DNA from: Methanolobus sp. WCC4
GTDB lineage: Archaea > Halobacteriota > Methanosarcinia > Methanosarcinales > Methanosarcinaceae
Reading direction: 5' to 3'
Length of the DNA: 64,000 nucleotides
NCBI RefSeq assembly: GCF_038022665.1
Contig: NZ_CP150629.1
Span: 2,152,480-2,216,479, forward strand
Made by a program: the position numbers and the translations under genes. The notes below the pieces were generated by a model. The model saw nothing but the letters and a program-made list of their open reading frames with translations. It had not been told where the DNA came from and did not search any database. Shown here in pieces: positions 1 to 64,000 of the stretch (the first letter of the stretch is position 1; every line of letters starts with the position of its first letter).

Positions 1-99
1 ACCAAGACCGACGACCATGCCATCCTGCACAAGGTCTGCTGCAGCGATACCTGCAGCTTTCTTCTCAGGACTCTCTCCTGTTGGGTTCCTTTCTTTCAT
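1..99 (-). CDS. rpiA: Ribose-5-phosphate isomerase A, N-terminal fragment (cut by window edge)
   Basis: The gene begins with ATG at 99 on the minus strand and runs off the left edge, so only 33 codons are visible. The peptide reads [20 protein letters not shown] and then [13 protein letters not shown], which is the typical start of RpiA: a helix followed by the loop G(M/H)VVGLGTGST that binds the sugar phosphate. RpiA interconverts ribose 5-phosphate and ribulose 5-phosphate. A weak AGGCGG ribosome binding site lies upstream. The gene starts 22 bases after the aspS stop, so the two are probably co-transcribed. Identity is good despite the short fragment. Confidence 0.75.
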
Positions 100-121
100 G
101 AACTTATCCGCCTTATCAGGG

Positions 122-1453
122 TTATGGTGAAAGTCTGCGCCTGTCCCTTGGGAAGAGTACTACATCACGGATGTTGTCTACACCAAGCATTGTCATGACA
201 AGTCTCTCGCAACCGATACCCCATCCTGCATGTGGTGGCATACCGTATCTGAAAGCCTTGAGATAGAACTCGAATCCTTCTGGGTCAAGACCCTGTGACT
301 CGATCCTCTCGATGAGAAGCTCAGGGATGTGTATACGCTGTGCACCTGATGAGAGTTCCATTGTCCTGTGCATCATATCGAATCCCTTTGAAAGGATCGG
401 GTTGTCCTCGTAAGGCATTGCATAGAACGGCTTGATCTCGGTTGGCCAGTCGATGATGAAATAGTGTGATTCGCCGGTCTCTTTGAACACATACTCACCG
501 ATAGTATGCTCGGCAGCGGTTCCAAGGTCGTCTCCCCAGTTGAGCATCTCGTCTGTGTTCGCGTTGACGATCTCGATCGCCTCGTCATAGGTGACTCTCT
601 TGAATGGAACCTGTGGGACCTTAAGTTCGACACCAAGGACTGCAAGTGAGTCTGATGCGTTCTCAATGACCTGCTCGTAGATGTAGGCCACCATGTTCTC
701 AAGCACTTCCATTACATCGAAGTGGTCACAGAAACTTGCCTCGATATCAATGGATGTTGCTTCGTTGAGGTGCCTGCGGGTGTCGTGTTCCTCTGCCCTG
801 AAGATAGGACCGATCTCGAATACCCTGTCAAGTCCGCCTGACATGAGGATCTGCTTGAAGAGCTGAGGACTCTGGTTGAGGAATGCCTCCCTGTCGAAGT
901 ATGTGATCGGGAAGAGTGATGTTCCACCTTCTGTTGCTGTTGCAACGACCTTTGGACTGGAGGTCTCGATGAAGCCGTTATCTGTAAGGTATCCTCTGAC
1001 TGCCTTGAGGACTTCGTGTCTTACCTTGAAGACAGCTGTTGTTCCCTCACGCCTGAGGTCGATGAACCTTGAATCAAGACGTGTGTCAAGTTCTGCCTCT
1101 ACCTTTCCGGTGGTGTCCATTGGGAGTGGTGATTCTGCCTCGTTGAGGAGCTTTATCTCATCAGGGATGAGCTCATATCCGTTTGGAGCCTTACCTTCCG
1201 GCTTGACGCTTCCTGTGATGGAAACTACGGATTCCCTGACAAGTTTCCTTGCCTGGTCCAGAAGTTCCGGGTCAGTCTTCTTCTTCACGAGTGTGATCTG
1301 GGATCTTCCTGTACGGTCCCTGACCACAACAAAACAAATTCCACCAAGGTCACGTACCTCGTGTACCCAGCCAGCTACAGTGACCTTCTGGTCACCCACT
1401 TCCTCCGGGTCAATCTGTGACGCATAATGTGTTCTGAGATCTGCTAATGACAT
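122..1453 (-). CDS. aspS: Aspartyl-tRNA synthetase, archaeal type
   Basis: This 443-residue class II synthetase has the usual archaeal AspRS length. An N-terminal OB fold for the anticodon (about residues 20-105) is followed by the catalytic domain. Motif 2 is [15 protein letters not shown] from residue 218 and motif 3 is [11 protein letters not shown] from 410. The OB fold has His31 in the sequence GWVHEV, and Pro90. As I recall the family, discriminating AspRS carries Trp and Lys at these sites, while His and Pro mark non-discriminating enzymes that also charge tRNA-Asn. That would fit a methanogen using an amidotransferase for Asn-tRNA, but it is inference. An AGGTGA ribosome binding site precedes the ATG, and a TATA box (TTTATAA on the minus strand) lies near 1514-1520. 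rpiA follows. Confidence 0.95.
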
Positions 1454-2001
1454 ATATTCACCTGATCATTGTATTAATATAATAGACTGATTCGCTAATA
1501 CCTAATTTATTCGTTATAAAGGTTTGTGGACAAAGGATTAGGTAATGTTGCCTACATATTCTAACGTTGTCTGCTCTATAAGAATTCTGCAAATTCCAAC
1601 TTTGAACTCACTAATTTTCACTAGCTACATTATTTCGATAGTTTTCAGATAGTAGTTTATAAGTAACTTCAACCATCCCGGAGGGTCCGGCGAAGCCGGC
1701 ACAATCCAAAATAGTAATAATCTGTTGCCTTTTTCTGAATACAGGCAATTAAAAATGCGATATTTTCCACAAAATTGATAGTCCACAACCATGATATGCA
1801 TGCACACTCACCGAAAACAGGCAAACAAGAATTTCTATGGAGACATAAATCCCTCTTTATTAATTTTATTCACGTCGTGCTAAAAAATAAGTTTATATAG
1901 TTTGCAATTTCTATAGTTGCATGTAGAACAGTTAAATATATTTGAACTAATGATTGAATTCATGTTAAAATTGACAATCAAATTTTCCAGGATTCAACAG
2001 C
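1454..2001. other. Intergenic region with divergent promoters and a GC-rich hairpin
   Basis: This is a 548-base AT-rich gap between divergent aspS and the large surface-protein gene. It holds the aspS TATA box near 1514-1520 and a likely TATA box (TAAATATA, 1932-1939) for the gene at 2002. A second TATA-like stretch lies at 1891-1900. At 1687-1699 there is a perfect GC-rich stem-loop, CCGGC-GAA-GCCGG, conspicuous in its AT-rich setting. A 60-codon reading frame on the minus strand (1625-1807) lacks a convincing start and family, so I do not call it a gene. Confidence 0.6.
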
Positions 2002-5000
2002 ATGAGTGGTGGTACTTTGAACTTAAAAAACGTATTAATGCTAGTTTTATTGCTAGTTGCATCCATGGGAGTTGCATCAGCGAACAATTTTTCTGAAACA
2101 ACAGCTAAACCCAGTAACTTTGTGTGGGACGAAAACACAGCTTCTTCAAATACATACACATGGGATGCCAGAACATTTTCGGGTTTTTACTATGATCTGG
2201 ATTCCGGCAATTACTCCGAATCAATGACAATAAATATGGATAACTGTTGTGACAGAATTATAGAAGAAGGAGACCTTGAATATTCAACAATTCCTATTAA
2301 CATCGATTTTAAACATGGTGACTGGGGTTCATATCAGGTAATCGGGTTTATTGGAGAGAAATACTTTTCGGGCTATACCAGTGATACAAAATTTCCTGGT
2401 GACGAGGCAAGTCTGATACCTGATGGTATAATTACAAAGATCCTAATTGATGATAACAGAAATGTACCATTCAATTCCAGCTCTCCAATTCTCCTTGAAA
2501 ACGGATATATACTGAATCTTGTAGAAGTCGATACCAGTGGATCTCGTGCATTTATCACACTTGAAAAAGATGGGGAACTTCTGGATACCGGTATTGTGGC
2601 AGCAGATGACGACTACGTATATGAGATCAATCTCAGAAATAACGATGTACCAATTATAGTAGTTCACTTCAATAATATTACTCATGGAAATGAAACAAAT
2701 CCTGTATTTGTCAATGGTATATTCCAGGTATCAGAGGATTATTTGTTGTTAGAAGAAGGTGATTTGTACTCTGAAATGGAACTCACTTATTATTCTGATA
2801 ATGGTATCGGAATGGAAAATGATAATCAAATTAACCTGTCAAAAGGTAACATCATTCAATTAATGGGTGATATATGCTTAAAAGTTGCTGATGATGATAA
2901 TCTCAGATTTGCACCCTTTGTAAACAAAGAGACAGGAAACACATACTATTTGAGAGGTACTGTTGCAGAAAATGACACTTTTACCTGGACACCTTTGAAT
3001 TTCGCAGGTTTCTATTATAATATGGATAGTAACATCGGTTCTGAAAAACTTGAAGTCATCAGCCTTGATGACAGGATGATAGAAGAAGGGAACCTTGAAT
3101 ACACAAGCACTATTCAGGAAGTTGATTTCAAAGCAAATTATAGTGATTTGGACCCTGCAGAGTTTCCTGCAAAATATCCGGTCATGGGATTATTTGGGGA
3201 GATGTATGTGCCTCTTCGGAGCGATACTCCGAATAAATTGACAGAACTACTTATTGATAAAGACGAAAAACACTTGCTTACCGTTGAAGAGCCAGTGGAG
3301 ATAGGTGGTGGCTATGCAGTTTCATTAGAAGCTACCAACAACACAGTTAAAATGATGTTACTCTACCTATTCAAGGATAGTGAACGAATAGACAGTGAAA
3401 TTCTAAGCGTAGGTGACAATGGTGCTACACTTGTTTATAAGGATGATATTTCAACAGAAGATGACATCGATATTTTACGAGTACACTTTAGCAATATGTC
3501 CCATAATCAAACAACAATTGATGGTATCTGGTTAAGGGATGAGGAGAATTGTATTGATATTAATATTGGTGACTCTTTTGGAAAACTAACTGTTTCAGAG
3601 ATAGGAGCTAATCATCTAAAAATGGAAAATACTGAAAATGTAACTCTTTTCCAAAATTCAGTTATTGAAATTACAGAGAATTACGCATTCAGGGTAGCAG
3701 ATGATAATGACCTACGTTACTATCCATACACTGAGATAACGCCACTAAACGCATTAACTTTTAATTCTTTTAGTCCGGCGACTATTAATCCTGAATCTTA
3801 CAACGGAAATATAACAACATTCAATGTAGAATTAAATCAGGAGGCAGATGTCACCTGGGTTCTGGATGATGTAATACTTTACACAAACACATCGGTAACA
3901 ACTGCTTCATATATCAATACCAGTGCAAAAATTGGAATCCATAACCTGAAAGTAACTGCAAAGAATGAGAATGGATATGCTGAAAAACAATGGACATGGA
4001 TTGTGACTGAGCATCCTTTTGAGTTTATAAACATTGAGCCTGCAGGGGACTGTTCTGTAATAATTGGAGGAACTACGGACTTTAATGTGAACATGCCGTA
4101 CAATTGTACAATTGAATGGTATTTGGACAACAATTTGGTTCAAACTGATAACAATGTAACCTCATCAAATTACACGTTTGATTCTTTGATAAACAACATA
4201 TCTTCACGTTCAAGTCATTCTATTAAGGCAGTAGCTTCAAACGGGAATGAAACATGCCAGAAGGAATGGCATTGTTCTGTATATTTGATAACACTTCGTT
4301 CTGGACTAACATGGGAACTAAAAGATGGATATTCTCTAACACTTTCGAGTGTAGATACTACTGGAGATAAAGCCCTGCTTAACCTGAGTAAAAACGAAGA
4401 ACTTGTGGACCAACGAATTGTACCAGCTGAAAGTTATTACTGTTACAACAGGTCTATTAATGGAATTGAACAGAACATTATCAAAGTATATGTATCAGAC
4501 ATCTTCCAAGGGCAAATTGATAGTCTAGTTGTCATTGAAGAACTACAGCAATATTCAGATGCAGGCACATTAGATACTAATCCTGTAAAATTGCTGGGAC
4601 TTGGAGATATATGGACTCTTGGAAGTGGTTACTCATTATCTATTGTCGGAGTTGATGAAAAAGAAGATTATTGTATAATTTCCCTTGACAAGGATGGCAC
4701 AATAGTGGATGAACGTATTATCAACAGCAATACTATCTATAGATATCAGAGAACAAATGAAACAACAGACAACATTGAGACAATTATTGAGATACCAATT
4801 TTCAATGTGTTTAATTCGATCCCAGAAGAATATGTAGAATTTTCAAGCAACTATACACTCTACTCCGATGAAGGTACAGTTGATACTGATTCCTTTGTAC
4901 TGATCAGGTCAGGTGAACTCTGGGAACTTAATAATGGATATGCTATTGGTATTGAAGAGATATCTGACAAAAAAGCATTGGTAACAATTGAAAAGAATGG

Positions 5001-8000
5001 TATTGTAGTTGATCGTGACATTATTGATGAGAACAGCATTTACAATTACGAAAGGCTGGAATCTATAAATGGAACTATCAAAACAATAATTACGATTAAT
5101 TCATCAAAGATATTCAACGGGAATTTTGAAGACTACATTGAATTCAATTTGGACTATCAGGTTAATTCTGACACAGGTACAGTGGCTCTTAATGACAAAA
5201 GTATAGTTGAAGCTGGAAGTACATTGGAATGGGATAATGGCTATAGCATTAGTTTAGTTTCAACAGGCATCAACAATAAAAAAGCTATGTTCTCTCTGGA
5301 CAAAGACGGAGAATTATATGATGAATTTATTCTGGATGTTGGAGACTACTACTACCTCAACAGAACAATAGATGGAACTGAACTGACGATTGTCAGGTTC
5401 CAGTTAGAGAACGTTTTTACTGGAGAGAACAACAATATTGTCACCATAAATAGAATTATAGAGAACCCTGATATTTCTGGTGATGATATAAGCATTACAA
5501 CTACTGAGAAAGACACCTTCAGGATCAGAAGTCAGAACTACAATGGACTTGATCTTACTGATATCATTGGCTACAATGACACAGACTCGATTAAAATTAA
5601 TTCATCAGGTTTTGCCGGTTTCTTTTACGATATAGATAAAGGTATTTCAACTGAAACGCTTACAATATTCGGTGGTTCTTATATTAATGGGACTTTGATC
5701 GAGACAAATGGAACTGTGTATGCCTCCAGAAGAATGCCAATTGAATATGAAAGCAGCAATATAGAAGGTTACTACGATTGTATTGGGCTTTTTGGAGAAA
5801 GATATGTTCCAATTAGTGAGAATACCCTCAATAAGACTGCAAAATTAGTTATTGATACTAACGAAAATATTGTATTAGAGACAAAGCAAAGTCTTTACCT
5901 TCCAAGTGGTTATGAGATCACTCCAAAAGGAATCGATGTTGAAGGAGAAAAAGTATGGATTGAATTATCTAAAAACGGAGAGTTCCTTGAAGATGAAGTT
6001 ATTAATGTATTAAATAATGAGATGTGGGTCTATGATAAAGATCTTGCTGGTGAAGATGATGTTATTGTCATGAAAATGAAAGTAACTGATATAATTCAGC
6101 AGAAGGATGGTAACGGAATAACCGTTATTGAGGGCTTGTGGCTGATTGACTTCGAAAATATTGTCGAAATAAATGTAGGCGATAACTTTGGTGAAATGCA
6201 GGTATCCAAAATTACAGCAGATCACCTCGAAATGACAAATCCAAATTCAATCGAGCTTGAACGAAATTCCATCGTTGAGCTTACAGACAAATATTCCTTT
6301 ATGGTAGCAGACAAAGATGAACTGGAATTCTGCCTTGTGGAAGAACCTGGGGATTCCAGCACATGCGAAGTTCGTGGAACTATTTCAGAAAATGCTGCCA
6401 TCTCTGAATGGACTCCTGTAAACTTCGAAGGGTTCTATCATGGGTTTAGTGATAATGGTGGAACAGAAACACTTGTGGCTAATATTTCTGATAGCGAGAT
6501 AGAGAATAGAAACCTGATATACCAGACCAGCCCTGCAAATGTGGATTTCAGGCATGATGAATGGGGTGAATATTCTGCCATTGGATTCCTTGGTGAAAAA
6601 TACCTTGCATCTTACACCGGGTCAACCGGGTTTGAGCTGAACGCTACAAACCTGCTTTCAACTAACAGGTTATCCAGAGTCCTTATTGATTCTAATGATG
6701 AATATGTCCTTTACAATAATTCTATGCTGATCCTCGAGAATGGATACGAACTTGAAGTCCTTTATATAGATACAAACAATAGCCTTCTTAACCTGTCCCT
6801 CATAAAGGATGGCTCAAAGGTCGATACTGCCGAGGTGTATGCAAATCATGATTACATCTACAGAACTGATATCCAATCTATCAATGACGTGCCTATCATA
6901 GCAGTTCACTTCAATAATATCTCTGCTGAGAATGGAAGTAACGATGCACATGTTGAAGGTTTATTCCAGATTTCAGACGAATGTACTTTCCTGTCTATTG
7001 GTGATACGTTCGGACAAATGACGCTAAGCAGCATTTCTACAGGTGGTATTACCTTGCTTAATGGAAATGATATGCTGTTATCAAAGGGTTCCAGTATCAA
7101 CGTAACAGAGAATCTTTATTTCAGTGTTGCAGATGATGACGAGGTCAGATTCTATCCATTTATGCATATCACCACTCCTACACTGGAATTTAGAACCCTG
7201 AGTCCGGGCAGGGATGAACTGACATCTGAATCAGATACCTGTTTAATCTTTGAAGTCACTACAAGCAAAGTATCTGATCTTACATGGATTGTAAATGACG
7301 TTGAGATCCAGACCAATGATTCATGCATGTGGGCCAGTTTCTCATACACACCTACCTCTACAGACCCATATACTGTAACAGTACAGGCAGAAAACTCAGA
7401 TGAGACTATAGTGCAAACCTGGAACATGAATGCAAATATTCCACTATCGAATACTATAGATGCAAGTTCATCAGGTAGTTCCTCCTCAGGAGGAGGTGGC
7501 GGTGGAGGCGGCAGTACAGGGGAAGCCTATGAAAATATCCTCAAAAAAGAAGTTGTCCGGGAAAATGTTAACAAGGACATGGAAACAACATACAACTTCA
7601 AGGAAGATGTCAACCCTGTTGAATCCATAAAGTTCATTGCACTTAAAAATGCAGGAACAATCTCTGCGACTATTGAAGTACTGAAAGGCAGATCCTCATT
7701 TGTAGACGTAGAACCTTCCGGTGAAGTCTACAAGAACATTAATGTCTGGATTGGAAAGACTGGATTTGCAACGCCTGCAAATATAAAGGATGTACAGGTT
7801 AAGTTCAAAGTAGAAAAGACCTGGATTGAAGAGAACAATATTCAGGGATCATCCATCTGTTTATGCAGATATAATGATAATATATGGAATGAGCTAACAA
7901 CACAGAAAGTAGATGAGGATGACAAATACTTCTATTTTGTCTCTGAAACTTCAGGATTCTCTGCTTTTGCTATAACAGGAAAAGCATTAGATACTGCAGG

Positions 8001-8169
8001 AAAGACCGATGTTAGCTACAGTCTGCAGGATAATACAGAAAATGATCCTGCTATAAGTGAATCTGAAAATTCAAGTTCAACAGAACAGAAGAGTACACCC
8101 GGATTGGGAATAACAGCTTCCATTACTGTGTATGCTTTGGTTGCTTTGGTACTAAGGAGAAGGAACTGA
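2002..8169 (+). CDS. Giant S-layer-type surface protein with PGF-CTERM-like anchor
   Basis: This is a 2055-residue exported surface protein. A signal peptide ends near ASANN at about residue 28. Copies of the Methanosarcina S-layer duplication domain (motifs GFYYDLD, DRMIEEG, GEKY, VADDDxLRF) occupy about residues 54-313, 324-580, 1168-1445 and 1455-1725. Between copies 2 and 3 lie two Ig-like segments (about 584-763) and four tandem repeats of about 100 residues (from about 765, 865, 968 and 1068) with the pattern W-x-L-x-x-GYS. A Ser/Gly linker at about 1820-1838 leads to a PGF-pre-PGF-like domain. The tail has TPGLG, a hydrophobic segment and RRR, like a PGF-CTERM archaeosortase signal with PGL in place of PGF. 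ATG 2002 has a weak AGGA site. TTG 2017, just after AGTGGTGG, is an alternative start. Confidence 0.85.
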   Translation: MSGGTLNLKNVLMLVLLLVASMGVASANNFSETTAKPSNFVWDENTASSNTYTWDARTFSGFYYDLDSGNYSESMTINMDNCCDRIIEEGDLEYSTIPINIDFKHGDWGSYQVIGFIGEKYFSGYTSDTKFPGDEASLIPDGIITKILIDDNRNVPFNSSSPILLENGYILNLVEVDTSGSRAFITLEKDGELLDTGIVAADDDYVYEINLRNNDVPIIVVHFNNITHGNETNPVFVNGIFQVSEDYLLLEEGDLYSEMELTYYSDNGIGMENDNQINLSKGNIIQLMGDICLKVADDDNLRFAPFVNKETGNTYYLRGTVAENDTFTWTPLNFAGFYYNMDSNIGSEKLEVISLDDRMIEEGNLEYTSTIQEVDFKANYSDLDPAEFPAKYPVMGLFGEMYVPLRSDTPNKLTELLIDKDEKHLLTVEEPVEIGGGYAVSLEATNNTVKMMLLYLFKDSERIDSEILSVGDNGATLVYKDDISTEDDIDILRVHFSNMSHNQTTIDGIWLRDEENCIDINIGDSFGKLTVSEIGANHLKMENTENVTLFQNSVIEITENYAFRVADDNDLRYYPYTEITPLNALTFNSFSPATINPESYNGNITTFNVELNQEADVTWVLDDVILYTNTSVTTASYINTSAKIGIHNLKVTAKNENGYAEKQWTWIVTEHPFEFINIEPAGDCSVIIGGTTDFNVNMPYNCTIEWYLDNNLVQTDNNVTSSNYTFDSLINNISSRSSHSIKAVASNGNETCQKEWHCSVYLITLRSGLTWELKDGYSLTLSSVDTTGDKALLNLSKNEELVDQRIVPAESYYCYNRSINGIEQNIIKVYVSDIFQGQIDSLVVIEELQQYSDAGTLDTNPVKLLGLGDIWTLGSGYSLSIVGVDEKEDYCIISLDKDGTIVDERIINSNTIYRYQRTNETTDNIETIIEIPIFNVFNSIPEEYVEFSSNYTLYSDEGTVDTDSFVLIRSGELWELNNGYAIGIEEISDKKALVTIEKNGIVVDRDIIDENSIYNYERLESINGTIKTIITINSSKIFNGNFEDYIEFNLDYQVNSDTGTVALNDKSIVEAGSTLEWDNGYSISLVSTGINNKKAMFSLDKDGELYDEFILDVGDYYYLNRTIDGTELTIVRFQLENVFTGENNNIVTINRIIENPDISGDDISITTTEKDTFRIRSQNYNGLDLTDIIGYNDTDSIKINSSGFAGFFYDIDKGISTETLTIFGGSYINGTLIETNGTVYASRRMPIEYESSNIEGYYDCIGLFGERYVPISENTLNKTAKLVIDTNENIVLETKQSLYLPSGYEITPKGIDVEGEKVWIELSKNGEFLEDEVINVLNNEMWVYDKDLAGEDDVIVMKMKVTDIIQQKDGNGITVIEGLWLIDFENIVEINVGDNFGEMQVSKITADHLEMTNPNSIELERNSIVELTDKYSFMVADKDELEFCLVEEPGDSSTCEVRGTISENAAISEWTPVNFEGFYHGFSDNGGTETLVANISDSEIENRNLIYQTSPANVDFRHDEWGEYSAIGFLGEKYLASYTGSTGFELNATNLLSTNRLSRVLIDSNDEYVLYNNSMLILENGYELEVLYIDTNNSLLNLSLIKDGSKVDTAEVYANHDYIYRTDIQSINDVPIIAVHFNNISAENGSNDAHVEGLFQISDECTFLSIGDTFGQMTLSSISTGGITLLNGNDMLLSKGSSINVTENLYFSVADDDEVRFYPFMHITTPTLEFRTLSPGRDELTSESDTCLIFEVTTSKVSDLTWIVNDVEIQTNDSCMWASFSYTPTSTDPYTVTVQAENSDETIVQTWNMNANIPLSNTIDASSSGSSSSGGGGGGGGSTGEAYENILKKEVVRENVNKDMETTYNFKEDVNPVESIKFIALKNAGTISATIEVLKGRSSFVDVEPSGEVYKNINVWIGKTGFATPANIKDVQVKFKVEKTWIEENNIQGSSICLCRYNDNIWNELTTQKVDEDDKYFYFVSETSGFSAFAITGKALDTAGKTDVSYSLQDNTENDPAISESENSSSTEQKSTPGLGITASITVYALVALVLRRRN

Positions 8170-8293
8170 GTTCCTGATCCCTTTCTTATTTTCTGAGCAA
8201 CTTAAAACTCCGGTCTTCAAAAATGTAATTTCCTGGTGAAAATAAAAGAGAATCCTTTAATTATTCGATTTCAAAAAAGAAATACTGGAACCT

Positions 8294-9547
8294 CTACTCA
8301 AGGCTCCTCTCATTGATCTCGCACCTGATATCCTGTTTGAGTATATCAACTGCATCATCATAATTCTGTATCTGACCAAGGGTCCACATCATCTTAACAA
8401 GTGCAACCTCTGGAAGCATATCCTCGCCTTCAATTGCTCCTGCTTTTAAGATATCCCTGCCTGTGTCATATACCCTGTCGCATATCCTGCCGTTGAGACA
8501 CTGGGAAGTGACGATGACCGGGATCTTCTGTGATGTGGCTCTCTCGATCTGTGGTATCCAGTCAGTGGATACGTGGCCGAGACCTGTTCCTTCTATGACG
8601 ATGCCTTTGTAACCTGCATCGATGAAATAGCCGAGGATATCAGGACTTGAACCCGGCGTGAATTTAACAAGAGCGCACTTTGGTTCGAGTGAATCCATGA
8701 GTGCAAGTTCCTTCTCATTCCTCTTTGTGTAGGACAGACCGGTCGTAATCTCACCTGTTGCATAGTCCACATAACCTACCGGTTCTGAGTTGACGGACCT
8801 GAAAGCATCCCTTCTGGATGTGTGCATCTTACGAACCTTGGTGGCACGGTGGATTGAGCACTTATCGTCTGATGACTCACTGTGCATAACAACGGTCACT
8901 TCTGCAATATCACTCACAGCGACCTTTGCAGCACAGATAGCATTCATGGCATTGTCACTGCTTGGCCTGTCAGCACTCCTCTGTGAACCTACGAAAACGA
9001 TTGGCACAGGAGTATCGATCATAAAGGACAATGCAGCAGCGGAGTACATCATTGTGTCAGTACCGTGAGCAATGATGATACCATCGGCACCGTTCTTGAT
9101 CTCTTCAACAACAGCCCTTGCAAGCTCCTGCCAGTAATCAGCCTTCATGTTCTCGGAAAGGATGTTGTAGATGGCCTTACCGCTGAAATTGGCTATCTCT
9201 GTGAGTTCAGGGATTGCCTGCAGGATATCGTCAGCAGAGAACTGTGAGGTCACAGCACCTGTCCTGTAGTCGATCTTACTGGCAATTGTTCCGCCAGTTG
9301 ACAGGATGGACACCTTCGGAAGACCCTTCTTTGGTTTTACTTCAGCTTTAGCGGCTGCCTTTGTGATAGCTTCCATATCCTGTTTCTTCTGTACTACTGT
9401 GACAGTGGCACCCTCAGGTTCTATACCTGCATTGTATCCACTGACCATCTTTACGATAATATGACCGGTCGTGCTCGGCATGAGGATACCTTCGTATTCC
9501 ACACCTGCCTTTTCGACCTTTACCCTGTCACCTTCTTCGAAGTCCAT
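8294..9547 (-). CDS. gatD: Glutamyl-tRNA(Gln) amidotransferase subunit D
   Basis: GatD is the asparaginase-like subunit of the archaeal GatDE enzyme, which converts Glu-tRNA(Gln) to Gln-tRNA(Gln). The 417 residues start with the GatD-specific small beta domain ([15 protein letters not shown]) and continue into an L-asparaginase fold. STGGTIAS (about 83-90) supplies the nucleophile Thr, HGTDTM (161-166) the second Thr-Asp pair, and a later segment has [14 protein letters not shown]. The length fits GatD and is longer than plain asparaginases. The partner gatE is not in the window. argH lies upstream on the same strand with a 79-base AT-rich gap that could hold a separate promoter. Confidence 0.93.
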
Positions 9548-9626
9548 GATAATCCCTTGATTGTAATAACTGTAAGAATTGTGATTGTAGTGTTAGTAGT
9601 AATATATGTATATGATAGGTAAGCGT

Positions 9627-11108
9627 TCAAACATCTTTTCCGGTATAGCCTTCAACCACACTGAACAGAACCTTCAGTGAATCCTCGATTCCCTTGTTCA
9701 ATCCGGCAATATCCGTCTTTGTGCTTTCAAGCTCTTCCATACGTATCTTGATCGCTCTTTCCATCTCAACAGGTGCAGGACCACCTGTGATAGCCCTTCT
9801 GTTGATGTTCAGTACAGGGTCAAGAGCTTCCTTTACCATCTCTGCTGTAAGTCCCCTGCTGCTCAGGGTCTCACCGATAACGTCCTTCGCGACCTCATCT
9901 ATCTCTTCCAGTGTAGGATCTCCGTCACCACGTGCCAGCACACCAACAATCTGGTGGGCTGTCCTGAACGGGATACCTCCTGCCCTTACCATGGTGTCTG
10001 CAAGTTCCGTTGCTGTGGTGAAACCAAGAACAGACTTCTCAGCCATGCTTTCTGTGTTGACCTTCATGGTGGCTATCATGCCTTTTGTTATACGGACAGC
10101 ACCTCTTGTGGTCTCCACTGCACGCCACATATTCGGTGTTGCCTCCTGGAGGTCACGGTTGTAGCTCAGTGGAAGTGCCTTACAGAGAGAGAGTAATGCC
10201 ATAAGTGAACCGATAACCGTTCCTGCCTTGCCCCTGACGAGTTCAGCAGAGTCCGGGTTCTTCTTCTGTGGCATGATGGATGAAGTGGAAGCATACATAT
10301 CATCAAGCTCCACGAAAGAGAACTCGGAACTTGACCAGATGATGATCTCCTCTGCCATCTTGCTGAGGTTCACCATGATATTTGCCATAGCAGACACGGA
10401 TTCTATCAGGAAATCACGGGTGCTTACAGCATCCATGGAGTTACCGAGCATGTCATCGAACCCGAGAAGTGTACGTGTCCTTTCACGGTCAAGATCAAAA
10501 CCTGTAGAAGCAAAGGCTGCAGAACCAAGCGGACATTTGTTCACCCTTGAGAATGCACTGATAATGCGCTCAATATCCCTGCCAATCGCATCGGAATGGG
10601 CCACAAGATGATGTGCGAATGTGGTTGGCTGAGCATGTTGCAGGTGTGTGAATCCAGGCATCAGTGTCTCTGTGTTCTCTGATGCTCTGTCAATAAGTGC
10701 TTTGCGAAGTCCGAGAAGCTCTTCCATAAGGGACAGAAGCTCATCCCTTAACCTTATCCTGATACAGGTTGCAACCTCATCGTTACGGGAGCGACCGGAG
10801 TGCATCCTGCCACCTGTATCCTCACCTACTATATCTATAAGCCTGGACTCAAGTGAGATATGGATATCCTCATAACCGTGATCCAGTTTTTCGATACCCT
10901 CTTCCTTTATCTTCAAAAGCCCTGTAAGGATGCTGCTGCAATCCTGTTCTTTGATAATTCCCTGCTCATGCAGCATGACCGTATGAGCCATGTCCACAAG
11001 GATATCGGCCTCGAATATCCATTTGTCAGCAGACATAGATGATGTGAAATCGAGCATATCTTCATCAGGTGTTGAAGACAAGCGGCCTCTACGTAAAATA
11101 TCGCTCAT
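9627..11108 (-). CDS. argH: Argininosuccinate lyase
   Basis: This enzyme cleaves argininosuccinate to arginine and fumarate in the last step of arginine synthesis. At 493 residues it is of normal size. It has the fumarase/aspartase superfamily signature SSIMPQKKNPD near residue 280, which holds the flexible catalytic Ser loop. It also has the conserved N-terminal segments SRLIDIVGEDTGGRMHSGRS and RSRNDEVAT, and a TGFTHLQ-like segment (GFTHLQHAQPTT) with the catalytic His region. It begins MSDILRRGRLSS at ATG 11108, followed by residues typical of ArgH. It is probably transcribed from its own promoter in the 245-base gap facing cheW, and may continue into gatD. Confidence 0.95.
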   Translation of the reverse strand: MSDILRRGRLSSTPDEDMLDFTSSMSADKWIFEADILVDMAHTVMLHEQGIIKEQDCSSILTGLLKIKEEGIEKLDHGYEDIHISLESRLIDIVGEDTGGRMHSGRSRNDEVATCIRIRLRDELLSLMEELLGLRKALIDRASENTETLMPGFTHLQHAQPTTFAHHLVAHSDAIGRDIERIISAFSRVNKCPLGSAAFASTGFDLDRERTRTLLGFDDMLGNSMDAVSTRDFLIESVSAMANIMVNLSKMAEEIIIWSSSEFSFVELDDMYASTSSIMPQKKNPDSAELVRGKAGTVIGSLMALLSLCKALPLSYNRDLQEATPNMWRAVETTRGAVRITKGMIATMKVNTESMAEKSVLGFTTATELADTMVRAGGIPFRTAHQIVGVLARGDGDPTLEEIDEVAKDVIGETLSSRGLTAEMVKEALDPVLNINRRAITGGPAPVEMERAIKIRMEELESTKTDIAGLNKGIEDSLKVLFSVVEGYTGKDV

Positions 11109-11342
11109 TTGAACCCTCGTGATTATAAAATGTAATATGTAATTAGAAGTAACCCTGATTGGTAGCGTGGTATTGGTCTGGATACTTAAATAAGGATCGG
11201 TTTTTTAATAGTTCGCAAACTGTCATCAGGCTTTAGTATGGAACCTTTACCTTTCAAGAGAAGCTATTTATACTAACTTGAATATAATAATAGAAATAAT
11301 AATTATTGCTGGTCGTACTGTGCTAATACGTCCTGCTTCATT

Positions 11343-11356
11343 GAGGTGAAATTTTG
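11343..11356 (+). promoter_or_regulatory. Ribosome binding site fixing the cheW TTG start
   Basis: GAGGTGA at 11343-11349 is a near-perfect archaeal Shine-Dalgarno sequence, four bases before TTG at 11354. No in-frame ATG or GTG comes before the conserved CheW domain, so TTG must be the start. A TATA-like ATTTATAC lies near 11266-11273. Confidence 0.75.
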
Positions 11357-11833
11357 ACTAACGAGAATGATAGTTACGCAGATAATATAGATGATGAACT
11401 TAATCAACTTGTGATATTCAACCTGGGTGTAGAAGAATTCGGCATCAATATCATGCAGGTTCAGGAAATAATCCGAATGCCTGATATAACAAGGATCCCA
11501 AAGTCACCTGATTATATCAAAGGTGTGATCAACCTTAGAGGAAAGATAATAGTTGTCATGGACCTTGACAAACGCTTTGGAATGCCGGAACAGGATATCA
11601 CGGACGAATCAAGGATCGTTGTTGTGGACATAGAAGGTACCGTTGTAGGACTGGTCGTTGACTCAGTCAGTGAAGTAATACGCCTAAAGGGTTCCAGCAT
11701 CGAGCAGACACCTGAGATCATCTCACAGAAGATCAATGCAGAGTACCTGAAAGGTGTCGGTAAACTGGATGAAAGATTACTTATCCTGCTCAACCTTGAG
11801 AACATCGTCGGCGATTCTGCTGCAGCAGCCTGA
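11354..11833 (+). CDS. cheW: CheW-type chemotaxis coupling protein
   Basis: CheW couples methyl-accepting chemoreceptors to the kinase CheA. The 159 residues have an acidic N-terminus and one complete CheW domain (LVIFNLGVEEFGINIMQVQE, then RIPKSPDYIKGVINLRGKI, VVVMDLDKRFG). These are the classic beta-barrel motifs, including the N-LRG turn. No cheA, cheY or receptor gene lies nearby, so it is a stand-alone copy and must work with partners elsewhere. The gene has its own promoter region and is followed by a strong terminator, which suggests a single-gene transcript. The start is TTG with a good ribosome binding site. Confidence 0.93.
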   Translation: MTNENDSYADNIDDELNQLVIFNLGVEEFGINIMQVQEIIRMPDITRIPKSPDYIKGVINLRGKIIVVMDLDKRFGMPEQDITDESRIVVVDIEGTVVGLVVDSVSEVIRLKGSSIEQTPEIISQKINAEYLKGVGKLDERLLILLNLENIVGDSAAAA

Positions 11834-11849
11834 AATATATTATTCAACA

Positions 11850-11890
11850 GATGACAATGACCTGAGGGTTTGTCATCATCACTTTTTTTC
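11850..11890 (+). terminator. Terminator after cheW
   Basis: GATGACAA (11850-11857) and TTGTCATC (11870-11877) form a perfect 8-bp stem with a 12-base loop. A run of seven T follows at 11884-11890. It lies 16 bases after the cheW stop. Confidence 0.75.
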
Positions 11891-12018
11891 AGATACATCG
11901 ATCCCGGTACACGTAGTGCTATGAACAAAAGCCGGATAAGACCCTGTTTGCAGATGCAAGGATAACAGGACGAATATATAGCATCAGTAACATAACCACT
12001 TTTTGTAGAGGGAATCAA

Positions 12019-12861
12019 ATGAGAACACTTGACATAGTCATCATTTTAATTGTCATCACCCTGGGAACAATAGCATGCGGATGCATAAATGAACAGGCAG
12101 AGGAAGATAGAACCGTTGAGGACATATCTGAAACTACTGAACAGGTCATGAGTGGTGGAACGGATACAATATATCAATTCTCGATCATCAATGCCCTGCT
12201 GGAAGGAGTATATGATGGAGAAGTAAGTTCTGCTGAACTTAAAGAACATGGAGACTTCGGGCTTGGTACCTTTGATGATCTTGACGGGGAAATGCTGGAA
12301 CTTGATGGTGTGATCTATCAGGTCAAAGCAGACGGCAATGTCTATGAAGTAGATGATACCACAACATCACCATTCGCTGTTGTTACTTTCTTTGAGACGG
12401 ATATCGAGGATATATTCAGTGAACAGATGGATAACCAGCAGATGGCAGAACACATAGCCGACCTCTTGCCCAGCGAGAACATAATGTATGCCATAAAGAT
12501 CACCGGCAATCTCAGTTACTTGAAGACACGTAGCGTGGCAGCACAGGAGAAGCCATATCCGAGACTTGTCGATGTGACAAAGGACCAGTCTGTCTTTGAA
12601 TTCAATGATACCAGAGGTACGATCGTCGGATACTGGATGCCGGAATATATCGACGGCATAAATGTCCCGGGTTATCACCTGCATTTCATCACAGAGGACA
12701 GGACAGGTGGCGGACACATCCTGGAATACACGATCGATTCGGGAATAATAGAGATAGACAGCACAGACGGGTTCTACCTTGAACTGCCTGAGAATGAGAA
12801 TTATCTTGGCACGGGCTTTTCACAGGACACTGAAGGAGAGCTGGAAGAAGCTGAGAACTGA
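12019..12861 (+). CDS. budA: Alpha-acetolactate decarboxylase, exported lipoprotein form
   Basis: The 280 residues align by eye along the whole BudA/AlsD family. Shared blocks are ALLEGVYDGEVSSAELKEHG, DFGLGTFDDLDGEM, the pair TRSVAAQEKPYP and FEFNDTRGTIVGYW, and the metal site VPGYHLHF. Three His at 220, 222 and 233 keep the 2 and 11 spacing of the zinc ligands known in this family. The enzyme turns acetolactate into acetoin. Unlike the cytoplasmic bacterial forms I know, this one starts with a hydrophobic signal and a lipobox around Cys20/Cys22, so it should be anchored outside the cell. A GAGGG ribosome binding site precedes ATG 12019. The last 61 bases overlap the end of the converging kinase gene. 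Enzyme identity is strong; the physiological role is unknown. Confidence 0.88.
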   Translation: MRTLDIVIILIVITLGTIACGCINEQAEEDRTVEDISETTEQVMSGGTDTIYQFSIINALLEGVYDGEVSSAELKEHGDFGLGTFDDLDGEMLELDGVIYQVKADGNVYEVDDTTTSPFAVVTFFETDIEDIFSEQMDNQQMAEHIADLLPSENIMYAIKITGNLSYLKTRSVAAQEKPYPRLVDVTKDQSVFEFNDTRGTIVGYWMPEYIDGINVPGYHLHFITEDRTGGGHILEYTIDSGIIEIDSTDGFYLELPENENYLGTGFSQDTEGELEEAEN

Positions 12862-14714
12862 TCCTGTTTAAGTGGAATATGAATATGGACGTCTGTTCCT
12901 GTTCCCTTTTCACTTTCGATCCATATATTGCCCTTATGGTTCTCCACGATAACCTTGCTGATGTAGAGTCCAAGTCCGTTGCCACCATAGGTCCTTGTTG
13001 AAGAACTGTCTATCTGGTGGAATTTCTGGAAAAGTTCCGGAATATCATTTTCTGCGATACCTACACCGGTGTCGCCAATTACCACATGTATGCCTGCACC
13101 CTCAACATTAGCGGATACAGTGACAGTCCCGTTCGAAGGTGTGAATTTCACCGCATTGTCCATCAGATTCAGGAATACCTGGGGAAGATATGTCCGGTCG
13201 GCATCTACTGAACATGAGTCGAAAGCATAGTCCACACGGATCTTTATTCCTTTCTCTTTCATAGCATCAAAGAACATATCCACTGTCTTGTTAAGGACAG
13301 AGGAGATCTCAACCGGTTCGAAATTATAGCGAATGGTCCCGTTCTGATCAGTACTGAGGAATAGTAAAGAGTCGATAAGATTCTGGAGCTTGCGCGTCTT
13401 TGTGACAACACGTTCGATAGCATATGTCTGTTCAGAGTTCAATTCTCCCAGGCTACCGTCATAAAGAAGTTCACTGAACCCTTTGATAGATGTCAGAGGA
13501 GTATTGATCTCATGTCTAAGGTTTGAAAGGAACTCATCTTTTAACTTATCGAGGGATTTAAGCTCATCATACGCTTTTTCTAATTCGGATGTAGAGCTCT
13601 TCAATGCCTTTTCTGTCTGCTTACGTTCGGTGATGTCACGTATATGGCTTACAGCCATTGTTACGTCACCTTTGGTATCATAAACAGGGAATATACGGAA
13701 ATCCCTTACTCTCTCATCGACAGGACCCGTATGCTCGAACTCTTTCATATTACCCGTTGAGAATACCTCTTTTACAGGACAGGGGTCGCAGGGCATCAGG
13801 TCTGCTGTGAAGGATTCACATAACTGAGGATGTGCGTCCTCATCCCCGGGAGCGGATATGAGATCACTCTTCCAGTTACTCGTCACTATATTCATTTCCC
13901 TGTCAACCACAACGATCAGGTCCTGAAGGGCATTGAAAGTACTTGTAAGGAGTTCCTTCTGGTTCTGGAGTTCCTCTTCAGAGTTCTTGGTAGCTGTTAT
14001 ATCAGCAATAAGTCCGATGCCTCCCTCAAGTGAATTGTCATTACGGGAACGCAAAGGCACATAGTATGATCTTAAGAATATCTCCCTGCCAGATGTACGG
14101 GCAGAGTACTCATTCTCGTAAAATGAACCGGTATCAGATAAAGAGCCTGCAAAGAGCCGATGTAAACTGTCATCATTGACGTAATCGAACATATCAGAAC
14201 CAACGACATCAGCTTTCTTTACCCCGAAGATATTCAGGAAACTTCTGTTGCAGTGGGTTATAGTTCCGCCTTTTTCTACAAAGATACCTAAAGGTGAAGC
14301 ATCGAATATCAACCTGTGCCTTTTCTCTGAATCTAAAAGAGCTTCCTCAACCTGTTTTCTTTCGATCACTTTGCAAAGACGTGATGTTATCACATTCAAT
14401 AGACGCTGTTCTTCTTTCAGGAAAGGACCGATGTCATGGAAAGGGCGTTCCTCACGATAGGATACATGCAAAGAACCTCTTTTCTTTCCGTGAGTGATGA
14501 TATCACTGGACAGGGTGTATATGTTCTTCTCATAATGTTCGGTCCTGTGGACCTCACCATCCAGAACTATGCATAGCTCTGCAACCTCAGGGTAAAGAAA
14601 AGCTGGTTTCAGCCTTTGTATTATGCCTTTCAGTAAAGACCTGAGGGGCATATGAAGGTCGAAAAGATCAGAGATACTGTAGATGCATTCAAGCTCTCGT
14701 TCTCTTTTTCCCAT
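12801..14714 (-). CDS. Multi-PAS sensor histidine kinase
   Basis: This is a soluble sensor kinase of about 637 residues. A GAF-like N-terminal domain comes first. Two PAS domains follow, each ending in a DIT motif (IADITATKNSEEE, IRDITERKQTEKA). Next are a HisKA domain with the phosphorylatable His in LRHEINTPLTSIKGFSELL and a HATPase domain (N box LMDNAVKF, GDTGVGI, GNGLGLYI). The second PAS holds clustered Cys (CESF, then PCDPCPVKEV) that could bind a metal or sense redox state; the kinase at 56468 has a similar cluster. I prefer ATG 14714 with AGGA just before it; TTG 14735 is possible. The gene ends inside the converging budA. No response regulator is adjacent, so the target is unknown. 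Confidence 0.9.
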   Translation of the reverse strand: MGKRERELECIYSISDLFDLHMPLRSLLKGIIQRLKPAFLYPEVAELCIVLDGEVHRTEHYEKNIYTLSSDIITHGKKRGSLHVSYREERPFHDIGPFLKEEQRLLNVITSRLCKVIERKQVEEALLDSEKRHRLIFDASPLGIFVEKGGTITHCNRSFLNIFGVKKADVVGSDMFDYVNDDSLHRLFAGSLSDTGSFYENEYSARTSGREIFLRSYYVPLRSRNDNSLEGGIGLIADITATKNSEEELQNQKELLTSTFNALQDLIVVVDREMNIVTSNWKSDLISAPGDEDAHPQLCESFTADLMPCDPCPVKEVFSTGNMKEFEHTGPVDERVRDFRIFPVYDTKGDVTMAVSHIRDITERKQTEKALKSSTSELEKAYDELKSLDKLKDEFLSNLRHEINTPLTSIKGFSELLYDGSLGELNSEQTYAIERVVTKTRKLQNLIDSLLFLSTDQNGTIRYNFEPVEISSVLNKTVDMFFDAMKEKGIKIRVDYAFDSCSVDADRTYLPQVFLNLMDNAVKFTPSNGTVTVSANVEGAGIHVVIGDTGVGIAENDIPELFQKFHQIDSSSTRTYGGNGLGLYISKVIVENHKGNIWIESEKGTGTDVHIHIPLKQDQFSASSSSPSVSCEKPVPR

Positions 14715-14956
14715 ATGGTCCTGTTTTTCCTGCAAGTTTTGCCCACACCAGATTCAATAATATTTACAAGTAACTAATATATTACTGTATTATATATTAT
14801 TTATATTAATAGATTTTGTTGCTCAAATGATCATGGAAATAATTCAGAAGTAGCGGAAAGAGTCTTCCTGATACTATGCTATTAAATAGATGAGGGGCAA
14901 TAGATGAGTTCATAAATGCCATCTGGCACATAAATGCTTGAACCACAGGTGAATAA

Positions 14957-16114
14957 ATGTATTCAGACAGGATCAATTCATTACCCCCATACTTATTTGC
15001 AACGATCGATGAAGCAAAGGCCGCAGTAAAGGCAAAAGGTGTAGACGTTATCGATCTTGGTGTTGGCGACCCTGACCACCCGACTCCGGACCACATCGTA
15101 GATTCAATGTGTGAAGCCGTACGTAACCCGGAAACACATACATATCCATCCTACACAGGAATGATGAGCTTCAGGAAAGCTGCTGCAGATTGGTGCAAGG
15201 AGACAAGAGGCCTTGATCTTGACCCTGCATCTGAGACCCTCACACTTATCGGATCCAAGGAAGGAGTAGCCCACATACCTCTGGCATTCATCAACCCGGG
15301 AGATGTCGCACTCTGCCCTGACCCTGCATACCCGGTCTACAAGATCGGTACAGAGTTCGCAGGTGGCGAAGCACATATCATGCCACTTCTGGATGAGAAT
15401 GACTTCCTGCCGGACTTTGATGCAATACCAAAGGACAAGCTTGAAAGAGCAAAGCTGATGTTCCTGAACTATCCTAACAACCCTACTTCTGCGATCGCTG
15501 ATAAGAAGTTCTTTGAAGAGGTCGTACAGTTCGCCCGCGATAATGACATCGTGGTCATCCACGACAACGCATACTCCGAAATGACCTATGACGGCTACAA
15601 GGCACCAAGCTTCCTGGAAGTTGACGGTGCAATGGATGTTGGTATCGAGCTTTACTCACTCTCAAAGACCTACAACATGACAGGATGGAGACTTGCCTTT
15701 GCAGTAGGTAACAAGGAAATAATATCCGGCATCGGTAAAGTAAAATCAAACATCGATTCCGGTGCTTTCGACGCTATCCAGATGGCAGGTATCACGGCAC
15801 TATCCAGTTCCCAGCAATGTGTTACTGATATGAACAAGATCTATGAGGAAAGAAGGGACGCACTCCTGAAGGGACTCACAGAAATGGGAATAGATGTCAA
15901 GCCACCTAAGGCAACATTCTACGTTTGGGCGCCTGTACCTGAAGGCTATGACTCAATGGGATTCGCAAAACTGCTGCTTGAGGAAGCAGGCATCGTGGCA
16001 ACACCAGGTGTTGGATTTGGAACCTATGGTGAAGGCTACATCAGATTTGCACTTACACGCTCCGTTGAGAGGATCGACGAGGCAGTTCAGAGGATGAGCA
16101 AACTGAATATCTGA
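14957..16114 (+). CDS. dapL: LL-diaminopimelate aminotransferase
   Basis: DapL makes LL-diaminopimelate directly from tetrahydrodipicolinate in lysine synthesis. The 385 residues match the DapL2 type seen in methanogens: [57 protein letters not shown] and the PLP-lysine motif [12 protein letters not shown] near residue 237. This is fold-type I aminotransferase architecture with the usual length. It is a single gene, followed by a T-rich terminator. Other class I aminotransferases share this fold, but the N-terminal and substrate-loop motifs favour DapL. Confidence 0.9.
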
Positions 16115-16124
16115 TATTCTAAGC

Positions 16125-16151
16125 TTTTATCTTCTTTTTTCTTTCTTTTTT
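16125..16151 (+). terminator. T-rich terminator after dapL
   Basis: A series of T runs (six T at 16135-16140 and again from about 16146) begins some 20 bases after the dapL stop. There is no strong stem, which is usual for archaeal T-rich terminators. Confidence 0.5.
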
Positions 16152-16369
16152 AGTTTTCGTCTCTAGTTTTCTTCTCCCTTTGGCCATCATATTTTGTTTT
16201 ACTGCATAGTGGATACCCTGATCCGATCGTAATTAGTATATAGAAGCATATAATTTTAAAATAAAATATATATTTTAATTTTATTTATTTTATTTTAAGA
16301 AAAATATGAACATAACGCCCTGAAGTAACTACATTCCACCAATATATATGAGCAAGCTTCTATGCAAAT

Positions 16370-16774
16370 ATGCTCCCTACAAGTATCAATAAAAACAATA
16401 AAGAATTGTTCAGCACAGAAGAGATATCCGAATTCCTGCATGATACAAGATACATTATCCTGCTATACATAGTAGGGGACTTCCTGACAACATTCCATGC
16501 TCTGAGCAATGGATACGGATTCGAGGAGAACAGGATGCTTGCAAGTATAATGGCTGAGCATGGGATCTGGTCACTACTTATAGTAAAGATGCTGATACTT
16601 CTTGTGATCTACTGGAACTATCACTCGATCAGAGCGTCCGTCCATTCATATGCCAGAAGACTGTGGGACCTGTCAAGACTCGGAGTAAGCCTATTAGGAC
16701 TTGTCCTTGTGATCAATAACCTGATGGTAATATCAATGAGATCAAGTCTTTTCGAGTACCTTGGCCTCTCCTGA
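16370..16774 (+). CDS. Small membrane protein, DUF5658-like
   Basis: This 134-residue protein has three or four predicted membrane segments. The first contains GDFLTTFHALSNGYGFEENRM, which fits the D-x-x-x-T ... E-x-N pattern of the DUF5658 family of small membrane proteins. Their function is not known. The gene converges on phoU1 and their 3' ends overlap by 33 bases. A protein with a similar D-x-x-x-T ... N-E-F-S-P arrangement overlaps the second phoU gene at 29784, which suggests a link with PhoU. The preceding 16157-16369 is very AT-rich and carries promoter-like sequence. Family assignment is moderate. Confidence 0.7.
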   Translation: MLPTSINKNNKELFSTEEISEFLHDTRYIILLYIVGDFLTTFHALSNGYGFEENRMLASIMAEHGIWSLLIVKMLILLVIYWNYHSIRASVHSYARRLWDLSRLGVSLLGLVLVINNLMVISMRSSLFEYLGLS

Positions 16775-17797
16775 AAGAGACTCTTTTATCTGGGTGGCCT
16801 TTATGTTGATGACCATTTCAGCTATATCCGCACTATATTCGGATATACGCTGAAAACTCTCAATTATCTTTCTTTGCCTTTCCCCGTAAAGACAATAGGT
16901 ATTCTCCGAACCTTCAGACTTCTGTATTATCTTGTTCCCAAGTGCAGATGACATCCGGGAGGTTCTGATTATATGGTTCGCAAGGTCAGTATCAATGTTG
17001 AGTACTGCCTTAAAAGAATCCTGGAACAGCCTGTGTGAAAGGACACCCATCTCTATGATATCATCGCTACCATTCTTTTGTCCATCCATCTGGACAACGG
17101 TCTGGGCTATTATATTAACATGGTCACCAATGCGTTCCATGAGCTTGATTATAAGGCGATATCCGAGGCAATCCTTTGAATTATTTATCCCCAACTTCTG
17201 GGCAAGTACCGAATCATCAAGAGCGGCCTTTATCTGCCTGACACTTAAAAGATAGAATTTGTCGACATCATTGTCCCTCTGGGCTATATCCGTTGCAAGT
17301 TCCACATCGTCTTCCCTTAAAGCAACAATGGTATCCTCCATCATAGAGGATATTATACGGAACATACTCTGCAGGGACTTTTCAAGTGAAATGTCCTGAT
17401 AGTTCAGGAGATTCTGGAGAACGATCTCGGTCCTGGATTCCTCAACGATCTCAATGCCAATGAGACGTTTGCGCGCAGACTCTTTCAGATACTTACGTTC
17501 AGCGGCTGTAAAACCACCTGGAGAAACTATCCTGATAATATCATATCCAACAAGATAATTGGCAACAAGTGTCCTGAAATTCTCTTCCTGGTCTTCGGAT
17601 GCTACCATCTCGACCTTTGAACGGGCATTCTTCTTCTGCTTTTCCTGATCAGGAGTTATTACAAGTGAGCGGTCAGGTTTCACTGTCAGAAGCACAGTAT
17701 CTCCTGCACTGAGATCACTTTCCCTTACCCAATCAATGGGCAGGGAAACGATATATGTTGAACCGCCTGTCAGCTGGATCTTTCTTTTATCTGAAAT
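16742..17797 (-). CDS. PhoU-type phosphate regulator with AbrB-like N-terminus, likely ATT start
   Basis: The protein has an N-terminal AbrB/SpoVT-like DNA-binding segment (KRKIQLTGGSTYIVSLPIDW) and two PhoU helical repeats with D-x-x-x-D/E metal motifs (LMERIGDHVNIIAQ, RISEYSADIAEMV). It resembles the gene at 30172, which begins MDTRKVQITGRSTYVLTLPK. Coding sequence runs without ATG, GTG or TTG through the whole N-terminal domain; the first standard start (GTG 17695) would delete it. Codon ATT at 17797-17795 aligns with the start of the paralogue and has GGAAGG six bases upstream, so I place the start there (351 residues). PhoU proteins restrain Pst phosphate uptake. The gene follows the pilin-like gene by 41 bases and is probably co-transcribed with it. 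Confidence 0.85.
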   Translation of the reverse strand: MSDKRKIQLTGGSTYIVSLPIDWVRESDLSAGDTVLLTVKPDRSLVITPDQEKQKKNARSKVEMVASEDQEENFRTLVANYLVGYDIIRIVSPGGFTAAERKYLKESARKRLIGIEIVEESRTEIVLQNLLNYQDISLEKSLQSMFRIISSMMEDTIVALREDDVELATDIAQRDNDVDKFYLLSVRQIKAALDDSVLAQKLGINNSKDCLGYRLIIKLMERIGDHVNIIAQTVVQMDGQKNGSDDIIEMGVLSHRLFQDSFKAVLNIDTDLANHIIRTSRMSSALGNKIIQKSEGSENTYCLYGERQRKIIESFQRISEYSADIAEMVINIKATQIKESLSGEAKVLEKT

Positions 17798-17803
17798 GTG
17801 AAT

Positions 17804-17809
17804 CCTTCC
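17804..17809 (-). promoter_or_regulatory. Ribosome binding site for the ATT-started phoU
   Basis: GGAAGG on the minus strand lies six bases before the proposed ATT start at 17797. It is the main sequence support for that unusual start. Confidence 0.45.
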
Positions 17810-17838
17810 TTTGAATCTATTAAATAGGACTAAAAATA

Positions 17839-18990
17839 TTAAAGGATTGTCAGATTCCCTGAAACCTGACTGAGCCTTGATGTCATACCATCATCATCGG
17901 TAATCTCCAGATCGATAGTGATATTCCTGTCATTATACGGGTCAATACCAACCGGCCTGACAACCATACCCGAGAGATCATAATCATAGAGGGTTACATT
18001 TCCTGAATCCTTCCATACAGCCCATTTGTAACTTGTAATAAAGCCATCTGTATCAATAGAATCCGATGCATCCAGGATCAGATAACTATTAGGACTCTGG
18101 GTACCATTGGCACTTTGCAGGTATTCCACCTTGAACTGAACTTCAGCAACCGGCATAGGTGGGGTGAAAAGTTCCCTGAAGACATTGATATAAGATGTTA
18201 TTATCTCTACCTTGAGAGGTTCATCCTCTGAAGGAGCAGCTCCCGCATAGGAAGTGAAGTCGATCCCATAAGAGATATTGTAATCATCTGTGTTGGTGAG
18301 ACTTCCACCGGAACTATTACCATAAAAGGTGATCTGCCTGTTCTCATCGTCTATTGAGAAATTGCCTGATCCTATGCACTTTGTTCCATTTGAAGCGAAA
18401 GTGACATTGTGATCATATACAACCTCTCCAAAGGATTCCCAGGGATGTTTTTCAAGGGTATATGTGTAGTCAAGACTGTTGTTGGTCCATGAGGAAGAGG
18501 CGGGTATCACCTCTGAACCTGTTACAGTGATGTCCGAGAAATTAAGATGGATCGTCTTGCTCTTTGTAGCAGGAATGACAACCCTGTGATTCGCACTGTA
18601 GATTGCAGGATAATCCCTGTAGACATCAAAATTGCCATCGTTGTCGTATGCCTTGAAATGAAGGAAATATCCCCCATTGATATTGATTGCGGATATATAG
18701 GAATCATCTATATTGAGATTGAGAACTTTAAGGTCGATGGATTCCCAGCCTGATCCATCCCCTACCGGTTCGATGGAGATTATCCTGAGATCCTCATTCT
18801 CAACAGCAGTTTTATGGCTTTCAATTTCCATAGCCTGCTTTTCCGTAGTGGAAATAATGAAGGCTACACTTGTGGCAGCGATTATCGTAACAAGTATCAA
18901 CAACAGAGTTCCAAAAACAACAGTAACTCCGCGTTCATTATTCACAAATGATCCAATATCGTTACCAGCCATCTCTGGTGAAAAGATCAT
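17839..18990 (-). CDS. Archaeal type IV pilin-like protein with large extracellular domain
   Basis: The 383 residues open with a class III signal peptide: a short charged leader, then NNERG|VTVVFGTLLLILVTI, a pattern cut by the prepilin peptidase PibD after Gly21. The long hydrophobic helix that follows would form the filament core. The rest is a beta-rich, Ser/Thr/Asn-rich domain of about 330 residues with N-glycosylation sequons. This is large for a pilin, and the C-terminal part contains a PKD-like segment (LILDASDSIDTDGFITSYKW). It is a good candidate for a major or tip pilin of the adjacent TadA/TadC machine. ATG 18990 or the in-frame ATG 18972 may be the start; a TATA box immediately upstream fits a short leader. 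phoU1 follows. Confidence 0.82.
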   Translation of the reverse strand: MIFSPEMAGNDIGSFVNNERGVTVVFGTLLLILVTIIAATSVAFIISTTEKQAMEIESHKTAVENEDLRIISIEPVGDGSGWESIDLKVLNLNIDDSYISAININGGYFLHFKAYDNDGNFDVYRDYPAIYSANHRVVIPATKSKTIHLNFSDITVTGSEVIPASSSWTNNSLDYTYTLEKHPWESFGEVVYDHNVTFASNGTKCIGSGNFSIDDENRQITFYGNSSGGSLTNTDDYNISYGIDFTSYAGAAPSEDEPLKVEIITSYINVFRELFTPPMPVAEVQFKVEYLQSANGTQSPNSYLILDASDSIDTDGFITSYKWAVWKDSGNVTLYDYDLSGMVVRPVGIDPYNDRNITIDLEITDDDGMTSRLSQVSGNLTIL

Positions 18991-19019
18991 TAGCGATTAT
19001 ATACTTTGTTTCCATAATA

Positions 19020-19050
19020 TATATAGTCCCCAATATTCTATAGATATTGG
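19020..19050. promoter_or_regulatory. Divergent promoter with palindrome between pilin and recA-like genes
   Basis: TATATAGTCCCC (19020-19031) is a two-mismatch version of the 12-mer shared upstream of pstS and phoU2. It adjoins an interrupted palindrome CCAATAT-TCTATAG-ATATTGG (19030-19050) with perfect 7-bp arms. The position between two divergent genes suits an operator. Confidence 0.5.
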
Positions 19051-19076
19051 CCAATTATTCCAAAACGATTTAAACA

Positions 19077-19772
19077 ATGATCACTTTTAGGGTTTTGATG
19101 GTGCTAACTAGCTTCGGTTTGAAAAACGTACCTTCCAATGTGGTACTGTTAATAGAAGAGGACATAGGAGATGTAAAGAGCGTCTTCTTCCGCAAGATCA
19201 GTCTTGATGCTCTGAAGCTTGGAAAGAAGGTACATTACATTTCTACAAGGAGTTCCAGGAATGACATAATGGAGGAACTTACCAGATCCGGCATACATGA
19301 CCATCTGGAGAATCTGGATGTCATTGGCAACTTCTCAGACCCCGTGTCCCTGCTTGATATGTGTTACAGAAGGCACAAACTCACCAGTCGCCTCTATGGA
19401 GAGGATGCCGGCCCGTTACACAACATAACCGATGCTGATGTCTGCATAATAGACATGTTCTCCTCTCTTTTCATCCATGAGGAGATAGAGGTGATATCAG
19501 AGACCATCGAAGCTCTGACAAAAATCAGCAGAGAAGAGAATATAACGTTCCTGCTTGCAGCAGATATCGGCATTCTTCCCGAAAGGGCAGAAAAGATAGT
19601 GCGCTCCATGGTCGATGGTGTCATACAGTTCAAGACCGAGTACGCCGGTGGCAAGATCAACCGTTTCATAAACATCCCTAAAATGAAAGGAAGTATCCCC
19701 CTGAACAAAATGATAGCATACAATGTCACAGGGCAGGGAATAACCATGGATACAAGGGAAAGGGTTGGTTAA
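19077..19772 (+). CDS. RecA/FlaH-like ATPase-fold protein with degenerate Walker A
   Basis: The 231-residue protein has the RecA-superfamily fold typical of FlaH/KaiC-like proteins. The opening strand and loop (VVLLIEEDIGDVKSVFF) align with the FlaH P-loop, but the Gly residues of GxxxxGKS are lost and only the K-S pair remains. A Walker B-like strand (DVCIIDMFSSLF) is kept. The C-terminal half resembles FlaH (VDGVIQFKTEYAGGKINRFI, then PKMKG). In archaella FlaH sits with the ATPase FlaI and the membrane protein FlaJ, so this may be the matching regulator or scaffold of the TadA/TadC machine. ATP binding is doubtful. The start is uncertain: ATG 19077 or ATG 19098. It converges on tadC2. Confidence 0.75.
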   Translation: MITFRVLMVLTSFGLKNVPSNVVLLIEEDIGDVKSVFFRKISLDALKLGKKVHYISTRSSRNDIMEELTRSGIHDHLENLDVIGNFSDPVSLLDMCYRRHKLTSRLYGEDAGPLHNITDADVCIIDMFSSLFIHEEIEVISETIEALTKISREENITFLLAADIGILPERAEKIVRSMVDGVIQFKTEYAGGKINRFINIPKMKGSIPLNKMIAYNVTGQGITMDTRERVG

Positions 19773-19821
19773 ACTACCTTCTTTAACATAGAACTATTGA
19801 ATTTTAAAGGCAGAGAGAGAA

Positions 19822-21195
19822 TTAACCATCCTCTCCACCTACTATAATTGTCGCTGTTCCTTTTGATTCACCTGCTGTTGCGGTGACTATATACGTACCT
19901 GCGTCAGAACCTGGTATAGGTGTAACTGAAACTGTACCATCATCCTCTGTCATTGAACTCGTTATTATGCCATCAGGTGATATGGTCATCTTGACAAAAG
20001 TACCGGGAACCGGATTTCCATCTGGATCGGTAACATTGAAGATGATAGGCTGTTGCAGCGGAATACCTCCAAATACTTCCTGACCATCACCGGAAACAAC
20101 TGATACTATGTAAGAGTCCCCTGCACCTGCAGGTAGCAGAAGTGTTACACAGGCAATATAGCTCAAAGCTATCAATACTGCCGAATGTTTGAAACCATGC
20201 TTGATCTCGCCTTCAGTGATAAGTCCGACAATGAGTCCACCGAACAGGGCATTCAGTATGATCATATGGAAGAAACCACGCTCGAAATCTATGTCAGAAA
20301 GACCTGCTCCTCCAAGCATTTCCATACCAACACCCTGAATGAGAGGTAAAAGGGATGTTGAGAGGATGTATGTCAGCATCACGATGATACCCTGCGCGAG
20401 ATAGAAGATAACAATGTACTGTTTCAGATCAGCTTCCTTTTCCCTCTGTATAGCTATCACTGACCTCATATCTTCCGAGGTACGAAACAGAAGGTCTGCA
20501 ACATTACCACCTGTATAAGCTGCCTGAACTACTACATCGATATATCTTGCCACAAGGCGGCTTTTCATGGAAGCCGACATCCTGTGCATGGATTCATCGA
20601 AGGATTTCCCCAGTACCATTGAAGAAGCTGCATCCTGAGCATGACTGCTTATGGCACCGAGATTGGTCTTTGAGAGATTGATGAAACCCTTCACCGGATC
20701 GATACCACCCCTCATCAGTTCTGATAACTTGTACAGGAACTCACTGAAAGCAATCTCTCTTTTCTGCAACTTTCTCTTTTCCAGGAAGGAATCTATCGAA
20801 TACGGAATGATAGCTACAAGGATGGCAAAGACCATTATGTGGTCCAGGTCATCTTTTGGTTTATCATCGTCAGGCTCCGGTTCAACCTCCTCCTCTTCAG
20901 CAGGCAGGGTCTCACCTCTTTCCGCTGCTTCGGCAGCTTCAAGTTCTGCTACCAGGGCTTCATAAGCTGCCTGCTTTGCTGCAGCTTCATCGCTTACAGC
21001 AGGACCTGCTTCTGATGCTTCATCCGTCACAAAGGAATGACCGGTGAGAACTGCCATCATCAATATCATGAATGCAATAATGACAGGGATACCCAGTGTC
21101 AGATATTCACGCTTGATATCATAACGTAGTGTCAATATCTGAACATATCTTGCTATTGTCAAATGGTGTTTTTCAATACTTCTTTCAATATTCAT
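19822..21195 (-). CDS. TadC/FlaJ-type pilus membrane protein with Ig-like C-terminal domain
   Basis: This is a platform protein of type IV pili (GspF/TadC family) of 457 residues. The first membrane segment (VIIAFMILMMAVLT) is followed by an acidic, Ala/Glu-rich insert of about 70 residues (EEEEVEPEPDDDKPKDD). The GspF domain carries typical motifs (LSELMRGGIDPVKGF, AAYTGGNVADLLFRTSEDM), and several membrane helices come next. After the last helix (about residue 345) is an invasin-like Ig domain (NVTDPDGNPVPGTFVKM, GTYIVTATAGESKG) that should face outside. Such a fusion is unusual for the family. The start overlaps the tadC1 stop by four bases (ATGA), so the two are translationally coupled. 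Confidence 0.85.
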   Translation of the reverse strand: MNIERSIEKHHLTIARYVQILTLRYDIKREYLTLGIPVIIAFMILMMAVLTGHSFVTDEASEAGPAVSDEAAAKQAAYEALVAELEAAEAAERGETLPAEEEEVEPEPDDDKPKDDLDHIMVFAILVAIIPYSIDSFLEKRKLQKREIAFSEFLYKLSELMRGGIDPVKGFINLSKTNLGAISSHAQDAASSMVLGKSFDESMHRMSASMKSRLVARYIDVVVQAAYTGGNVADLLFRTSEDMRSVIAIQREKEADLKQYIVIFYLAQGIIVMLTYILSTSLLPLIQGVGMEMLGGAGLSDIDFERGFFHMIILNALFGGLIVGLITEGEIKHGFKHSAVLIALSYIACVTLLLPAGAGDSYIVSVVSGDGQEVFGGIPLQQPIIFNVTDPDGNPVPGTFVKMTISPDGIITSSMTEDDGTVSVTPIPGSDAGTYIVTATAGESKGTATIIVGGEDG

Positions 21196-22109
21196 AGAGT
21201 ACTCCTTGAATATTTCATCCAGAGCAGGATCAGGAAAACGATATTGATGAAAGGCAACATGAAATAGACGAAGAACTGGAACATCTGTTTGGCTGTGAAA
21301 GGTCCGAGGTCGATACCCAGAGCACTTGTGACCACGATCATGAGGACCACAAGTACCACACTCATCACAACTCCGCTCAGATAACCTTCACCATATACAC
21401 CAAGGGAATCAACGAACTCCTTTTGCATCTTTCTCCTCATATCCATAAGTTCATTCGATTTCATCTCAAGATAGGTACGTAAGCCTCCACCGGATTGCAT
21501 GGCATTGGCAAGGTCTATACAAATATTCCTGAGGGATTCCGAAGACGTATTTCTTATAAGATGGTTCATGGCACTGACACCGTCCTCACCCAGAACATCC
21601 ACACGGTACATCACCTTGCCAAATTCAACTGAGACATCCCCGTAATCCTCTATGGCAACCTTCCTTATCACATCCATAGGGGACGAACCCGAACTTGCAA
21701 GGATCGTCATATAACCCAATGTGAAAGGGAGTTCCTGTTCGATATTCATGTTCTTGTTGGAGACCTTGTTATAGAGCATGAAAGGAAAGCCACTGACCGT
21801 CAGACCAAATGTCAGGAAGGTAAGGACTGATATATACACAAGCGGGGAAGAGGAATTACTGAAAAGAATGACTGATAGTATGAAGATGATCACTGATGCT
21901 AGTGCTGCAGTTACAAGCGCAAGGGAGATGAACATACCGGGGGTAAGTACCATATCCGCCTGATATAGTGATCTGGCAACATCTTCCTGTGGTTTCCTGT
22001 CTACCTGCTTACCGAAGACGTAGCAGAACATCTTGTATTTCTCTACGTATTTGTTGGTCTCACCATCATTGAAAGCCTGATGTACATCAACATCCCGGGT
22101 CCTGACCAT
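21192..22109 (-). CDS. TadC/FlaJ-type pilus membrane protein
   Basis: The 305-residue platform protein has a cytoplasmic N-terminal part, two membrane helices, a GspF-type helical domain (PFTLGYMTILASSGSSPMDV, NAMQSGGGLRTYLEM) and two further helices at the C-terminus. With tadC2 it forms a paired set, as is common in archaeal pilus loci with TadB/TadC-like partners. Its ATG shares a base with the tadA stop (TAATG), and its stop overlaps the tadC2 start, so the three are translated as a coupled unit. Confidence 0.88.
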   Translation of the reverse strand: MVRTRDVDVHQAFNDGETNKYVEKYKMFCYVFGKQVDRKPQEDVARSLYQADMVLTPGMFISLALVTAALASVIIFILSVILFSNSSSPLVYISVLTFLTFGLTVSGFPFMLYNKVSNKNMNIEQELPFTLGYMTILASSGSSPMDVIRKVAIEDYGDVSVEFGKVMYRVDVLGEDGVSAMNHLIRNTSSESLRNICIDLANAMQSGGGLRTYLEMKSNELMDMRRKMQKEFVDSLGVYGEGYLSGVVMSVVLVVLMIVVTSALGIDLGPFTAKQMFQFFVYFMLPFINIVFLILLWMKYSRSTL

Positions 22110-24154
22110 TAATGACTCATCTCCGCCATCTCATCCTTTTCTCTTGAATACCTCCTGATAGCTCTGGCAACTTCCTCATATTCAGTTATACCGTCATTAG
22201 CAAGGGATTCAAGGTACTTTCCACGCATTTCCATTTCCCTGACAAGCTCCATCTGGTCGATACCGAACTCATCATTGATGGCATCGAACATGGCACTGCT
22301 GCCACTGTATTCGTATTCATCCGTAACGGGATTCCATTTGAACACAGGATTCGTTATAAGGTCACCACGTTCAGGGTCCAGTTCCACAATCTCAACTATC
22401 CTGAGTGCACGCCTGAGGAAATGCTCACCGACCTTGATCATGGAATTGAAGATGACCATGTCCACACTGGCAAAGAGATTCCTCGGTACGTTCATCGGCT
22501 CGGATTCGACCCTGGAGAGAAGTTCATGGATAGAGCCTGCGTGTATGGTTCCCATACATGGGTGACCCACAGAGATAGCCTGGAACAGGGTACCTGCTTC
22601 AGCACCACGGACCTCACCAACCACTATGTATTCAGGTCTCTGCCTCAAAGCAGCTTTAAGGAGGTCGAAAAGCTCAATATCTCCTGCGGACTTGCCACCC
22701 TCACCACCACCAAAACCAGCCCTTGTGATAGATTGTGTCCAGTTAGGGTGCATGAGGTTCATTTCAGCAGTATCTTCGATAGATACTATCTTGTATTCAG
22801 GCGGGATGAAAGCACCAAGAGCATTCAATGTAGTTGTCTTACCGGATGCTGTACCTCCTGCTGCCAGAACCGATCGTTTGTACTCGATCATCAGCCAGAA
22901 ATAGGCAAGTACCGTGGAGTCATAGGTTTTGTAATTCATTAGGTCGATACAGGATACCGGATTGGACTTGAAACGCCTGATAGTAAAGGTAGAACCTCTT
23001 TTAGTTACCTCTTTTCCAAGTGTCAGGTTGGCACGGCTCCCATCCACAAGGGTTGCATCCCTGATCGGTTCAAGAACTGATATATGACGACCTGCTGCCT
23101 GTGCCATCCTCATGACAAAGTTGTTAAGCTCGATCTCCTCATAGATCACATCAGTAGCTACCGAACTGTAGACCCTGTGATTGATATATAGGGGTGTGTA
23201 CGGCCCATTACAGGTAATATCCTCAATGTATGGGTCTTTCATCAGGAGGTCCATCCTGTCAAAGCCCATGTATTTCTTATGTAGATAATAGAAGAATTTG
23301 TCCTTCTGCGTTTCACTGAGCTTCAGACGATAGATGTCCACTATAAGATCGAACCTGTCCCTCAGAGCTTCATCCCTGTCCTCTTCTTCTACAAGCAATA
23401 TCTCAGAGTGTGCCATCTTGTCAAAGGCATTCTGTATGATGTAAAGAGCTTCCTCCTCGCTTTCACTAAGTGGAGGTTCAAGGCATTTGTATTGAAGGGA
23501 TTCGCCATCGAACTCAATGTGAACATACTGACAACCGGGTGTAACCTCATAGGTGATATTGACCTCCTTTTGGGGTACTCCAGGTGCAGGGACTGATAGT
23601 TCACCGACTATGAACTCCATCTCTTCAATGGTTTCAGGTGCAGGGGTTATTATCTGCTCTATCTTCTTTAAAAGTAAAGAGACCTGTGAATTTTCGGCCG
23701 GGTCCGGATCCTGCTCATTCAAGGATTCGACTATATCCTCATATACAATCTCAGAGTCCTTTTTCTTACCAAGAATAAGACCAAACTTTCGCTTCTTTTT
23801 TGCAGACTCTTTCTCTGCAGCAGGAATTTGATCATTTTCATCGATAGACGTGTCACCGAAAAAGAGAGCATCCTTTTTTGATCCCCCTTCCTGCTCCCCC
23901 TCTTTTTCCAATACCAGAACGGAGGAAATTGCTTCGTGGATGGGCACTTCGTGCTCTGCCTGAGGGAGGAGGGACTCTTCCTCGCCAGTATGATTGTTAT
24001 CGGAGATGAGAATATCATCTGTTGTTTCTATCACATCTCCACCTATACGAAGGGTGGTATTTTCGATGGTATCAGGTTCTTCCTGAATATTTGTATCAAT
24101 TACATGAGATGGCTTTTTTCGGCTGAGCCTTGATCTTAAATAGAGTTTAACCAA
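22109..24154 (-). CDS. tadA: TadA/GspE-type secretion ATPase for type IV pilus
   Basis: This is the hexameric ATPase that powers pilus assembly. About 681 residues comprise a divergent, charged N-terminal extension of roughly 190 residues, then the type II/IV secretion ATPase core: Walker A GGTASGKT at about 433-440, IEDTAE, Walker B region YIVVGEVRG at about 509-517, and the His box GTIHAGS. I place the start at TTG 24154 because GGAGG lies seven bases before it. TTG 24172, further up, lacks a good site. The TTG overlaps the pstA stop by eight bases, which couples pilus and phosphate-transport genes. The N-terminal extension has no family I recognise. Confidence 0.92.
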   Translation of the reverse strand: MVKLYLRSRLSRKKPSHVIDTNIQEEPDTIENTTLRIGGDVIETTDDILISDNNHTGEEESLLPQAEHEVPIHEAISSVLVLEKEGEQEGGSKKDALFFGDTSIDENDQIPAAEKESAKKKRKFGLILGKKKDSEIVYEDIVESLNEQDPDPAENSQVSLLLKKIEQIITPAPETIEEMEFIVGELSVPAPGVPQKEVNITYEVTPGCQYVHIEFDGESLQYKCLEPPLSESEEEALYIIQNAFDKMAHSEILLVEEEDRDEALRDRFDLIVDIYRLKLSETQKDKFFYYLHKKYMGFDRMDLLMKDPYIEDITCNGPYTPLYINHRVYSSVATDVIYEEIELNNFVMRMAQAAGRHISVLEPIRDATLVDGSRANLTLGKEVTKRGSTFTIRRFKSNPVSCIDLMNYKTYDSTVLAYFWLMIEYKRSVLAAGGTASGKTTTLNALGAFIPPEYKIVSIEDTAEMNLMHPNWTQSITRAGFGGGEGGKSAGDIELFDLLKAALRQRPEYIVVGEVRGAEAGTLFQAISVGHPCMGTIHAGSIHELLSRVESEPMNVPRNLFASVDMVIFNSMIKVGEHFLRRALRIVEIVELDPERGDLITNPVFKWNPVTDEYEYSGSSAMFDAINDEFGIDQMELVREMEMRGKYLESLANDGITEYEEVARAIRRYSREKDEMAEMSH

Positions 24155-25100
24155 TTCTGTGCCTCCAAGCAATCAAACGTATTGTAGCATTGATAATCAG
24201 AACAATAGTTATTAGAACAAATGCTGCAGCAAATGCTTCTGAATCTGAAACTAAATGAGGGTAGTTATATGCATTATAAATTGTAAGTGGTAAGCTTGCC
24301 ACTAGATCCTGGAACGGATATATCTTCACACCATACAACAGCTTGTCACTTGCAGCAATCTTAAATTCAGGATAGAACTGTGTATAGCCTGCAGTAAAGA
24401 TCACAACGGCAGATTCTTCTGCAGCACGGCCTGTACCCAGTACTATACCTGTCAGAATTCCTGAAAGAGCAGAAGGTATTGTAATATTTTTTATTGTTTC
24501 CCATTTTGTGGCACCAAGTGCATAACTGGCAGCTTCAATATCAAATTTTACTGTATCTATCGCTTCTTCACTTGCGCGTTCAATCACCGGTAATATAAGT
24601 ATTGCAAGAGCAATGGAACCAGAGATTAGAGAAAAACCTCCAGTAATCGACCGCATATAGAATGCAAATACCAGAAAACCAAAAATACCTAGGACGATAG
24701 ATGGCGTACCTGAAAGTACATCAATAAGAAAACGGAATGTTCGTACTGCAAAACCATCCTTTGCATACCTTTTTAGATATATTGCCGTCCCTACAGCTAC
24801 AGGTGTTGCCAATATTGTAGAAAAAATAGACAGGAGTATAGTGCCTACCACAGCATTTCCAATTGCACCACCAAGTCCGGGTTGATTGGATTCAGAAGTA
24901 AGTATGAAATGCAAACTAAGGCTTGGAAGCGCCTTTATTCCAATCGTTCCCAAAATGAAAAACAATACCAATAATATGAGAATAGCAGACAAATACGACA
25001 AAGTAATAAATACTCTACCTGTGAGTTGTCTCAAATTAATTTTTGACACTAATGGTAGAAAATTGGTTTTAATATCTTTTGATTTTTCGGTATATGTCAT
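24147..25100 (-). CDS. pstA: Phosphate ABC transporter permease PstA
   Basis: The 317-residue inner-membrane permease belongs to the Pst high-affinity phosphate importer. It has six predicted helices and the MetI-type loop EAASYALGATKWETIKNITIPSA that docks the ATPase. A conserved segment (GTGRAAEESAVVIF) also matches PstA. The start overlaps the pstC stop by four bases and has GGGGGGAG just upstream. tadA follows directly, where pstB would normally stand. The gene and pstC look more AT-rich than the tad genes that follow. Confidence 0.93.
   Translation of the reverse strand: MTYTEKSKDIKTNFLPLVSKINLRQLTGRVFITLSYLSAILILLVLFFILGTIGIKALPSLSLHFILTSESNQPGLGGAIGNAVVGTILLSIFSTILATPVAVGTAIYLKRYAKDGFAVRTFRFLIDVLSGTPSIVLGIFGFLVFAFYMRSITGGFSLISGSIALAILILPVIERASEEAIDTVKFDIEAASYALGATKWETIKNITIPSALSGILTGIVLGTGRAAEESAVVIFTAGYTQFYPEFKIAASDKLLYGVKIYPFQDLVASLPLTIYNAYNYPHLVSDSEAFAAAFVLITIVLIINATIRLIAWRHRIG
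24161..24166 (-). promoter_or_regulatory. Ribosome binding site of tadA inside the end of pstA
   Basis: GGAGGC on the minus strand lies seven bases upstream of TTG 24154 and within the last codons of pstA. It decides the TTG start and indicates pstA-tadA co-translation. Confidence 0.65.
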
Positions 25101-26017
25101 TTTCTCCCCCCTATAGCCCTTGCTAATCCTACAAACAATATCTCTGTTGCAAAAAGTACTGCAGCAATAGCAAATATAGCACTTCTAGCTTCTGCATCAG
25201 CTATTTTAAAGCTAACATCTGACAGGATTTTGGTAGTCATTGCAGTGCCTGTTCCAAAAAATGTTGTTGGTATATTATTAGAACCTCCAAATAACATTAC
25301 AATAGCCATAGTTTCACCCATAGCCCTCATCATACCAAGTATCACAGCTGCCATTATACCCTTAGATGCTGTGGGTAGCAACACTTTACTAATAGTTTCC
25401 CAATGTGTAGCACCCAAAGCAAATGAAGCTTCTCTGTACGCATCTTCAACTGAACGTATTGAATCCTCAGACATTGATATGATAGTAGGGAGAATCATTA
25501 TGGCAAGTACTGTTGATGCAAGCGCTAAACTCACCCCTCGCACATTTATTTCTGTGCTAAAAAAGGGTATTAAACCCAACAGAGAAACTGTAAGTGGAGA
25601 GATATAATTAACGAATAATGGACCAAGAACAAAATACCCGAAAATCCCATATACTACAGAAGGAATCCCAACCAATAGTTCAATCAGGGGTTTCACTATC
25701 GAAACAAGCCTTGGAGAGGCAAATTCGGATAAAAATATTGCTGTGAAAACTCCTATAGGAACAGATAATGCAAGAGTTACCACCGTTAGAATCAGAGTTC
25801 CTAAAAAGTATATACGAATCCCATATATGTGCTCAGCATAATCCCATTTAGAACCTGTGATAAAATTGATTACACCTTGACTTTCAAATGTTGGATAGGC
25901 AATGTAGAAGATGAAACCTATGAAGAATAATGTAATAAAAACTGTAAGAGCAGTGCAAAATGCAAAGACAAATTTTGGAGTTAATGATTCTAACCTGGAT
26001 ATTGTCATATTATTCAT
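25097..26017 (-). CDS. pstC: Phosphate ABC transporter permease PstC
   Basis: This is the second membrane subunit of the Pst importer, about 306 residues from ATG 26017 (ATG 26008 is possible; an upstream extension to 26071 has no good site). It has a long first periplasmic loop with GSKWDY, the motif LVGIPSVVYGIFGYF, and the ATPase-docking loop EASFALGATHWETISKV followed by MRAMGETMAIVMLFGG. These are hallmark PstC sequences. The pstS gene lies 72 bases upstream. The partner ATPase PstB is not encoded in the window, so transport needs a subunit from elsewhere. Confidence 0.93.
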   Translation of the reverse strand: MNNMTISRLESLTPKFVFAFCTALTVFITLFFIGFIFYIAYPTFESQGVINFITGSKWDYAEHIYGIRIYFLGTLILTVVTLALSVPIGVFTAIFLSEFASPRLVSIVKPLIELLVGIPSVVYGIFGYFVLGPLFVNYISPLTVSLLGLIPFFSTEINVRGVSLALASTVLAIMILPTIISMSEDSIRSVEDAYREASFALGATHWETISKVLLPTASKGIMAAVILGMMRAMGETMAIVMLFGGSNNIPTTFFGTGTAMTTKILSDVSFKIADAEARSAIFAIAAVLFATEILFVGLARAIGGRK

Positions 26018-26089
26018 TTCTTCCGTTTTATCTAATGAAAAGAAAAAGAGTGGTGATTTGTGCATTGGCACAAATCATTGTTATTTAAT

Positions 26090-27067
26090 TTAGAGGTCGT
26101 ACAATGAATAATATCCGACTTCTGAGAAGATTCCCTTCTGAGCTGGCTGGGTAGCGAAATCAATAAATGACTGCTCAATTGAGGAAGGCTCACCAAGTGT
26201 AAGGTAGTTGAGAGGTCTGGTAAGCTTTGCAGGGAATGTGCTTGTCTCACCCTGAAGCTGGAGAAGAGCCTCATCATTGTTGTCATCGAAGTCTGTACCG
26301 GCACCTACATTAATAATTTCTACTGTTGTGTCCTCAACGAATCCAATGTCTACGAATCCAATTGCAGGAGCTGTTGTGGATCCAGCCTCTACAGCTGCGA
26401 GTACACCAGGATTTCCAGTTGCCTTTGTTGCATTTGTATTGTCTATGTAGTGTTTGTCACCAAGCCACTTAGCGAAACATTCTTCACTGCCACTGCCTGC
26501 CTCTTCTCTCTGATAGACCTGTACGTCAGCGGTAGCGGAGAGGTTGCTTGGTAAAGAACCAGATGCTACCATACCATCTGCATCTGCTGCCTGATACAAT
26601 GCAAGCATTTCAGCAGCTGTTATTGGACCATTACAGGTGACACCTTTGGAAATTGGAACTACTGCACTTGCACCAATTTGATGAACCTGCAGTGTTGGGT
26701 GCTCTGTTACTGTATCTACTGGCTCAGATGCTGAACCAATGTCTACAACGTCCATTTCAGCTGATGCAATACCTGCACCGGAACCGCCTGCCTGAACTGT
26801 TACTTTAACACCAGCATTTTCTCCCATGTAGGCATCTGCAAGAAGTTCAGAGACTGGCTGAACAGTTGTTGAACCTGCAATAAGGAGTTCTGCGGATGCG
26901 CCTGATGCGGCTTCTGCTGCACTTGCTTCGTCGGAAACGTCGCTTGAGAAAGAGCCCATGATCGTACCTACAGCTGCTGCACCAGCGATTGCTACCACTA
27001 CTAAGACGAGGGTTGCAACGATAGGTGAAACACCTGCTTCATCGTTGAAAAGTTTCTTAAAGTTCAT
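26090..27067 (-). CDS. pstS: PstS-like phosphate-binding protein with archaeal type IV pilin N-terminus
   Basis: The 325 residues combine two parts. Residues 1-12 (MNFKKLFNDEAG) and the following helix VSPIVATLVLVVVAIAGAAA match the archaeal Pilin_N pattern D-E-x-(A/G)|V-S-P, a class III signal cut by PibD rather than a secretory or lipoprotein signal. After a short Ala/Ser/Glu linker comes a PstS domain with GSTTV (65-69), AGGSGAGI (93-100) and IGSASEP (110-116), the phosphate-contact loops, and the later segment GSGSEECFAKWL. It could be an assembled pilin bearing a phosphate trap, or a binding protein held by an N-terminal helix near PstCA. Position ahead of pstCA-tadA-tadC favours linked function. 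I have not seen this fusion described; family searches are needed to be sure. Confidence 0.88.
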   Translation of the reverse strand: MNFKKLFNDEAGVSPIVATLVLVVVAIAGAAAVGTIMGSFSSDVSDEASAAEAASGASAELLIAGSTTVQPVSELLADAYMGENAGVKVTVQAGGSGAGIASAEMDVVDIGSASEPVDTVTEHPTLQVHQIGASAVVPISKGVTCNGPITAAEMLALYQAADADGMVASGSLPSNLSATADVQVYQREEAGSGSEECFAKWLGDKHYIDNTNATKATGNPGVLAAVEAGSTTAPAIGFVDIGFVEDTTVEIINVGAGTDFDDNNDEALLQLQGETSTFPAKLTRPLNYLTLGEPSSIEQSFIDFATQPAQKGIFSEVGYYSLYDL

Positions 27068-27396
27068 GTTTATCGTACACCAATTTGTTTTATGTTCCTA
27101 TTCGGGAGCGGGTTTGAATCGCTCTGGCAGTAGATTGGATGCACAATATATAATCATTCTACAAGTCATGTATATAGACCACTAATCAATATAGAATACG
27201 GATATCTCTATATACTGGTGCATATACGACAGGGAAAATCCATTATATAGAAAAAACTCAACAACTGGAATTTAAAAGTGAAGTCTCTGTGAAAAAAAAA
27301 GCAAATAGTAGCGAAAAGTTGTATTTAAAAGTGACTATAAAAATAAATACAGAATAATGTGAATGAATATAATAAGAAGAATTGCACCCTGATAAC
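27068..27396. promoter_or_regulatory. Upstream region of pstS with repeats and possible Pho site
   Basis: This 329-base AT-rich gap drives pstS (minus strand). It contains the 12-mer TATATAGACCAC (27171-27182), which recurs exactly upstream of phoU2, and an inverted pair TATAGA (27190-27195) / TCTATA (27207-27212). TATA-like sequence near 27141-27150 could set the start of transcription. A run of nine A (27292-27300; T on the minus strand) may end transcription of the gene at 27397. I see no gene in it. Confidence 0.55.
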
Positions 27397-29454
27397 TTAC
27401 TTTGAAATAAGGGTATAGACAACACCAAATACGGCTGCTGCAATGATAACAACAATAACATAAAGATAATTCTCTACAGCATCAATGGCCGAACTCTCTA
27501 CCACACCAAAGAGAGAGGATATTCCACCTAAAGCACCAGTGAATGTCCTGCTGACAAAATCCTGTGTCCTGTCAAAGATACCGGTTATCGGATCAAGGAC
27601 CTTTGACAGGAACGTAGGTGTTGAATCATCCTGCTGAACCTCGACAGACATATCTGAAATATCTAGATCTGATACTTCATCGTCTGATGAATACAGATCA
27701 TCTTCATTATTGTCTGCATTGTTATCTTCATCATCTATGACTTTCTCCGCAGGCATCACATCTACAGACGCCTGATCATCGATAGCAGCCAGGTCAGATA
27801 TCCAGCCACCATTCAACGGCTTCCAGTACTGCTTTACCTCATTACCGTTAACATAGAATGAGGACTGGACCTCACCCTCATAATCCCCTATAGCCCTGAA
27901 TGCACATATAGCAGGAGGGAGGTCAGGAGCTACATCTGATGAAATATCATAGGACATAGATAGTGATGAACCGGGTGGAAGTAACACACCATCAACAGAA
28001 AATGAAAAGGAATCATTAGAATTCGTAGTACTAAGGTCCCATTCGCTCAAAGGCAGACCACTGCCCTCAAGACCCTTTTCCACACTTCCATCAACATACG
28101 TCACGTTTACAGGAACAGTATCCGTAAGGTTGATCCATGCTGCACGATTACCATCGTTGGACAATTTGAGTGTGACTGTGTAGTCATCATCTGCACCTGA
28201 AAGACCTTTGTCAACCACAATATGAGGACCGTGGATCGTAAGAGATCCTGTACCTGACTCCCATGTTAATTCCTCCCCGAAGAAGTCAGCAGTTACAACA
28301 ACTTTATCAAATGAGTACTTTCCAGATCTTATACCTATCAGCTTCTGACCTAAATAGTACTGGCCATTATCATCCATCGAAGAATGGTCACCGGAATCAT
28401 ATGCTTCAGATATCACAAGGTCTTCCGGAATCTCAGAGAACTGAACATTTAGGTCATCTATGGTATACAGACCGATATTATAGATATGTGTCCTGAGGAA
28501 TACGAATTCCGTTGCATCACGGATCTCATAGTTGCTCGAGCTGTAACTGTTCGTAGCACTTTCCAGTTCCTTCACATACCATGAGGTCATATTTATCTCA
28601 TTTCTGGTGATCTCCAGAATAACCTCCATATCAGGCTCAGTACAGCTCAGTTCCATTGAACCACTGAACTCATGAGAATTGCCTTTTATGTCATCTCCTG
28701 TTGCTGTAGCATTAAGGTAATAGTTAATATCATAAGGTGATGTCTTTTCATCCCACTCAGGTGCAACCACTGTAAAGTTGAGTTCAACGCTGTCATCCTG
28801 TTCGAGACAACCAAGATTCTTCCTTAGCACATTGTCCTTTAACTGAAAGTCCCCTTTTTCCCTCAAATTTAGTTCTCCAAGAGGAATTTCAAGAACAACA
28901 CTTTCTATCCATGCGTCACCAGTATTCCTGACCTCGACATCAATTACTTTTTCCTCACCCGGAGCATACTGTTCAGAAGATACTTCTACACCCTGGATAG
29001 TCTCTTCACTTGCATCGAATTCAACCTTGAGTTCAGGAAGACCCCTGTAATAGATAGTTAGCTTAGCAGAAGGAGTCTTGTAGCCATCTGTGGTTATATC
29101 ATCCAATACCACCAGAATCTCATTATCCCATTCGAATGACATCCTGTCATAGACGTCCAGGAAAAGGAACTCTTTTTTTACGACCCAATCTTTCTCTATT
29201 GAGATAAGGGCTGCATCAAGATCCTCAGTGAAATCATCTGATCTGAAAGTATAAACGACACCATTGACAGCCACTGTTTCTACCTGTCCCCACTCCAGAC
29301 TGGTCGAGCCTTCTTTAACCCACTCAACACAATGATCAAGATCATTACATGGACAATAATTATCCGCCGCTGCCAGAGGCAAAAATGAAGAGAACAGCAA
29401 TATCAGCGTTGTGAGGTAGAATAAGCTAGGTACGTATCTACTCGTTTTTTTCAT
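27397..29454 (-). CDS. Exported beta-rich protein with C-terminal membrane anchor
   Basis: About 685 residues. A signal peptide ends near LPLAAADN, just before a Cys-rich stretch (CPCNDLDHC). The body is several beta-sandwich, CARDB-like domains (YAPGEEKVIDVEVRNTGDAW; VVDKGLSGADDDYTVTLKLS; DTVPVNVTYVDG) with many sequons. Then comes an acidic linker (DDEDNNADNNEDDLYSSDDE), an amphipathic segment, and a single membrane helix (LYVIVVIIAAAVFGVVYTL) with a two-residue tail. The protein should stand on the outer face of the membrane. Start ATG 29454 has GGAG seven bases upstream. It probably forms an operon with the small membrane gene before it. No enzyme function is visible; a role with the neighbouring pilus or S-layer is a guess. 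Confidence 0.8.
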   Translation of the reverse strand: MKKTSRYVPSLFYLTTLILLFSSFLPLAAADNYCPCNDLDHCVEWVKEGSTSLEWGQVETVAVNGVVYTFRSDDFTEDLDAALISIEKDWVVKKEFLFLDVYDRMSFEWDNEILVVLDDITTDGYKTPSAKLTIYYRGLPELKVEFDASEETIQGVEVSSEQYAPGEEKVIDVEVRNTGDAWIESVVLEIPLGELNLREKGDFQLKDNVLRKNLGCLEQDDSVELNFTVVAPEWDEKTSPYDINYYLNATATGDDIKGNSHEFSGSMELSCTEPDMEVILEITRNEINMTSWYVKELESATNSYSSSNYEIRDATEFVFLRTHIYNIGLYTIDDLNVQFSEIPEDLVISEAYDSGDHSSMDDNGQYYLGQKLIGIRSGKYSFDKVVVTADFFGEELTWESGTGSLTIHGPHIVVDKGLSGADDDYTVTLKLSNDGNRAAWINLTDTVPVNVTYVDGSVEKGLEGSGLPLSEWDLSTTNSNDSFSFSVDGVLLPPGSSLSMSYDISSDVAPDLPPAICAFRAIGDYEGEVQSSFYVNGNEVKQYWKPLNGGWISDLAAIDDQASVDVMPAEKVIDDEDNNADNNEDDLYSSDDEVSDLDISDMSVEVQQDDSTPTFLSKVLDPITGIFDRTQDFVSRTFTGALGGISSLFGVVESSAIDAVENYLYVIVVIIAAAVFGVVYTLISK

Positions 29455-29472
29455 AGGATCCACTCCACACTA

Positions 29473-29652
29473 TTATGACCTTTTTGAGACCTTCCCGGAA
29501 ATAACATACGCAAGCAGAGCATACCCCGCCATTGTTACAAAAACAAAGGGTATTGCCATATTGAAAAATGAAGACGGAGTATACCAGCATGTTGAATAGA
29601 AGGTATACAGGGAAAGTACCACCGCTGCCGGCAAACTGACTATTCTCTTCAT
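29473..29652 (-). CDS. Small two-helix membrane protein
   Basis: The 59-residue reading frame starts at ATG 29652 with GTGAT nine bases upstream. It encodes two hydrophobic helices (SLPAAVVLSLYTFYS; MAIPFVFVTMAGYALLAYVIS) and a basic tail GKVSKRS. It ends 18 bases before the exported protein at 29454 and is likely its operon partner. An upstream TATA-like TATATTTTAAA supports transcription. No family is recognised. Confidence 0.55.
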   Translation of the reverse strand: MKRIVSLPAAVVLSLYTFYSTCWYTPSSFFNMAIPFVFVTMAGYALLAYVISGKVSKRS

Positions 29653-29783
29653 GGATGCTAGAATCACAGTTTAAAATATAGCCCTTGCACAAAGGAATTA
29701 CATACCTTGATGTGAACTATTGGGAACTACATAGAGTATATAATCTGATGCCTATAATTGTACCCTGACATTTTTCTTAATAA

Positions 29784-30218
29784 TCATTCCCTTTTCAGAA
29801 CCTCATATCCAAACACGGATATCGCAATTATGATAGACGTCATGGACAACATGAAGATCATATTGGAATACGCCTCCTTCAGAACGAACCAGGAAAGACC
29901 ACCTAACACATGAGTGACACTCATGAGCAGGATTATAAAAACACCTATGGGATATATATCCTCATTCTCCAGAAAGTGAAGGATAGTGTAACCCATCACA
30001 TAGTAGAACACGACAGTCAAAGCAAGATATGGAAGAACGATATCGTTCTCCACTGCAAAAACAAGTGTCGGGCTGAACTCATTTGCCAGTATATTCTCAA
30101 TACTGCCTGCAAAATAGAACGTCAGGGAATAGTCGATCACAACGGCAGCGCAGAGAAAAAGAGGGATTAACCTATAATTGTGATAGATCGATCGCAGACT
30201 CTGCAATATTCGATGCAT
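29784..30218 (-). CDS. Membrane protein overlapping phoU2, DUF5658-like
   Basis: The 144 residues have about four membrane helices. The first holds VVIDYSLTFYFAGSIEN, and a loop has NEFSP, resembling the D-x-x-x-T ... E-x-N-P arrangement of DUF5658. Its ATG 30218 lies inside the end of phoU2 (47-base overlap, same strand) with AAGGAT just before it, so the two should be co-expressed. A protein of the same general type sits beside phoU1. The function is unknown; a membrane partner of PhoU is an inference from the repeated pairing. Confidence 0.7.
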   Translation of the reverse strand: MHRILQSLRSIYHNYRLIPLFLCAAVVIDYSLTFYFAGSIENILANEFSPTLVFAVENDIVLPYLALTVVFYYVMGYTILHFLENEDIYPIGVFIILLMSVTHVLGGLSWFVLKEAYSNMIFMLSMTSIIIAISVFGYEVLKRE

Positions 30219-31134
30219 AATCCTTTATCCTGCTGAAACTGTCAATTATCAGTTCAATGGAATCCTCGGCCGGAACCTGACTTGCATTGATAAGCTTCTC
30301 AGTGAAGAGCTGATCCCTTCCAAGTACATTATTTGCCATCCCGCTGTCAGACTCCCTTAAAGCCTCGCTGCTGTCCATAAAGATGGACTGGCAATCCCTG
30401 CAAAGATCTGCAAGTATTGAACGTACATCCTGTGGAAGCGATATATAAGAAAAATGTAATGATATCTTGGAGATGTGATCACCTATTCGTTCAACATCAT
30501 TTGCAGCCATCCGGTAGTAGAAGGATTCAACAAGGCTCAGTTTATCTTCCTTTGACTGTTTCTTCAGGTTCAGGCGGTCAACATGCTGTTTTGAGACAAG
30601 CAGGAACATCCTGTCAAGGTCATCATCGCGGGTGATGATGTGTTTGCACATGTCCTTATCATCCTCTTCAAAGGCCATTGCAAGTTCATCCAGCATGAGA
30701 TACACAAGGGATGACATCCTTTTCAGACCTTTCTCGATCGTGAGATCGTCTGTATCAAGGAAGTTCTTTATCATTATCTTCTTTTCACTACTTTCAACGA
30801 TCTCAAACCCTACAAGACGATGGCACAGGTCCTTTATCTCCCGCTTCTCTTCAGAGGATATATTGTCACCACTTATCTCTATTGCCTGATGGTCACCTAC
30901 AATATACAGGCCGACTATGTCCCTTTTCAGATGTTCCAGTTCTTTTTTGAACTTCAGCTTCTTTGGATGCTTAGATGACCTGATACCCGGAGGCTTCAGA
31001 AGTAACGACCCGTCCTCCTGATAGAATATGGATATATGGGAACCCGCCTCCAGTTCTGAGCGAACGGCCCATTTCTTTGGAAGGGTCAATACATAAGTGG
31101 ATCTGCCCGTTATCTGTACTTTTCTTGTATCCAT
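30172..31134 (-). CDS. PhoU-type phosphate regulator with AbrB-like N-terminus
   Basis: The 320 residues start MDTRKVQITGRSTYVLTLPK, an AbrB/SpoVT-like swapped-hairpin segment that binds DNA in related proteins. Two PhoU three-helix repeats follow, with metal-binding motifs (MAANDVERIGDHISKIS; RIKDYASNIAES). Fusion of these domains is common in methanogens and suggests direct transcriptional control as well as contact with the transporter. It is a paralogue of the gene at 16742; together they flank the pst/pilus block. The gene has its own upstream region (31198-31237) with an inverted repeat and the 12-mer shared with pstS. The downstream membrane gene overlaps it. Confidence 0.9.
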   Translation of the reverse strand: MDTRKVQITGRSTYVLTLPKKWAVRSELEAGSHISIFYQEDGSLLLKPPGIRSSKHPKKLKFKKELEHLKRDIVGLYIVGDHQAIEISGDNISSEEKREIKDLCHRLVGFEIVESSEKKIMIKNFLDTDDLTIEKGLKRMSSLVYLMLDELAMAFEEDDKDMCKHIITRDDDLDRMFLLVSKQHVDRLNLKKQSKEDKLSLVESFYYRMAANDVERIGDHISKISLHFSYISLPQDVRSILADLCRDCQSIFMDSSEALRESDSGMANNVLGRDQLFTEKLINASQVPAEDSIELIIDSFSRIKDYASNIAESAIDLSQL

Positions 31135-31197
31135 TTGTTCTCACGATCCAATGGGAATTAAGATTATAGAGGGCAGGGATCGGACTATAAAGTTTAT

Positions 31198-31237
31198 CTC
31201 CATAGATTATAGACTCTATGGGAGCTATATAGACCAC
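31198..31237. promoter_or_regulatory. Inverted repeat and shared 12-mer upstream of phoU2
   Basis: CCATAG (31200-31205) and CTATGG (31216-31221) form an inverted repeat, flanked by CTC and GAG. Next to it, TATATAGACCAC (31226-31237) equals the 12-mer at 27171 upstream of pstS. Both face minus-strand genes at similar distances (92 and 104 bases). It could be an operator or a shared core promoter. Confidence 0.5.
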
Positions 31238-31320
31238 AAAAAATGAAAAGCAAAATGATATAGAGTCAGTATATAAAAAAGAGTGCTCAGACAGCACTCA
31301 TCACCAATTTATTGACTACC

Positions 31321-32418
31321 CTATACTAAAAGAGAATCAGGTCCTATACGACCGCTTCTTATCATATGGTCCATGAGCACAAGTGCCATCATGGACTCTG
31401 CCACAGGCACCATTCTCGGTGGAATGGTTGGATCATGCCTTCCATGGATCTCAACATCTATCTCTTTCATAGATGCAGTATCAACACTTTTCTGCGATTT
31501 TGAGATAGAAGGCGTTGGTTTTACAGCGATCCTGCAGATGACAGGCATTCCTGTGGATATGCCACCTGTGATACCGCCTGCATTATTCATTGCCGGAACT
31601 ACGTGTCCGTTCTCAAGCATGTAGGGGTCGTTCATCTGACTGCCTTTCATCTTAGAGCATTCGAATCCTGCACCTATCTCCACACCTTTTACAGCACCTA
31701 TACCCATCATGGCGCAGGCAAGGTCAGCATCGAGTTTACCGAATACCGGTTCACCAAGACCTGCCGGGACACCTGTGGCTATTATCTCTACGACACCGCC
31801 GATACTATCACCTTCATTACGGGCAGCATTGACCTGTTCAAGCATCTTTTCGGCTGCTTCGGGATCAGCACATCGGACAACATTGCTATCGACATTGTCA
31901 CGGACCTCATCAAAGGAAAGAGGTCTGGCCTTCACTCCACCAAGTTCGGTAACGTGAGCGAACACTTCGATGCCTGCAAGTGAAAGGAGTTTTCTGGCAA
32001 CTGCACCCCCGGCAACCCTGCCGATGGTCTCCCTGCCTGATGATCTTCCGCCTCCCCTGTGATCACGTATGCCATACTTCTCAGAATATGACTGGTCGGC
32101 ATGTCCGGGTCTTGGGATATCCTTGATATAATCATATGCACTGGACTTCGCATTCTTGTTCCATACAAGCATGGATACAGGCATTCCTGTTGTAACACCA
32201 TCGATAACACCGGAGAGTATCTCCACGGAATCTGATTCCGAACGTGGTGTCGATACCTCGCTCTGACCTGGCCGGCGGCGGTCAAGGTCCTTCTGAACGT
32301 CTGCTTCTGAAAGCTCAAGTCCTGCAGGTACACCATCGACTACGACTCCCAGGGCTTTCCCGTGGGATTCGCCCCAGGTGGTGATCCTGAAAGAATGTCC
32401 GAATGAATTTCCTGGCAT
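31321..32418 (-). CDS. aroC: Chorismate synthase
   Basis: AroC makes chorismate from 5-enolpyruvylshikimate 3-phosphate, using reduced flavin, at the end of the shikimate pathway. The 365 residues have all three family signatures: [18 protein letters not shown] at the start, the central region [20 protein letters not shown], and [16 protein letters not shown] near the C-terminus. The length is normal. The CDF transporter gene lies 25 bases upstream on the same strand, so the two may share a transcript. Confidence 0.97.
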
Positions 32419-32443
32419 AATCGTATAGATTCCCTGATATTAT

Positions 32444-33325
32444 TTATATCGACCGTGTGTGGGCAGGCTCGATATGCACCAGCACATCCTCTATTCCCTC
32501 GAAGTTCTCCCTGATACGATACTGGACTATATGGGAGATCGTATGGGACTTGTAGGTGCTCATCTCAGGGTCAACTTCTACATGAAGGTCCACATAGACA
32601 TTTCCCGGTGGACCCCTTGTACGTATCTTATGGCAATCGATAACACCTTCGATATTGCAGACAACCTGTTCTATCTCATCGGTATCTATCTGGGATTCAT
32701 CTGCAAGTATGGATACACTATGAAATATGATCTCTGCGCCTGCATGTAATATCACCAATGCGATAAGGATAGAGACTGCAGGATCGATGATCGGATAACC
32801 CGCATAGATAGCTACCAGACCTATGATCACAGATAGTGAGACATAGATATCACTTCTCGTGTGAGCTGAATCTGCAAGCAGTACCTCACTGTTAAGCTCT
32901 TTACCGACCTTGCTTTCATAGGTCGTAACAGCATAGTTCACAACCATGGTGCCGAGCATCACAACAAAACTGATGGCAGTGACCTCAGGATGATTGCCGT
33001 TACCAAAACGTTCGAATGCCGAATGGACTATCTCGAATGCGACAACTGCCAGTATCACAGCGATCATTATAGATGCCAGTGTCTCGAACTTACGATGACC
33101 GTACGGATGTTCCCTGTCAGGCGGTTTAGCTGCTATCTGGATACCGATAAGACCCACGATATTGGAAACACCATCGAAAAGAGAATGGAAACCATCGGAC
33201 TGCATACTGAGAACGTTGGTGTAGTAGCCGTATGCGATCTTCGCGGACGATACAGCCAGGTTCAGGAAAAGTACATAGACCATAACTTTCCGTATTTTCC
33301 TGAAACGAAGGTCCATGTCGTACAT
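32444..33325 (-). CDS. Cation diffusion facilitator metal exporter
   Basis: The 293 residues have six helices and a C-terminal cytoplasmic domain of the CDF family, which exports zinc, iron, cobalt or manganese in exchange for protons. The transport site is formed by D-x-x-x-D-type motifs in helix 2 (SDGFHSLFDG) and helix 5 (ADSAHTRSDIY). The HPYGHRKFE motif lies in the loop between helices 2 and 3. The C-terminal domain has the ferredoxin-like metal sensor with DLHVEVDPEMS and HIEPAH. The His/Asp pattern does not settle which metal is moved. Confidence 0.92.
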   Translation of the reverse strand: MYDMDLRFRKIRKVMVYVLFLNLAVSSAKIAYGYYTNVLSMQSDGFHSLFDGVSNIVGLIGIQIAAKPPDREHPYGHRKFETLASIMIAVILAVVAFEIVHSAFERFGNGNHPEVTAISFVVMLGTMVVNYAVTTYESKVGKELNSEVLLADSAHTRSDIYVSLSVIIGLVAIYAGYPIIDPAVSILIALVILHAGAEIIFHSVSILADESQIDTDEIEQVVCNIEGVIDCHKIRTRGPPGNVYVDLHVEVDPEMSTYKSHTISHIVQYRIRENFEGIEDVLVHIEPAHTRSI

Positions 33326-33457
33326 CTATAATGATTATGAATATCAACAATATAAACTATATGATATTTATATCTAATAAAAGAAGGCAAGCCAATAATC
33401 TGTAACACCGTGTGATTTAATATATTAATAAAACCATAATATAAGCAGGTGATATCA

Positions 33458-34183
33458 TTGAAATTGAATTTAAAACGAGCTACTTTGATAATTTCATTAT
33501 CATTCATCGTGTCCCTGATCATAATAGGTTCCGGGTGCCTTGAAACTCCCGAAGCTACTCCTGCAACTATAGATGAGAATGCATTGACAGCATACGGATG
33601 GTCACAGGTAGGCATTGAAGAAAAGTCATTCGAACAGGAACTTACCGATTCAAAGAGCCTGACCATCAGTTCGGTCACTGTGGAGTATTACAATGACAGA
33701 CTCATGAACGATATCAACGAACAGGCACTCAGTTTCGCGGAAGAGAACAACATTCCTTTTGAGACAGGTATGCCGGCAAGCATGACAGCGCATATGGTCA
33801 CATACCGTCTGACACTCCCATCCGGTGCGAAATTGCCTACCGACCTCATGTCAGATATAACGGAGAGAATGGTCAATGACATGAAGGAAGGTAACGGCAT
33901 CGAAGATATCGAGGACACAAAGACAAGGACCATCATACTCAATGATGGTACTGAGGCAAGCGTCAGGATATTCACAGGGTCAGGTAATTCTACAGATACA
34001 GACCTGAGGATGATCGGTTTTGTTACTGCCTTTGAGGGTGAGAATACCAACACCTTTGTAATGGGATTCACCCCGGACGGAGAACACAGGATCGAAGCCG
34101 GTATTGTGGATGGTACCCTATTCTCAGTTGATGGCGAGAGCGAACTTGATGAGATGCTGGAACTTGTAAGCACTATAGAGTAA
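33458..34183 (+). CDS. Archaeal lipoprotein, DUF6517-like
   Basis: This is an exported lipoprotein of about 241 residues. The signal (LIISLSFIVSLIIIGSGC) has a lipobox at GSGC. The remainder contains a repeated alpha/beta pattern (SLTISSVTVEYYND; MVTYRLTLPSGAKL; GFVTAFEGENTNTFVMGF) without catalytic motifs. It recalls DUF6517-type archaeal lipoproteins, but I am not certain. TTG 33458 is chosen as the start because AGGTGAT lies four bases before it; the in-frame GTG 33449 falls within that site. It stands alone between two promoters. Confidence 0.75.
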   Translation: MKLNLKRATLIISLSFIVSLIIIGSGCLETPEATPATIDENALTAYGWSQVGIEEKSFEQELTDSKSLTISSVTVEYYNDRLMNDINEQALSFAEENNIPFETGMPASMTAHMVTYRLTLPSGAKLPTDLMSDITERMVNDMKEGNGIEDIEDTKTRTIILNDGTEASVRIFTGSGNSTDTDLRMIGFVTAFEGENTNTFVMGFTPDGEHRIEAGIVDGTLFSVDGESELDEMLELVSTIE

Positions 34184-34287
34184 GATTTAAACTGCATATA
34201 TAGTTCAATTTAGCACTCGAAAAACTATACAGATCCATTAGAACACCTATTAATACGATACTTTGAATCGGATGATAGGTGTTCTAC

Positions 34288-35112
34288 TTGAATATTCATT
34301 TTGAAAAATACAGCACTAGAATATTGATAGTCACTTTTTTGTCCATTACAGTTGTTCTTTTTTCAGGTTGTATATCTGATAATGGAGGTGCTGATACCCC
34401 TGAGATCATCAACAATTCCATTGGAATGGAACTTGTCCTGATACCAGCAGGTGAGTTCTACATGGGAACCGACTCCACACCTGTGGTTGCCTTCGATGAT
34501 CCGGTACACAAGGTGACCATAGATGAACAATTCTATATGGCAGAGTCCGAGGTCACACAGAAGCAATGGACAGCAATAATGGGAGATAATCCATCTTACT
34601 TCAAAAGTGATGATCTGCCTGTTGAACAGGTATCCTGGTACGATGCACAGGAATTCATTGCCAGGTTGAACGAGATGGAGAACACCGATAAGTACCGTCT
34701 TCCAACCGAAGCTGAATGGGAATATGCTTGCAGGGCAGGAACAAGTACTGACTTTTCTTTCTCTGACAAAGCCACTGACCTTGATACCTATGGATGGTCC
34801 GACAGTTATGGCTGGTGTGCTATTAATTCGAATAGTACTACAAACCCTGTAAACCAGAAGGAACCGAATTCATGGGGTCTCTATGACATGCACGGGAATG
34901 TATGGGAATGGGTACAGGATAACTGGCACGACAATTATGAAGGTGCACCTGCTGATGGAACGGCATGGGAGGAAGGGAAGCTGAACAGCCGGGTAGGACG
35001 TGGCGGAAGCTGGATGGACGGACCCAATATATGTAAGAGCCATTTCCGTGGAAGCCTTGATGCCAACAGTACATCGAACGTTCTGGGATTTCGGATCGTG
35101 AAAGATATCTGA
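34288..35112 (+). CDS. SUMF1/FGE-fold lipoprotein
   Basis: About 274 residues: a lipoprotein signal (lipobox FSGC) and one FGE-sulfatase (formylglycine-generating enzyme) domain. Typical blocks are IGMELVLIPAGEFYMGTD, SEVTQKQWTAIMGDNPS, LPTEAEWEYACRAGT, GLYDMHGNVWEWVQD and the end RGGSWMDGPNICKSHFRG. True formylglycine-generating enzymes need two Cys in the last block. Here only the second (ICKSHFRG) remains, so catalysis of sulfatase maturation is unlikely. Such domains also serve as binding modules on the cell surface. The start is TTG 34288 with AGGTGT five bases before it; an in-frame GTG at 34279 overlaps that site. Confidence 0.85.
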   Translation: MNIHFEKYSTRILIVTFLSITVVLFSGCISDNGGADTPEIINNSIGMELVLIPAGEFYMGTDSTPVVAFDDPVHKVTIDEQFYMAESEVTQKQWTAIMGDNPSYFKSDDLPVEQVSWYDAQEFIARLNEMENTDKYRLPTEAEWEYACRAGTSTDFSFSDKATDLDTYGWSDSYGWCAINSNSTTNPVNQKEPNSWGLYDMHGNVWEWVQDNWHDNYEGAPADGTAWEEGKLNSRVGRGGSWMDGPNICKSHFRGSLDANSTSNVLGFRIVKDI

Positions 35113-35187
35113 GCTTCCATTCATGGAACAGGAATATCAATGTCCGTGACCGGAAGATATAATTCTGATAGATACTCAGTTCTGAAC

Positions 35188-35967
35188 ATGGTTAAAATTG
35201 CAGTCACCGGGAAAGGCGGAGTAGGTAAGACAACACTGTCAGGCACCCTTGCAAGGATGCTGGCAAGGGATGGATATGATGTGCTTGCCATTGATGCCGA
35301 TGCTGATATGAACCTTGCTTCCTCACTTGGGATAGATAAAGCCCCTGAGCCACTTACAGATTATCAGGACCTTATAGAAGAGAGGGCCGGGGAAAAGGAA
35401 GGCATGTTCAAGTTCAACCCGAAGGTGGATGACATTGTGGATAAATTTGGTGTTACAGGACCTGATAACGTCAAAATGCTCGTAATGGGAACCATCGAAA
35501 GGGGAGGAAGTGGTTGTATGTGCCCTGCATCTGCATTCCTGAAGGCTTTCCTGAGACATGTAGTGCTCAAGGATACCAGTGCTGTCATTCTTGATATGGA
35601 AGCAGGTATCGAGCATCTGGGTCGTGGTACCACCCGTGGTATCGATCTTATGATAATTGTCGTTGAGCCGGGTATGCGCTCCATAGAGACCGCACAGAGG
35701 ATCAAGCAGCTTTCAGAGGGTATTGACGTGGAACACCTTGCTGCGATCATCAACAAAGGCACTGCTGCAAATATAAAGCCAAAACTGGAAGAGCTTGGAA
35801 TACCGGTCCTCGGGGAAGTTGCCTATGACCCTGACCTCATGGAAGCCGACTTCAATGGTCTTGCCCCGATCGATGTAGGCGGGAAGTGGGTGGATTCCGT
35901 CACAGAGATAAAGGACAGGATGCTTGAGATGATAGCAGGTTTCGAGAAGGAAGATAAAGCTCAATAG
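35188..35967 (+). CDS. CooC-like MinD/ParA-family ATPase
   Basis: A deviant Walker A ATPase of about 259 residues: VKIAVTGKGGVGKTTLSG, the switch region DADADMNLASSLG, and Walker B-like VILDMEAGIEHLGRGTTRGID. These match CooC, which helps insert nickel into carbon monoxide dehydrogenase. A GCMCP pair of Cys, as in CooC, would hold metal at the dimer interface. ATG 35188 gives the usual CooC start, with a TATA-like AGATATAATT about 30 bases ahead, fitting a short leader. An upstream ATG at 35140 is possible. No CODH gene is nearby. The cupin gene follows after 22 bases. Confidence 0.85.
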   Translation: MVKIAVTGKGGVGKTTLSGTLARMLARDGYDVLAIDADADMNLASSLGIDKAPEPLTDYQDLIEERAGEKEGMFKFNPKVDDIVDKFGVTGPDNVKMLVMGTIERGGSGCMCPASAFLKAFLRHVVLKDTSAVILDMEAGIEHLGRGTTRGIDLMIIVVEPGMRSIETAQRIKQLSEGIDVEHLAAIINKGTAANIKPKLEELGIPVLGEVAYDPDLMEADFNGLAPIDVGGKWVDSVTEIKDRMLEMIAGFEKEDKAQ

Positions 35968-35989
35968 AGCTGGAACTCATCCAGTATCC

Positions 35990-36355
35990 ATGATGATAAA
36001 GACTTCCTGCGGGGATATTGAAGCTTACATTACCAAAGATGGTTCGACCATCAGGGAACTGATGCACCCGCAGGTACATGGTAACTCAGCACAGAGCATC
36101 GCTGAAGCTACTGTTCCTGCAGGAGCTTCCACTCTTTTACACCGGCACGATATCACAGAGGAGATATACCATATACTTTCAGGTTCCGGTCTTTTGACAC
36201 TGGATGATGAGTACATCGAGGTCAAAGAAGGCGATTCCATCTGTATCCATCCGGGAATGTCCCACAATATCAGGAATACAGGAACTGAAGAACTCAGGAT
36301 ATTGTGTTGCTGTTCTCCTGCATACTCACATGATGACACTGAGATCCTTGAATGA
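35990..36355 (+). CDS. Small cupin-domain protein
   Basis: The 121-residue single-domain cupin has both cupin motifs: HRHDITEEIYHILSGSG, with metal ligands His-x-His ... Glu, and PGMSHNIRNTG with the last His. It could bind a metal and act as a small dioxygenase, isomerase or sugar-binding protein; sequence alone does not decide. It lies 22 bases after the CooC-like gene on the same strand, and its last 30 bases overlap the end of the converging permease gene. Confidence 0.85.
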   Translation: MMIKTSCGDIEAYITKDGSTIRELMHPQVHGNSAQSIAEATVPAGASTLLHRHDITEEIYHILSGSGLLTLDDEYIEVKEGDSICIHPGMSHNIRNTGTEELRILCCCSPAYSHDDTEILE

Positions 36356-37699
36356 CCTATAGATAAAGTACAGGATAACAGGCAACAGTATCACACCCAT
36401 GCAATGGCTCTTTTTCACTCCCAGGAACGGAGCGAGCATCCCAATGGGAATAGCTATGATGAAGATGAGCAAACCAAAAAGTCCTGTTGATAGCAATACC
36501 ATAGCTGCAAGGAATAAGATGATCCCATAGCAAATTTTGGGATAATCTATTTTTTCCAACATGCGGTGGACGTTATCACCCAGATAGATCGTTGAGAAAT
36601 ACGACAAAAGGGATGTCAGCAGGATAGCACACAAAAAGAGCACCACCATTGATAGCTCAAGAGTGATGCCACCCATTAGCTCATCTATGGCAACCATGGC
36701 GCCACTCCTTGTCCTGCCGATGAAAGCCAGTGCCATCAATCCGAATATTGCATTACTGGTATTGACACCTGATATTGAGACAATGAACTCCTTCGAGGAA
36801 GCCAGGAAAACCTCATCATCCTGCATTACATTCTTTGAATCTGGTTTCTCTCTTACGAAAATGCGTGCAAAGACCGTTGCTATAGATGAGGATACTCCAG
36901 GTAACCATGCCACTATGGAACCGAATATACTCCCGGTTGCAATGCCCCTGAGAATCCTGCTTCTTTCAAGGTCCGGTCTTGAATCATACTGTGTGGGGAT
37001 AGCTGGGTCAGAGAACAGGCTTATTATGAGCTGGGAAGCACCAAAGAGTCCGCTTAACAGTGGAAGCAGTATTGAACCCTCTGACCAGCCTGTTAGCGGA
37101 TGAGAAAGGGATTCCATCCTGAATGCAAAGATACCCAGCAGACCGCTCATCCCAAAAAGAAGAAGTGCAAAGGTTCTTTTTCTCCACACTTTTATCCTTC
37201 CTTCCCCTTGAAGGTATTCACCTTTCTCTGTCATGATCATCACAAGAGCGACAAGGATGAGGATGTATGCCATGTTATCCTGAATGACCTGATAACCCTT
37301 CACAAAGAGGAATGAAAGTGGGATCACTGTCAGAAGTGACATGACCACTGAACCGGCACTTCCCAGGGCTGAAAGACGGATAGCCTGTGAACCCTGACCT
37401 TCAAGCAGCAGGGTGTGGCCGGGAAGGACTGCAAGAGCTGTATCCTCACCGGGTGCACCCAGGAATATTGATGGAATGATATCGTGGAATGTGTGAGAGA
37501 TACTATTTGCCAGTATCATTGCCGCTATGCAGACCACTGGTAATCCCCTGTCGGAAAGGAAAGGGGAGAACGCAAGCAATATGAGTGCGAAATTGTTGGT
37601 ATGGATCCCCGGAACAAGGCCGGAGATCACACCAAGAAGGTATCCCGCTATTACCGATACCAGAAATATCCACAGGGGAACATCTGTAAGAACACTCAT
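36326..37699 (-). CDS. Tripartite tricarboxylate transporter permease (TctA family)
   Basis: The 457 residues form about twelve helices of the TctA/DUF112 family, with the hallmark N-terminal segment GVISGLVPGIHTNNFA and, later, IFLGAPGEDTALAVLPGH. In bacteria TctA works with TctB and a periplasmic TctC to import citrate. Neither partner is seen here, and archaeal members are usually solitary, so the substrate is unknown. It has an AAGGA-type ribosome binding site. The 3' end overlaps the converging cupin gene by 30 bases. Confidence 0.88.
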   Translation of the reverse strand: MSVLTDVPLWIFLVSVIAGYLLGVISGLVPGIHTNNFALILLAFSPFLSDRGLPVVCIAAMILANSISHTFHDIIPSIFLGAPGEDTALAVLPGHTLLLEGQGSQAIRLSALGSAGSVVMSLLTVIPLSFLFVKGYQVIQDNMAYILILVALVMIMTEKGEYLQGEGRIKVWRKRTFALLLFGMSGLLGIFAFRMESLSHPLTGWSEGSILLPLLSGLFGASQLIISLFSDPAIPTQYDSRPDLERSRILRGIATGSIFGSIVAWLPGVSSSIATVFARIFVREKPDSKNVMQDDEVFLASSKEFIVSISGVNTSNAIFGLMALAFIGRTRSGAMVAIDELMGGITLELSMVVLFLCAILLTSLLSYFSTIYLGDNVHRMLEKIDYPKICYGIILFLAAMVLLSTGLFGLLIFIIAIPIGMLAPFLGVKKSHCMGVILLPVILYFIYRSFKDLSVIM

Positions 37700-37866
37700 T
37701 GTCGTTTTCCTTTATGTTTTGCAGGAAAATATTCAATTAGTACTTAATTTTTGCTTTTTGACTTTAAAATAAATATGCCAAAATAAAGATGCTGAGGTTC
37801 TGCCTGACACTCTGAAATTCTGGTCAATAATAGATTTATATAATAAGATTCCCTGTCCTTACAGGA

Positions 37867-38787
37867 ATGGATACCACAACGACCAAATGCAGTAAATGTA
37901 ACAATAACGCGATCATTTTTCAGAAATACTCAGGTATGCACCTTTGCAGGAAGCATTTCATAAATGACGTTGAACGTAAGATCAAACTTACGATCAGGAA
38001 ACATTACAGCGTCAAAAGGAATGAGGTCATTGCAGTGGGCCTGAGCGGTGGTAAGGACAGCAGTACCACCCTTTACATATTACACCAGATATTTGGAAAA
38101 AGACCTGACGTCGAACTTGTGGGTATCTCCATCGATGAAGGCATAGAAGGATACCGTCCTGACACCATACAGTCAGCAAAGGAGCTCACCGAGAAACTGG
38201 GTGTCAGACATATAATACGCTCTTTCAGGGAAGAATATGACACCACCATGGATGAGATAGCACCCCAGCAGAGGGAGAAAGGAGCATGCAGCTATTGTGG
38301 TGTACTCAGGAAATCACTTCTCAATAAGATAGCCCTTGAGATCGGTGCAACGAAACTGGCAATAGGGCACAATCTTGACGATGAGGCACAGACACTCCTG
38401 ATGAACCACCTTAAAGGCGACGTTTCACGTATGGTAAGACTTGCCCCTCCTAAAGAACTTGAAGGACTTATACTGAGGATGAAGCCTCTCAGACACATTC
38501 CTGAAAAAGAGGTTGCACTCTACGCATACCTTCATGACCTGCCATTGGGCTTTGGTGGATGTCCGTATGCCCATGAGGCAATGAGAGGTGAGATAAGGGT
38601 CATACTCAATGATCTTGAGGTGAAACATCCCGGAACCAAATATGCCCTGCTTAGTGGTTTTGATAAGATATCCGGCATACTTGGACGTGAATTCCCGCAG
38701 GAAGGACTTTCCAGTTGCAGCATCTGCGGACAGGCATGTACAGAGAACGTATGCCAGGCCTGCAAGCTACTTAAAAGGGATCAGTAG
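37867..38787 (+). CDS. ncsA: tRNA 2-thiolation enzyme of the NcsA/Ncs6/TtcA family
   Basis: The 306 residues carry an N-terminal zinc pair (CSKC, then LCRKHF) and a PP-loop ATP pyrophosphatase motif VGLSGGKDSSTT near residue 58. The central catalytic Cys pair is ACSYCGVLR, with a further Cys in GGCPYAHE, and a C-terminal zinc finger follows (CSICGQACTENVCQAC). This is the archaeal NcsA pattern: it adenylates and thiolates U34 of tRNA for Lys, Glu and Gln, often with an iron-sulfur cluster. A TATA box near 37835 lies close to the start, so the leader is very short. Its end overlaps the next gene by seven bases. Confidence 0.92.
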   Translation: MDTTTTKCSKCNNNAIIFQKYSGMHLCRKHFINDVERKIKLTIRKHYSVKRNEVIAVGLSGGKDSSTTLYILHQIFGKRPDVELVGISIDEGIEGYRPDTIQSAKELTEKLGVRHIIRSFREEYDTTMDEIAPQQREKGACSYCGVLRKSLLNKIALEIGATKLAIGHNLDDEAQTLLMNHLKGDVSRMVRLAPPKELEGLILRMKPLRHIPEKEVALYAYLHDLPLGFGGCPYAHEAMRGEIRVILNDLEVKHPGTKYALLSGFDKISGILGREFPQEGLSSCSICGQACTENVCQACKLLKRDQ

Positions 38788-39692
38788 TCCAGCATATACT
38801 CTTCAAAGGAGTAGAGTTTCTTTTCTGTCCTGTCAAGATAGAAGCGTGTAAGCCATACTGTTATCAGAGGCTGTATAACTATAGTGCTAAGGATCAGTTC
38901 TGCAAAGGACCATAGCTGAGCTATTACATCCACATAGGATGCTACCTCTCCTATCACTGATATGAACACAGTTACCCCTATGATAAAGAGCCACATGAAA
39001 ATTGCAGACAGGATGTTATGCCTGAAGAAGGCCAAGCCTGTCTCAATTGCACTTATCGGGTCAAGGTTATCGACCACCAGGGCATAGTTCACAAAGAAAA
39101 GGACAATGCTCAGAGCTATTATGTAAAAAACCCATGCAAGCATCCCCAGAACCAGCAATGTAGCACCTGCTGCCTCACTTTCCGGATTTGACAGGAACAG
39201 ACTTACGTCACCTATGGAAATAATCCCGGGAACAAGGAAGACCAGGCCTGCAATAGTAAGCAATGAAATAAGTACATTGGTGAGGAACAGGTTCAGGAAA
39301 TTCTCGCTGCCTGCCCGGAACATGTCATGAAGGTCTGTGTGTCCCGTTTCTAATGCTTTCTTTGCCATACCTATGGCTCCGGCGGTGAAGAAAGAAGAGA
39401 ACACCATATAGAGCAGGAGCAGTACGAGTCCTACTACTATCATCAGGAACATGCTCTCTGAGAATACCGAGGAGAACAGGCTCAACATCTCATCCGGAGA
39501 AAGGGACTCGGGGTCGATGTTCTGCTGTGAGACCAGCGGCATGATAAATATAAGCGTGAAGATGAGAATCCCAAGAATAAAGAACAGGATGACTGTTACA
39601 AGCTCAAGTATGAAAGGAACACAGATGTTAAGGTTCCTTTTCCACGTACCAAAGCCCTTGCTAATGACTGCTCCAATGTCCTCGACCATCAT
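38781..39692 (-). CDS. Membrane protein of the DUF7847/DUF4013 type
   Basis: The 303 residues form about six membrane helices. An N-terminal segment (ISKGFGTWKRNLNICVPFIL) resembles the DUF4013-like and DUF7847 families, which are widespread in archaea and have unknown function. Loops are short apart from one with DPESLSPDEM, and the C-terminus is charged. The gene faces ncsA with a seven-base overlap of stops. A GGAG ribosome binding site precedes the paired ATGs at 39692/39689. Confidence 0.75.
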   Translation of the reverse strand: MMVEDIGAVISKGFGTWKRNLNICVPFILELVTVILFFILGILIFTLIFIMPLVSQQNIDPESLSPDEMLSLFSSVFSESMFLMIVVGLVLLLLYMVFSSFFTAGAIGMAKKALETGHTDLHDMFRAGSENFLNLFLTNVLISLLTIAGLVFLVPGIISIGDVSLFLSNPESEAAGATLLVLGMLAWVFYIIALSIVLFFVNYALVVDNLDPISAIETGLAFFRHNILSAIFMWLFIIGVTVFISVIGEVASYVDVIAQLWSFAELILSTIVIQPLITVWLTRFYLDRTEKKLYSFEEYMLDY

Positions 39693-39810
39693 ATAACTCC
39701 TGAGAGAGGTTCTATGTGTCCCTCATATTTATTTTCATCCCACTGGAAAATGCTAATTTCCTGTATATACAAAACCTTTTAAGGAGAAGATACAGGAACA
39801 AATCACAAAG

Positions 39811-39820
39811 TTTAAATATA
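39811..39820 (+). promoter_or_regulatory. TATA box ahead of putative small RNA 1
   Basis: TTTAAATATA lies about 25-35 bases before the perfect 12-bp stem that begins at 39845, at the right distance for transcription to start at the stem. Confidence 0.5.
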
Positions 39821-39842
39821 ATAATATCTTTTGTAGCAATGT

Positions 39843-39950
39843 TCTTGCACGGGTGGCTCTTTTCATACACTAAACCCACTCCCACACTTAAACCCCACTC
39901 CCCAAATACATTAAACCCGACCACCCGTGCAAAACTTGTTCTTTGTTTTA
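39843..39950 (+). ncRNA. Putative structured small RNA with C-rich loop (1)
   Basis: TTGCACGGGTGG (39845-39856) and CCACCCGTGCAA (39921-39932) form a perfect 12-bp stem around a 64-base unstructured, C-rich loop containing CCCACTCCCAC and CCCCACTCCCC. A TATA box sits the right distance upstream, and T-rich sequence follows. I see no credible reading frame. The loop could pair with purine-rich Shine-Dalgarno sequences. It resembles the element at 45779 in layout. A small inverted-repeat mobile element is an alternative, but flanking target duplications are not clear. Confidence 0.45.
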
Positions 39951-40060
39951 ATGAGGTTGTTTTTGCTATTTGTTACTATGATCAGCTGGAATCATATCGA
40001 GATTATCGAATTCTTAAATAGAATACATATTTTGTAAACAAGAATAATTGATTGCTATAT

Positions 40061-40110
40061 GGCTTAAGATAAGCCAATTGGCATTGAAACTCCCAGATAA
40101 ATATATATAG
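40061..40110 (+). promoter_or_regulatory. Promoter and palindromes of the small membrane gene
   Basis: The hairpin GGCTTA-AGA-TAAGCC (40061-40075) overlaps the palindrome GCCAATTGGC (40073-40082), just ahead of the TATA box near 40101-40109. The rest of the 39693-40144 gap holds only small RNA candidate 1. Confidence 0.5.
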
Positions 40111-40144
40111 GTGTTACTTACTATGTTTTTTGAGGTGAAAATAC

Positions 40145-40324
40145 ATGTCAATGTTAGCAAACATATGGGGCTTGATCGCACTTGCATCCGTTATCTGGGT
40201 TATATACGATGTACTGACTCAGAACAAAGGTTTGGATACAGTTAAGAAAGTACTCTGGATACTTGTAGCACTTATATTTGGTGTTCTGGGCGCTATAGCA
40301 TATTATTTCCTTGGCAAGAAGTAA
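40145..40324 (+). CDS. Short membrane protein, PLDc_N-like
   Basis: The 59 residues begin MSMLANIWGLIALASVIWVI and contain two helices separated by a short polar loop (YDVLTQNKGLDTVKKV), ending WILVALIFGVLGAIAYYFLG then KK. The W-x(n)-G-x-x-x-Y-F-L-G ending is typical of the small phospholipase D N-terminal-like (PLDc_N) membrane proteins, whose function is unknown. GAGGTGA six bases before ATG 40145 is a strong ribosome binding site, and a TATA box is in place. This is a confident small gene. Confidence 0.8.
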   Translation: MSMLANIWGLIALASVIWVIYDVLTQNKGLDTVKKVLWILVALIFGVLGAIAYYFLGKK

Positions 40325-40484
40325 GTATCATTAAACAGATACACATTTTTTGTTTTCAGGATCATTCGATCCAATCTTTTTTACTCATCCCAGAGATAAG
40401 GTCATTGATACACCATTGTTTACCGTTGGGTATGTCAGGATATTCATTACTACGTTTACTGCAAATAATGCCCTGTTAAAAAGA

Positions 40485-40526
40485 GTGATTAAAAAAGAGA
40501 AAAGGATTTCCGGCAAAAGCCGGAAA
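40485..40526 (-). terminator. Terminator of hppA
   Basis: On the minus strand TTTCCGGC-TTTT-GCCGGAAA (40507-40526) forms a perfect 8-bp stem. It is followed by T-rich runs down to about 40485. It lies 20 bases beyond the hppA stop. Confidence 0.8.
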
Positions 40527-40545
40527 CAAAGAGTTTATTCTTGTT

Positions 40546-42570
40546 TTAGAAGATACCTGCACCAATGAACAGGGATGAGAACAGGATTGCGATCATGTTC
40601 ACTACCTTGATCAGAGCGTTAAGGGCAGGACCGGATGTGTCCTTGAATGGGTCACCGACGGTGTCACCAACAACTGCTGCCTTGTGAGCTTCAGAGCCTT
40701 TTCCACCGTGTTCACCATCTTCGATAAGTTTCTTTGCATTATCCCATGCTCCACCACCATTGTTCATGGTCATAGCAAGGAGAAGACCTGCAACGATGAT
40801 ACCGATAAGAAGACCACCAAGGGCCTCAGGACCAAGCACTACACCAACAATAAGTGGTACGATGATTGCAAGAGCACCAGGAATTGCCATTTCACGGATC
40901 GCTGCTGCGGTTACAATATCCACACACTTGCCGTATTCAGGCTTTGCTGTACCTTCCATGATACCAGGAATTTCCCTGAACTGGCGGCGAACTTCGTTTA
41001 CAATAGCGAATGCTGCCTTACCGACTGCCTTCATGGTAACTGCAGTGAACAGGAACGGAAGGAGACCACCAATAAGAAGGCCGACAAGAACAATTGGGTT
41101 GTCAAGGCTGAGTGAGCCTGCTCCGAGGTTCACTTTGTGAGTATAGTCTGCAAAGAGTGCCAGTGCACCAAGTGCTGCTGAACCTATTGCATATCCCTTT
41201 GTGACAGCCTTTGTGGTGTTACCTACTGCATCAAGTGCATCGGTGATCTTACGCACGTTGGAAGGCATGCCTGCCATTTCTGCGATACCACCGGCATTGT
41301 CAGTGATAGGGCCATATGAGTCAAGAGCTACGATCATACCGGTTGTTGAGAGCATTGCTGCTGCTGCGATGGCAATACCGTAAAGACCGATAGCAGGACT
41401 TGCTGCTCCGCCTACAACGAAATAGGATGCAAGAATACCTGCAATGATTATCAAAAGTGGAAGTGCGGTACTCTCAAAACCAATTGCAAGACCGGAAATT
41501 ACGTTTGTACCTGCGCCTGTTTCGGATGCTGCTGCGATCGACTTTACAGGACGGAATGAAGTTGAAGTATAATATTCTGTGAACACCACCATAAGAACCA
41601 TGATGGCAATACCTACGATCGATGCGTAGAAGAAGCTCATGCTCATTCCAAGGAACTGAGTCACGAAGTAGAATGCAACGATACTCAGAATAGCAGAGAC
41701 TGCAACACCCTTGTAAAGAGCTTTCATGATCTTTCCATCGCTGCCTACCTTCACGAAGAAGACAGAAATAATGGAAGCAAAGATCGCGACTGAACCAAGA
41801 ATGAGTGGGTAAAGAATTGCGTTAGGGAATGTATCAATGATGAGTGATCCGAGAAGCATTGATGCGAGAACTGTAACTACGTATGTTTCGAAGAGGTCAG
41901 CACCCATTCCGGCACAGTCACCTACATTGTCACCTACGTTGTCAGCGATAACACCTGCATTACGTGGATCATCTTCAGGGATACCTGCCTCTACCTTACC
42001 TACAAGGTCTGCTCCTACATCGGCTGCCTTGGTGAATATTCCACCGCCAACCCTTGCGAAGAGACTGATAAGACTTGCACCGAAACCGAATCCGACTACA
42101 AGGTCCACATCACCGTAAAGGATGTAGAAACCACTTGTACCGAGAAGTGCAAGACCTACCACAGCAAGACCTGTGACAGCTCCACCGCGGAATGCAACGG
42201 ACATTGCCTTCTGCAATCCTTTTGATGCTGCACTTGCGGTTCTGACATTAGCCCTTACGGACACATTCATACCAACGTAACCTGCTGCTGCAGAGCTTAT
42301 AGCACCAGCAAGGAAACCGATAGCTATCTTAGCTCCGTCATCAAGGAGAGCTAAGATAAGCGCTGCGAGAATAACAGCCACAACTGCTATTGTTTTATAC
42401 TGACGATTCAAATATGCCATCGCACCTTCCTGGACAGCACCTGCTATTTCCTGCATCTCCTTGGTACCAGCATCCTCTTTAAGGACACCGCGCGCAAAGA
42501 TACCAGCAAATAACAAACTAATAAGACCAGCAAGAGGGGCAAGATAAATTAAAGATTCAAAAGATTCCAT
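40546..42570 (-). CDS. hppA: Membrane-bound H+-translocating pyrophosphatase, K+-independent type
   Basis: This pump couples pyrophosphate hydrolysis to ion export. Its 674 residues form about 16 helices. The substrate site includes [20 protein letters not shown] (175-194) and [19 protein letters not shown] (210-228). The sequence [10 protein letters not shown] has Lys454 at the site where K+-dependent enzymes have Ala, so it should be K+-independent and proton-pumping, like the second pyrophosphatase of Methanosarcina mazei. A GGAG ribosome binding site precedes ATG 42570. The gene stands alone with a clear terminator. Confidence 0.97.
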
Positions 42571-42793
42571 ATTAAAACTCCTCTCAAATATAGTTTATTT
42601 AAATGCGATTTACTTAATAATGTGATTTATTCATCGATTCGATCTTGTAATCATTAATGAAGCAGCATGTCACTTACAATATGACCTGCCACATAATTGT
42701 AACCACGTCGGCTATAATACTGATATATACTATATAAAAGTGAGCCGTAATTGTACGCACCTGATATGAATGTATCGGCACAAAAGACGCAAA

Positions 42794-43249
42794 TTACAAT
42801 CCGCCTCCTATCTGCATGAGTTCGAACTCGATATCATCGGGTACTTCAACCCTGAAAACAAAGACATTGTACCTTGACCTGCGAGCAGCAGATATAGCTG
42901 TCTTCTGCTCAGGTGTCAGATACCCATCCGTACTTGCTATACACAATGATTTCTTCGCATCCTTTACGAGAAAATCGAAGTGTTCACCATAAGCATCAAG
43001 GAATTCAACAAGCCCGCTCAGATCATCCCAGTTCTCACACATGTGGATACTTTTGGTAGCAGAATTACTTACATACCAGTCCCTGGACATGTATGGATAC
43101 GCAGCATACTGGTCCTTAAGGTCATCATATGCCTTATGTATCTTTGTGACCTCTGAGTTCAGATCGATCCATTTCCAGCCTTGCTCCGAGAAATAGCGGG
43201 AAGCTACTATTGACACTATCCTGTTCTTATCATTCTGGTCAAGCTTCAT
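42794..43249 (-). CDS. Hypothetical protein
   Basis: The 151 residues start MKLDQNDKNRIVSIVASRYF and run to MQIGGGL. They form a compact alpha/beta protein without membrane segments or known motifs. A central region (FDFLVKDAKKSLCIASTDGYL; SARRSRYNVFVFRVEVPDD) recalls a nuclease-like or restriction-endonuclease-like core, but no catalytic triad is certain. Start ATG 43249 is supported by AGGTGT upstream; a longer in-frame extension to 43420 overlaps the next gene and lacks support. Function is unknown. Confidence 0.7.
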   Translation of the reverse strand: MKLDQNDKNRIVSIVASRYFSEQGWKWIDLNSEVTKIHKAYDDLKDQYAAYPYMSRDWYVSNSATKSIHMCENWDDLSGLVEFLDAYGEHFDFLVKDAKKSLCIASTDGYLTPEQKTAISAARRSRYNVFVFRVEVPDDIEFELMQIGGGL

Positions 43250-43379
43250 TTTAACACCTGCGCGTATAATGGGTCTTATGACATTTAATTTTATATATCC
43301 CGGAGGTTGAATTTCGGTAAAGAAAAGGTAGATCGGGACCTGCAGATCATATCTGTGAACTCCTGTATAAGCTTCTGCC

Positions 43380-43820
43380 CTAATACGCGAAGTATGGCAG
43401 CACTTCTGTAGAAGAGACATTTACATATAATATAGGCTTCAGATCCATAATCTCTTCCTTTGGTACATCCCCGGTATCCAGCTCGATAATACCTTCGACC
43501 TTTAAAGAGGAACCTGCTTCTACATAGCTGTTCATCTTCTGAAGGACAGAGGCCTGAGATGTGATGATATAAGGACTTTCAGCCAGTACCGGCTCGACCG
43601 TTGTGACATAGATATCCTTCCCACCACTGTTTAAAAGAGTGAACTCGTAGCTGTAAATGGAAACGGAACCATTGTCATCGGAAGAACCTATCGATGAACT
43701 GCCATCAACAATTAACAGACCTTCCACCGGGACAGGTCCGCAAGACCATATATTGCCACTGAGGCCGATCAGCACAGCAACAACAATGATCAATAAACCA
43801 TATGAAACACCTTTCTCCAT
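43380..43820 (-). CDS. Exported or membrane-anchored hypothetical protein
   Basis: The 146 residues start with a hydrophobic helix (VSYGLLIIVVAVLIGLSGNIW) and continue as a beta-rich domain with Ser/Gly/Asn-rich loops, including ILYVNVSSTEV. It should face outside the membrane. ATG 43820 has GGAG five bases before it; earlier in-frame Met codons lack a site. The next gene starts 130 bases downstream. No family is recognised. Confidence 0.65.
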   Translation of the reverse strand: MEKGVSYGLLIIVVAVLIGLSGNIWSCGPVPVEGLLIVDGSSSIGSSDDNGSVSIYSYEFTLLNSGGKDIYVTTVEPVLAESPYIITSQASVLQKMNSYVEAGSSLKVEGIIELDTGDVPKEEIMDLKPILYVNVSSTEVLPYFAY

Positions 43821-44209
43821 TACAACTCCTCTGAATAAGAAGGATACATCCATCCAATATCCCATTTTTGCCTGAAAAGGAATGAGTTCATAATAGAAGG
43901 CAAAGGGGAGCACCTTTTCTCAAGTATTTAAAACTGGTTGGTATGGTATCTAATGAGATGGTGGTAATTTCCCACTCCCGTCTGCCAATTCAATATTGGT
44001 CAGCATAATATATAAAATATACCTGCAATTGAATAAAATTTCCAGTACTAGTGTATATCTTTTATATGTGTTGGCTGCTGGCAAGGGGGTTTAAGCTATA
44101 TATTAGTACTAACATAATCAGATTAGATATATTAGTAAATATATTTAGATTCAATTAAATGTGCACTTTAACGATAAAAAGTCAGAATATAAGATCAGGA
44201 CCGAGAAAA
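43821..44209. other. AT-rich intergenic region
   Basis: This gap between divergent genes has TATA-like sequences near 44095-44150 (TATATTAG and related) for the small zinc protein gene. I see no further gene or structure. Confidence 0.5.
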
Positions 44210-44437
44210 ATGGAATGCAGAAAATGCAACTACAGAAAGGATATTCCTTTATATTCCAAATGTGCAGGCATAGAAGGAAGGACACGAGTAGGAACAGCTT
44301 ATTATTGTGGACATCCGGATATGAAAAATCCCGTCCCGGTGATCCCGGAAAATAGAAGTCTAACGGAAGACTGCCCTGTAGAGAGAACTATCCTCGATAC
44401 ATCTGAGAGTCTGCAGAGTTCAGGGATCACTGGATAA
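44210..44437 (+). CDS. Small Cys-rich, probably zinc-binding protein
   Basis: The 75 residues start MECRKCNYRKDIPLYSKCAG and contain a C-x-x-C pair, a third Cys, and YYCGHPD. The pattern C-x2-C-x(n)-C-x(n)-C-x-H suggests one bound zinc. The second half is Pro/Glu-rich and probably flexible. An in-frame extension to GTG 44159 is possible, but ATG 44210 is preceded by a weak GAG. Function is unknown; a small regulatory or RNA-binding protein would fit. Confidence 0.65.
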   Translation: MECRKCNYRKDIPLYSKCAGIEGRTRVGTAYYCGHPDMKNPVPVIPENRSLTEDCPVERTILDTSESLQSSGITG

Positions 44438-44463
44438 AGTACCATTATCCATTGAGAACAGAA

Positions 44464-44622
44464 AATGTTCTGACGAACATTCGATCATAGTTTTGACCCA
44501 TAGTTCTACATTTACTATTTACTATAAAGCCATTGTACGATCAGTACTTAAAATAGATGATGCCTGAGATGTGCAGGCATTCATTTTCTGAATTATATGA
44601 ACATGCAACATATAATGTTCAT
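44464..44622. terminator. Two hairpins between converging genes
   Basis: AATGTTC-TGAC-GAACATT (44464-44481) and ATGAACAT/ATGTTCAT (44597-44604 and 44615-44622) are perfect inverted repeats sharing the word GAACAT. They lie between the 3' ends of the zinc protein gene and isf, so they are likely terminators. Repeated half-sites could also bind a protein. Confidence 0.45.
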
Positions 44623-44632
44623 GACAATATGA

Positions 44633-45187
44633 TCACTTAAAGAGTTCAGCACCGGCGGTCTTTGCCTGTGACATGAGTTCAGCATTCTCTTTTACTTCAC
44701 CCGGAGCGTGGTGGCCTACATCCACAAATGTTCCCTTTACATCCATACCGAACAGCTGAAGGACCTGTGTGAACTCATCAAAGACTCCTTTGAAGGCATC
44801 AGGCTCCGGGTTGCCATGCGCACCGACTATGACAGCCTTCTTTCCACCTTCAATGCGTGGTGTGAAGTCCGGGTTTACAAGTGCCCAGCAGCGGTCGATC
44901 ATCTGACGCATCTGACCTGTGAACTGGAAGAAGTAGATAGGCGACCCGAATACGAAACCATCTGCATTCTTAAGGGCATCATATACTTTTGACATGTCAT
45001 CTTTCAATTTACATCCATCAACTTCCCTGCAGTATGTGCATCCCTGGCAGCCTCTTATGTTCATTTCATTGATGTAGAATTTCTCAACATCCGCACCTGC
45101 TTCTGCTGCACCATCAAGGACCTGCTGAACAAGTACATCGGTGTTACCATTCTTTCTTGGACTTCCTACGAAACCTACTACTTTCAT
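44633..45187 (-). CDS. isf: Iron-sulfur flavoprotein Isf
   Basis: The 184 residues have a flavodoxin-like NADPH-dependent FMN reductase fold (GFVGSPRKNGNTDVL; GSPIYFFQFTGQMRQMIDR). A compact Cys motif C47-x2-C50-x2-C53-x5-C59 (CQGCTYCREVDGC) has the spacing that holds a 4Fe-4S cluster in Methanosarcina Isf. Isf carries electrons between ferredoxin and acceptors such as oxygen or peroxide and is linked to oxidative stress. The divergent hxlR gene may regulate it, as the shared intergenic repeat suggests. Confidence 0.92.
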   Translation of the reverse strand: MKVVGFVGSPRKNGNTDVLVQQVLDGAAEAGADVEKFYINEMNIRGCQGCTYCREVDGCKLKDDMSKVYDALKNADGFVFGSPIYFFQFTGQMRQMIDRCWALVNPDFTPRIEGGKKAVIVGAHGNPEPDAFKGVFDEFTQVLQLFGMDVKGTFVDVGHHAPGEVKENAELMSQAKTAGAELFK

Positions 45188-45216
45188 TTAGATCATTTCC
45201 TTAAATTAGTGATGAT

Positions 45217-45305
45217 TACTTTTTGAGAAGTACTCGAATGCTATTTATGTAGCGACGATATAAATATATCATACACAGATTTACAATAGTAACTAACAAA
45301 AAGTA
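45217..45305. promoter_or_regulatory. Divergent isf/hxlR promoters with inverted repeat
   Basis: TACTTTTTG (45217-45225) and CAAAAAGTA (45297-45305) are exact inverted 9-mers, one near each gene start, with a TATA-rich stretch near 45258-45275. They are candidate binding sites of the HxlR protein on its own promoter and that of isf. Confidence 0.5.
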
Positions 45306-45318
45306 TAGTAAAGATATT

Positions 45319-45675
45319 ATGACAAATAACAAAGAAACTTCCAGGAAAAAAGATCAGCAATACAACTGCCCCGTAGAAGCTACTCTTGACATCATAGGTG
45401 GTAAATGGAAACCACTTATCCTGTGGCAGCTAAAAGAGAATACACTACGCTATAATGCACTTCAACAAACATTACCCGGCATATCTCCCCGCATGCTTAC
45501 AAAACAACTCCGGGAACTTGAAGAGGATGGAGTCATAAGACGTAAGATGTACCCGGAAATACCACCCAGGGTTGAGTATTCACTCACTGATCTTGGAAGA
45601 ACGATAATTCCCGTGCTTGAATCCCTGTGCCAGTGGGGAATAGAGCACATGGGTCATAGATGTAAACTCGAATGA
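45319..45675 (+). CDS. HxlR-family winged-helix transcription regulator
   Basis: The 118-residue protein has the HxlR DNA-binding domain (CPVEATLDIIGGKWKPLILW; GISPRMLTKQLRELEEDGVIRR; PPRVEYSLTDLGR). Cys17 in the CPVE motif is conserved in members that sense reactive electrophiles or redox stress, as known for HypR/YodB proteins. It is transcribed divergently from isf, so control of that redox gene is likely. A start at ATG 45319 lacks a strong ribosome binding site, with a TATA box near 45260. Confidence 0.92.
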   Translation: MTNNKETSRKKDQQYNCPVEATLDIIGGKWKPLILWQLKENTLRYNALQQTLPGISPRMLTKQLRELEEDGVIRRKMYPEIPPRVEYSLTDLGRTIIPVLESLCQWGIEHMGHRCKLE

Positions 45676-45742
45676 TCATAGATAAATTATACTGGTGTAC
45701 ACATATTCATTTTAAATATACACCATAAATTATTAAAAGCAT

Positions 45743-45750
45743 TAAATATA
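45743..45750 (+). promoter_or_regulatory. TATA box ahead of putative small RNA 2
   Basis: TAAATATA is about 30 bases before the start of the stem at 45779, at the usual distance for an archaeal transcription start. Confidence 0.5.
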
Positions 45751-45775
45751 ATATACGTCATTGGTATAGTATGAT

Positions 45776-45850
45776 CGATCTGAGGTGTGACCCTTCCTGA
45801 ATCCTCCTGGTTGTCCTCATCCTGTCTAAAGTAGACTCACACCTCAGAAC
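45776..45850 (+). ncRNA. Putative structured small RNA with anti-Shine-Dalgarno-like loop (2)
   Basis: TCTGAGGTGTGA (45779-45790) pairs perfectly with TCACACCTCAGA (45837-45848). Inside are a small hairpin GTCTA-AAG-TAGAC (45824-45836) and a pyrimidine-rich single strand containing CCTTCCTGAATCCTCCTGG. The TCCTCC part complements ribosome binding sites. A TATA box lies upstream at the right distance. It could be a free small RNA or a leader element of the lipoprotein gene starting 107 bases later. Confidence 0.5.
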
Positions 45851-45954
45851 ATACTAATAATATACTGATATAAAGTAAAGATATGGTATTCTTCATAAGT
45901 TTCTCCAAAGTATTATAATCCATAAGAGAACTTCGTTCTTCCAGGTAGATAAGC

Positions 45955-46716
45955 GTGAAACAAAGAATGATAGCCCTGTGTATGCTCCTTACACTGGTAT
46001 TTGTCTTTATACCAGGATGTATAGATGAGAATCCCAAAGAAGAAGAAATGACTTCTAAGGACATAGTTGTAAATGAGACTGAATTTGCAGAGGTAATGAA
46101 GGAAGCTAATACAGCCTATGTAAAAGCTCTTGTGTCAACAAGCAGGAAGGACACATCATCCTCGCAGATATATATTGATGAGCTGGTGGAAAAACTGACC
46201 TATGTATCAGACACCTACGGAGAAGCAGCTCCTGAGATGTATGCAACTGATAAGTACTGGCAGACAGAGATAAAAAGAGCAGTGATCATCGCTGAGTATT
46301 CACAGGAAATGCTTGATGAAGGCGATATAGAGGCTGCCCATGAGGCACTTGAACCTATGAGGGACCTTTTTTTCGGCCTCCATGAAAGGAACGATGTATT
46401 ACACATGGGAGACCACCTTACCATGTTCCATATGACAATGGAGGAGACCATTACTGCTGCAAATGAGAATAATACAGAGATGCTTACTCTCTTCATTCCA
46501 AAAATGGAAGAACAATGGCAGGATGTAAAGGATGCGGAAAGACCGGATAGTGCAGATGCCAGCTACGACCAGTCACTTGCAGCAGTTGACACAGCGATCG
46601 AAATGCTGAACGGATCAGTAGAAACAGGAAATATAACACAGGTGCAGCAGGACGCCGGAAGTCTGAAACTTGCATTTGCAGATGTCTTCTCAAAATACGG
46701 TGTTGTGATATCCTGA
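45955..46716 (+). CDS. Helical archaeal lipoprotein
   Basis: The 253 residues have a lipoprotein signal (CMLLTLVFVFIPGC, lipobox PGC) and a mature part that is almost all alpha-helical (EFAEVMKEANTAYVKAL; SQEMLDEGDIEAAHEALEPM). It contains the segments HERNDVLHMGDHLTMFHMTM and a C-terminal helix pair. The His-rich stretch might bind metal or cofactor, but this is speculative. GTG 45955 is chosen because AGGTAGAT lies just upstream and no other start gives a full signal. No family is recognised. Confidence 0.75.
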   Translation: MKQRMIALCMLLTLVFVFIPGCIDENPKEEEMTSKDIVVNETEFAEVMKEANTAYVKALVSTSRKDTSSSQIYIDELVEKLTYVSDTYGEAAPEMYATDKYWQTEIKRAVIIAEYSQEMLDEGDIEAAHEALEPMRDLFFGLHERNDVLHMGDHLTMFHMTMEETITAANENNTEMLTLFIPKMEEQWQDVKDAERPDSADASYDQSLAAVDTAIEMLNGSVETGNITQVQQDAGSLKLAFADVFSKYGVVIS

Positions 46717-46810
46717 AAGAAGAGAAGTTGAGCAAAATACCGGATTCACCTGTCAGATAATAAACGGAGAATGGGATGGGTAAAAGGCATCTTTAAATGT
46801 GACCATCCCA

Positions 46811-47449
46811 CTACAGGATGCGCAAACCCAGTAATTCCAGTCCCTGCTCAATGAAAAAGAGAGCAAAGATCATGTACACAAGTCCCAGACCACGGATAGT
46901 GTAGAGATAATAATTACTTTTCAGGAAAGAACGTGATCTTCCAACAAACAATGCTACCATGATCTTCGATCCTACAAGGAGAGCATAGAATCCAAGAACG
47001 AACAGGACAGTTGCAAGTATGTCGATTTTCATGCTCCTGAAAAGGATGGGACCACCAATGGCTATCCAGAAAAGGTATGGATGGGGGCTCAGAAAATTGG
47101 CCAGTATACCCTTTTTCAATGAATCCTTTTTTCTGCTCCCAATTTCAAGATCATTATTATCGGTCCTCAGGGAGGAAATACCGAGATGAATAAGATATAC
47201 CGCACCTGCAAGGCTGATAAAGGCAATAGTTCGGCCCTGGTCACTGAAGTTCAGAAGAAAGAGCAGGATAACTGATACTATCAGAATATCCGTTATCAGC
47301 GGTGATATAGCAACCTTCATACCCTCTTTTGAACCATGTTGCAATGTTTCAGAGATGGTCATTGCCATAAGTGGGCCGGGAGAGAGTCCAGCCGACAGAC
47401 CGAGAAAAATACCCATCAACAGGAATTCGGTTGTTCCTTGCATGTTCAT
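46811..47449 (-). CDS. LysE-family exporter
   Basis: The 212 residues form about six helices with the LysE motif LGLSAGLSPGPLMAMTISET, then HGSKEGMKVAISPLITD and FLSPHPYLFWIAIGGPIL. LysE/RhtB proteins export amino acids. The archaeal substrate is not known. I choose ATG 47449 with GGGAT seven bases before it; a longer in-frame start at 47500 lacks this. Confidence 0.88.
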   Translation of the reverse strand: MNMQGTTEFLLMGIFLGLSAGLSPGPLMAMTISETLQHGSKEGMKVAISPLITDILIVSVILLFLLNFSDQGRTIAFISLAGAVYLIHLGISSLRTDNNDLEIGSRKKDSLKKGILANFLSPHPYLFWIAIGGPILFRSMKIDILATVLFVLGFYALLVGSKIMVALFVGRSRSFLKSNYYLYTIRGLGLVYMIFALFFIEQGLELLGLRIL

Positions 47450-47549
47450 CCTTTGTATCCCTTTAAAAACTTTAAGGTTTTTGGCATCTAAAGGTAACAA
47501 ATAATAAAAAAGCTAGATGTTATTTATATAATTCAGCTATTAGTATCGT

Positions 47550-47600
47550 ATGGTATAATTTTATATTACCATATAGCATATGATATTTCATAGTATCATG
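47550..47600. repeat. Two inverted repeats upstream of sensor kinase
   Basis: TATGGTA (47550-47556)/TACCATA (47568-47574) and ATGATA (47581-47586)/TATCAT (47595-47600) are adjacent perfect inverted repeats in the gap between the LysE and kinase genes. They are possible operators. Confidence 0.4.
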
Positions 47601-47739
47601 AGCAATTATTAAATTCAGTTGCCTACTAAAAATAAAATAATAAAAATGAAGACAGATAGTAGCACACAGGGTTGGTTGGACATTCCCTGCCTTCATGTAA
47701 ACTTATAGCAATATTAGCAGTTGATAGTTTGTCCCATAG

Positions 47740-50016
47740 ATGGAAAATACCATGAACGCTAAGACCAATATTCATAACCACAGATCACTGGCACTTGAAG
47801 TAACAGCCATGTATATGATAGCTGCCGGTTTGTGGGTCCTGTTCTCTGACCAGATACTCGGATGGTTCGTTACAGATATAGACCTGTATATGAAAATGCA
47901 GATATATAAGGGAGGAGTGTTTGTATTTGCAACAGGTTCATTACTATACCTTTATCTCGATCCACGCATCAGAGAACTCAATGAATCCCAGAGGAAATTA
48001 AAGGATGCTGAAACATCACTGAAGAAACGCCTGGAATACGAGACAGCAACAGCAGAAAGTATGCACATCCTGCTTGAAACAGGTAGTGTCGATGAGATCC
48101 TAACACGAATACTCAAAGCAATACATGGAACTGTAAAGAATAGCAGGACCTATATCTTCATGAATGAAGAAGACCTGGAACTGGGACTTTGTATGTCACA
48201 GATAGCAGAGGTCGTCTCTGATGGGATCGAAACGCAGATCGATAACCCGGACCTTCAGCACCTTCCATATAGCGAAGGAGCACCAACACTGCTCCCTATT
48301 CTTGAAGCAAAACACCATTTCGCACATATAGTGGAAGAACTTGATGATCCTGAAAGGACCATTCTAGCTGAACAGGGAATACTCTCCATACTTTTATTAC
48401 CAATATTTGCCGGCAAGGAATTCTGGGGTTTCATAGGATTCGATGATTGCGTAGAGACCCGTGAATGGGAAGAGAATGACATCGACCTGTTAAAAGTGAT
48501 AGCTAATGGTATTGGTGAATACATCATCCGCAAAAGATCGGAAGAGGAGCTCAGGGAAAGTGAAGCAAAACAGAGTGCAATGATCACGAACAGTACCGAT
48601 GTGATCGCGATCATCGATGAGAACGGGATCAATCAGTATAAAAGTGCGAATGTGGAGAAACTGTTTGGCTGGAAGCCCGAAGAGCTCATTGGCAATTACA
48701 TGTGGGAGAACATGCACCCTGAAGATGTTGACTATATAAAAGCAGCATATTCGGTGTTCACCGGTACACCGGGAGCAATATTCAGTTCCGAAATGAAATA
48801 TCGGTGCAAGGATGGGACATACAAGTGGATAGAATACACGATCAACAATCTTCTGCATGAGCCTGCGATCAAAGGTATCCTGTTGAACTACCATGATATA
48901 ACTGAACGCAAACGGGCAGAAGATTTCCTGCTTGAGAGCGAAAGGAAGTTCAGGAACTATATTGAGAGCGCTCCTTATGGCATCTTCGTCATAGATAAAA
49001 ATGGAAATTATCTTGAGGTCAACAGAACTGCCTGTGAACTTACAGGATATGAAGAAGATGAACTAACTAAGATGAATATGCTTGACCTGATCGCAGCCGA
49101 ATCATCCATAAGGGCGAGTTATAGTTTCGATGAGCTTAAAATAACAGGCTACACATCGGCAGAGCTGCGTTTTAAGCACAAGGACGGCTCGGTGTTCTGG
49201 ATAAGAAGAGATGGCACAAGGCTCTCGGACACAGGTTATATCCTATTTATAACCGATATCACAGAAAAGAAAAAGGTGGAGCACTCCTTGATAGAAGCAA
49301 AGATGCTTGCAGAAGAGAACAGCCGTATCAAGTCGGAGTTCCTTGCTAACATGAGCCATGAATTAAGGACACCACTGAATTCAGTGATCGGATTTTCCGA
49401 TCTGCTTGGAGTGACTATAAAAGAGGATATTACTGAGAAGCAGCTCGGATACATTAACCATATCAATAAAAGTGGAAGACACCTTCTGGAGCTTATAAAT
49501 GATATTCTTGATATCTCAAAGATAGAAGCTGGAAAGATGGAACTTGAACTTGAGAGACTCCATGCATCAGAAGTATTGAATGAGGTACGGGAATCTGTTC
49601 TGCCACTTGCACAAAAGAAAAATATCACGATAAGAATTCCAGAGAATCACAATAATGGCGAGATAATTGCTGATAGGTTGAAGTTACAACAGATAATGCT
49701 GAATCTACTCAGCAATGCGATCAAGTTCACACCCGACAATGGCGAGGTTTCGATCAGTCTCAGTAAGAAGAACGACAAGACAGAATTCTCAGTTGCAGAT
49801 ACAGGCATCGGAATCCCTAAAGACAAACAGGAAGATATATTCAACCCATTTACCCAGGTCGATGCATCATTTAAAAGAAAATACGAGGGAACTGGCCTGG
49901 GACTGGCACTTGTCAGACAGTTCGTGGAAATGCATGGTGGGGAGATCTGGCTTGAAAGTGAAGAAGGAAAAGGAAGTACATTTACTTTCACCATCAATGA
50001 CCGGATCAACGAATAG
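47740..50016 (+). CDS. Membrane sensor histidine kinase with GAF and PAS domains
   Basis: The 758 residues begin with two membrane helices (TAMYMIAAGLWVLFSD and GGVFVFATGSLLYLYL) around a short external loop. A coiled segment and a GAF domain follow (about 105-270). Two PAS domains (YHDITERKRAEDF and FITDITEKKKVEH mark their ends) lead to HisKA with the His in FLANMSHELRTPLNSVIGFSDLL. The ATPase domain has LLSNAIKFTPDN, ADTGIGIP and GTGLGLAL. No response regulator is adjacent. The sensor could read a signal in the membrane or cytoplasm; ligands are unknown. Confidence 0.92.
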   Translation: MENTMNAKTNIHNHRSLALEVTAMYMIAAGLWVLFSDQILGWFVTDIDLYMKMQIYKGGVFVFATGSLLYLYLDPRIRELNESQRKLKDAETSLKKRLEYETATAESMHILLETGSVDEILTRILKAIHGTVKNSRTYIFMNEEDLELGLCMSQIAEVVSDGIETQIDNPDLQHLPYSEGAPTLLPILEAKHHFAHIVEELDDPERTILAEQGILSILLLPIFAGKEFWGFIGFDDCVETREWEENDIDLLKVIANGIGEYIIRKRSEEELRESEAKQSAMITNSTDVIAIIDENGINQYKSANVEKLFGWKPEELIGNYMWENMHPEDVDYIKAAYSVFTGTPGAIFSSEMKYRCKDGTYKWIEYTINNLLHEPAIKGILLNYHDITERKRAEDFLLESERKFRNYIESAPYGIFVIDKNGNYLEVNRTACELTGYEEDELTKMNMLDLIAAESSIRASYSFDELKITGYTSAELRFKHKDGSVFWIRRDGTRLSDTGYILFITDITEKKKVEHSLIEAKMLAEENSRIKSEFLANMSHELRTPLNSVIGFSDLLGVTIKEDITEKQLGYINHINKSGRHLLELINDILDISKIEAGKMELELERLHASEVLNEVRESVLPLAQKKNITIRIPENHNNGEIIADRLKLQQIMLNLLSNAIKFTPDNGEVSISLSKKNDKTEFSVADTGIGIPKDKQEDIFNPFTQVDASFKRKYEGTGLGLALVRQFVEMHGGEIWLESEEGKGSTFTFTINDRINE

Positions 50017-50077
50017 AATTGAATAAATAGAATAGATGATCAGCTTATTGTGAAGGAATTGAGGGATATTCTCAGAT

Positions 50078-50923
50078 TCATCTTACCAGAAGTTCGTGAT
50101 TCTGCTCGAATATCCTTGAAGAGATCCTCATATTTCCAAGTTCTTTGTTAGCTTGCTCAAGTTTGTTCTTCAGCTCGAAGACATCATCTTCAAGGCCCTT
50201 GATATATGCCAGTTGCTGCTCGATCCTGGCATCCTTTTTAATGATATGAAGCTGTTGTTTGTGGATAGTTGTCTGCCTGCCTATCTCTTCTTCGGTCTTT
50301 TTCTGCAGTTCAATGAGTTCTTTTTCGCGGGAGGCGAATTCCTCCTCCTGTGCAGAGAGGTTCTTATGGACGTGCTTGATGTATTCACGCCTGCGTTCTA
50401 TCTTCTCGTTCTCGACCTCGATATCAATTTCACCGGAAGCTAGCTCTCTCTTCCTTGCAGTGATCTCCTTTGCCCTTCTATTGAGTCTGACCCTGGTCCT
50501 TTCAAGTCTTTTCTGCTTTTTGTGAAGGGCCAGTTCCTCTTCATACTGGACACGTAGAACCCTGTATTGCTCACAGTTTCTTTTCTGGAGAGAGTCCATA
50601 TTGATATCGTATCTGTCCATACGGCTTGAAAGCTCAGTTTCAAGCTTTAAGAAGTCAACACGCTTTTTCTCGTAATCCTTCTTTGCTTTTTTGAGCTCAT
50701 CATTTTTGGCAACAAGCTTTTCATATTCCACAGTGATCAGTTTTTTTGCTTCACGGATCTTCTTATACTCTTCCATGACAAGGACTTCATCAGCCTTGAT
50801 CTGCTCTTTCTTCATAGAGATCTCAGCACGCTTTTTCTCAACTTCATCAAGCTGACTGAAGTAAGTAGCCTTGATATTCTCAAGATCCTGCAGTTGATTC
50901 TGGTAGAAAAGTTCCTCGCTCAT
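50078..50923 (-). CDS. Coiled-coil protein
   Basis: The 281 residues are almost entirely alpha-helical heptad repeats, rich in Glu, Lys, Gln and Arg (for example ELKKAKKDYEKKRVDFLKLE and VENEKIERRREYIKHVHKNL), from about residue 5 to 270. Only the last few residues (SSRIFEQNHELLVR) break the pattern. It has no membrane segment or signal. It converges on the kinase gene, separated by about 60 bases. A structural or scaffold role is likely; no family is recognised. Confidence 0.75.
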   Translation of the reverse strand: MSEELFYQNQLQDLENIKATYFSQLDEVEKKRAEISMKKEQIKADEVLVMEEYKKIREAKKLITVEYEKLVAKNDELKKAKKDYEKKRVDFLKLETELSSRMDRYDINMDSLQKRNCEQYRVLRVQYEEELALHKKQKRLERTRVRLNRRAKEITARKRELASGEIDIEVENEKIERRREYIKHVHKNLSAQEEEFASREKELIELQKKTEEEIGRQTTIHKQQLHIIKKDARIEQQLAYIKGLEDDVFELKNKLEQANKELGNMRISSRIFEQNHELLVR

Positions 50924-51158
50924 TTTCGGTCCCGCTTAAATTTTACTGATTCCATCTGGAATACATAGTTTGTACTAATAAAGAGTAATTATGTTGTTAT
51001 ATAAAAGAAGCATGTTCATAGTTTTTCAATATCTACCCACATATGCGTTCATTAGGCATAATTATGTACATGAACAAGAAAAATAAAAGAAAACAGGCCT
51101 TTAAAGTAGAGCTAATTGTTCATTGACCGGTCATTGAACGCAATATGCAATAAAATGA

Positions 51159-51788
51159 TCAGCTTAATGTTATATAAGCTACAATTTGCTCGGAAGCGAT
51201 GTGTATCAATATCATATTGGTTGTGCTAAGTGAAGTCTTCTCAGCCTCAGGATCAGTTACATCTATAGGATTGTCATTTATCGTGAAAGTACCGGAACTA
51301 GTATCAATTTCCAGTTTATCACCGACGGCCATGACCTCACTATTTCCAGTAATTGGAGAATAGATATGAGTTTCCCCATTCGAAGAGAGGATCAATCTGA
51401 TCTTCGAAAGATCCATATCATCGCCACTCTGATGTTCAAGCAAATACTTCCCGTCATCGAGTGTTGATCCCTTTACTGATACCTGAGGAAATGAGTCATA
51501 TGTTTTGGAATCCGAAGACTGGTCATTCGTTTCTTCAGCTACTTCGTCTTTAATGGCAGTTGATCCCATCTGATCCGCTTCTGGCAAGGTATCCTCTGTC
51601 GTGCCATTAGCTTCATTGATCAAACCATCATCAATATCATCAGATCGGATCTGATCAGTTTCTGGCAAGACACCTTCTGTCGTGCCATTATCCTCATTGT
51701 TCAAACCAGTATCAGAAGCGCATCCTGAAACCAAAACAACAAAACCGATCAAAAAGATTACCATAGCTAACGAAATGTTACTTTTCAA
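51159..51788 (-). CDS. Lipoprotein with archaeal pilin-like C-terminal domain
   Basis: About 209 residues: a lipoprotein signal (LAMVIFLIGFVVLVSGC), then a linker with an imperfect tandem repeat (NEDNGTTEGVLPETDQI / NEANGTTEDTLPEADQM), and a C-terminal beta domain. That domain has the pattern GKYLLEHQSGDDMDLSKIRL, GNSEVMAVGDKLEIDT and LIHIASEQIVAYITLS, much like the C-terminal part of archaeal type IV pilins. The lipobox replaces the class III signal, so it would be lipid-anchored rather than assembled. TTG 51788 follows GGTGGGAT; an upstream TTG at 51806 overlaps this. Confidence 0.72.
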   Translation of the reverse strand: MKSNISLAMVIFLIGFVVLVSGCASDTGLNNEDNGTTEGVLPETDQIRSDDIDDGLINEANGTTEDTLPEADQMGSTAIKDEVAEETNDQSSDSKTYDSFPQVSVKGSTLDDGKYLLEHQSGDDMDLSKIRLILSSNGETHIYSPITGNSEVMAVGDKLEIDTSSGTFTINDNPIDVTDPEAEKTSLSTTNMILIHIASEQIVAYITLS

Positions 51789-51920
51789 GTATATCCCACC
51801 ACTCAATAGGTAATCTTTTTTATATAATATTTAACTCTTCTCGTAATCTCTCAAAAAGCTGCAGGAAATTATCTTTGCAGATAATCTAAAAAGATAATGT
51901 AAAAAATAAAATAGAAGGGC

Positions 51921-54900
51921 TTAAAGCCCTTTTCTACCTTTCTGACCTTTCATTACAACCGCTGTCATAATTCCAATGGCTGCTATTCCAAGTATCCAAT
52001 AAAGATATCCGGAACCACTTTCTTCAGTGGGTTCTTCTGTTTCTACCGGAGGAGTGTATACAACTTCCGGCGTCTCTTCAATGACCTCTTCCTTATAGAT
52101 ACCAAAGAGTGCATATACAGAGAAGTGAGTGGTGAAAGCAGTTGCTCTGCCATTCTCCCAATCAACAGTTGTCTCAAGGGGCATCCATTCACCATCCTCT
52201 GAATATGTGTAGATCACAGGCTCTTGCTCCCTGGAGAACTCTTCCGGATCGAAGTCAAGAGTGATCATGACCTCTTTACTGAAAGATGTGCCTGAAGGTC
52301 CGAAATCAACACATATACCAGGATCACTTACACCTGCCGGTGCAGACGCAGGCGGAGAAGGTAATTTCCTGACAGTGACCTTACCTACAGCATTGCCTGC
52401 AGGGTCAACTGCAACCGTTCCTTTGAACAGGGTTACAGTAGTTGTGGAATCTGCAGATTTGGCAACGGTATCTCTACTTACTTCGCCGTTGTTCCCGGTT
52501 GAGAGATACGTGGTCACAATGGTCCGTGACCTGAGCATCACAGGCAAAGAATCATCATCAAGCGATTCAGAAGGACTTTCAGATGACTCGTCAGATGATC
52601 CGTCATCTATGAAAATACCGAATCTACCGAAAGCTGACAGGTTGGCAATGATAGTGTTAGTGCTTGTATTCACTGACGTACTGCTCACATCATACCAGTC
52701 ACTGCCATTCAACTTGTAGAGGTCGAGTGTTGATTCCTCAGTGCTGTCCAGAGATGAATCATTGTAATAGAAAGTAATGTTCATGTTCTGTGATGAGTTA
52801 AGGGACAGGTAGCCGAAAACATTCACTTTTCCTGTAAAGCTGTTCGGGTCGCTTGTGTTACCATTCAGACTGGTCTCCGAGTCATTGATACTGAAGGACA
52901 GCTTAAGTGTTTCATTTATGAATGACTGGTTGGTTACAGTTATGTTCAAGGAATCACTGGAATACAGACCATGAAGACTGTTGTCAACTGCAAAGTTCGA
53001 TATCAGAGTACTGTTGCTTGAACTATTGTCGTAGATACCTACTGTATTGTTGTTCAAAGTGCTGTCAGACAAAGTATAGTCCTCACAGCCATCAACATAT
53101 ACACCGTAATCGGAGTTATAGCTGACAGTATTGTTGTCCAGCGTCACATGCTGATTCTCTATGAGATAGATACCATGGTTCGAGTTACTATTGATGGTAT
53201 TATCGGTTATGGAACTATGATCACATGTATTGTCAGAATACTGTGAATAGGAATAGATACCATATCTTGTATTTTCACTTATATTGTTCTGAGTGATATT
53301 ACTATAATCACAGCTACCTGTATATATGGAGCCGGAACTCAGATAAAGCATTACACCATCACGATTGCCTGTTATTGTATTATCTACCAGGGTGTTATAA
53401 TTGCACTGAAAACTGTTGTATGAATAAAGGTAGACTCCTTCATTCGTATTGTCGGTGATCACATTACTATCCAGAGTATTGGAATTCGAGGTCTCGATCC
53501 TTATACCACGCACATTGCTATCGATAGTATTGTTCGTTATCTCATTACTGGTCGAATAATACTTGACATAGATACCATAATTGGTACTGCCTGATATCTC
53601 ATTATCAAGTATATCATTATCATTGCATGATGAATACATGTAGATACCGTTATCATTGGAACTAAGAATGTTATTGGATATCTCATTAAACCTCGAAGAA
53701 GCATAAAGATAGATACCATTGGAGCTTGAACTAACGTTGTTCTCGCTCAGAACATTATAAGTTCCAGAAGAAGAGATATAAATACCATAATTGTTGTTGC
53801 TCGTCAGATCATTGTTTGTGACATTATTGTAGTCACATGAACTGATAAGATAGATACCGTACGGATTGGAAGAAACTGTGTTGTTTATCATGTCATTCGT
53901 ATCTGAAGATGAAAGATAGATACCAGTATTACTGTTCCCTGTTACATTGTTGCTGGAAACATTGTTCTCATTACTTGAGGTGTAAAGATAGATACCATAA
54001 GTATTGGAATATACAGTATTGTCGAATATCTCATTGTCTGTTGAAGAATACAGGATAATACCATTGCTATTGGAAGAGACATCATTATCATTTAAATTAT
54101 TGAAAGTGTTGGACTCATCCAGGAATATTCCCCTTATACTACTGTAGCTGGTGATGTTTACCAGGTCGTTATAATCGGAGTCGAACAAACGAATACCATT
54201 GTAACCATCTACAACTGTCACATTGTCTATGGTCGAGTTGTCAGTATATGCGAACAGAACGCTATCATACCCATCTGACAAGCTCAGATCCCTTACAGTG
54301 ACATTGGTGGAATTGATCACACATATCTGCCCTGAATCAGCAGGTAGCTGAACATCGGATACATTCATCCAGTAATATATCGGCTTGCTGTCAACAAGAT
54401 TGCTTGTGTTGACATAATTTATGTAATGGTCCAGTGATGCACCATCAACTCCGAAATTATAGGTATTGGAGTTCATTGAGTTGTTTTCAAATGTGTTGCT
54501 TCCTGAATTGAAGATGAATATACCGTATGTACCGCTATTGACACTGTTGTTGGTTACATTGTTGTAGGTTGATGTCTGTAAATGTATACCATAGTTATTC
54601 CCCGAAGTAAAATTATTGTTCATTATGTTGTTGAATGCACTATAGTCATCAAGGAAAATACCATTCGTCTTTGACGAGGCTGTGATATTGGACACATCAT
54701 TGTACTCGGAATCATACAAACGGATACCATTGGTACCAATTGACACAGTAACATTGTCTATGGTCGAGTTGTCAGTATATGCAAAAAGAACATCATCATA
54801 TCCTCTGGAAAGAACAAGGTCAACAACAGAGATATTCGTGGAGCTTGCCACACATACCTGACCCGCATCTGCAGGGATCTGTGCATCGGACTGACTTACC

Positions 54901-55808
54901 CAGTAATAGATAGGTTTGCTGTTAACAAGGTTACTTGTATCTACATTATTTGAGTAATGGGATGCAGAAGAACCATCAACTCCAAAATTATTACTATTGG
55001 AGTTCATAGTATTATTGACCAGTATACAGGAACCTGAAGAATCAAGATATATACCACGACTATTTAAGTATGCAGTATTGTTAGCAAGGTTACTGTTCCC
55101 TGAAGCAACCAGGTAGATACCATAACTGTTAGAGTATGCAGTATTATTGGTAAGGTCACTATTCCCTGAAGAAGACAGGAAGATACCATAACTGTTAGAA
55201 TATGCGATGTTATCTGTCAAATTGCTATAGCTGGAAGAACCTATGTAGAACCCATATGAACTGCCACTTATTGTATTGTTCCATAATGTGTTATAATAAC
55301 TTGAAGAATAAGTGTAGATACCAGAATATGAATTACTGCTTAGATTGTTATTATATATACTATTATTACTGGAACCGGTCAGGTGAAGACCACGATAATT
55401 ATTTGTAAATAGATTGTCCGATATTGTACAATTAGAGTTCAAGGACATCTTCACTCCTGAACTTGTAGATGATGTGGCATCCTTGATCGTAAAACCGGAG
55501 AGAGTTACGTTATCAGATGTGATCTGAACTACATCATTATTACTAACAGGAGTTCTGATGGTAGTACTTGCAGCCCCGTTCTCAGATATAAGGGTCAACT
55601 CCTCGCTGATCACAACATTTTCCGAATATGTTCCATCAGTTACGATGATAATGTCATTTGCCGATGCAGCGGTGATCGCATCACCTATTGTTGTATATGC
55701 CTCACCGGAACCGACCCTCAGAGTCTCTGCTGAAGCTGTACCTGTGAAAATGATAATGGCGATTGCCAGTAATAGAAGAGCATTTGGTCTTGGTTTTTTA
55801 ATGTACAT
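51921..55808 (-). CDS. Giant NosD-like beta-helix surface protein
   Basis: The 1295-residue exported protein has a signal peptide (ending TASAETLRVG), then a right-handed beta-helix of many NosD/PbH1-like repeats (N-T-(I/V)-x-x-N-x-x-G-(I/V)-x-L). Within it a unit of about 170 residues occurs twice: it starts SKPIYYW, with FAYTDNSTIDNVTV in both copies, and contains no gap or stop. After the helix comes a ZU5-like region (TVAVDPAGNAVGKVTVRKLP, FDPEEFSREQEPVIYTYSEDG) and a single C-terminal membrane anchor with a basic tail. It may form a long fibre or bind sugars. No enzyme motif is seen. Confidence 0.82.
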   Translation of the reverse strand: MYIKKPRPNALLLLAIAIIIFTGTASAETLRVGSGEAYTTIGDAITAASANDIIIVTDGTYSENVVISEELTLISENGAASTTIRTPVSNNDVVQITSDNVTLSGFTIKDATSSTSSGVKMSLNSNCTISDNLFTNNYRGLHLTGSSNNSIYNNNLSSNSYSGIYTYSSSYYNTLWNNTISGSSYGFYIGSSSYSNLTDNIAYSNSYGIFLSSSGNSDLTNNTAYSNSYGIYLVASGNSNLANNTAYLNSRGIYLDSSGSCILVNNTMNSNSNNFGVDGSSASHYSNNVDTSNLVNSKPIYYWVSQSDAQIPADAGQVCVASSTNISVVDLVLSRGYDDVLFAYTDNSTIDNVTVSIGTNGIRLYDSEYNDVSNITASSKTNGIFLDDYSAFNNIMNNNFTSGNNYGIHLQTSTYNNVTNNSVNSGTYGIFIFNSGSNTFENNSMNSNTYNFGVDGASLDHYINYVNTSNLVDSKPIYYWMNVSDVQLPADSGQICVINSTNVTVRDLSLSDGYDSVLFAYTDNSTIDNVTVVDGYNGIRLFDSDYNDLVNITSYSSIRGIFLDESNTFNNLNDNDVSSNSNGIILYSSTDNEIFDNTVYSNTYGIYLYTSSNENNVSSNNVTGNSNTGIYLSSSDTNDMINNTVSSNPYGIYLISSCDYNNVTNNDLTSNNNYGIYISSSGTYNVLSENNVSSSSNGIYLYASSRFNEISNNILSSNDNGIYMYSSCNDNDILDNEISGSTNYGIYVKYYSTSNEITNNTIDSNVRGIRIETSNSNTLDSNVITDNTNEGVYLYSYNSFQCNYNTLVDNTITGNRDGVMLYLSSGSIYTGSCDYSNITQNNISENTRYGIYSYSQYSDNTCDHSSITDNTINSNSNHGIYLIENQHVTLDNNTVSYNSDYGVYVDGCEDYTLSDSTLNNNTVGIYDNSSSNSTLISNFAVDNSLHGLYSSDSLNITVTNQSFINETLKLSFSINDSETSLNGNTSDPNSFTGKVNVFGYLSLNSSQNMNITFYYNDSSLDSTEESTLDLYKLNGSDWYDVSSTSVNTSTNTIIANLSAFGRFGIFIDDGSSDESSESPSESLDDDSLPVMLRSRTIVTTYLSTGNNGEVSRDTVAKSADSTTTVTLFKGTVAVDPAGNAVGKVTVRKLPSPPASAPAGVSDPGICVDFGPSGTSFSKEVMITLDFDPEEFSREQEPVIYTYSEDGEWMPLETTVDWENGRATAFTTHFSVYALFGIYKEEVIEETPEVVYTPPVETEEPTEESGSGYLYWILGIAAIGIMTAVVMKGQKGRKGL

Positions 55809-56317
55809 AGTACCATCCTATATTTGTTCAATGATTTTTATAATATTGATGTGATATTGAAAAGAAGCTATATAATCTTTATTATAAATTTTAGTAAATC
55901 CCATGGACTATTCACACTGTTAACTGTTTTCAAAAAAGCGATAGGTCCGTAGAAGTAAAGAAAAAACAAGATCCTTGTCCGTAACTATTGTAAAGAACAA
56001 CATTTTAAAAAAAATGAACCAATAAGGCACGTACATTCACTCTGTAATTTTTGGTTGGTTGGTATGCGAGTCAATGCCAAAGACATACTATTTGCATGTC
56101 ACCGCGCCTTGTTTTTCAAAACACATAACTAGTATTTAAGTTTTTATAAATTATTCTAGAGTGTCAATTGTGAACTACATCGATACACAATATGTTCCAC
56201 ATGGCCCCAATATTACCATTTTATCCGATCAACAATACCAGATATAAAAAAAGTAGGAAATTGCACATGTACACATTATAAATACTATCAATACTAAAGT
56301 TCTTTGGGGTTAAAACA
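55809..56317. other. AT-rich intergenic region
   Basis: The 509-base gap holds TATA-like sequence for the beta-helix gene near 55868-55885 and, at its far end, GGGGTT, the ribosome binding site of the zinc ribbon gene. I see no gene, repeat or clear structure in the rest. Confidence 0.5.
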
Positions 56318-56452
56318 ATGAAAAAACTAAAGAAATGCCCGGAGTGTAATTCAGAATTGAATGAGAACGAAACTGTACAGTTCTGCAAAACATGTGGTTA
56401 CTGGACGAATATAGGAACTGTGAGGTTCGACCCTATAGCGTTGATCGATTGA
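56318..56452 (+). CDS. Zinc ribbon mini-protein
   Basis: The 44 residues contain CPEC near the start and CKTC 17 residues later, the two C-x-x-C pairs of a zinc ribbon, followed by a short aromatic tail. GGGGTT lies 10 bases before ATG 56318. It ends 16 bases before the converging kinase gene. It is too short to assign, but the zinc site and ribosome binding site make it credible. Confidence 0.7.
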   Translation: MKKLKKCPECNSELNENETVQFCKTCGYWTNIGTVRFDPIALID

Positions 56453-56467
56453 GCAACAGGTTTTCAA

Positions 56468-57919
56468 TTAGTTAACTGGGATCGTGAAAGTGAATTTACT
56501 GCCTTTGCCGGATTCACTTTCAACCCATATCCTACCTTTATGCAGTTCTACATATTTCCGGGTCAGCATTAGACCAAGACCTGTACCTTCATACTGCCGG
56601 GATAAGGATGAGTCGATCTGGCTGAAAGGCTTAAAAAGCTTTTTCTGGTCACTTGATGAAATACCGATGCCAGTATCTGTAACCGATATGTGAGCCATGT
56701 CCTCTTTCCTTTCCGATCTGATTGTGACGATACCACCGGCATCTGTGAACTTTATACCATTGCTCACCAGATTGTAAAGTATCTGTTTAAGGACCGATCT
56801 GTCCGCGGACAGATATTCAGGATGAGAACCACACTCCAGCTTTATTACTATCTCTTTGACTGCTGCAAGTGGTTGCATGAAAGAGAGCATTTCTTCCAGA
56901 ACATTATGGTCTGACACCTTTTCCAGTTCCAGTTCGATTTTCCCGGATTCTACTTTGGATATATCCAGAATGTCATTGATGATCCCAAGGAGATGTTTTC
57001 CACTATTGGAGATATTGTTAACATATCGATATTGCTTATCGTTAAGACCCCCTAACTGCCCGAGGATCAGGAGACCCGAGAAGCCGATTATGGAGTTTAG
57101 AGGTGTTCTGAGCTCATGGCTTATATTAGCAAGAAATTCACTCTTTGCTCTGTTTGAAGACTCAGCATCCAATTTTGCATTTCTTAGCTCTGTTATGTCA
57201 ACTCCGTATTCTATGATACCTTTGATATTACCCTGATCATCTTTTATCGCGGATACGAACATCTTGAATGCCTTGCCGGTCTTGATCTCACGTATATCTT
57301 CAGGTGTAGTCTCGTAAAGTATTGTTTCACCTGTTAAGAGAACTTCCTCCACTTTACACCAGGGACACGGAGAGGACCTTTGCATGAATGCCTCGTAACA
57401 TTTCCTTCCCAGAACCTTATCGACCGAATCAGCATTTGCCAGTTCCAAGCGGAAGCCCGCATTGTTCATAACGATGACATTGTATTCGTTATCCACCACA
57501 TTAAGGGTCCCGGGAAGCATATCTATTATGGAATGGAGTAGTTCCCTGTTCTTCCGGGCTTCATATTCCGCCTGCTTTCTTTCGGTAATATCCCGTACAA
57601 CAGCCAGATTGAGGTGATCACCATTATATTCTATCGGACTGAAATTAAGTTCAATTGGCAGTAAGGAACTGTCCTTGCATACACATACCATTTCAACGAT
57701 CCCACCGCCCTGACCCAGTTTCTCAGCAACCTGCTTACCTGCCATTTCCCTGAACTCAGGAGGTATCAGGTCAAGTACTCCCATCTGCAGTAATTCATCC
57801 CTTGAATAACCCAGACATTCACATGTTATGGGATTTACTTCCAGAAAACGGCCTTCTGCATTATAGATAGCAATACCGTCATTTACAGAATTGAAGATCG
57901 TTTTGAAAAGGTCGTCCAA
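56468..57919 (-). CDS. PAS sensor histidine kinase
   Basis: The 483 residues carry two PAS domains and a HisKA/HATPase core. The first PAS ends AVVRDITERKQ; the second contains a Cys cluster (KCYEAF, then SPCPWCKVEEV) like that in the kinase at 12801. The phospho-acceptor His lies in LANISHELRTPLNSIIGFSGLL, and the ATPase part has GTGLGLML. It has no membrane segment. TTG 57919 is the likely start: GGGGGC lies six bases before it, and no better start is found. The Cys cluster may make it a redox or metal sensor. Confidence 0.9.
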   Translation of the reverse strand: MDDLFKTIFNSVNDGIAIYNAEGRFLEVNPITCECLGYSRDELLQMGVLDLIPPEFREMAGKQVAEKLGQGGGIVEMVCVCKDSSLLPIELNFSPIEYNGDHLNLAVVRDITERKQAEYEARKNRELLHSIIDMLPGTLNVVDNEYNVIVMNNAGFRLELANADSVDKVLGRKCYEAFMQRSSPCPWCKVEEVLLTGETILYETTPEDIREIKTGKAFKMFVSAIKDDQGNIKGIIEYGVDITELRNAKLDAESSNRAKSEFLANISHELRTPLNSIIGFSGLLILGQLGGLNDKQYRYVNNISNSGKHLLGIINDILDISKVESGKIELELEKVSDHNVLEEMLSFMQPLAAVKEIVIKLECGSHPEYLSADRSVLKQILYNLVSNGIKFTDAGGIVTIRSERKEDMAHISVTDTGIGISSSDQKKLFKPFSQIDSSLSRQYEGTGLGLMLTRKYVELHKGRIWVESESGKGSKFTFTIPVN

Positions 57920-58189
57920 TCATATGCCCCCATAGAAGAAATGAAGATCAGAATCTAATATTTCTGTCCTGGTTGTCTCAATACCACTATACATGCGTTG
58001 TTCATTCCATTTTTCATAGATCAAAATGCAAACAGGGTCTATTATAAGTTTTATTATGGAGGTACAGGCTATTGATAATAGAGTATTATGCGTCAGTATA
58101 TAAATGTTTTTATAAATATAGCAGTTTCTTTTCGTTAATTGTGCAACAAAGCTAAAATAACCAGAACATGAACATAAGGAAGAAACAAG

Positions 58190-58954
58190 ATGAAAATAAA
58201 TGAAGACCTAACTGTAAGTTTAGATCAGCTGGAAGAATTCCAGAGGATCATTGGTTTTGGATTTAACAACAAAAGCATTTTGACAGAGGCTTTGACACAT
58301 GGTTCATTCTATAGCGGTAACAAGCGGAAAATGAAAGCTTTCATGCAAAAGAACAAGCTGGAAAATGCTGATTACAATAAACTGGAGAATCTGGGAGACC
58401 TTGTACTGGACCTCATTATCGGTGACTTCTTTTACCATCACAAAGAGACCGAGGATTATGCAAAGTCCAACGGCCTGTCAATAGAAGCTGCATTAACCGC
58501 TGTTAAGATCGTGCTAGTAGAGAACGAAGCTCTGGTCCCCGTAGCACAAAAACTGGAGCTGGAAAAGTACATCATCTACGGCTATCTGGATAATGTTGAA
58601 GATATATTCGATGATGTGATCGAAGCACTCATTGGAGCTATCTATCTTGATCAGGGATTACCTGAAGCCAGAGAGTTTGTCTACAAGTATTTTGATATCG
58701 AAAGTGCTTTAGAGAAAATACCACATTCAGACCCAATAGGCAAAATACAACAGATATATGGCGAAGACAACATCCAATATCCATTGATCGAAGAAACCGG
58801 CCCAGGTCATTGCAGGATGTTCACTTTTGGACTGGAAATACATGGTTCGATAGTATCCACAGGAAAAGCAACTCAGGTCAGGAAAGCAAAAGCCGAAGCT
58901 GCAAGGAAACATCTTCAGTATTTGAAAGGGAAAGGTTCATTGGAGCAGGGATAG
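58190..58954 (+). CDS. rnc: Bacterial-type ribonuclease III
   Basis: The 254 residues have an RNase III domain (about 1-165) and a C-terminal dsRNA-binding domain. The signature LENLGDLVLDL places Glu66 and Asp70, and DDVIEALIGAIYLD supplies Asp142 and Glu145: the four metal-site acids of the family. The extra Glu seen in many bacterial enzymes is Asn63 here. The dsRBD part keeps KAKAEAARKHL. RNase III is rare in archaea, which usually process rRNA by a splicing endonuclease, so horizontal gain is likely. AGGAAG precedes ATG 58190. It lies about 3 kb from the rRNA operon. Confidence 0.92.
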   Translation: MKINEDLTVSLDQLEEFQRIIGFGFNNKSILTEALTHGSFYSGNKRKMKAFMQKNKLENADYNKLENLGDLVLDLIIGDFFYHHKETEDYAKSNGLSIEAALTAVKIVLVENEALVPVAQKLELEKYIIYGYLDNVEDIFDDVIEALIGAIYLDQGLPEAREFVYKYFDIESALEKIPHSDPIGKIQQIYGEDNIQYPLIEETGPGHCRMFTFGLEIHGSIVSTGKATQVRKAKAEAARKHLQYLKGKGSLEQG

Positions 58955-59062
58955 TTAGATTGCTTTTTAAATTCATTGTGTGATGGGAATCATCACATTC
59001 TTTTTTTGAAATTACTAATACACTTACGTTCAAGCAGCATAAAAGTGTCTACATCTAAGAAT

Positions 59063-61375
59063 TTAATATTCTCTCAGGTCATTTCCATTTTTCCTGATAT
59101 ATCCCATAATCTTATCTTTTAACCTCACAGGAAGCTTGGCAATATCCAACATCTTATCTGAATATTTTTGAAGATCATCTCTTAATTCAGGATAGGAAAT
59201 CTCCTGGACTGGAATTGTAATAATACGCTTTGCATCAAATACCAGACCAGATAAACCGACCGCAACTTGAATTTCTTCCTTGATACTAGGCTCGAGTGAA
59301 ATTTCTATTTGTTTGATTGAAGCGATTAATTGGTCCATGTTCTCAATCATTGTTTTACTATTTTCCTTAATCTCAGAGATATCTGCATAAAGAGACAGTG
59401 ATGGAAAGAAACCTATCAATGTGGAAAGAATCATCATTTGATTTTCTACCTTTGATTCACTCTTTATCTCATCAATTTTAGCAATAATTAATTTGTTTTC
59501 AGAAATATCAGGAATCTTTGATTTTAACGAGAAAATTACATTATCAAGGTTCTTTCCCATTTGTTCCTGACTTTCAACTCCCCATCCTTGTATTTCTTTA
59601 TTGACAGAACAAGCAATGTATTCGGCCTCTGTCCCTTTTGCCTCCCTGCAAGCAGCCTCAGCCTTCTCCTTTACATCGTCAATGAGTTTTTTGATATTTT
59701 GATGAAAATAAGGCTTTATTTTATGGAAAAGATGATTCAAATTTGGAGTATTTCCCTTTGTTTTATCCATTAAGTATTCTGCATAATGACATTGCTTGCG
59801 ACAATATGTAACTAGCTCTACCTTTGATTCAATACCCATTTTATGAGGGGCTTGGGCAGCAAACAAAGCATCAGAAAGATTTTCAATTACCTTTACCAAC
59901 CTTTTCTTGTTTGTTGAATCCTCAGCTACTGACCTTGCATCAATAAGGTATTTTTCAATTTTTTGTCGAGAAATCTGTTTTTTTAGTATAACTTCGCTGA
60001 AAGAACGATAGAATAAGTAACAAAATTTTGCAGGATTAAAATAGCAGTCTTCAATTGCAGCTTTCTCAAAATGTACAACAGCTTTTTCGACTAAATCTCC
60101 AAGTACCCTTTCATCCTTGGTTTTTGATGCCTTGTAAACGTATATTTTGCCAAGAGAATAATTAGCCCTATTTCGAATACAACTATGTTTATCTCCGGTA
60201 AGAGTAACCAAGCAATCAAGAATTTCGGAATCTCCACCTATATGAGGATAAATGAAGCCTAAAGAATGGGCAACTCCCATTCTAACTGAGCCACTTTCAT
60301 CTTGTGCCAAAATTAGCAAATCTCTAAGGGATTTTTCAGGGAAGGGTAAATCAGGACAAGCATCCCCTATCGAGAAAGCTAATCCTTTCCTTATAGATTC
60401 ATCACTATTATTTACATATTGATGCAATATTTCCCATGCATCTTCTTTATCAGGAAAAGAAGAAAAAGCATTACCTACAGAAATAATTAAACTACCCTTG
60501 AAATCGAATCTTTCATCATCTAATAAACCCATCAATTCTTTTTGAGCCAATATTTTAACTTTATCTGGAAAGTGTTGGAAAACATAGCCGATTGAAATGG
60601 ATGCTGTTTCCCTTACACTTCTGTCTTCATGAATAACCAGTTGCATTAAATCATAATATCCACTTTGTTTTTCTGGATAAAATGAATATGAATGGAATAT
60701 AGAGGAAGTTATTTCGTAGGTATTGAGAAAAGATGATGAATCTATAACGTAAAATAAATCATCCCAAGCTTCTAGTTTATCTTCAACATGTGGAAAAACA
60801 TAGCTAAACGATCTAGCTGCTTCATGGCCTACATCACAATCATCTTCTAGTGCCATCCTTACTAAAATATCCCATGCTTTATTTCTATCAGGAAGATAAG
60901 GAAAAGCAAATTTAAGTGACATGGCAACACTTTCCTGAACCTCCTCATGAGAATTTCTTGCAAGCCGAAACAAGTCTTTCATTGCCTGGTCCTGAAATTC
61001 TTCAGGAATATATGCAAATGCCGGACCTATTGCAAAAGCTGCATATTCTTTAACCTCGATGTCTCGAGATAGTGTCAGCCTGTGCAGTTTCTGCCATGCT
61101 TCATTTTTATCTGGTAAATCCTTAAATGCGGGACCCAATGGCTGTAAAACACCTGTAATTGAGCTACTACTCCTTGAATTTAAAACATGCTTTACCGCAT
61201 CCCATGCTTCGCTTTTGTCTTTAAGACAAGAAAGCACACTTAGAAGAAATGAAATAGCTTCCTTTTGGGGAGGGCCACTTGCATATTTAGCGGTTTCGAT
61301 TAAAGATTGGTAAGCTAAGTCCCGTCCAGATGACGACCAAAAATCTTTGGTTATTTGCTCAATATTTGAAGGCAT
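59063..61375 (-). CDS. HEAT-repeat protein
   Basis: The first two thirds of the 770 residues consist of HEAT/PBS-lyase-like helical repeats, with a repeated pattern of about 36 residues: (D/N)K-x-E-A-W-x-x-L ... V-R-x-x-x-A-x-S-(I/L)-G-x-x-(F/Y). The last third is helical with a coiled segment (SALREI-like) and no membrane part. Such proteins act as scaffolds. It sits next to a fragment of a possible phage-type gene, so it may belong to an accessory region. I recognise no defence or enzyme domain in it. Confidence 0.75.
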   Translation of the reverse strand: MPSNIEQITKDFWSSSGRDLAYQSLIETAKYASGPPQKEAISFLLSVLSCLKDKSEAWDAVKHVLNSRSSSSITGVLQPLGPAFKDLPDKNEAWQKLHRLTLSRDIEVKEYAAFAIGPAFAYIPEEFQDQAMKDLFRLARNSHEEVQESVAMSLKFAFPYLPDRNKAWDILVRMALEDDCDVGHEAARSFSYVFPHVEDKLEAWDDLFYVIDSSSFLNTYEITSSIFHSYSFYPEKQSGYYDLMQLVIHEDRSVRETASISIGYVFQHFPDKVKILAQKELMGLLDDERFDFKGSLIISVGNAFSSFPDKEDAWEILHQYVNNSDESIRKGLAFSIGDACPDLPFPEKSLRDLLILAQDESGSVRMGVAHSLGFIYPHIGGDSEILDCLVTLTGDKHSCIRNRANYSLGKIYVYKASKTKDERVLGDLVEKAVVHFEKAAIEDCYFNPAKFCYLFYRSFSEVILKKQISRQKIEKYLIDARSVAEDSTNKKRLVKVIENLSDALFAAQAPHKMGIESKVELVTYCRKQCHYAEYLMDKTKGNTPNLNHLFHKIKPYFHQNIKKLIDDVKEKAEAACREAKGTEAEYIACSVNKEIQGWGVESQEQMGKNLDNVIFSLKSKIPDISENKLIIAKIDEIKSESKVENQMMILSTLIGFFPSLSLYADISEIKENSKTMIENMDQLIASIKQIEISLEPSIKEEIQVAVGLSGLVFDAKRIITIPVQEISYPELRDDLQKYSDKMLDIAKLPVRLKDKIMGYIRKNGNDLREY

Positions 61376-61437
61376 CTAGAGGAGATTTAGAACGTTTAAA
61401 GTATAAAAATTGTATGAAAAGAATACAGCAATGATAA

Positions 61438-61716
61438 CAAAATTCGAAAAAAGATATCGACACTGAGGAAGGAATTCTACCAGCAATACAAAGCTTACGC
61501 ATCGTGGTCTGTGTAGATCCAGCGGTCACATCCAATGAGGAATACGACCGCAGTACTTCACAGGGTGATGAAGGAACAGGATTTAACAAGAGCCGGGGTG
61601 GGGATTTTATTGTGAAGTATTATTCTAAAATACAGAACAATCTCAGAGAAAAGCAGGTGGATGAGACTGCAGAACTGGTAATTGAGAAACTGAAAAAAGA
61701 AAAGAAAGTATTATGA
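61438..61716 (+). pseudogene. Gene fragment, possibly related to phage terminase
   Basis: A reading frame without a clear start encodes LPAIQSLRIVVCVDPAVTSN and a charged tail. The first part resembles the RIVVGVDPA strand of phage terminase large subunits (Walker B/nuclease region). The rest does not continue as expected, and the frame begins right after a stop at 61435. I treat it as a remnant. The stretch 61376-61895 otherwise holds no gene I can support. Confidence 0.3.
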
Positions 61717-61895
61717 TATGTACCGCGCTTTGAGTGGGACCATATTCTCTTTCTTGATTTGGTATACAGCATATTATCAGAAGAGTTATCCACTTGATGA
61801 TGTTACAAAAAGCATAGTACCAAAAAACAGTAAAACGACAGCATTGTTGCTCTGAAGTGATTAAAGCCAGTAAAAAAAGATAAGTTGTATGAGTG

Positions 61896-62018
61896 AGTTG
61901 GCAGCGTTCTATAGTTCCCAAAGACTCTCGTACTTAAGTACAGTATAGAACGCAGGCGGACTTATCTTCTGTGTTCGGGATGGGTACAGGAATCGCCCCG
62001 CCGCTATGGCCGCCAAAC
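61896..62018 (-). rRNA. rrf: 5S ribosomal RNA
   Basis: Terminal helix TTGGCGG/CTGCCAA (62010-62016 with 61898-61904) and the conserved loop sequence GGCGGGGCGATTCCTGTACC on the minus strand identify 5S rRNA. The 3' end faces the left. Boundaries are approximate. It follows tRNA-Cys and 23S in the same transcript direction. Confidence 0.85.
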
Positions 62019-62043
62019 TCTCTCATGATGAAGGTAAAGGTAA

Positions 62044-62115
62044 AGCCAAGATCCGGATTCGAACCGGAATGGAATCGCTCTGCAGGCGATTGCGTAGCCG
62101 CTCCGCCATCTTGGC
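62044..62115 (-). tRNA. tRNA-Cys (GCA)
   Basis: The acceptor stem GCCAAGA/TCTTGGC, the anticodon loop CTGCAGA with anticodon GCA inside a 6-bp stem, and TTCGAAT in the T loop are all present. The base after the acceptor is U, the discriminator typical of tRNA-Cys. CCA is not encoded. It lies between the 23S and 5S genes, 26 bases before 5S. Confidence 0.93.
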
Positions 62116-62204
62116 AATGAGCGATTGATGAACGGATTCATACTATTTATACATTACCTTAGATAACGTGTATATTAACATGCACATATCAGATTTCGCC
62201 TGGA

Positions 62205-64000
<1,796 letters not shown>

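Follow-up and report, generated by a model that had tools for sequence, protein, structure and literature searches.

The window, a 64,000-nucleotide stretch of DNA from Methanolobus sp. WCC4, contains a gene whose product begins like an archaeal type IV pilin and continues as a phosphate-binding protein: a pilin signal and core helix (KKLFNDEAG/VSPIVATLVLVVVAIAGAAAVG, the slash marking the predicted cleavage site) stand in front of a predicted PstS domain. It opens an operon with the order pstS(pilin)-pstC-pstA-ArlI-type ATPase-TadC1-TadC2, in which the genes follow one another nearly without gaps (Table 1). When residues 1–62 alone were compared with the PDB (up to E = 1), five matches were obtained, every one an archaeal type IV filament subunit (8fj5, E = 1.4e-4; 8rey, 3e-3; 8fk7; 3j1r; 5kyh), and the best PDB relatives of the full protein were phosphate-binding proteins (E = 4e-9 and weaker). 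Residues 51–247 matched the Pfam family PBP_like_2 above its curated cut-off (E = 4e-15), and residues 20–320 matched the NCBIfam PstS family TIGR02136 (E = 7e-24), although at 84.5 bits against a cut-off of 206.6; a second PstS model, TIGR00975, gave 39 bits against 205. We call the protein a PstS on its binding-protein family match, its junction with PstC and PstA and its phosphate-contact residues, with scores that lie below both NCBIfam PstS cut-offs. Likewise, its pilin character follows from the class III signal and a hydrophobic helix like that of solved pilins, the Pfam Pilin_N match (residues 12–53, E = 0.007) being sub-threshold at 17.6 bits versus 25.2. The PDB, Pfam and NCBIfam matches thus bear out the earlier note, which had proposed from the letters alone a class III signal and pilin helix fronting a PstS domain. 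Its remark that a secretory or lipoprotein signal is what known PstS proteins carry agrees with the second PstS of this genome, an ordinary lipoprotein encoded in a pstSCAB-phoU operon, but overlooked that sugar-binding proteins with pilin signals were already known (PMC4187195).

At the predicted cleavage site, the residue at −2 is Ala in Methanolobus sp. WCC4 (E-A-G/V), so that the strict charged residue is absent, while several orthologues carry the textbook charged residue at this position (R-A/V, K-A/V, E-A/V, E-G/I). Motif and helix are nearly invariant across 28 homologues, and hence the pilin-PstS is no accident of a single genome. An AlphaFold2 prediction computed with four aligned homologues gave a poor model (pLDDT 51, pTM 0.42).

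Table 1 Features of the pilin-PstS locus (positions in the window)
Feature	Position	Strand	Evidence and remarks
pstS with type IV pilin signal	26090..27067	-	325 aa, ATG start
Class III signal peptide, residues 1–12 (MNFKKLFNDEAG)	27032..27067	-	Sequence; alignments to 8fj5/8rey/3j1r; predicted cleavage before V13
Pilin core helix, residues 13–40	26948..27031	-	98.4% identical within genus vs 50% for residues 61–325
PstS-type phosphate-binding domain (predicted), residues 59–325	26093..26893	-	Contact residues D109, R187, S192, G193 and S96 kept
10-bp hairpin, then T-rich stretch	26054..26077	-	Between pstS stop and pstC, directly after the stop
pstC permease	25097..26071	-	Above TIGR02138 cut-off (282 bits); true start probably 26017 or 26008, past the hairpin
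pstA permease	24147..25100	-	TIGR00974 253 bits, above cut-off; 4-base overlap with pstC
Type IV filament assembly ATPase (ArlI/FlaI-like)	22109..24172	-	T2SSE E 1e-31
TadC1 platform protein	21192..22109	-	T2SSF E 7e-12
TadC2, second platform protein, C-terminal Ig-like domain	19822..21195	-	T2SSF E 1e-14, Big_1 E 1e-7
KaiC-like RecA-family protein	19077..19772	+	KaiC E 2e-9; convergent with operon; conserved in locus
383-aa protein, second class III-like start (VNNERG/VTVVFGTLLLILVTIIAA)	17839..18990	-	Pilin_N E 0.002, 19.5 bits, below cut-off; conserved in locus
PhoU-domain protein	16742..17695	-	PhoU E 1e-19; conserved, far end of locus
688-aa secreted protein, C-terminal membrane helix	27397..29463	-	Directly upstream in most copies
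144-aa multi-spanning membrane protein	29784..30218	-	Conserved in locus
MazE-PhoU protein	30172..31134	-	PhoU E 7e-20; conserved in locus

The earlier note was right that this gene heads an operon with a pilus ATPase and two platform proteins, all of which are present, but it overlooked the two permease genes that lie in between. Start codons at the locus are uncertain for pstC and the ATPase only. The assembly machine is recognized by family matches above cut-off for both the ATPase (T2SSE) and the platform proteins (T2SSF). Among more specific models, the ATPase scored 421 bits with NF058587 and 191 bits with the BasE model NF053672, both below cut-off; it is nearest to ArlI/FlaI, the ArlI model outscoring that of BasE. 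Ig-like domains of the Big_1/invasin type, such as the one at the C-terminus of TadC2, are unexpected in the platform protein family. Near the locus only two class III-like starts were seen, in the 325- and 383-aa proteins, and no small pilin gene was found; the 383-aa protein is a candidate minor subunit. The operon was also found to hold no pstB. One PstB above cut-off is encoded in the genome, in the ordinary pst operon elsewhere, and the archaeal prepilin peptidase PibD is likewise encoded elsewhere.

The hairpin that follows the pstS stop codon recurs at the same place in the orthologous operons, where a stem of at least 9 pairs followed by a T-run was found in 23 of 29, compared with 8% of shuffled copies; in two operons (L049 and L060) it is also visible by eye. 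Stem sequences vary (28 distinct), indicating that the structure is what is kept, and there was no match in Rfam. In the genome's ordinary pst operon, only 24 bases separate pstS from pstC, too few for such a hairpin with its T-run. The hairpin plausibly leads to an excess of the pstS transcript over those of the permease and assembly genes, which would fit a structural subunit and, equally, any binding protein.

The E. coli phosphate contacts, which we take to be T10, S38, D56, R135, S139 and G140, align with T67, S96, D109, R187, S192 and G193 of the pilin-PstS. Across 40 homologues these residues are kept in 40 (D109), 40 (G193), 38 (S192), 37 (R187), 35 (S96) and 31 (T67), so that, judging from the alignment, phosphate binding by the pilin-PstS is likely. 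Conservation of the helix is far stronger than that of the domain: among 17 species of the genus, residues 13–40 are 98.4% identical, against 49.8% for residues 61–325. Recent gene conversion was considered as the origin of the invariant helix and rejected, as identity at four-fold third positions in the same comparison is 64% in the helix and 54% in the domain. Because these silent sites have drifted, the helix appears to be kept by selection at the protein level and not by recent copying, with slight homogenization possible near the start codon (residues 1–12, 80%). An ordinary anchor should have no need for such identity, whereas packing into a filament core or recognition by an assembly machine would.

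The distribution of the gene was surveyed in 112 genomes of the family, using TadC1 orthologues at E < 1e-55 as the marker of the machine. TadC1 was present in 25 genomes, once in each except for a second, weaker match in one (G109), and a pilin-PstS was found in 23 of these; all 25 fit one locus, as in the remaining two the contig breaks off within the ATPase gene (L074) or within pstC (L075), leaving pstS out of view. Of the 23, 20 have the genes from pstS through TadC2 in one unbroken run, and the contig ends after the ATPase in one and after pstA in two. No close homologue with an intact motif was seen in those of the 112 genomes that lack TadC1, and two genomes (G005 and G080) have homologues in which the motif is lost. 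Further families of the phylum carry the same block with the motif (L118, L122, L123, L124 and L125, and partly L126 and L127). A divergent version (L129, L130 and L131) places pilin-type PstS-like proteins beside ATPase, TadC and PhoU genes with a prepilin peptidase in the neighborhood, whose family was tested for L129 only (PibD). Altogether, 54 homologues divide into 37 that combine the motif with type IV genes on a single piece of sequence, 11 with the motif and no such genes in view, and 6 without the motif, a linkage on which we put no probability because the homologues are related by descent. Most of the 11 lie at contig ends, and the others are a second paralogue in operon-holding genomes or lie on broken pieces of fragmented genomes. 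No type IV genes were found near the six motif-less homologues.

Comparison of gene histories divides the operon into two sets. Within the genus, the pairwise identities of PstS, PstC and PstA correlate with one another (r = 0.74–0.89), as do those of the ATPase, TadC1 and TadC2 (0.79–0.89), and correlation between the two sets is nearly nil (−0.19 to 0.19). In the tree of the machine the genera separate, whereas in that of PstC and PstA a sequence from another genus (G068) stands beside that of Methanolobus sp. WCC4. Topology tests rejected genus monophyly for the permease cassette (p-AU = 3e-44) and the cassette grouping for the machine (p-AU = 2e-52), values that are indicative only, since the groupings were picked after viewing the trees, which were themselves computed by a quick method. 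From these patterns, species seem to have traded the PstC/PstA cassette, with the machine passing down vertically, and the near-invariant helix may represent the common plug.

Taken together, these observations suggest that a pilin-PstS encoded with its own transporter and assembly motor forms a phosphate-collecting surface structure resembling the bindosome of Sulfolobus. The locus is real and strongly conserved, and in our view it probably specifies a type IV assembly system dedicated to a phosphate-binding protein. This reading draws on the match of the helix to archaeal filament structures, the co-occurrence in 23 of 25 genomes, the block in other families and the contrast of 37 linked motif-bearing with 6 unlinked motif-less homologues, together with the selection on the helix, the kept binding residues, the absence of a small pilin gene, the PibD and single PstB of the genome and the flanking PhoU genes. 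In such a system, PibD would cleave PstS before V13, and the operon's own ArlI-type ATPase, together with its pair of TadC proteins, would take up the exposed hydrophobic helix. Many copies of PstS could thereby be built into an oligomer or filament within or on the cell envelope, the hairpin keeping its transcripts in excess, and bound phosphate would be handed to PstC-PstA, presumably working with the single PstB of the ordinary pst operon. The reading is limited by the sub-threshold Pilin_N score, the missing charge at −2 in this species and the assumed sharing of PstB. In addition, another pilin of the genome, which encodes four Pilin_N proteins above cut-off elsewhere, could be the true major subunit, leaving PstS a minor or accessory role.

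Co-inheritance of neighbors is by itself no proof of a shared structure, and the shape that the bindosome might take is the less certain part. In a more specific form, which we regard as doubtful, PstS would be the major subunit of a long extracellular pilus that is coated with phosphate-binding domains, concentrates phosphate away from the cell and possibly returns it by retraction or by hopping along the filament. The conserved locus has no small pilin gene, the pilin helix is under strong selection, archaeal pili can retract (PMC11178785) and a filament subunit of comparable length, the 303-aa archaeal protein Iho670, has a solved structure (5kyh); the hairpin with its T-run also hints at surplus production of pstS. 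However, a short assembly embedded in the envelope accounts for the same data, binding proteins commonly outnumber permeases anyway and the sole studied precedent, the Sulfolobus sugar-binding proteins, has no appendage (PMC4187195). Distant capture also lacks an obvious return route, because phosphate must reach PstC-PstA in the membrane. The whole scheme, a genuine extracellular pilus for phosphate capture with PstS as its major subunit, permease and motor in one operon and a PstS-PstC-PstA module swapped on an inherited machine, strikes us as rather unlikely. Of the earlier suggestion that PstS is built into a phosphate-catching filament, the coupling to a dedicated machine is strongly backed by the operon, the co-occurrence and the helix conservation, and a filament working at a distance is only possible.

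If the helix merely anchored the protein as a plain membrane stalk, the alternative offered at the outset, the adjoining pilus genes would have to serve pilins encoded elsewhere. Helix and linker would suffice as an anchor, archaea commonly have stand-alone pilins (PMC4858521), and besides the four Pilin_N proteins above cut-off encoded elsewhere there are six T2SSE-type ATPases in the genome. Yet an anchor would tolerate hydrophobic swaps, and the helix has stayed nearly identical despite changed silent sites. Moreover, plain-anchor homologues have neither the motif nor a linked machine, family genomes without a pilin-PstS also lack the machine and a lipoprotein-anchored PstS is already encoded elsewhere in the genome, for which reasons a stalk is disfavored and, to us, quite unlikely. 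A sensory or adhesive role, in which the PstS-bearing structure would signal phosphate to the PhoU proteins encoded alongside or attach to surfaces rich in phosphate, with uptake of secondary importance, would explain why PhoU genes flank most copies, why motif-less relatives lie beside a histidine kinase and why a second motif-bearing paralogue without its own permease sits beside a PhoU gene. Nevertheless, the operon-type PstS consistently comes with a pstC and a pstA of its own, and all three vary together, which points to transport and renders this role improbable. As for a chance neighborhood or an annotation artefact, nothing was found in its favor, and the same gene order in 20 family genomes and several other families of the phylum makes it scarcely credible.

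The closest known relative of the proposed phosphate bindosome is the sugar bindosome of Sulfolobus, composed of the pilins BasABC, the ATPase BasE and the platform protein BasF (PMC4187195, PMC4371748), for which no appendage has ever been observed and which has been suspected to be widespread in archaea, as euryarchaea likewise have binding proteins that carry signals of this kind (PMC4187195). The systems share ABC-transporter binding proteins with class III pilin signals, which in Sulfolobus are processed by PibD and need a type IV ATPase and platform, as they may here. Unlike in Sulfolobus, the predicted ligand is phosphate instead of sugars, the hosts are methanogens and their relatives on the euryarchaeal side, the binding protein, permeases and assembly genes share one operon with two TadC genes, and permease cassettes appear to be exchanged on a vertically inherited machine. 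The ATPase is closer to ArlI than to BasE, and small Bas pilins were not found in the locus. With 191 bits against a cut-off of 1000 for BasE and 31 against 1300 for BasF, the Bas models fail, and so, in the absence of small pilins from the locus, we class the phosphate system not as a Bas bindosome but only as one that may work like it. Compared with the PstSCAB-PhoU transporter, it has a PstS domain (below the strict cut-off), PstC and PstA above their family cut-offs and PhoU nearby, but a pilin signal replaces the lipoprotein or secretory signal, pstB is missing and type IV ATPase and platform genes follow pstA. The Iho670 adhesion filament of Ignicoccus (5kyh) is similar in its subunit of ~300 aa and its VSPVIATLLLI core helix, in a filament whose structure is solved. 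Its head domain is, to our knowledge, not a solute-binding protein. Euryarchaeal type IV pili (PMC4858521) likewise combine a VirB11-type ATPase, two TadC genes, a KaiC-like neighbor and class III pilin signals, but the predicted main subunit here is a solute-binding protein; in the main text of that 2016 census of archaeal pili (Makarova et al.), the words phosphate, PhoU and solute-binding are absent.

We found no earlier description of a pilin-PstS operon in the literature within reach, which excluded most subscription papers. The original bindosome paper reportedly dates from 2011, and PstS appendages are said to have been described in Pseudomonas in 2008. Pilus-like assembly of binding proteins has so far been studied only for sugars in Sulfolobus. 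If the proposed system holds, the coupling of nutrient uptake to type IV machines would be general in archaea, and its compact, dedicated phosphate version in methanogens would provide a single operon for testing that coupling, with a bearing on phosphorus acquisition by methane-producing archaea.

Several minor observations accompany these results. The motif-less PstS relatives (L036, L037, L038, L133, L134 and L135) include three (L036–L038) that adjoin a sensor histidine kinase gene, possibly as a phosphate-sensing pair. The second pilin-type PstS paralogue, of 362–391 aa and without its own permease, lies beside a third PhoU-type gene (L039, L040, L041, L047 and L053). In two of the more distant copies, PstA carries a C-terminal extension of ~600 residues (L126:11283-14015 and L127:11193-14039); a fusion of PstA with the ATPase was considered for both and rejected, the long extension not being an ATPase. 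Finally, positions 2002-8169 of the window encode a 2055-aa secreted repeat protein with a membrane anchor at its C-terminus.
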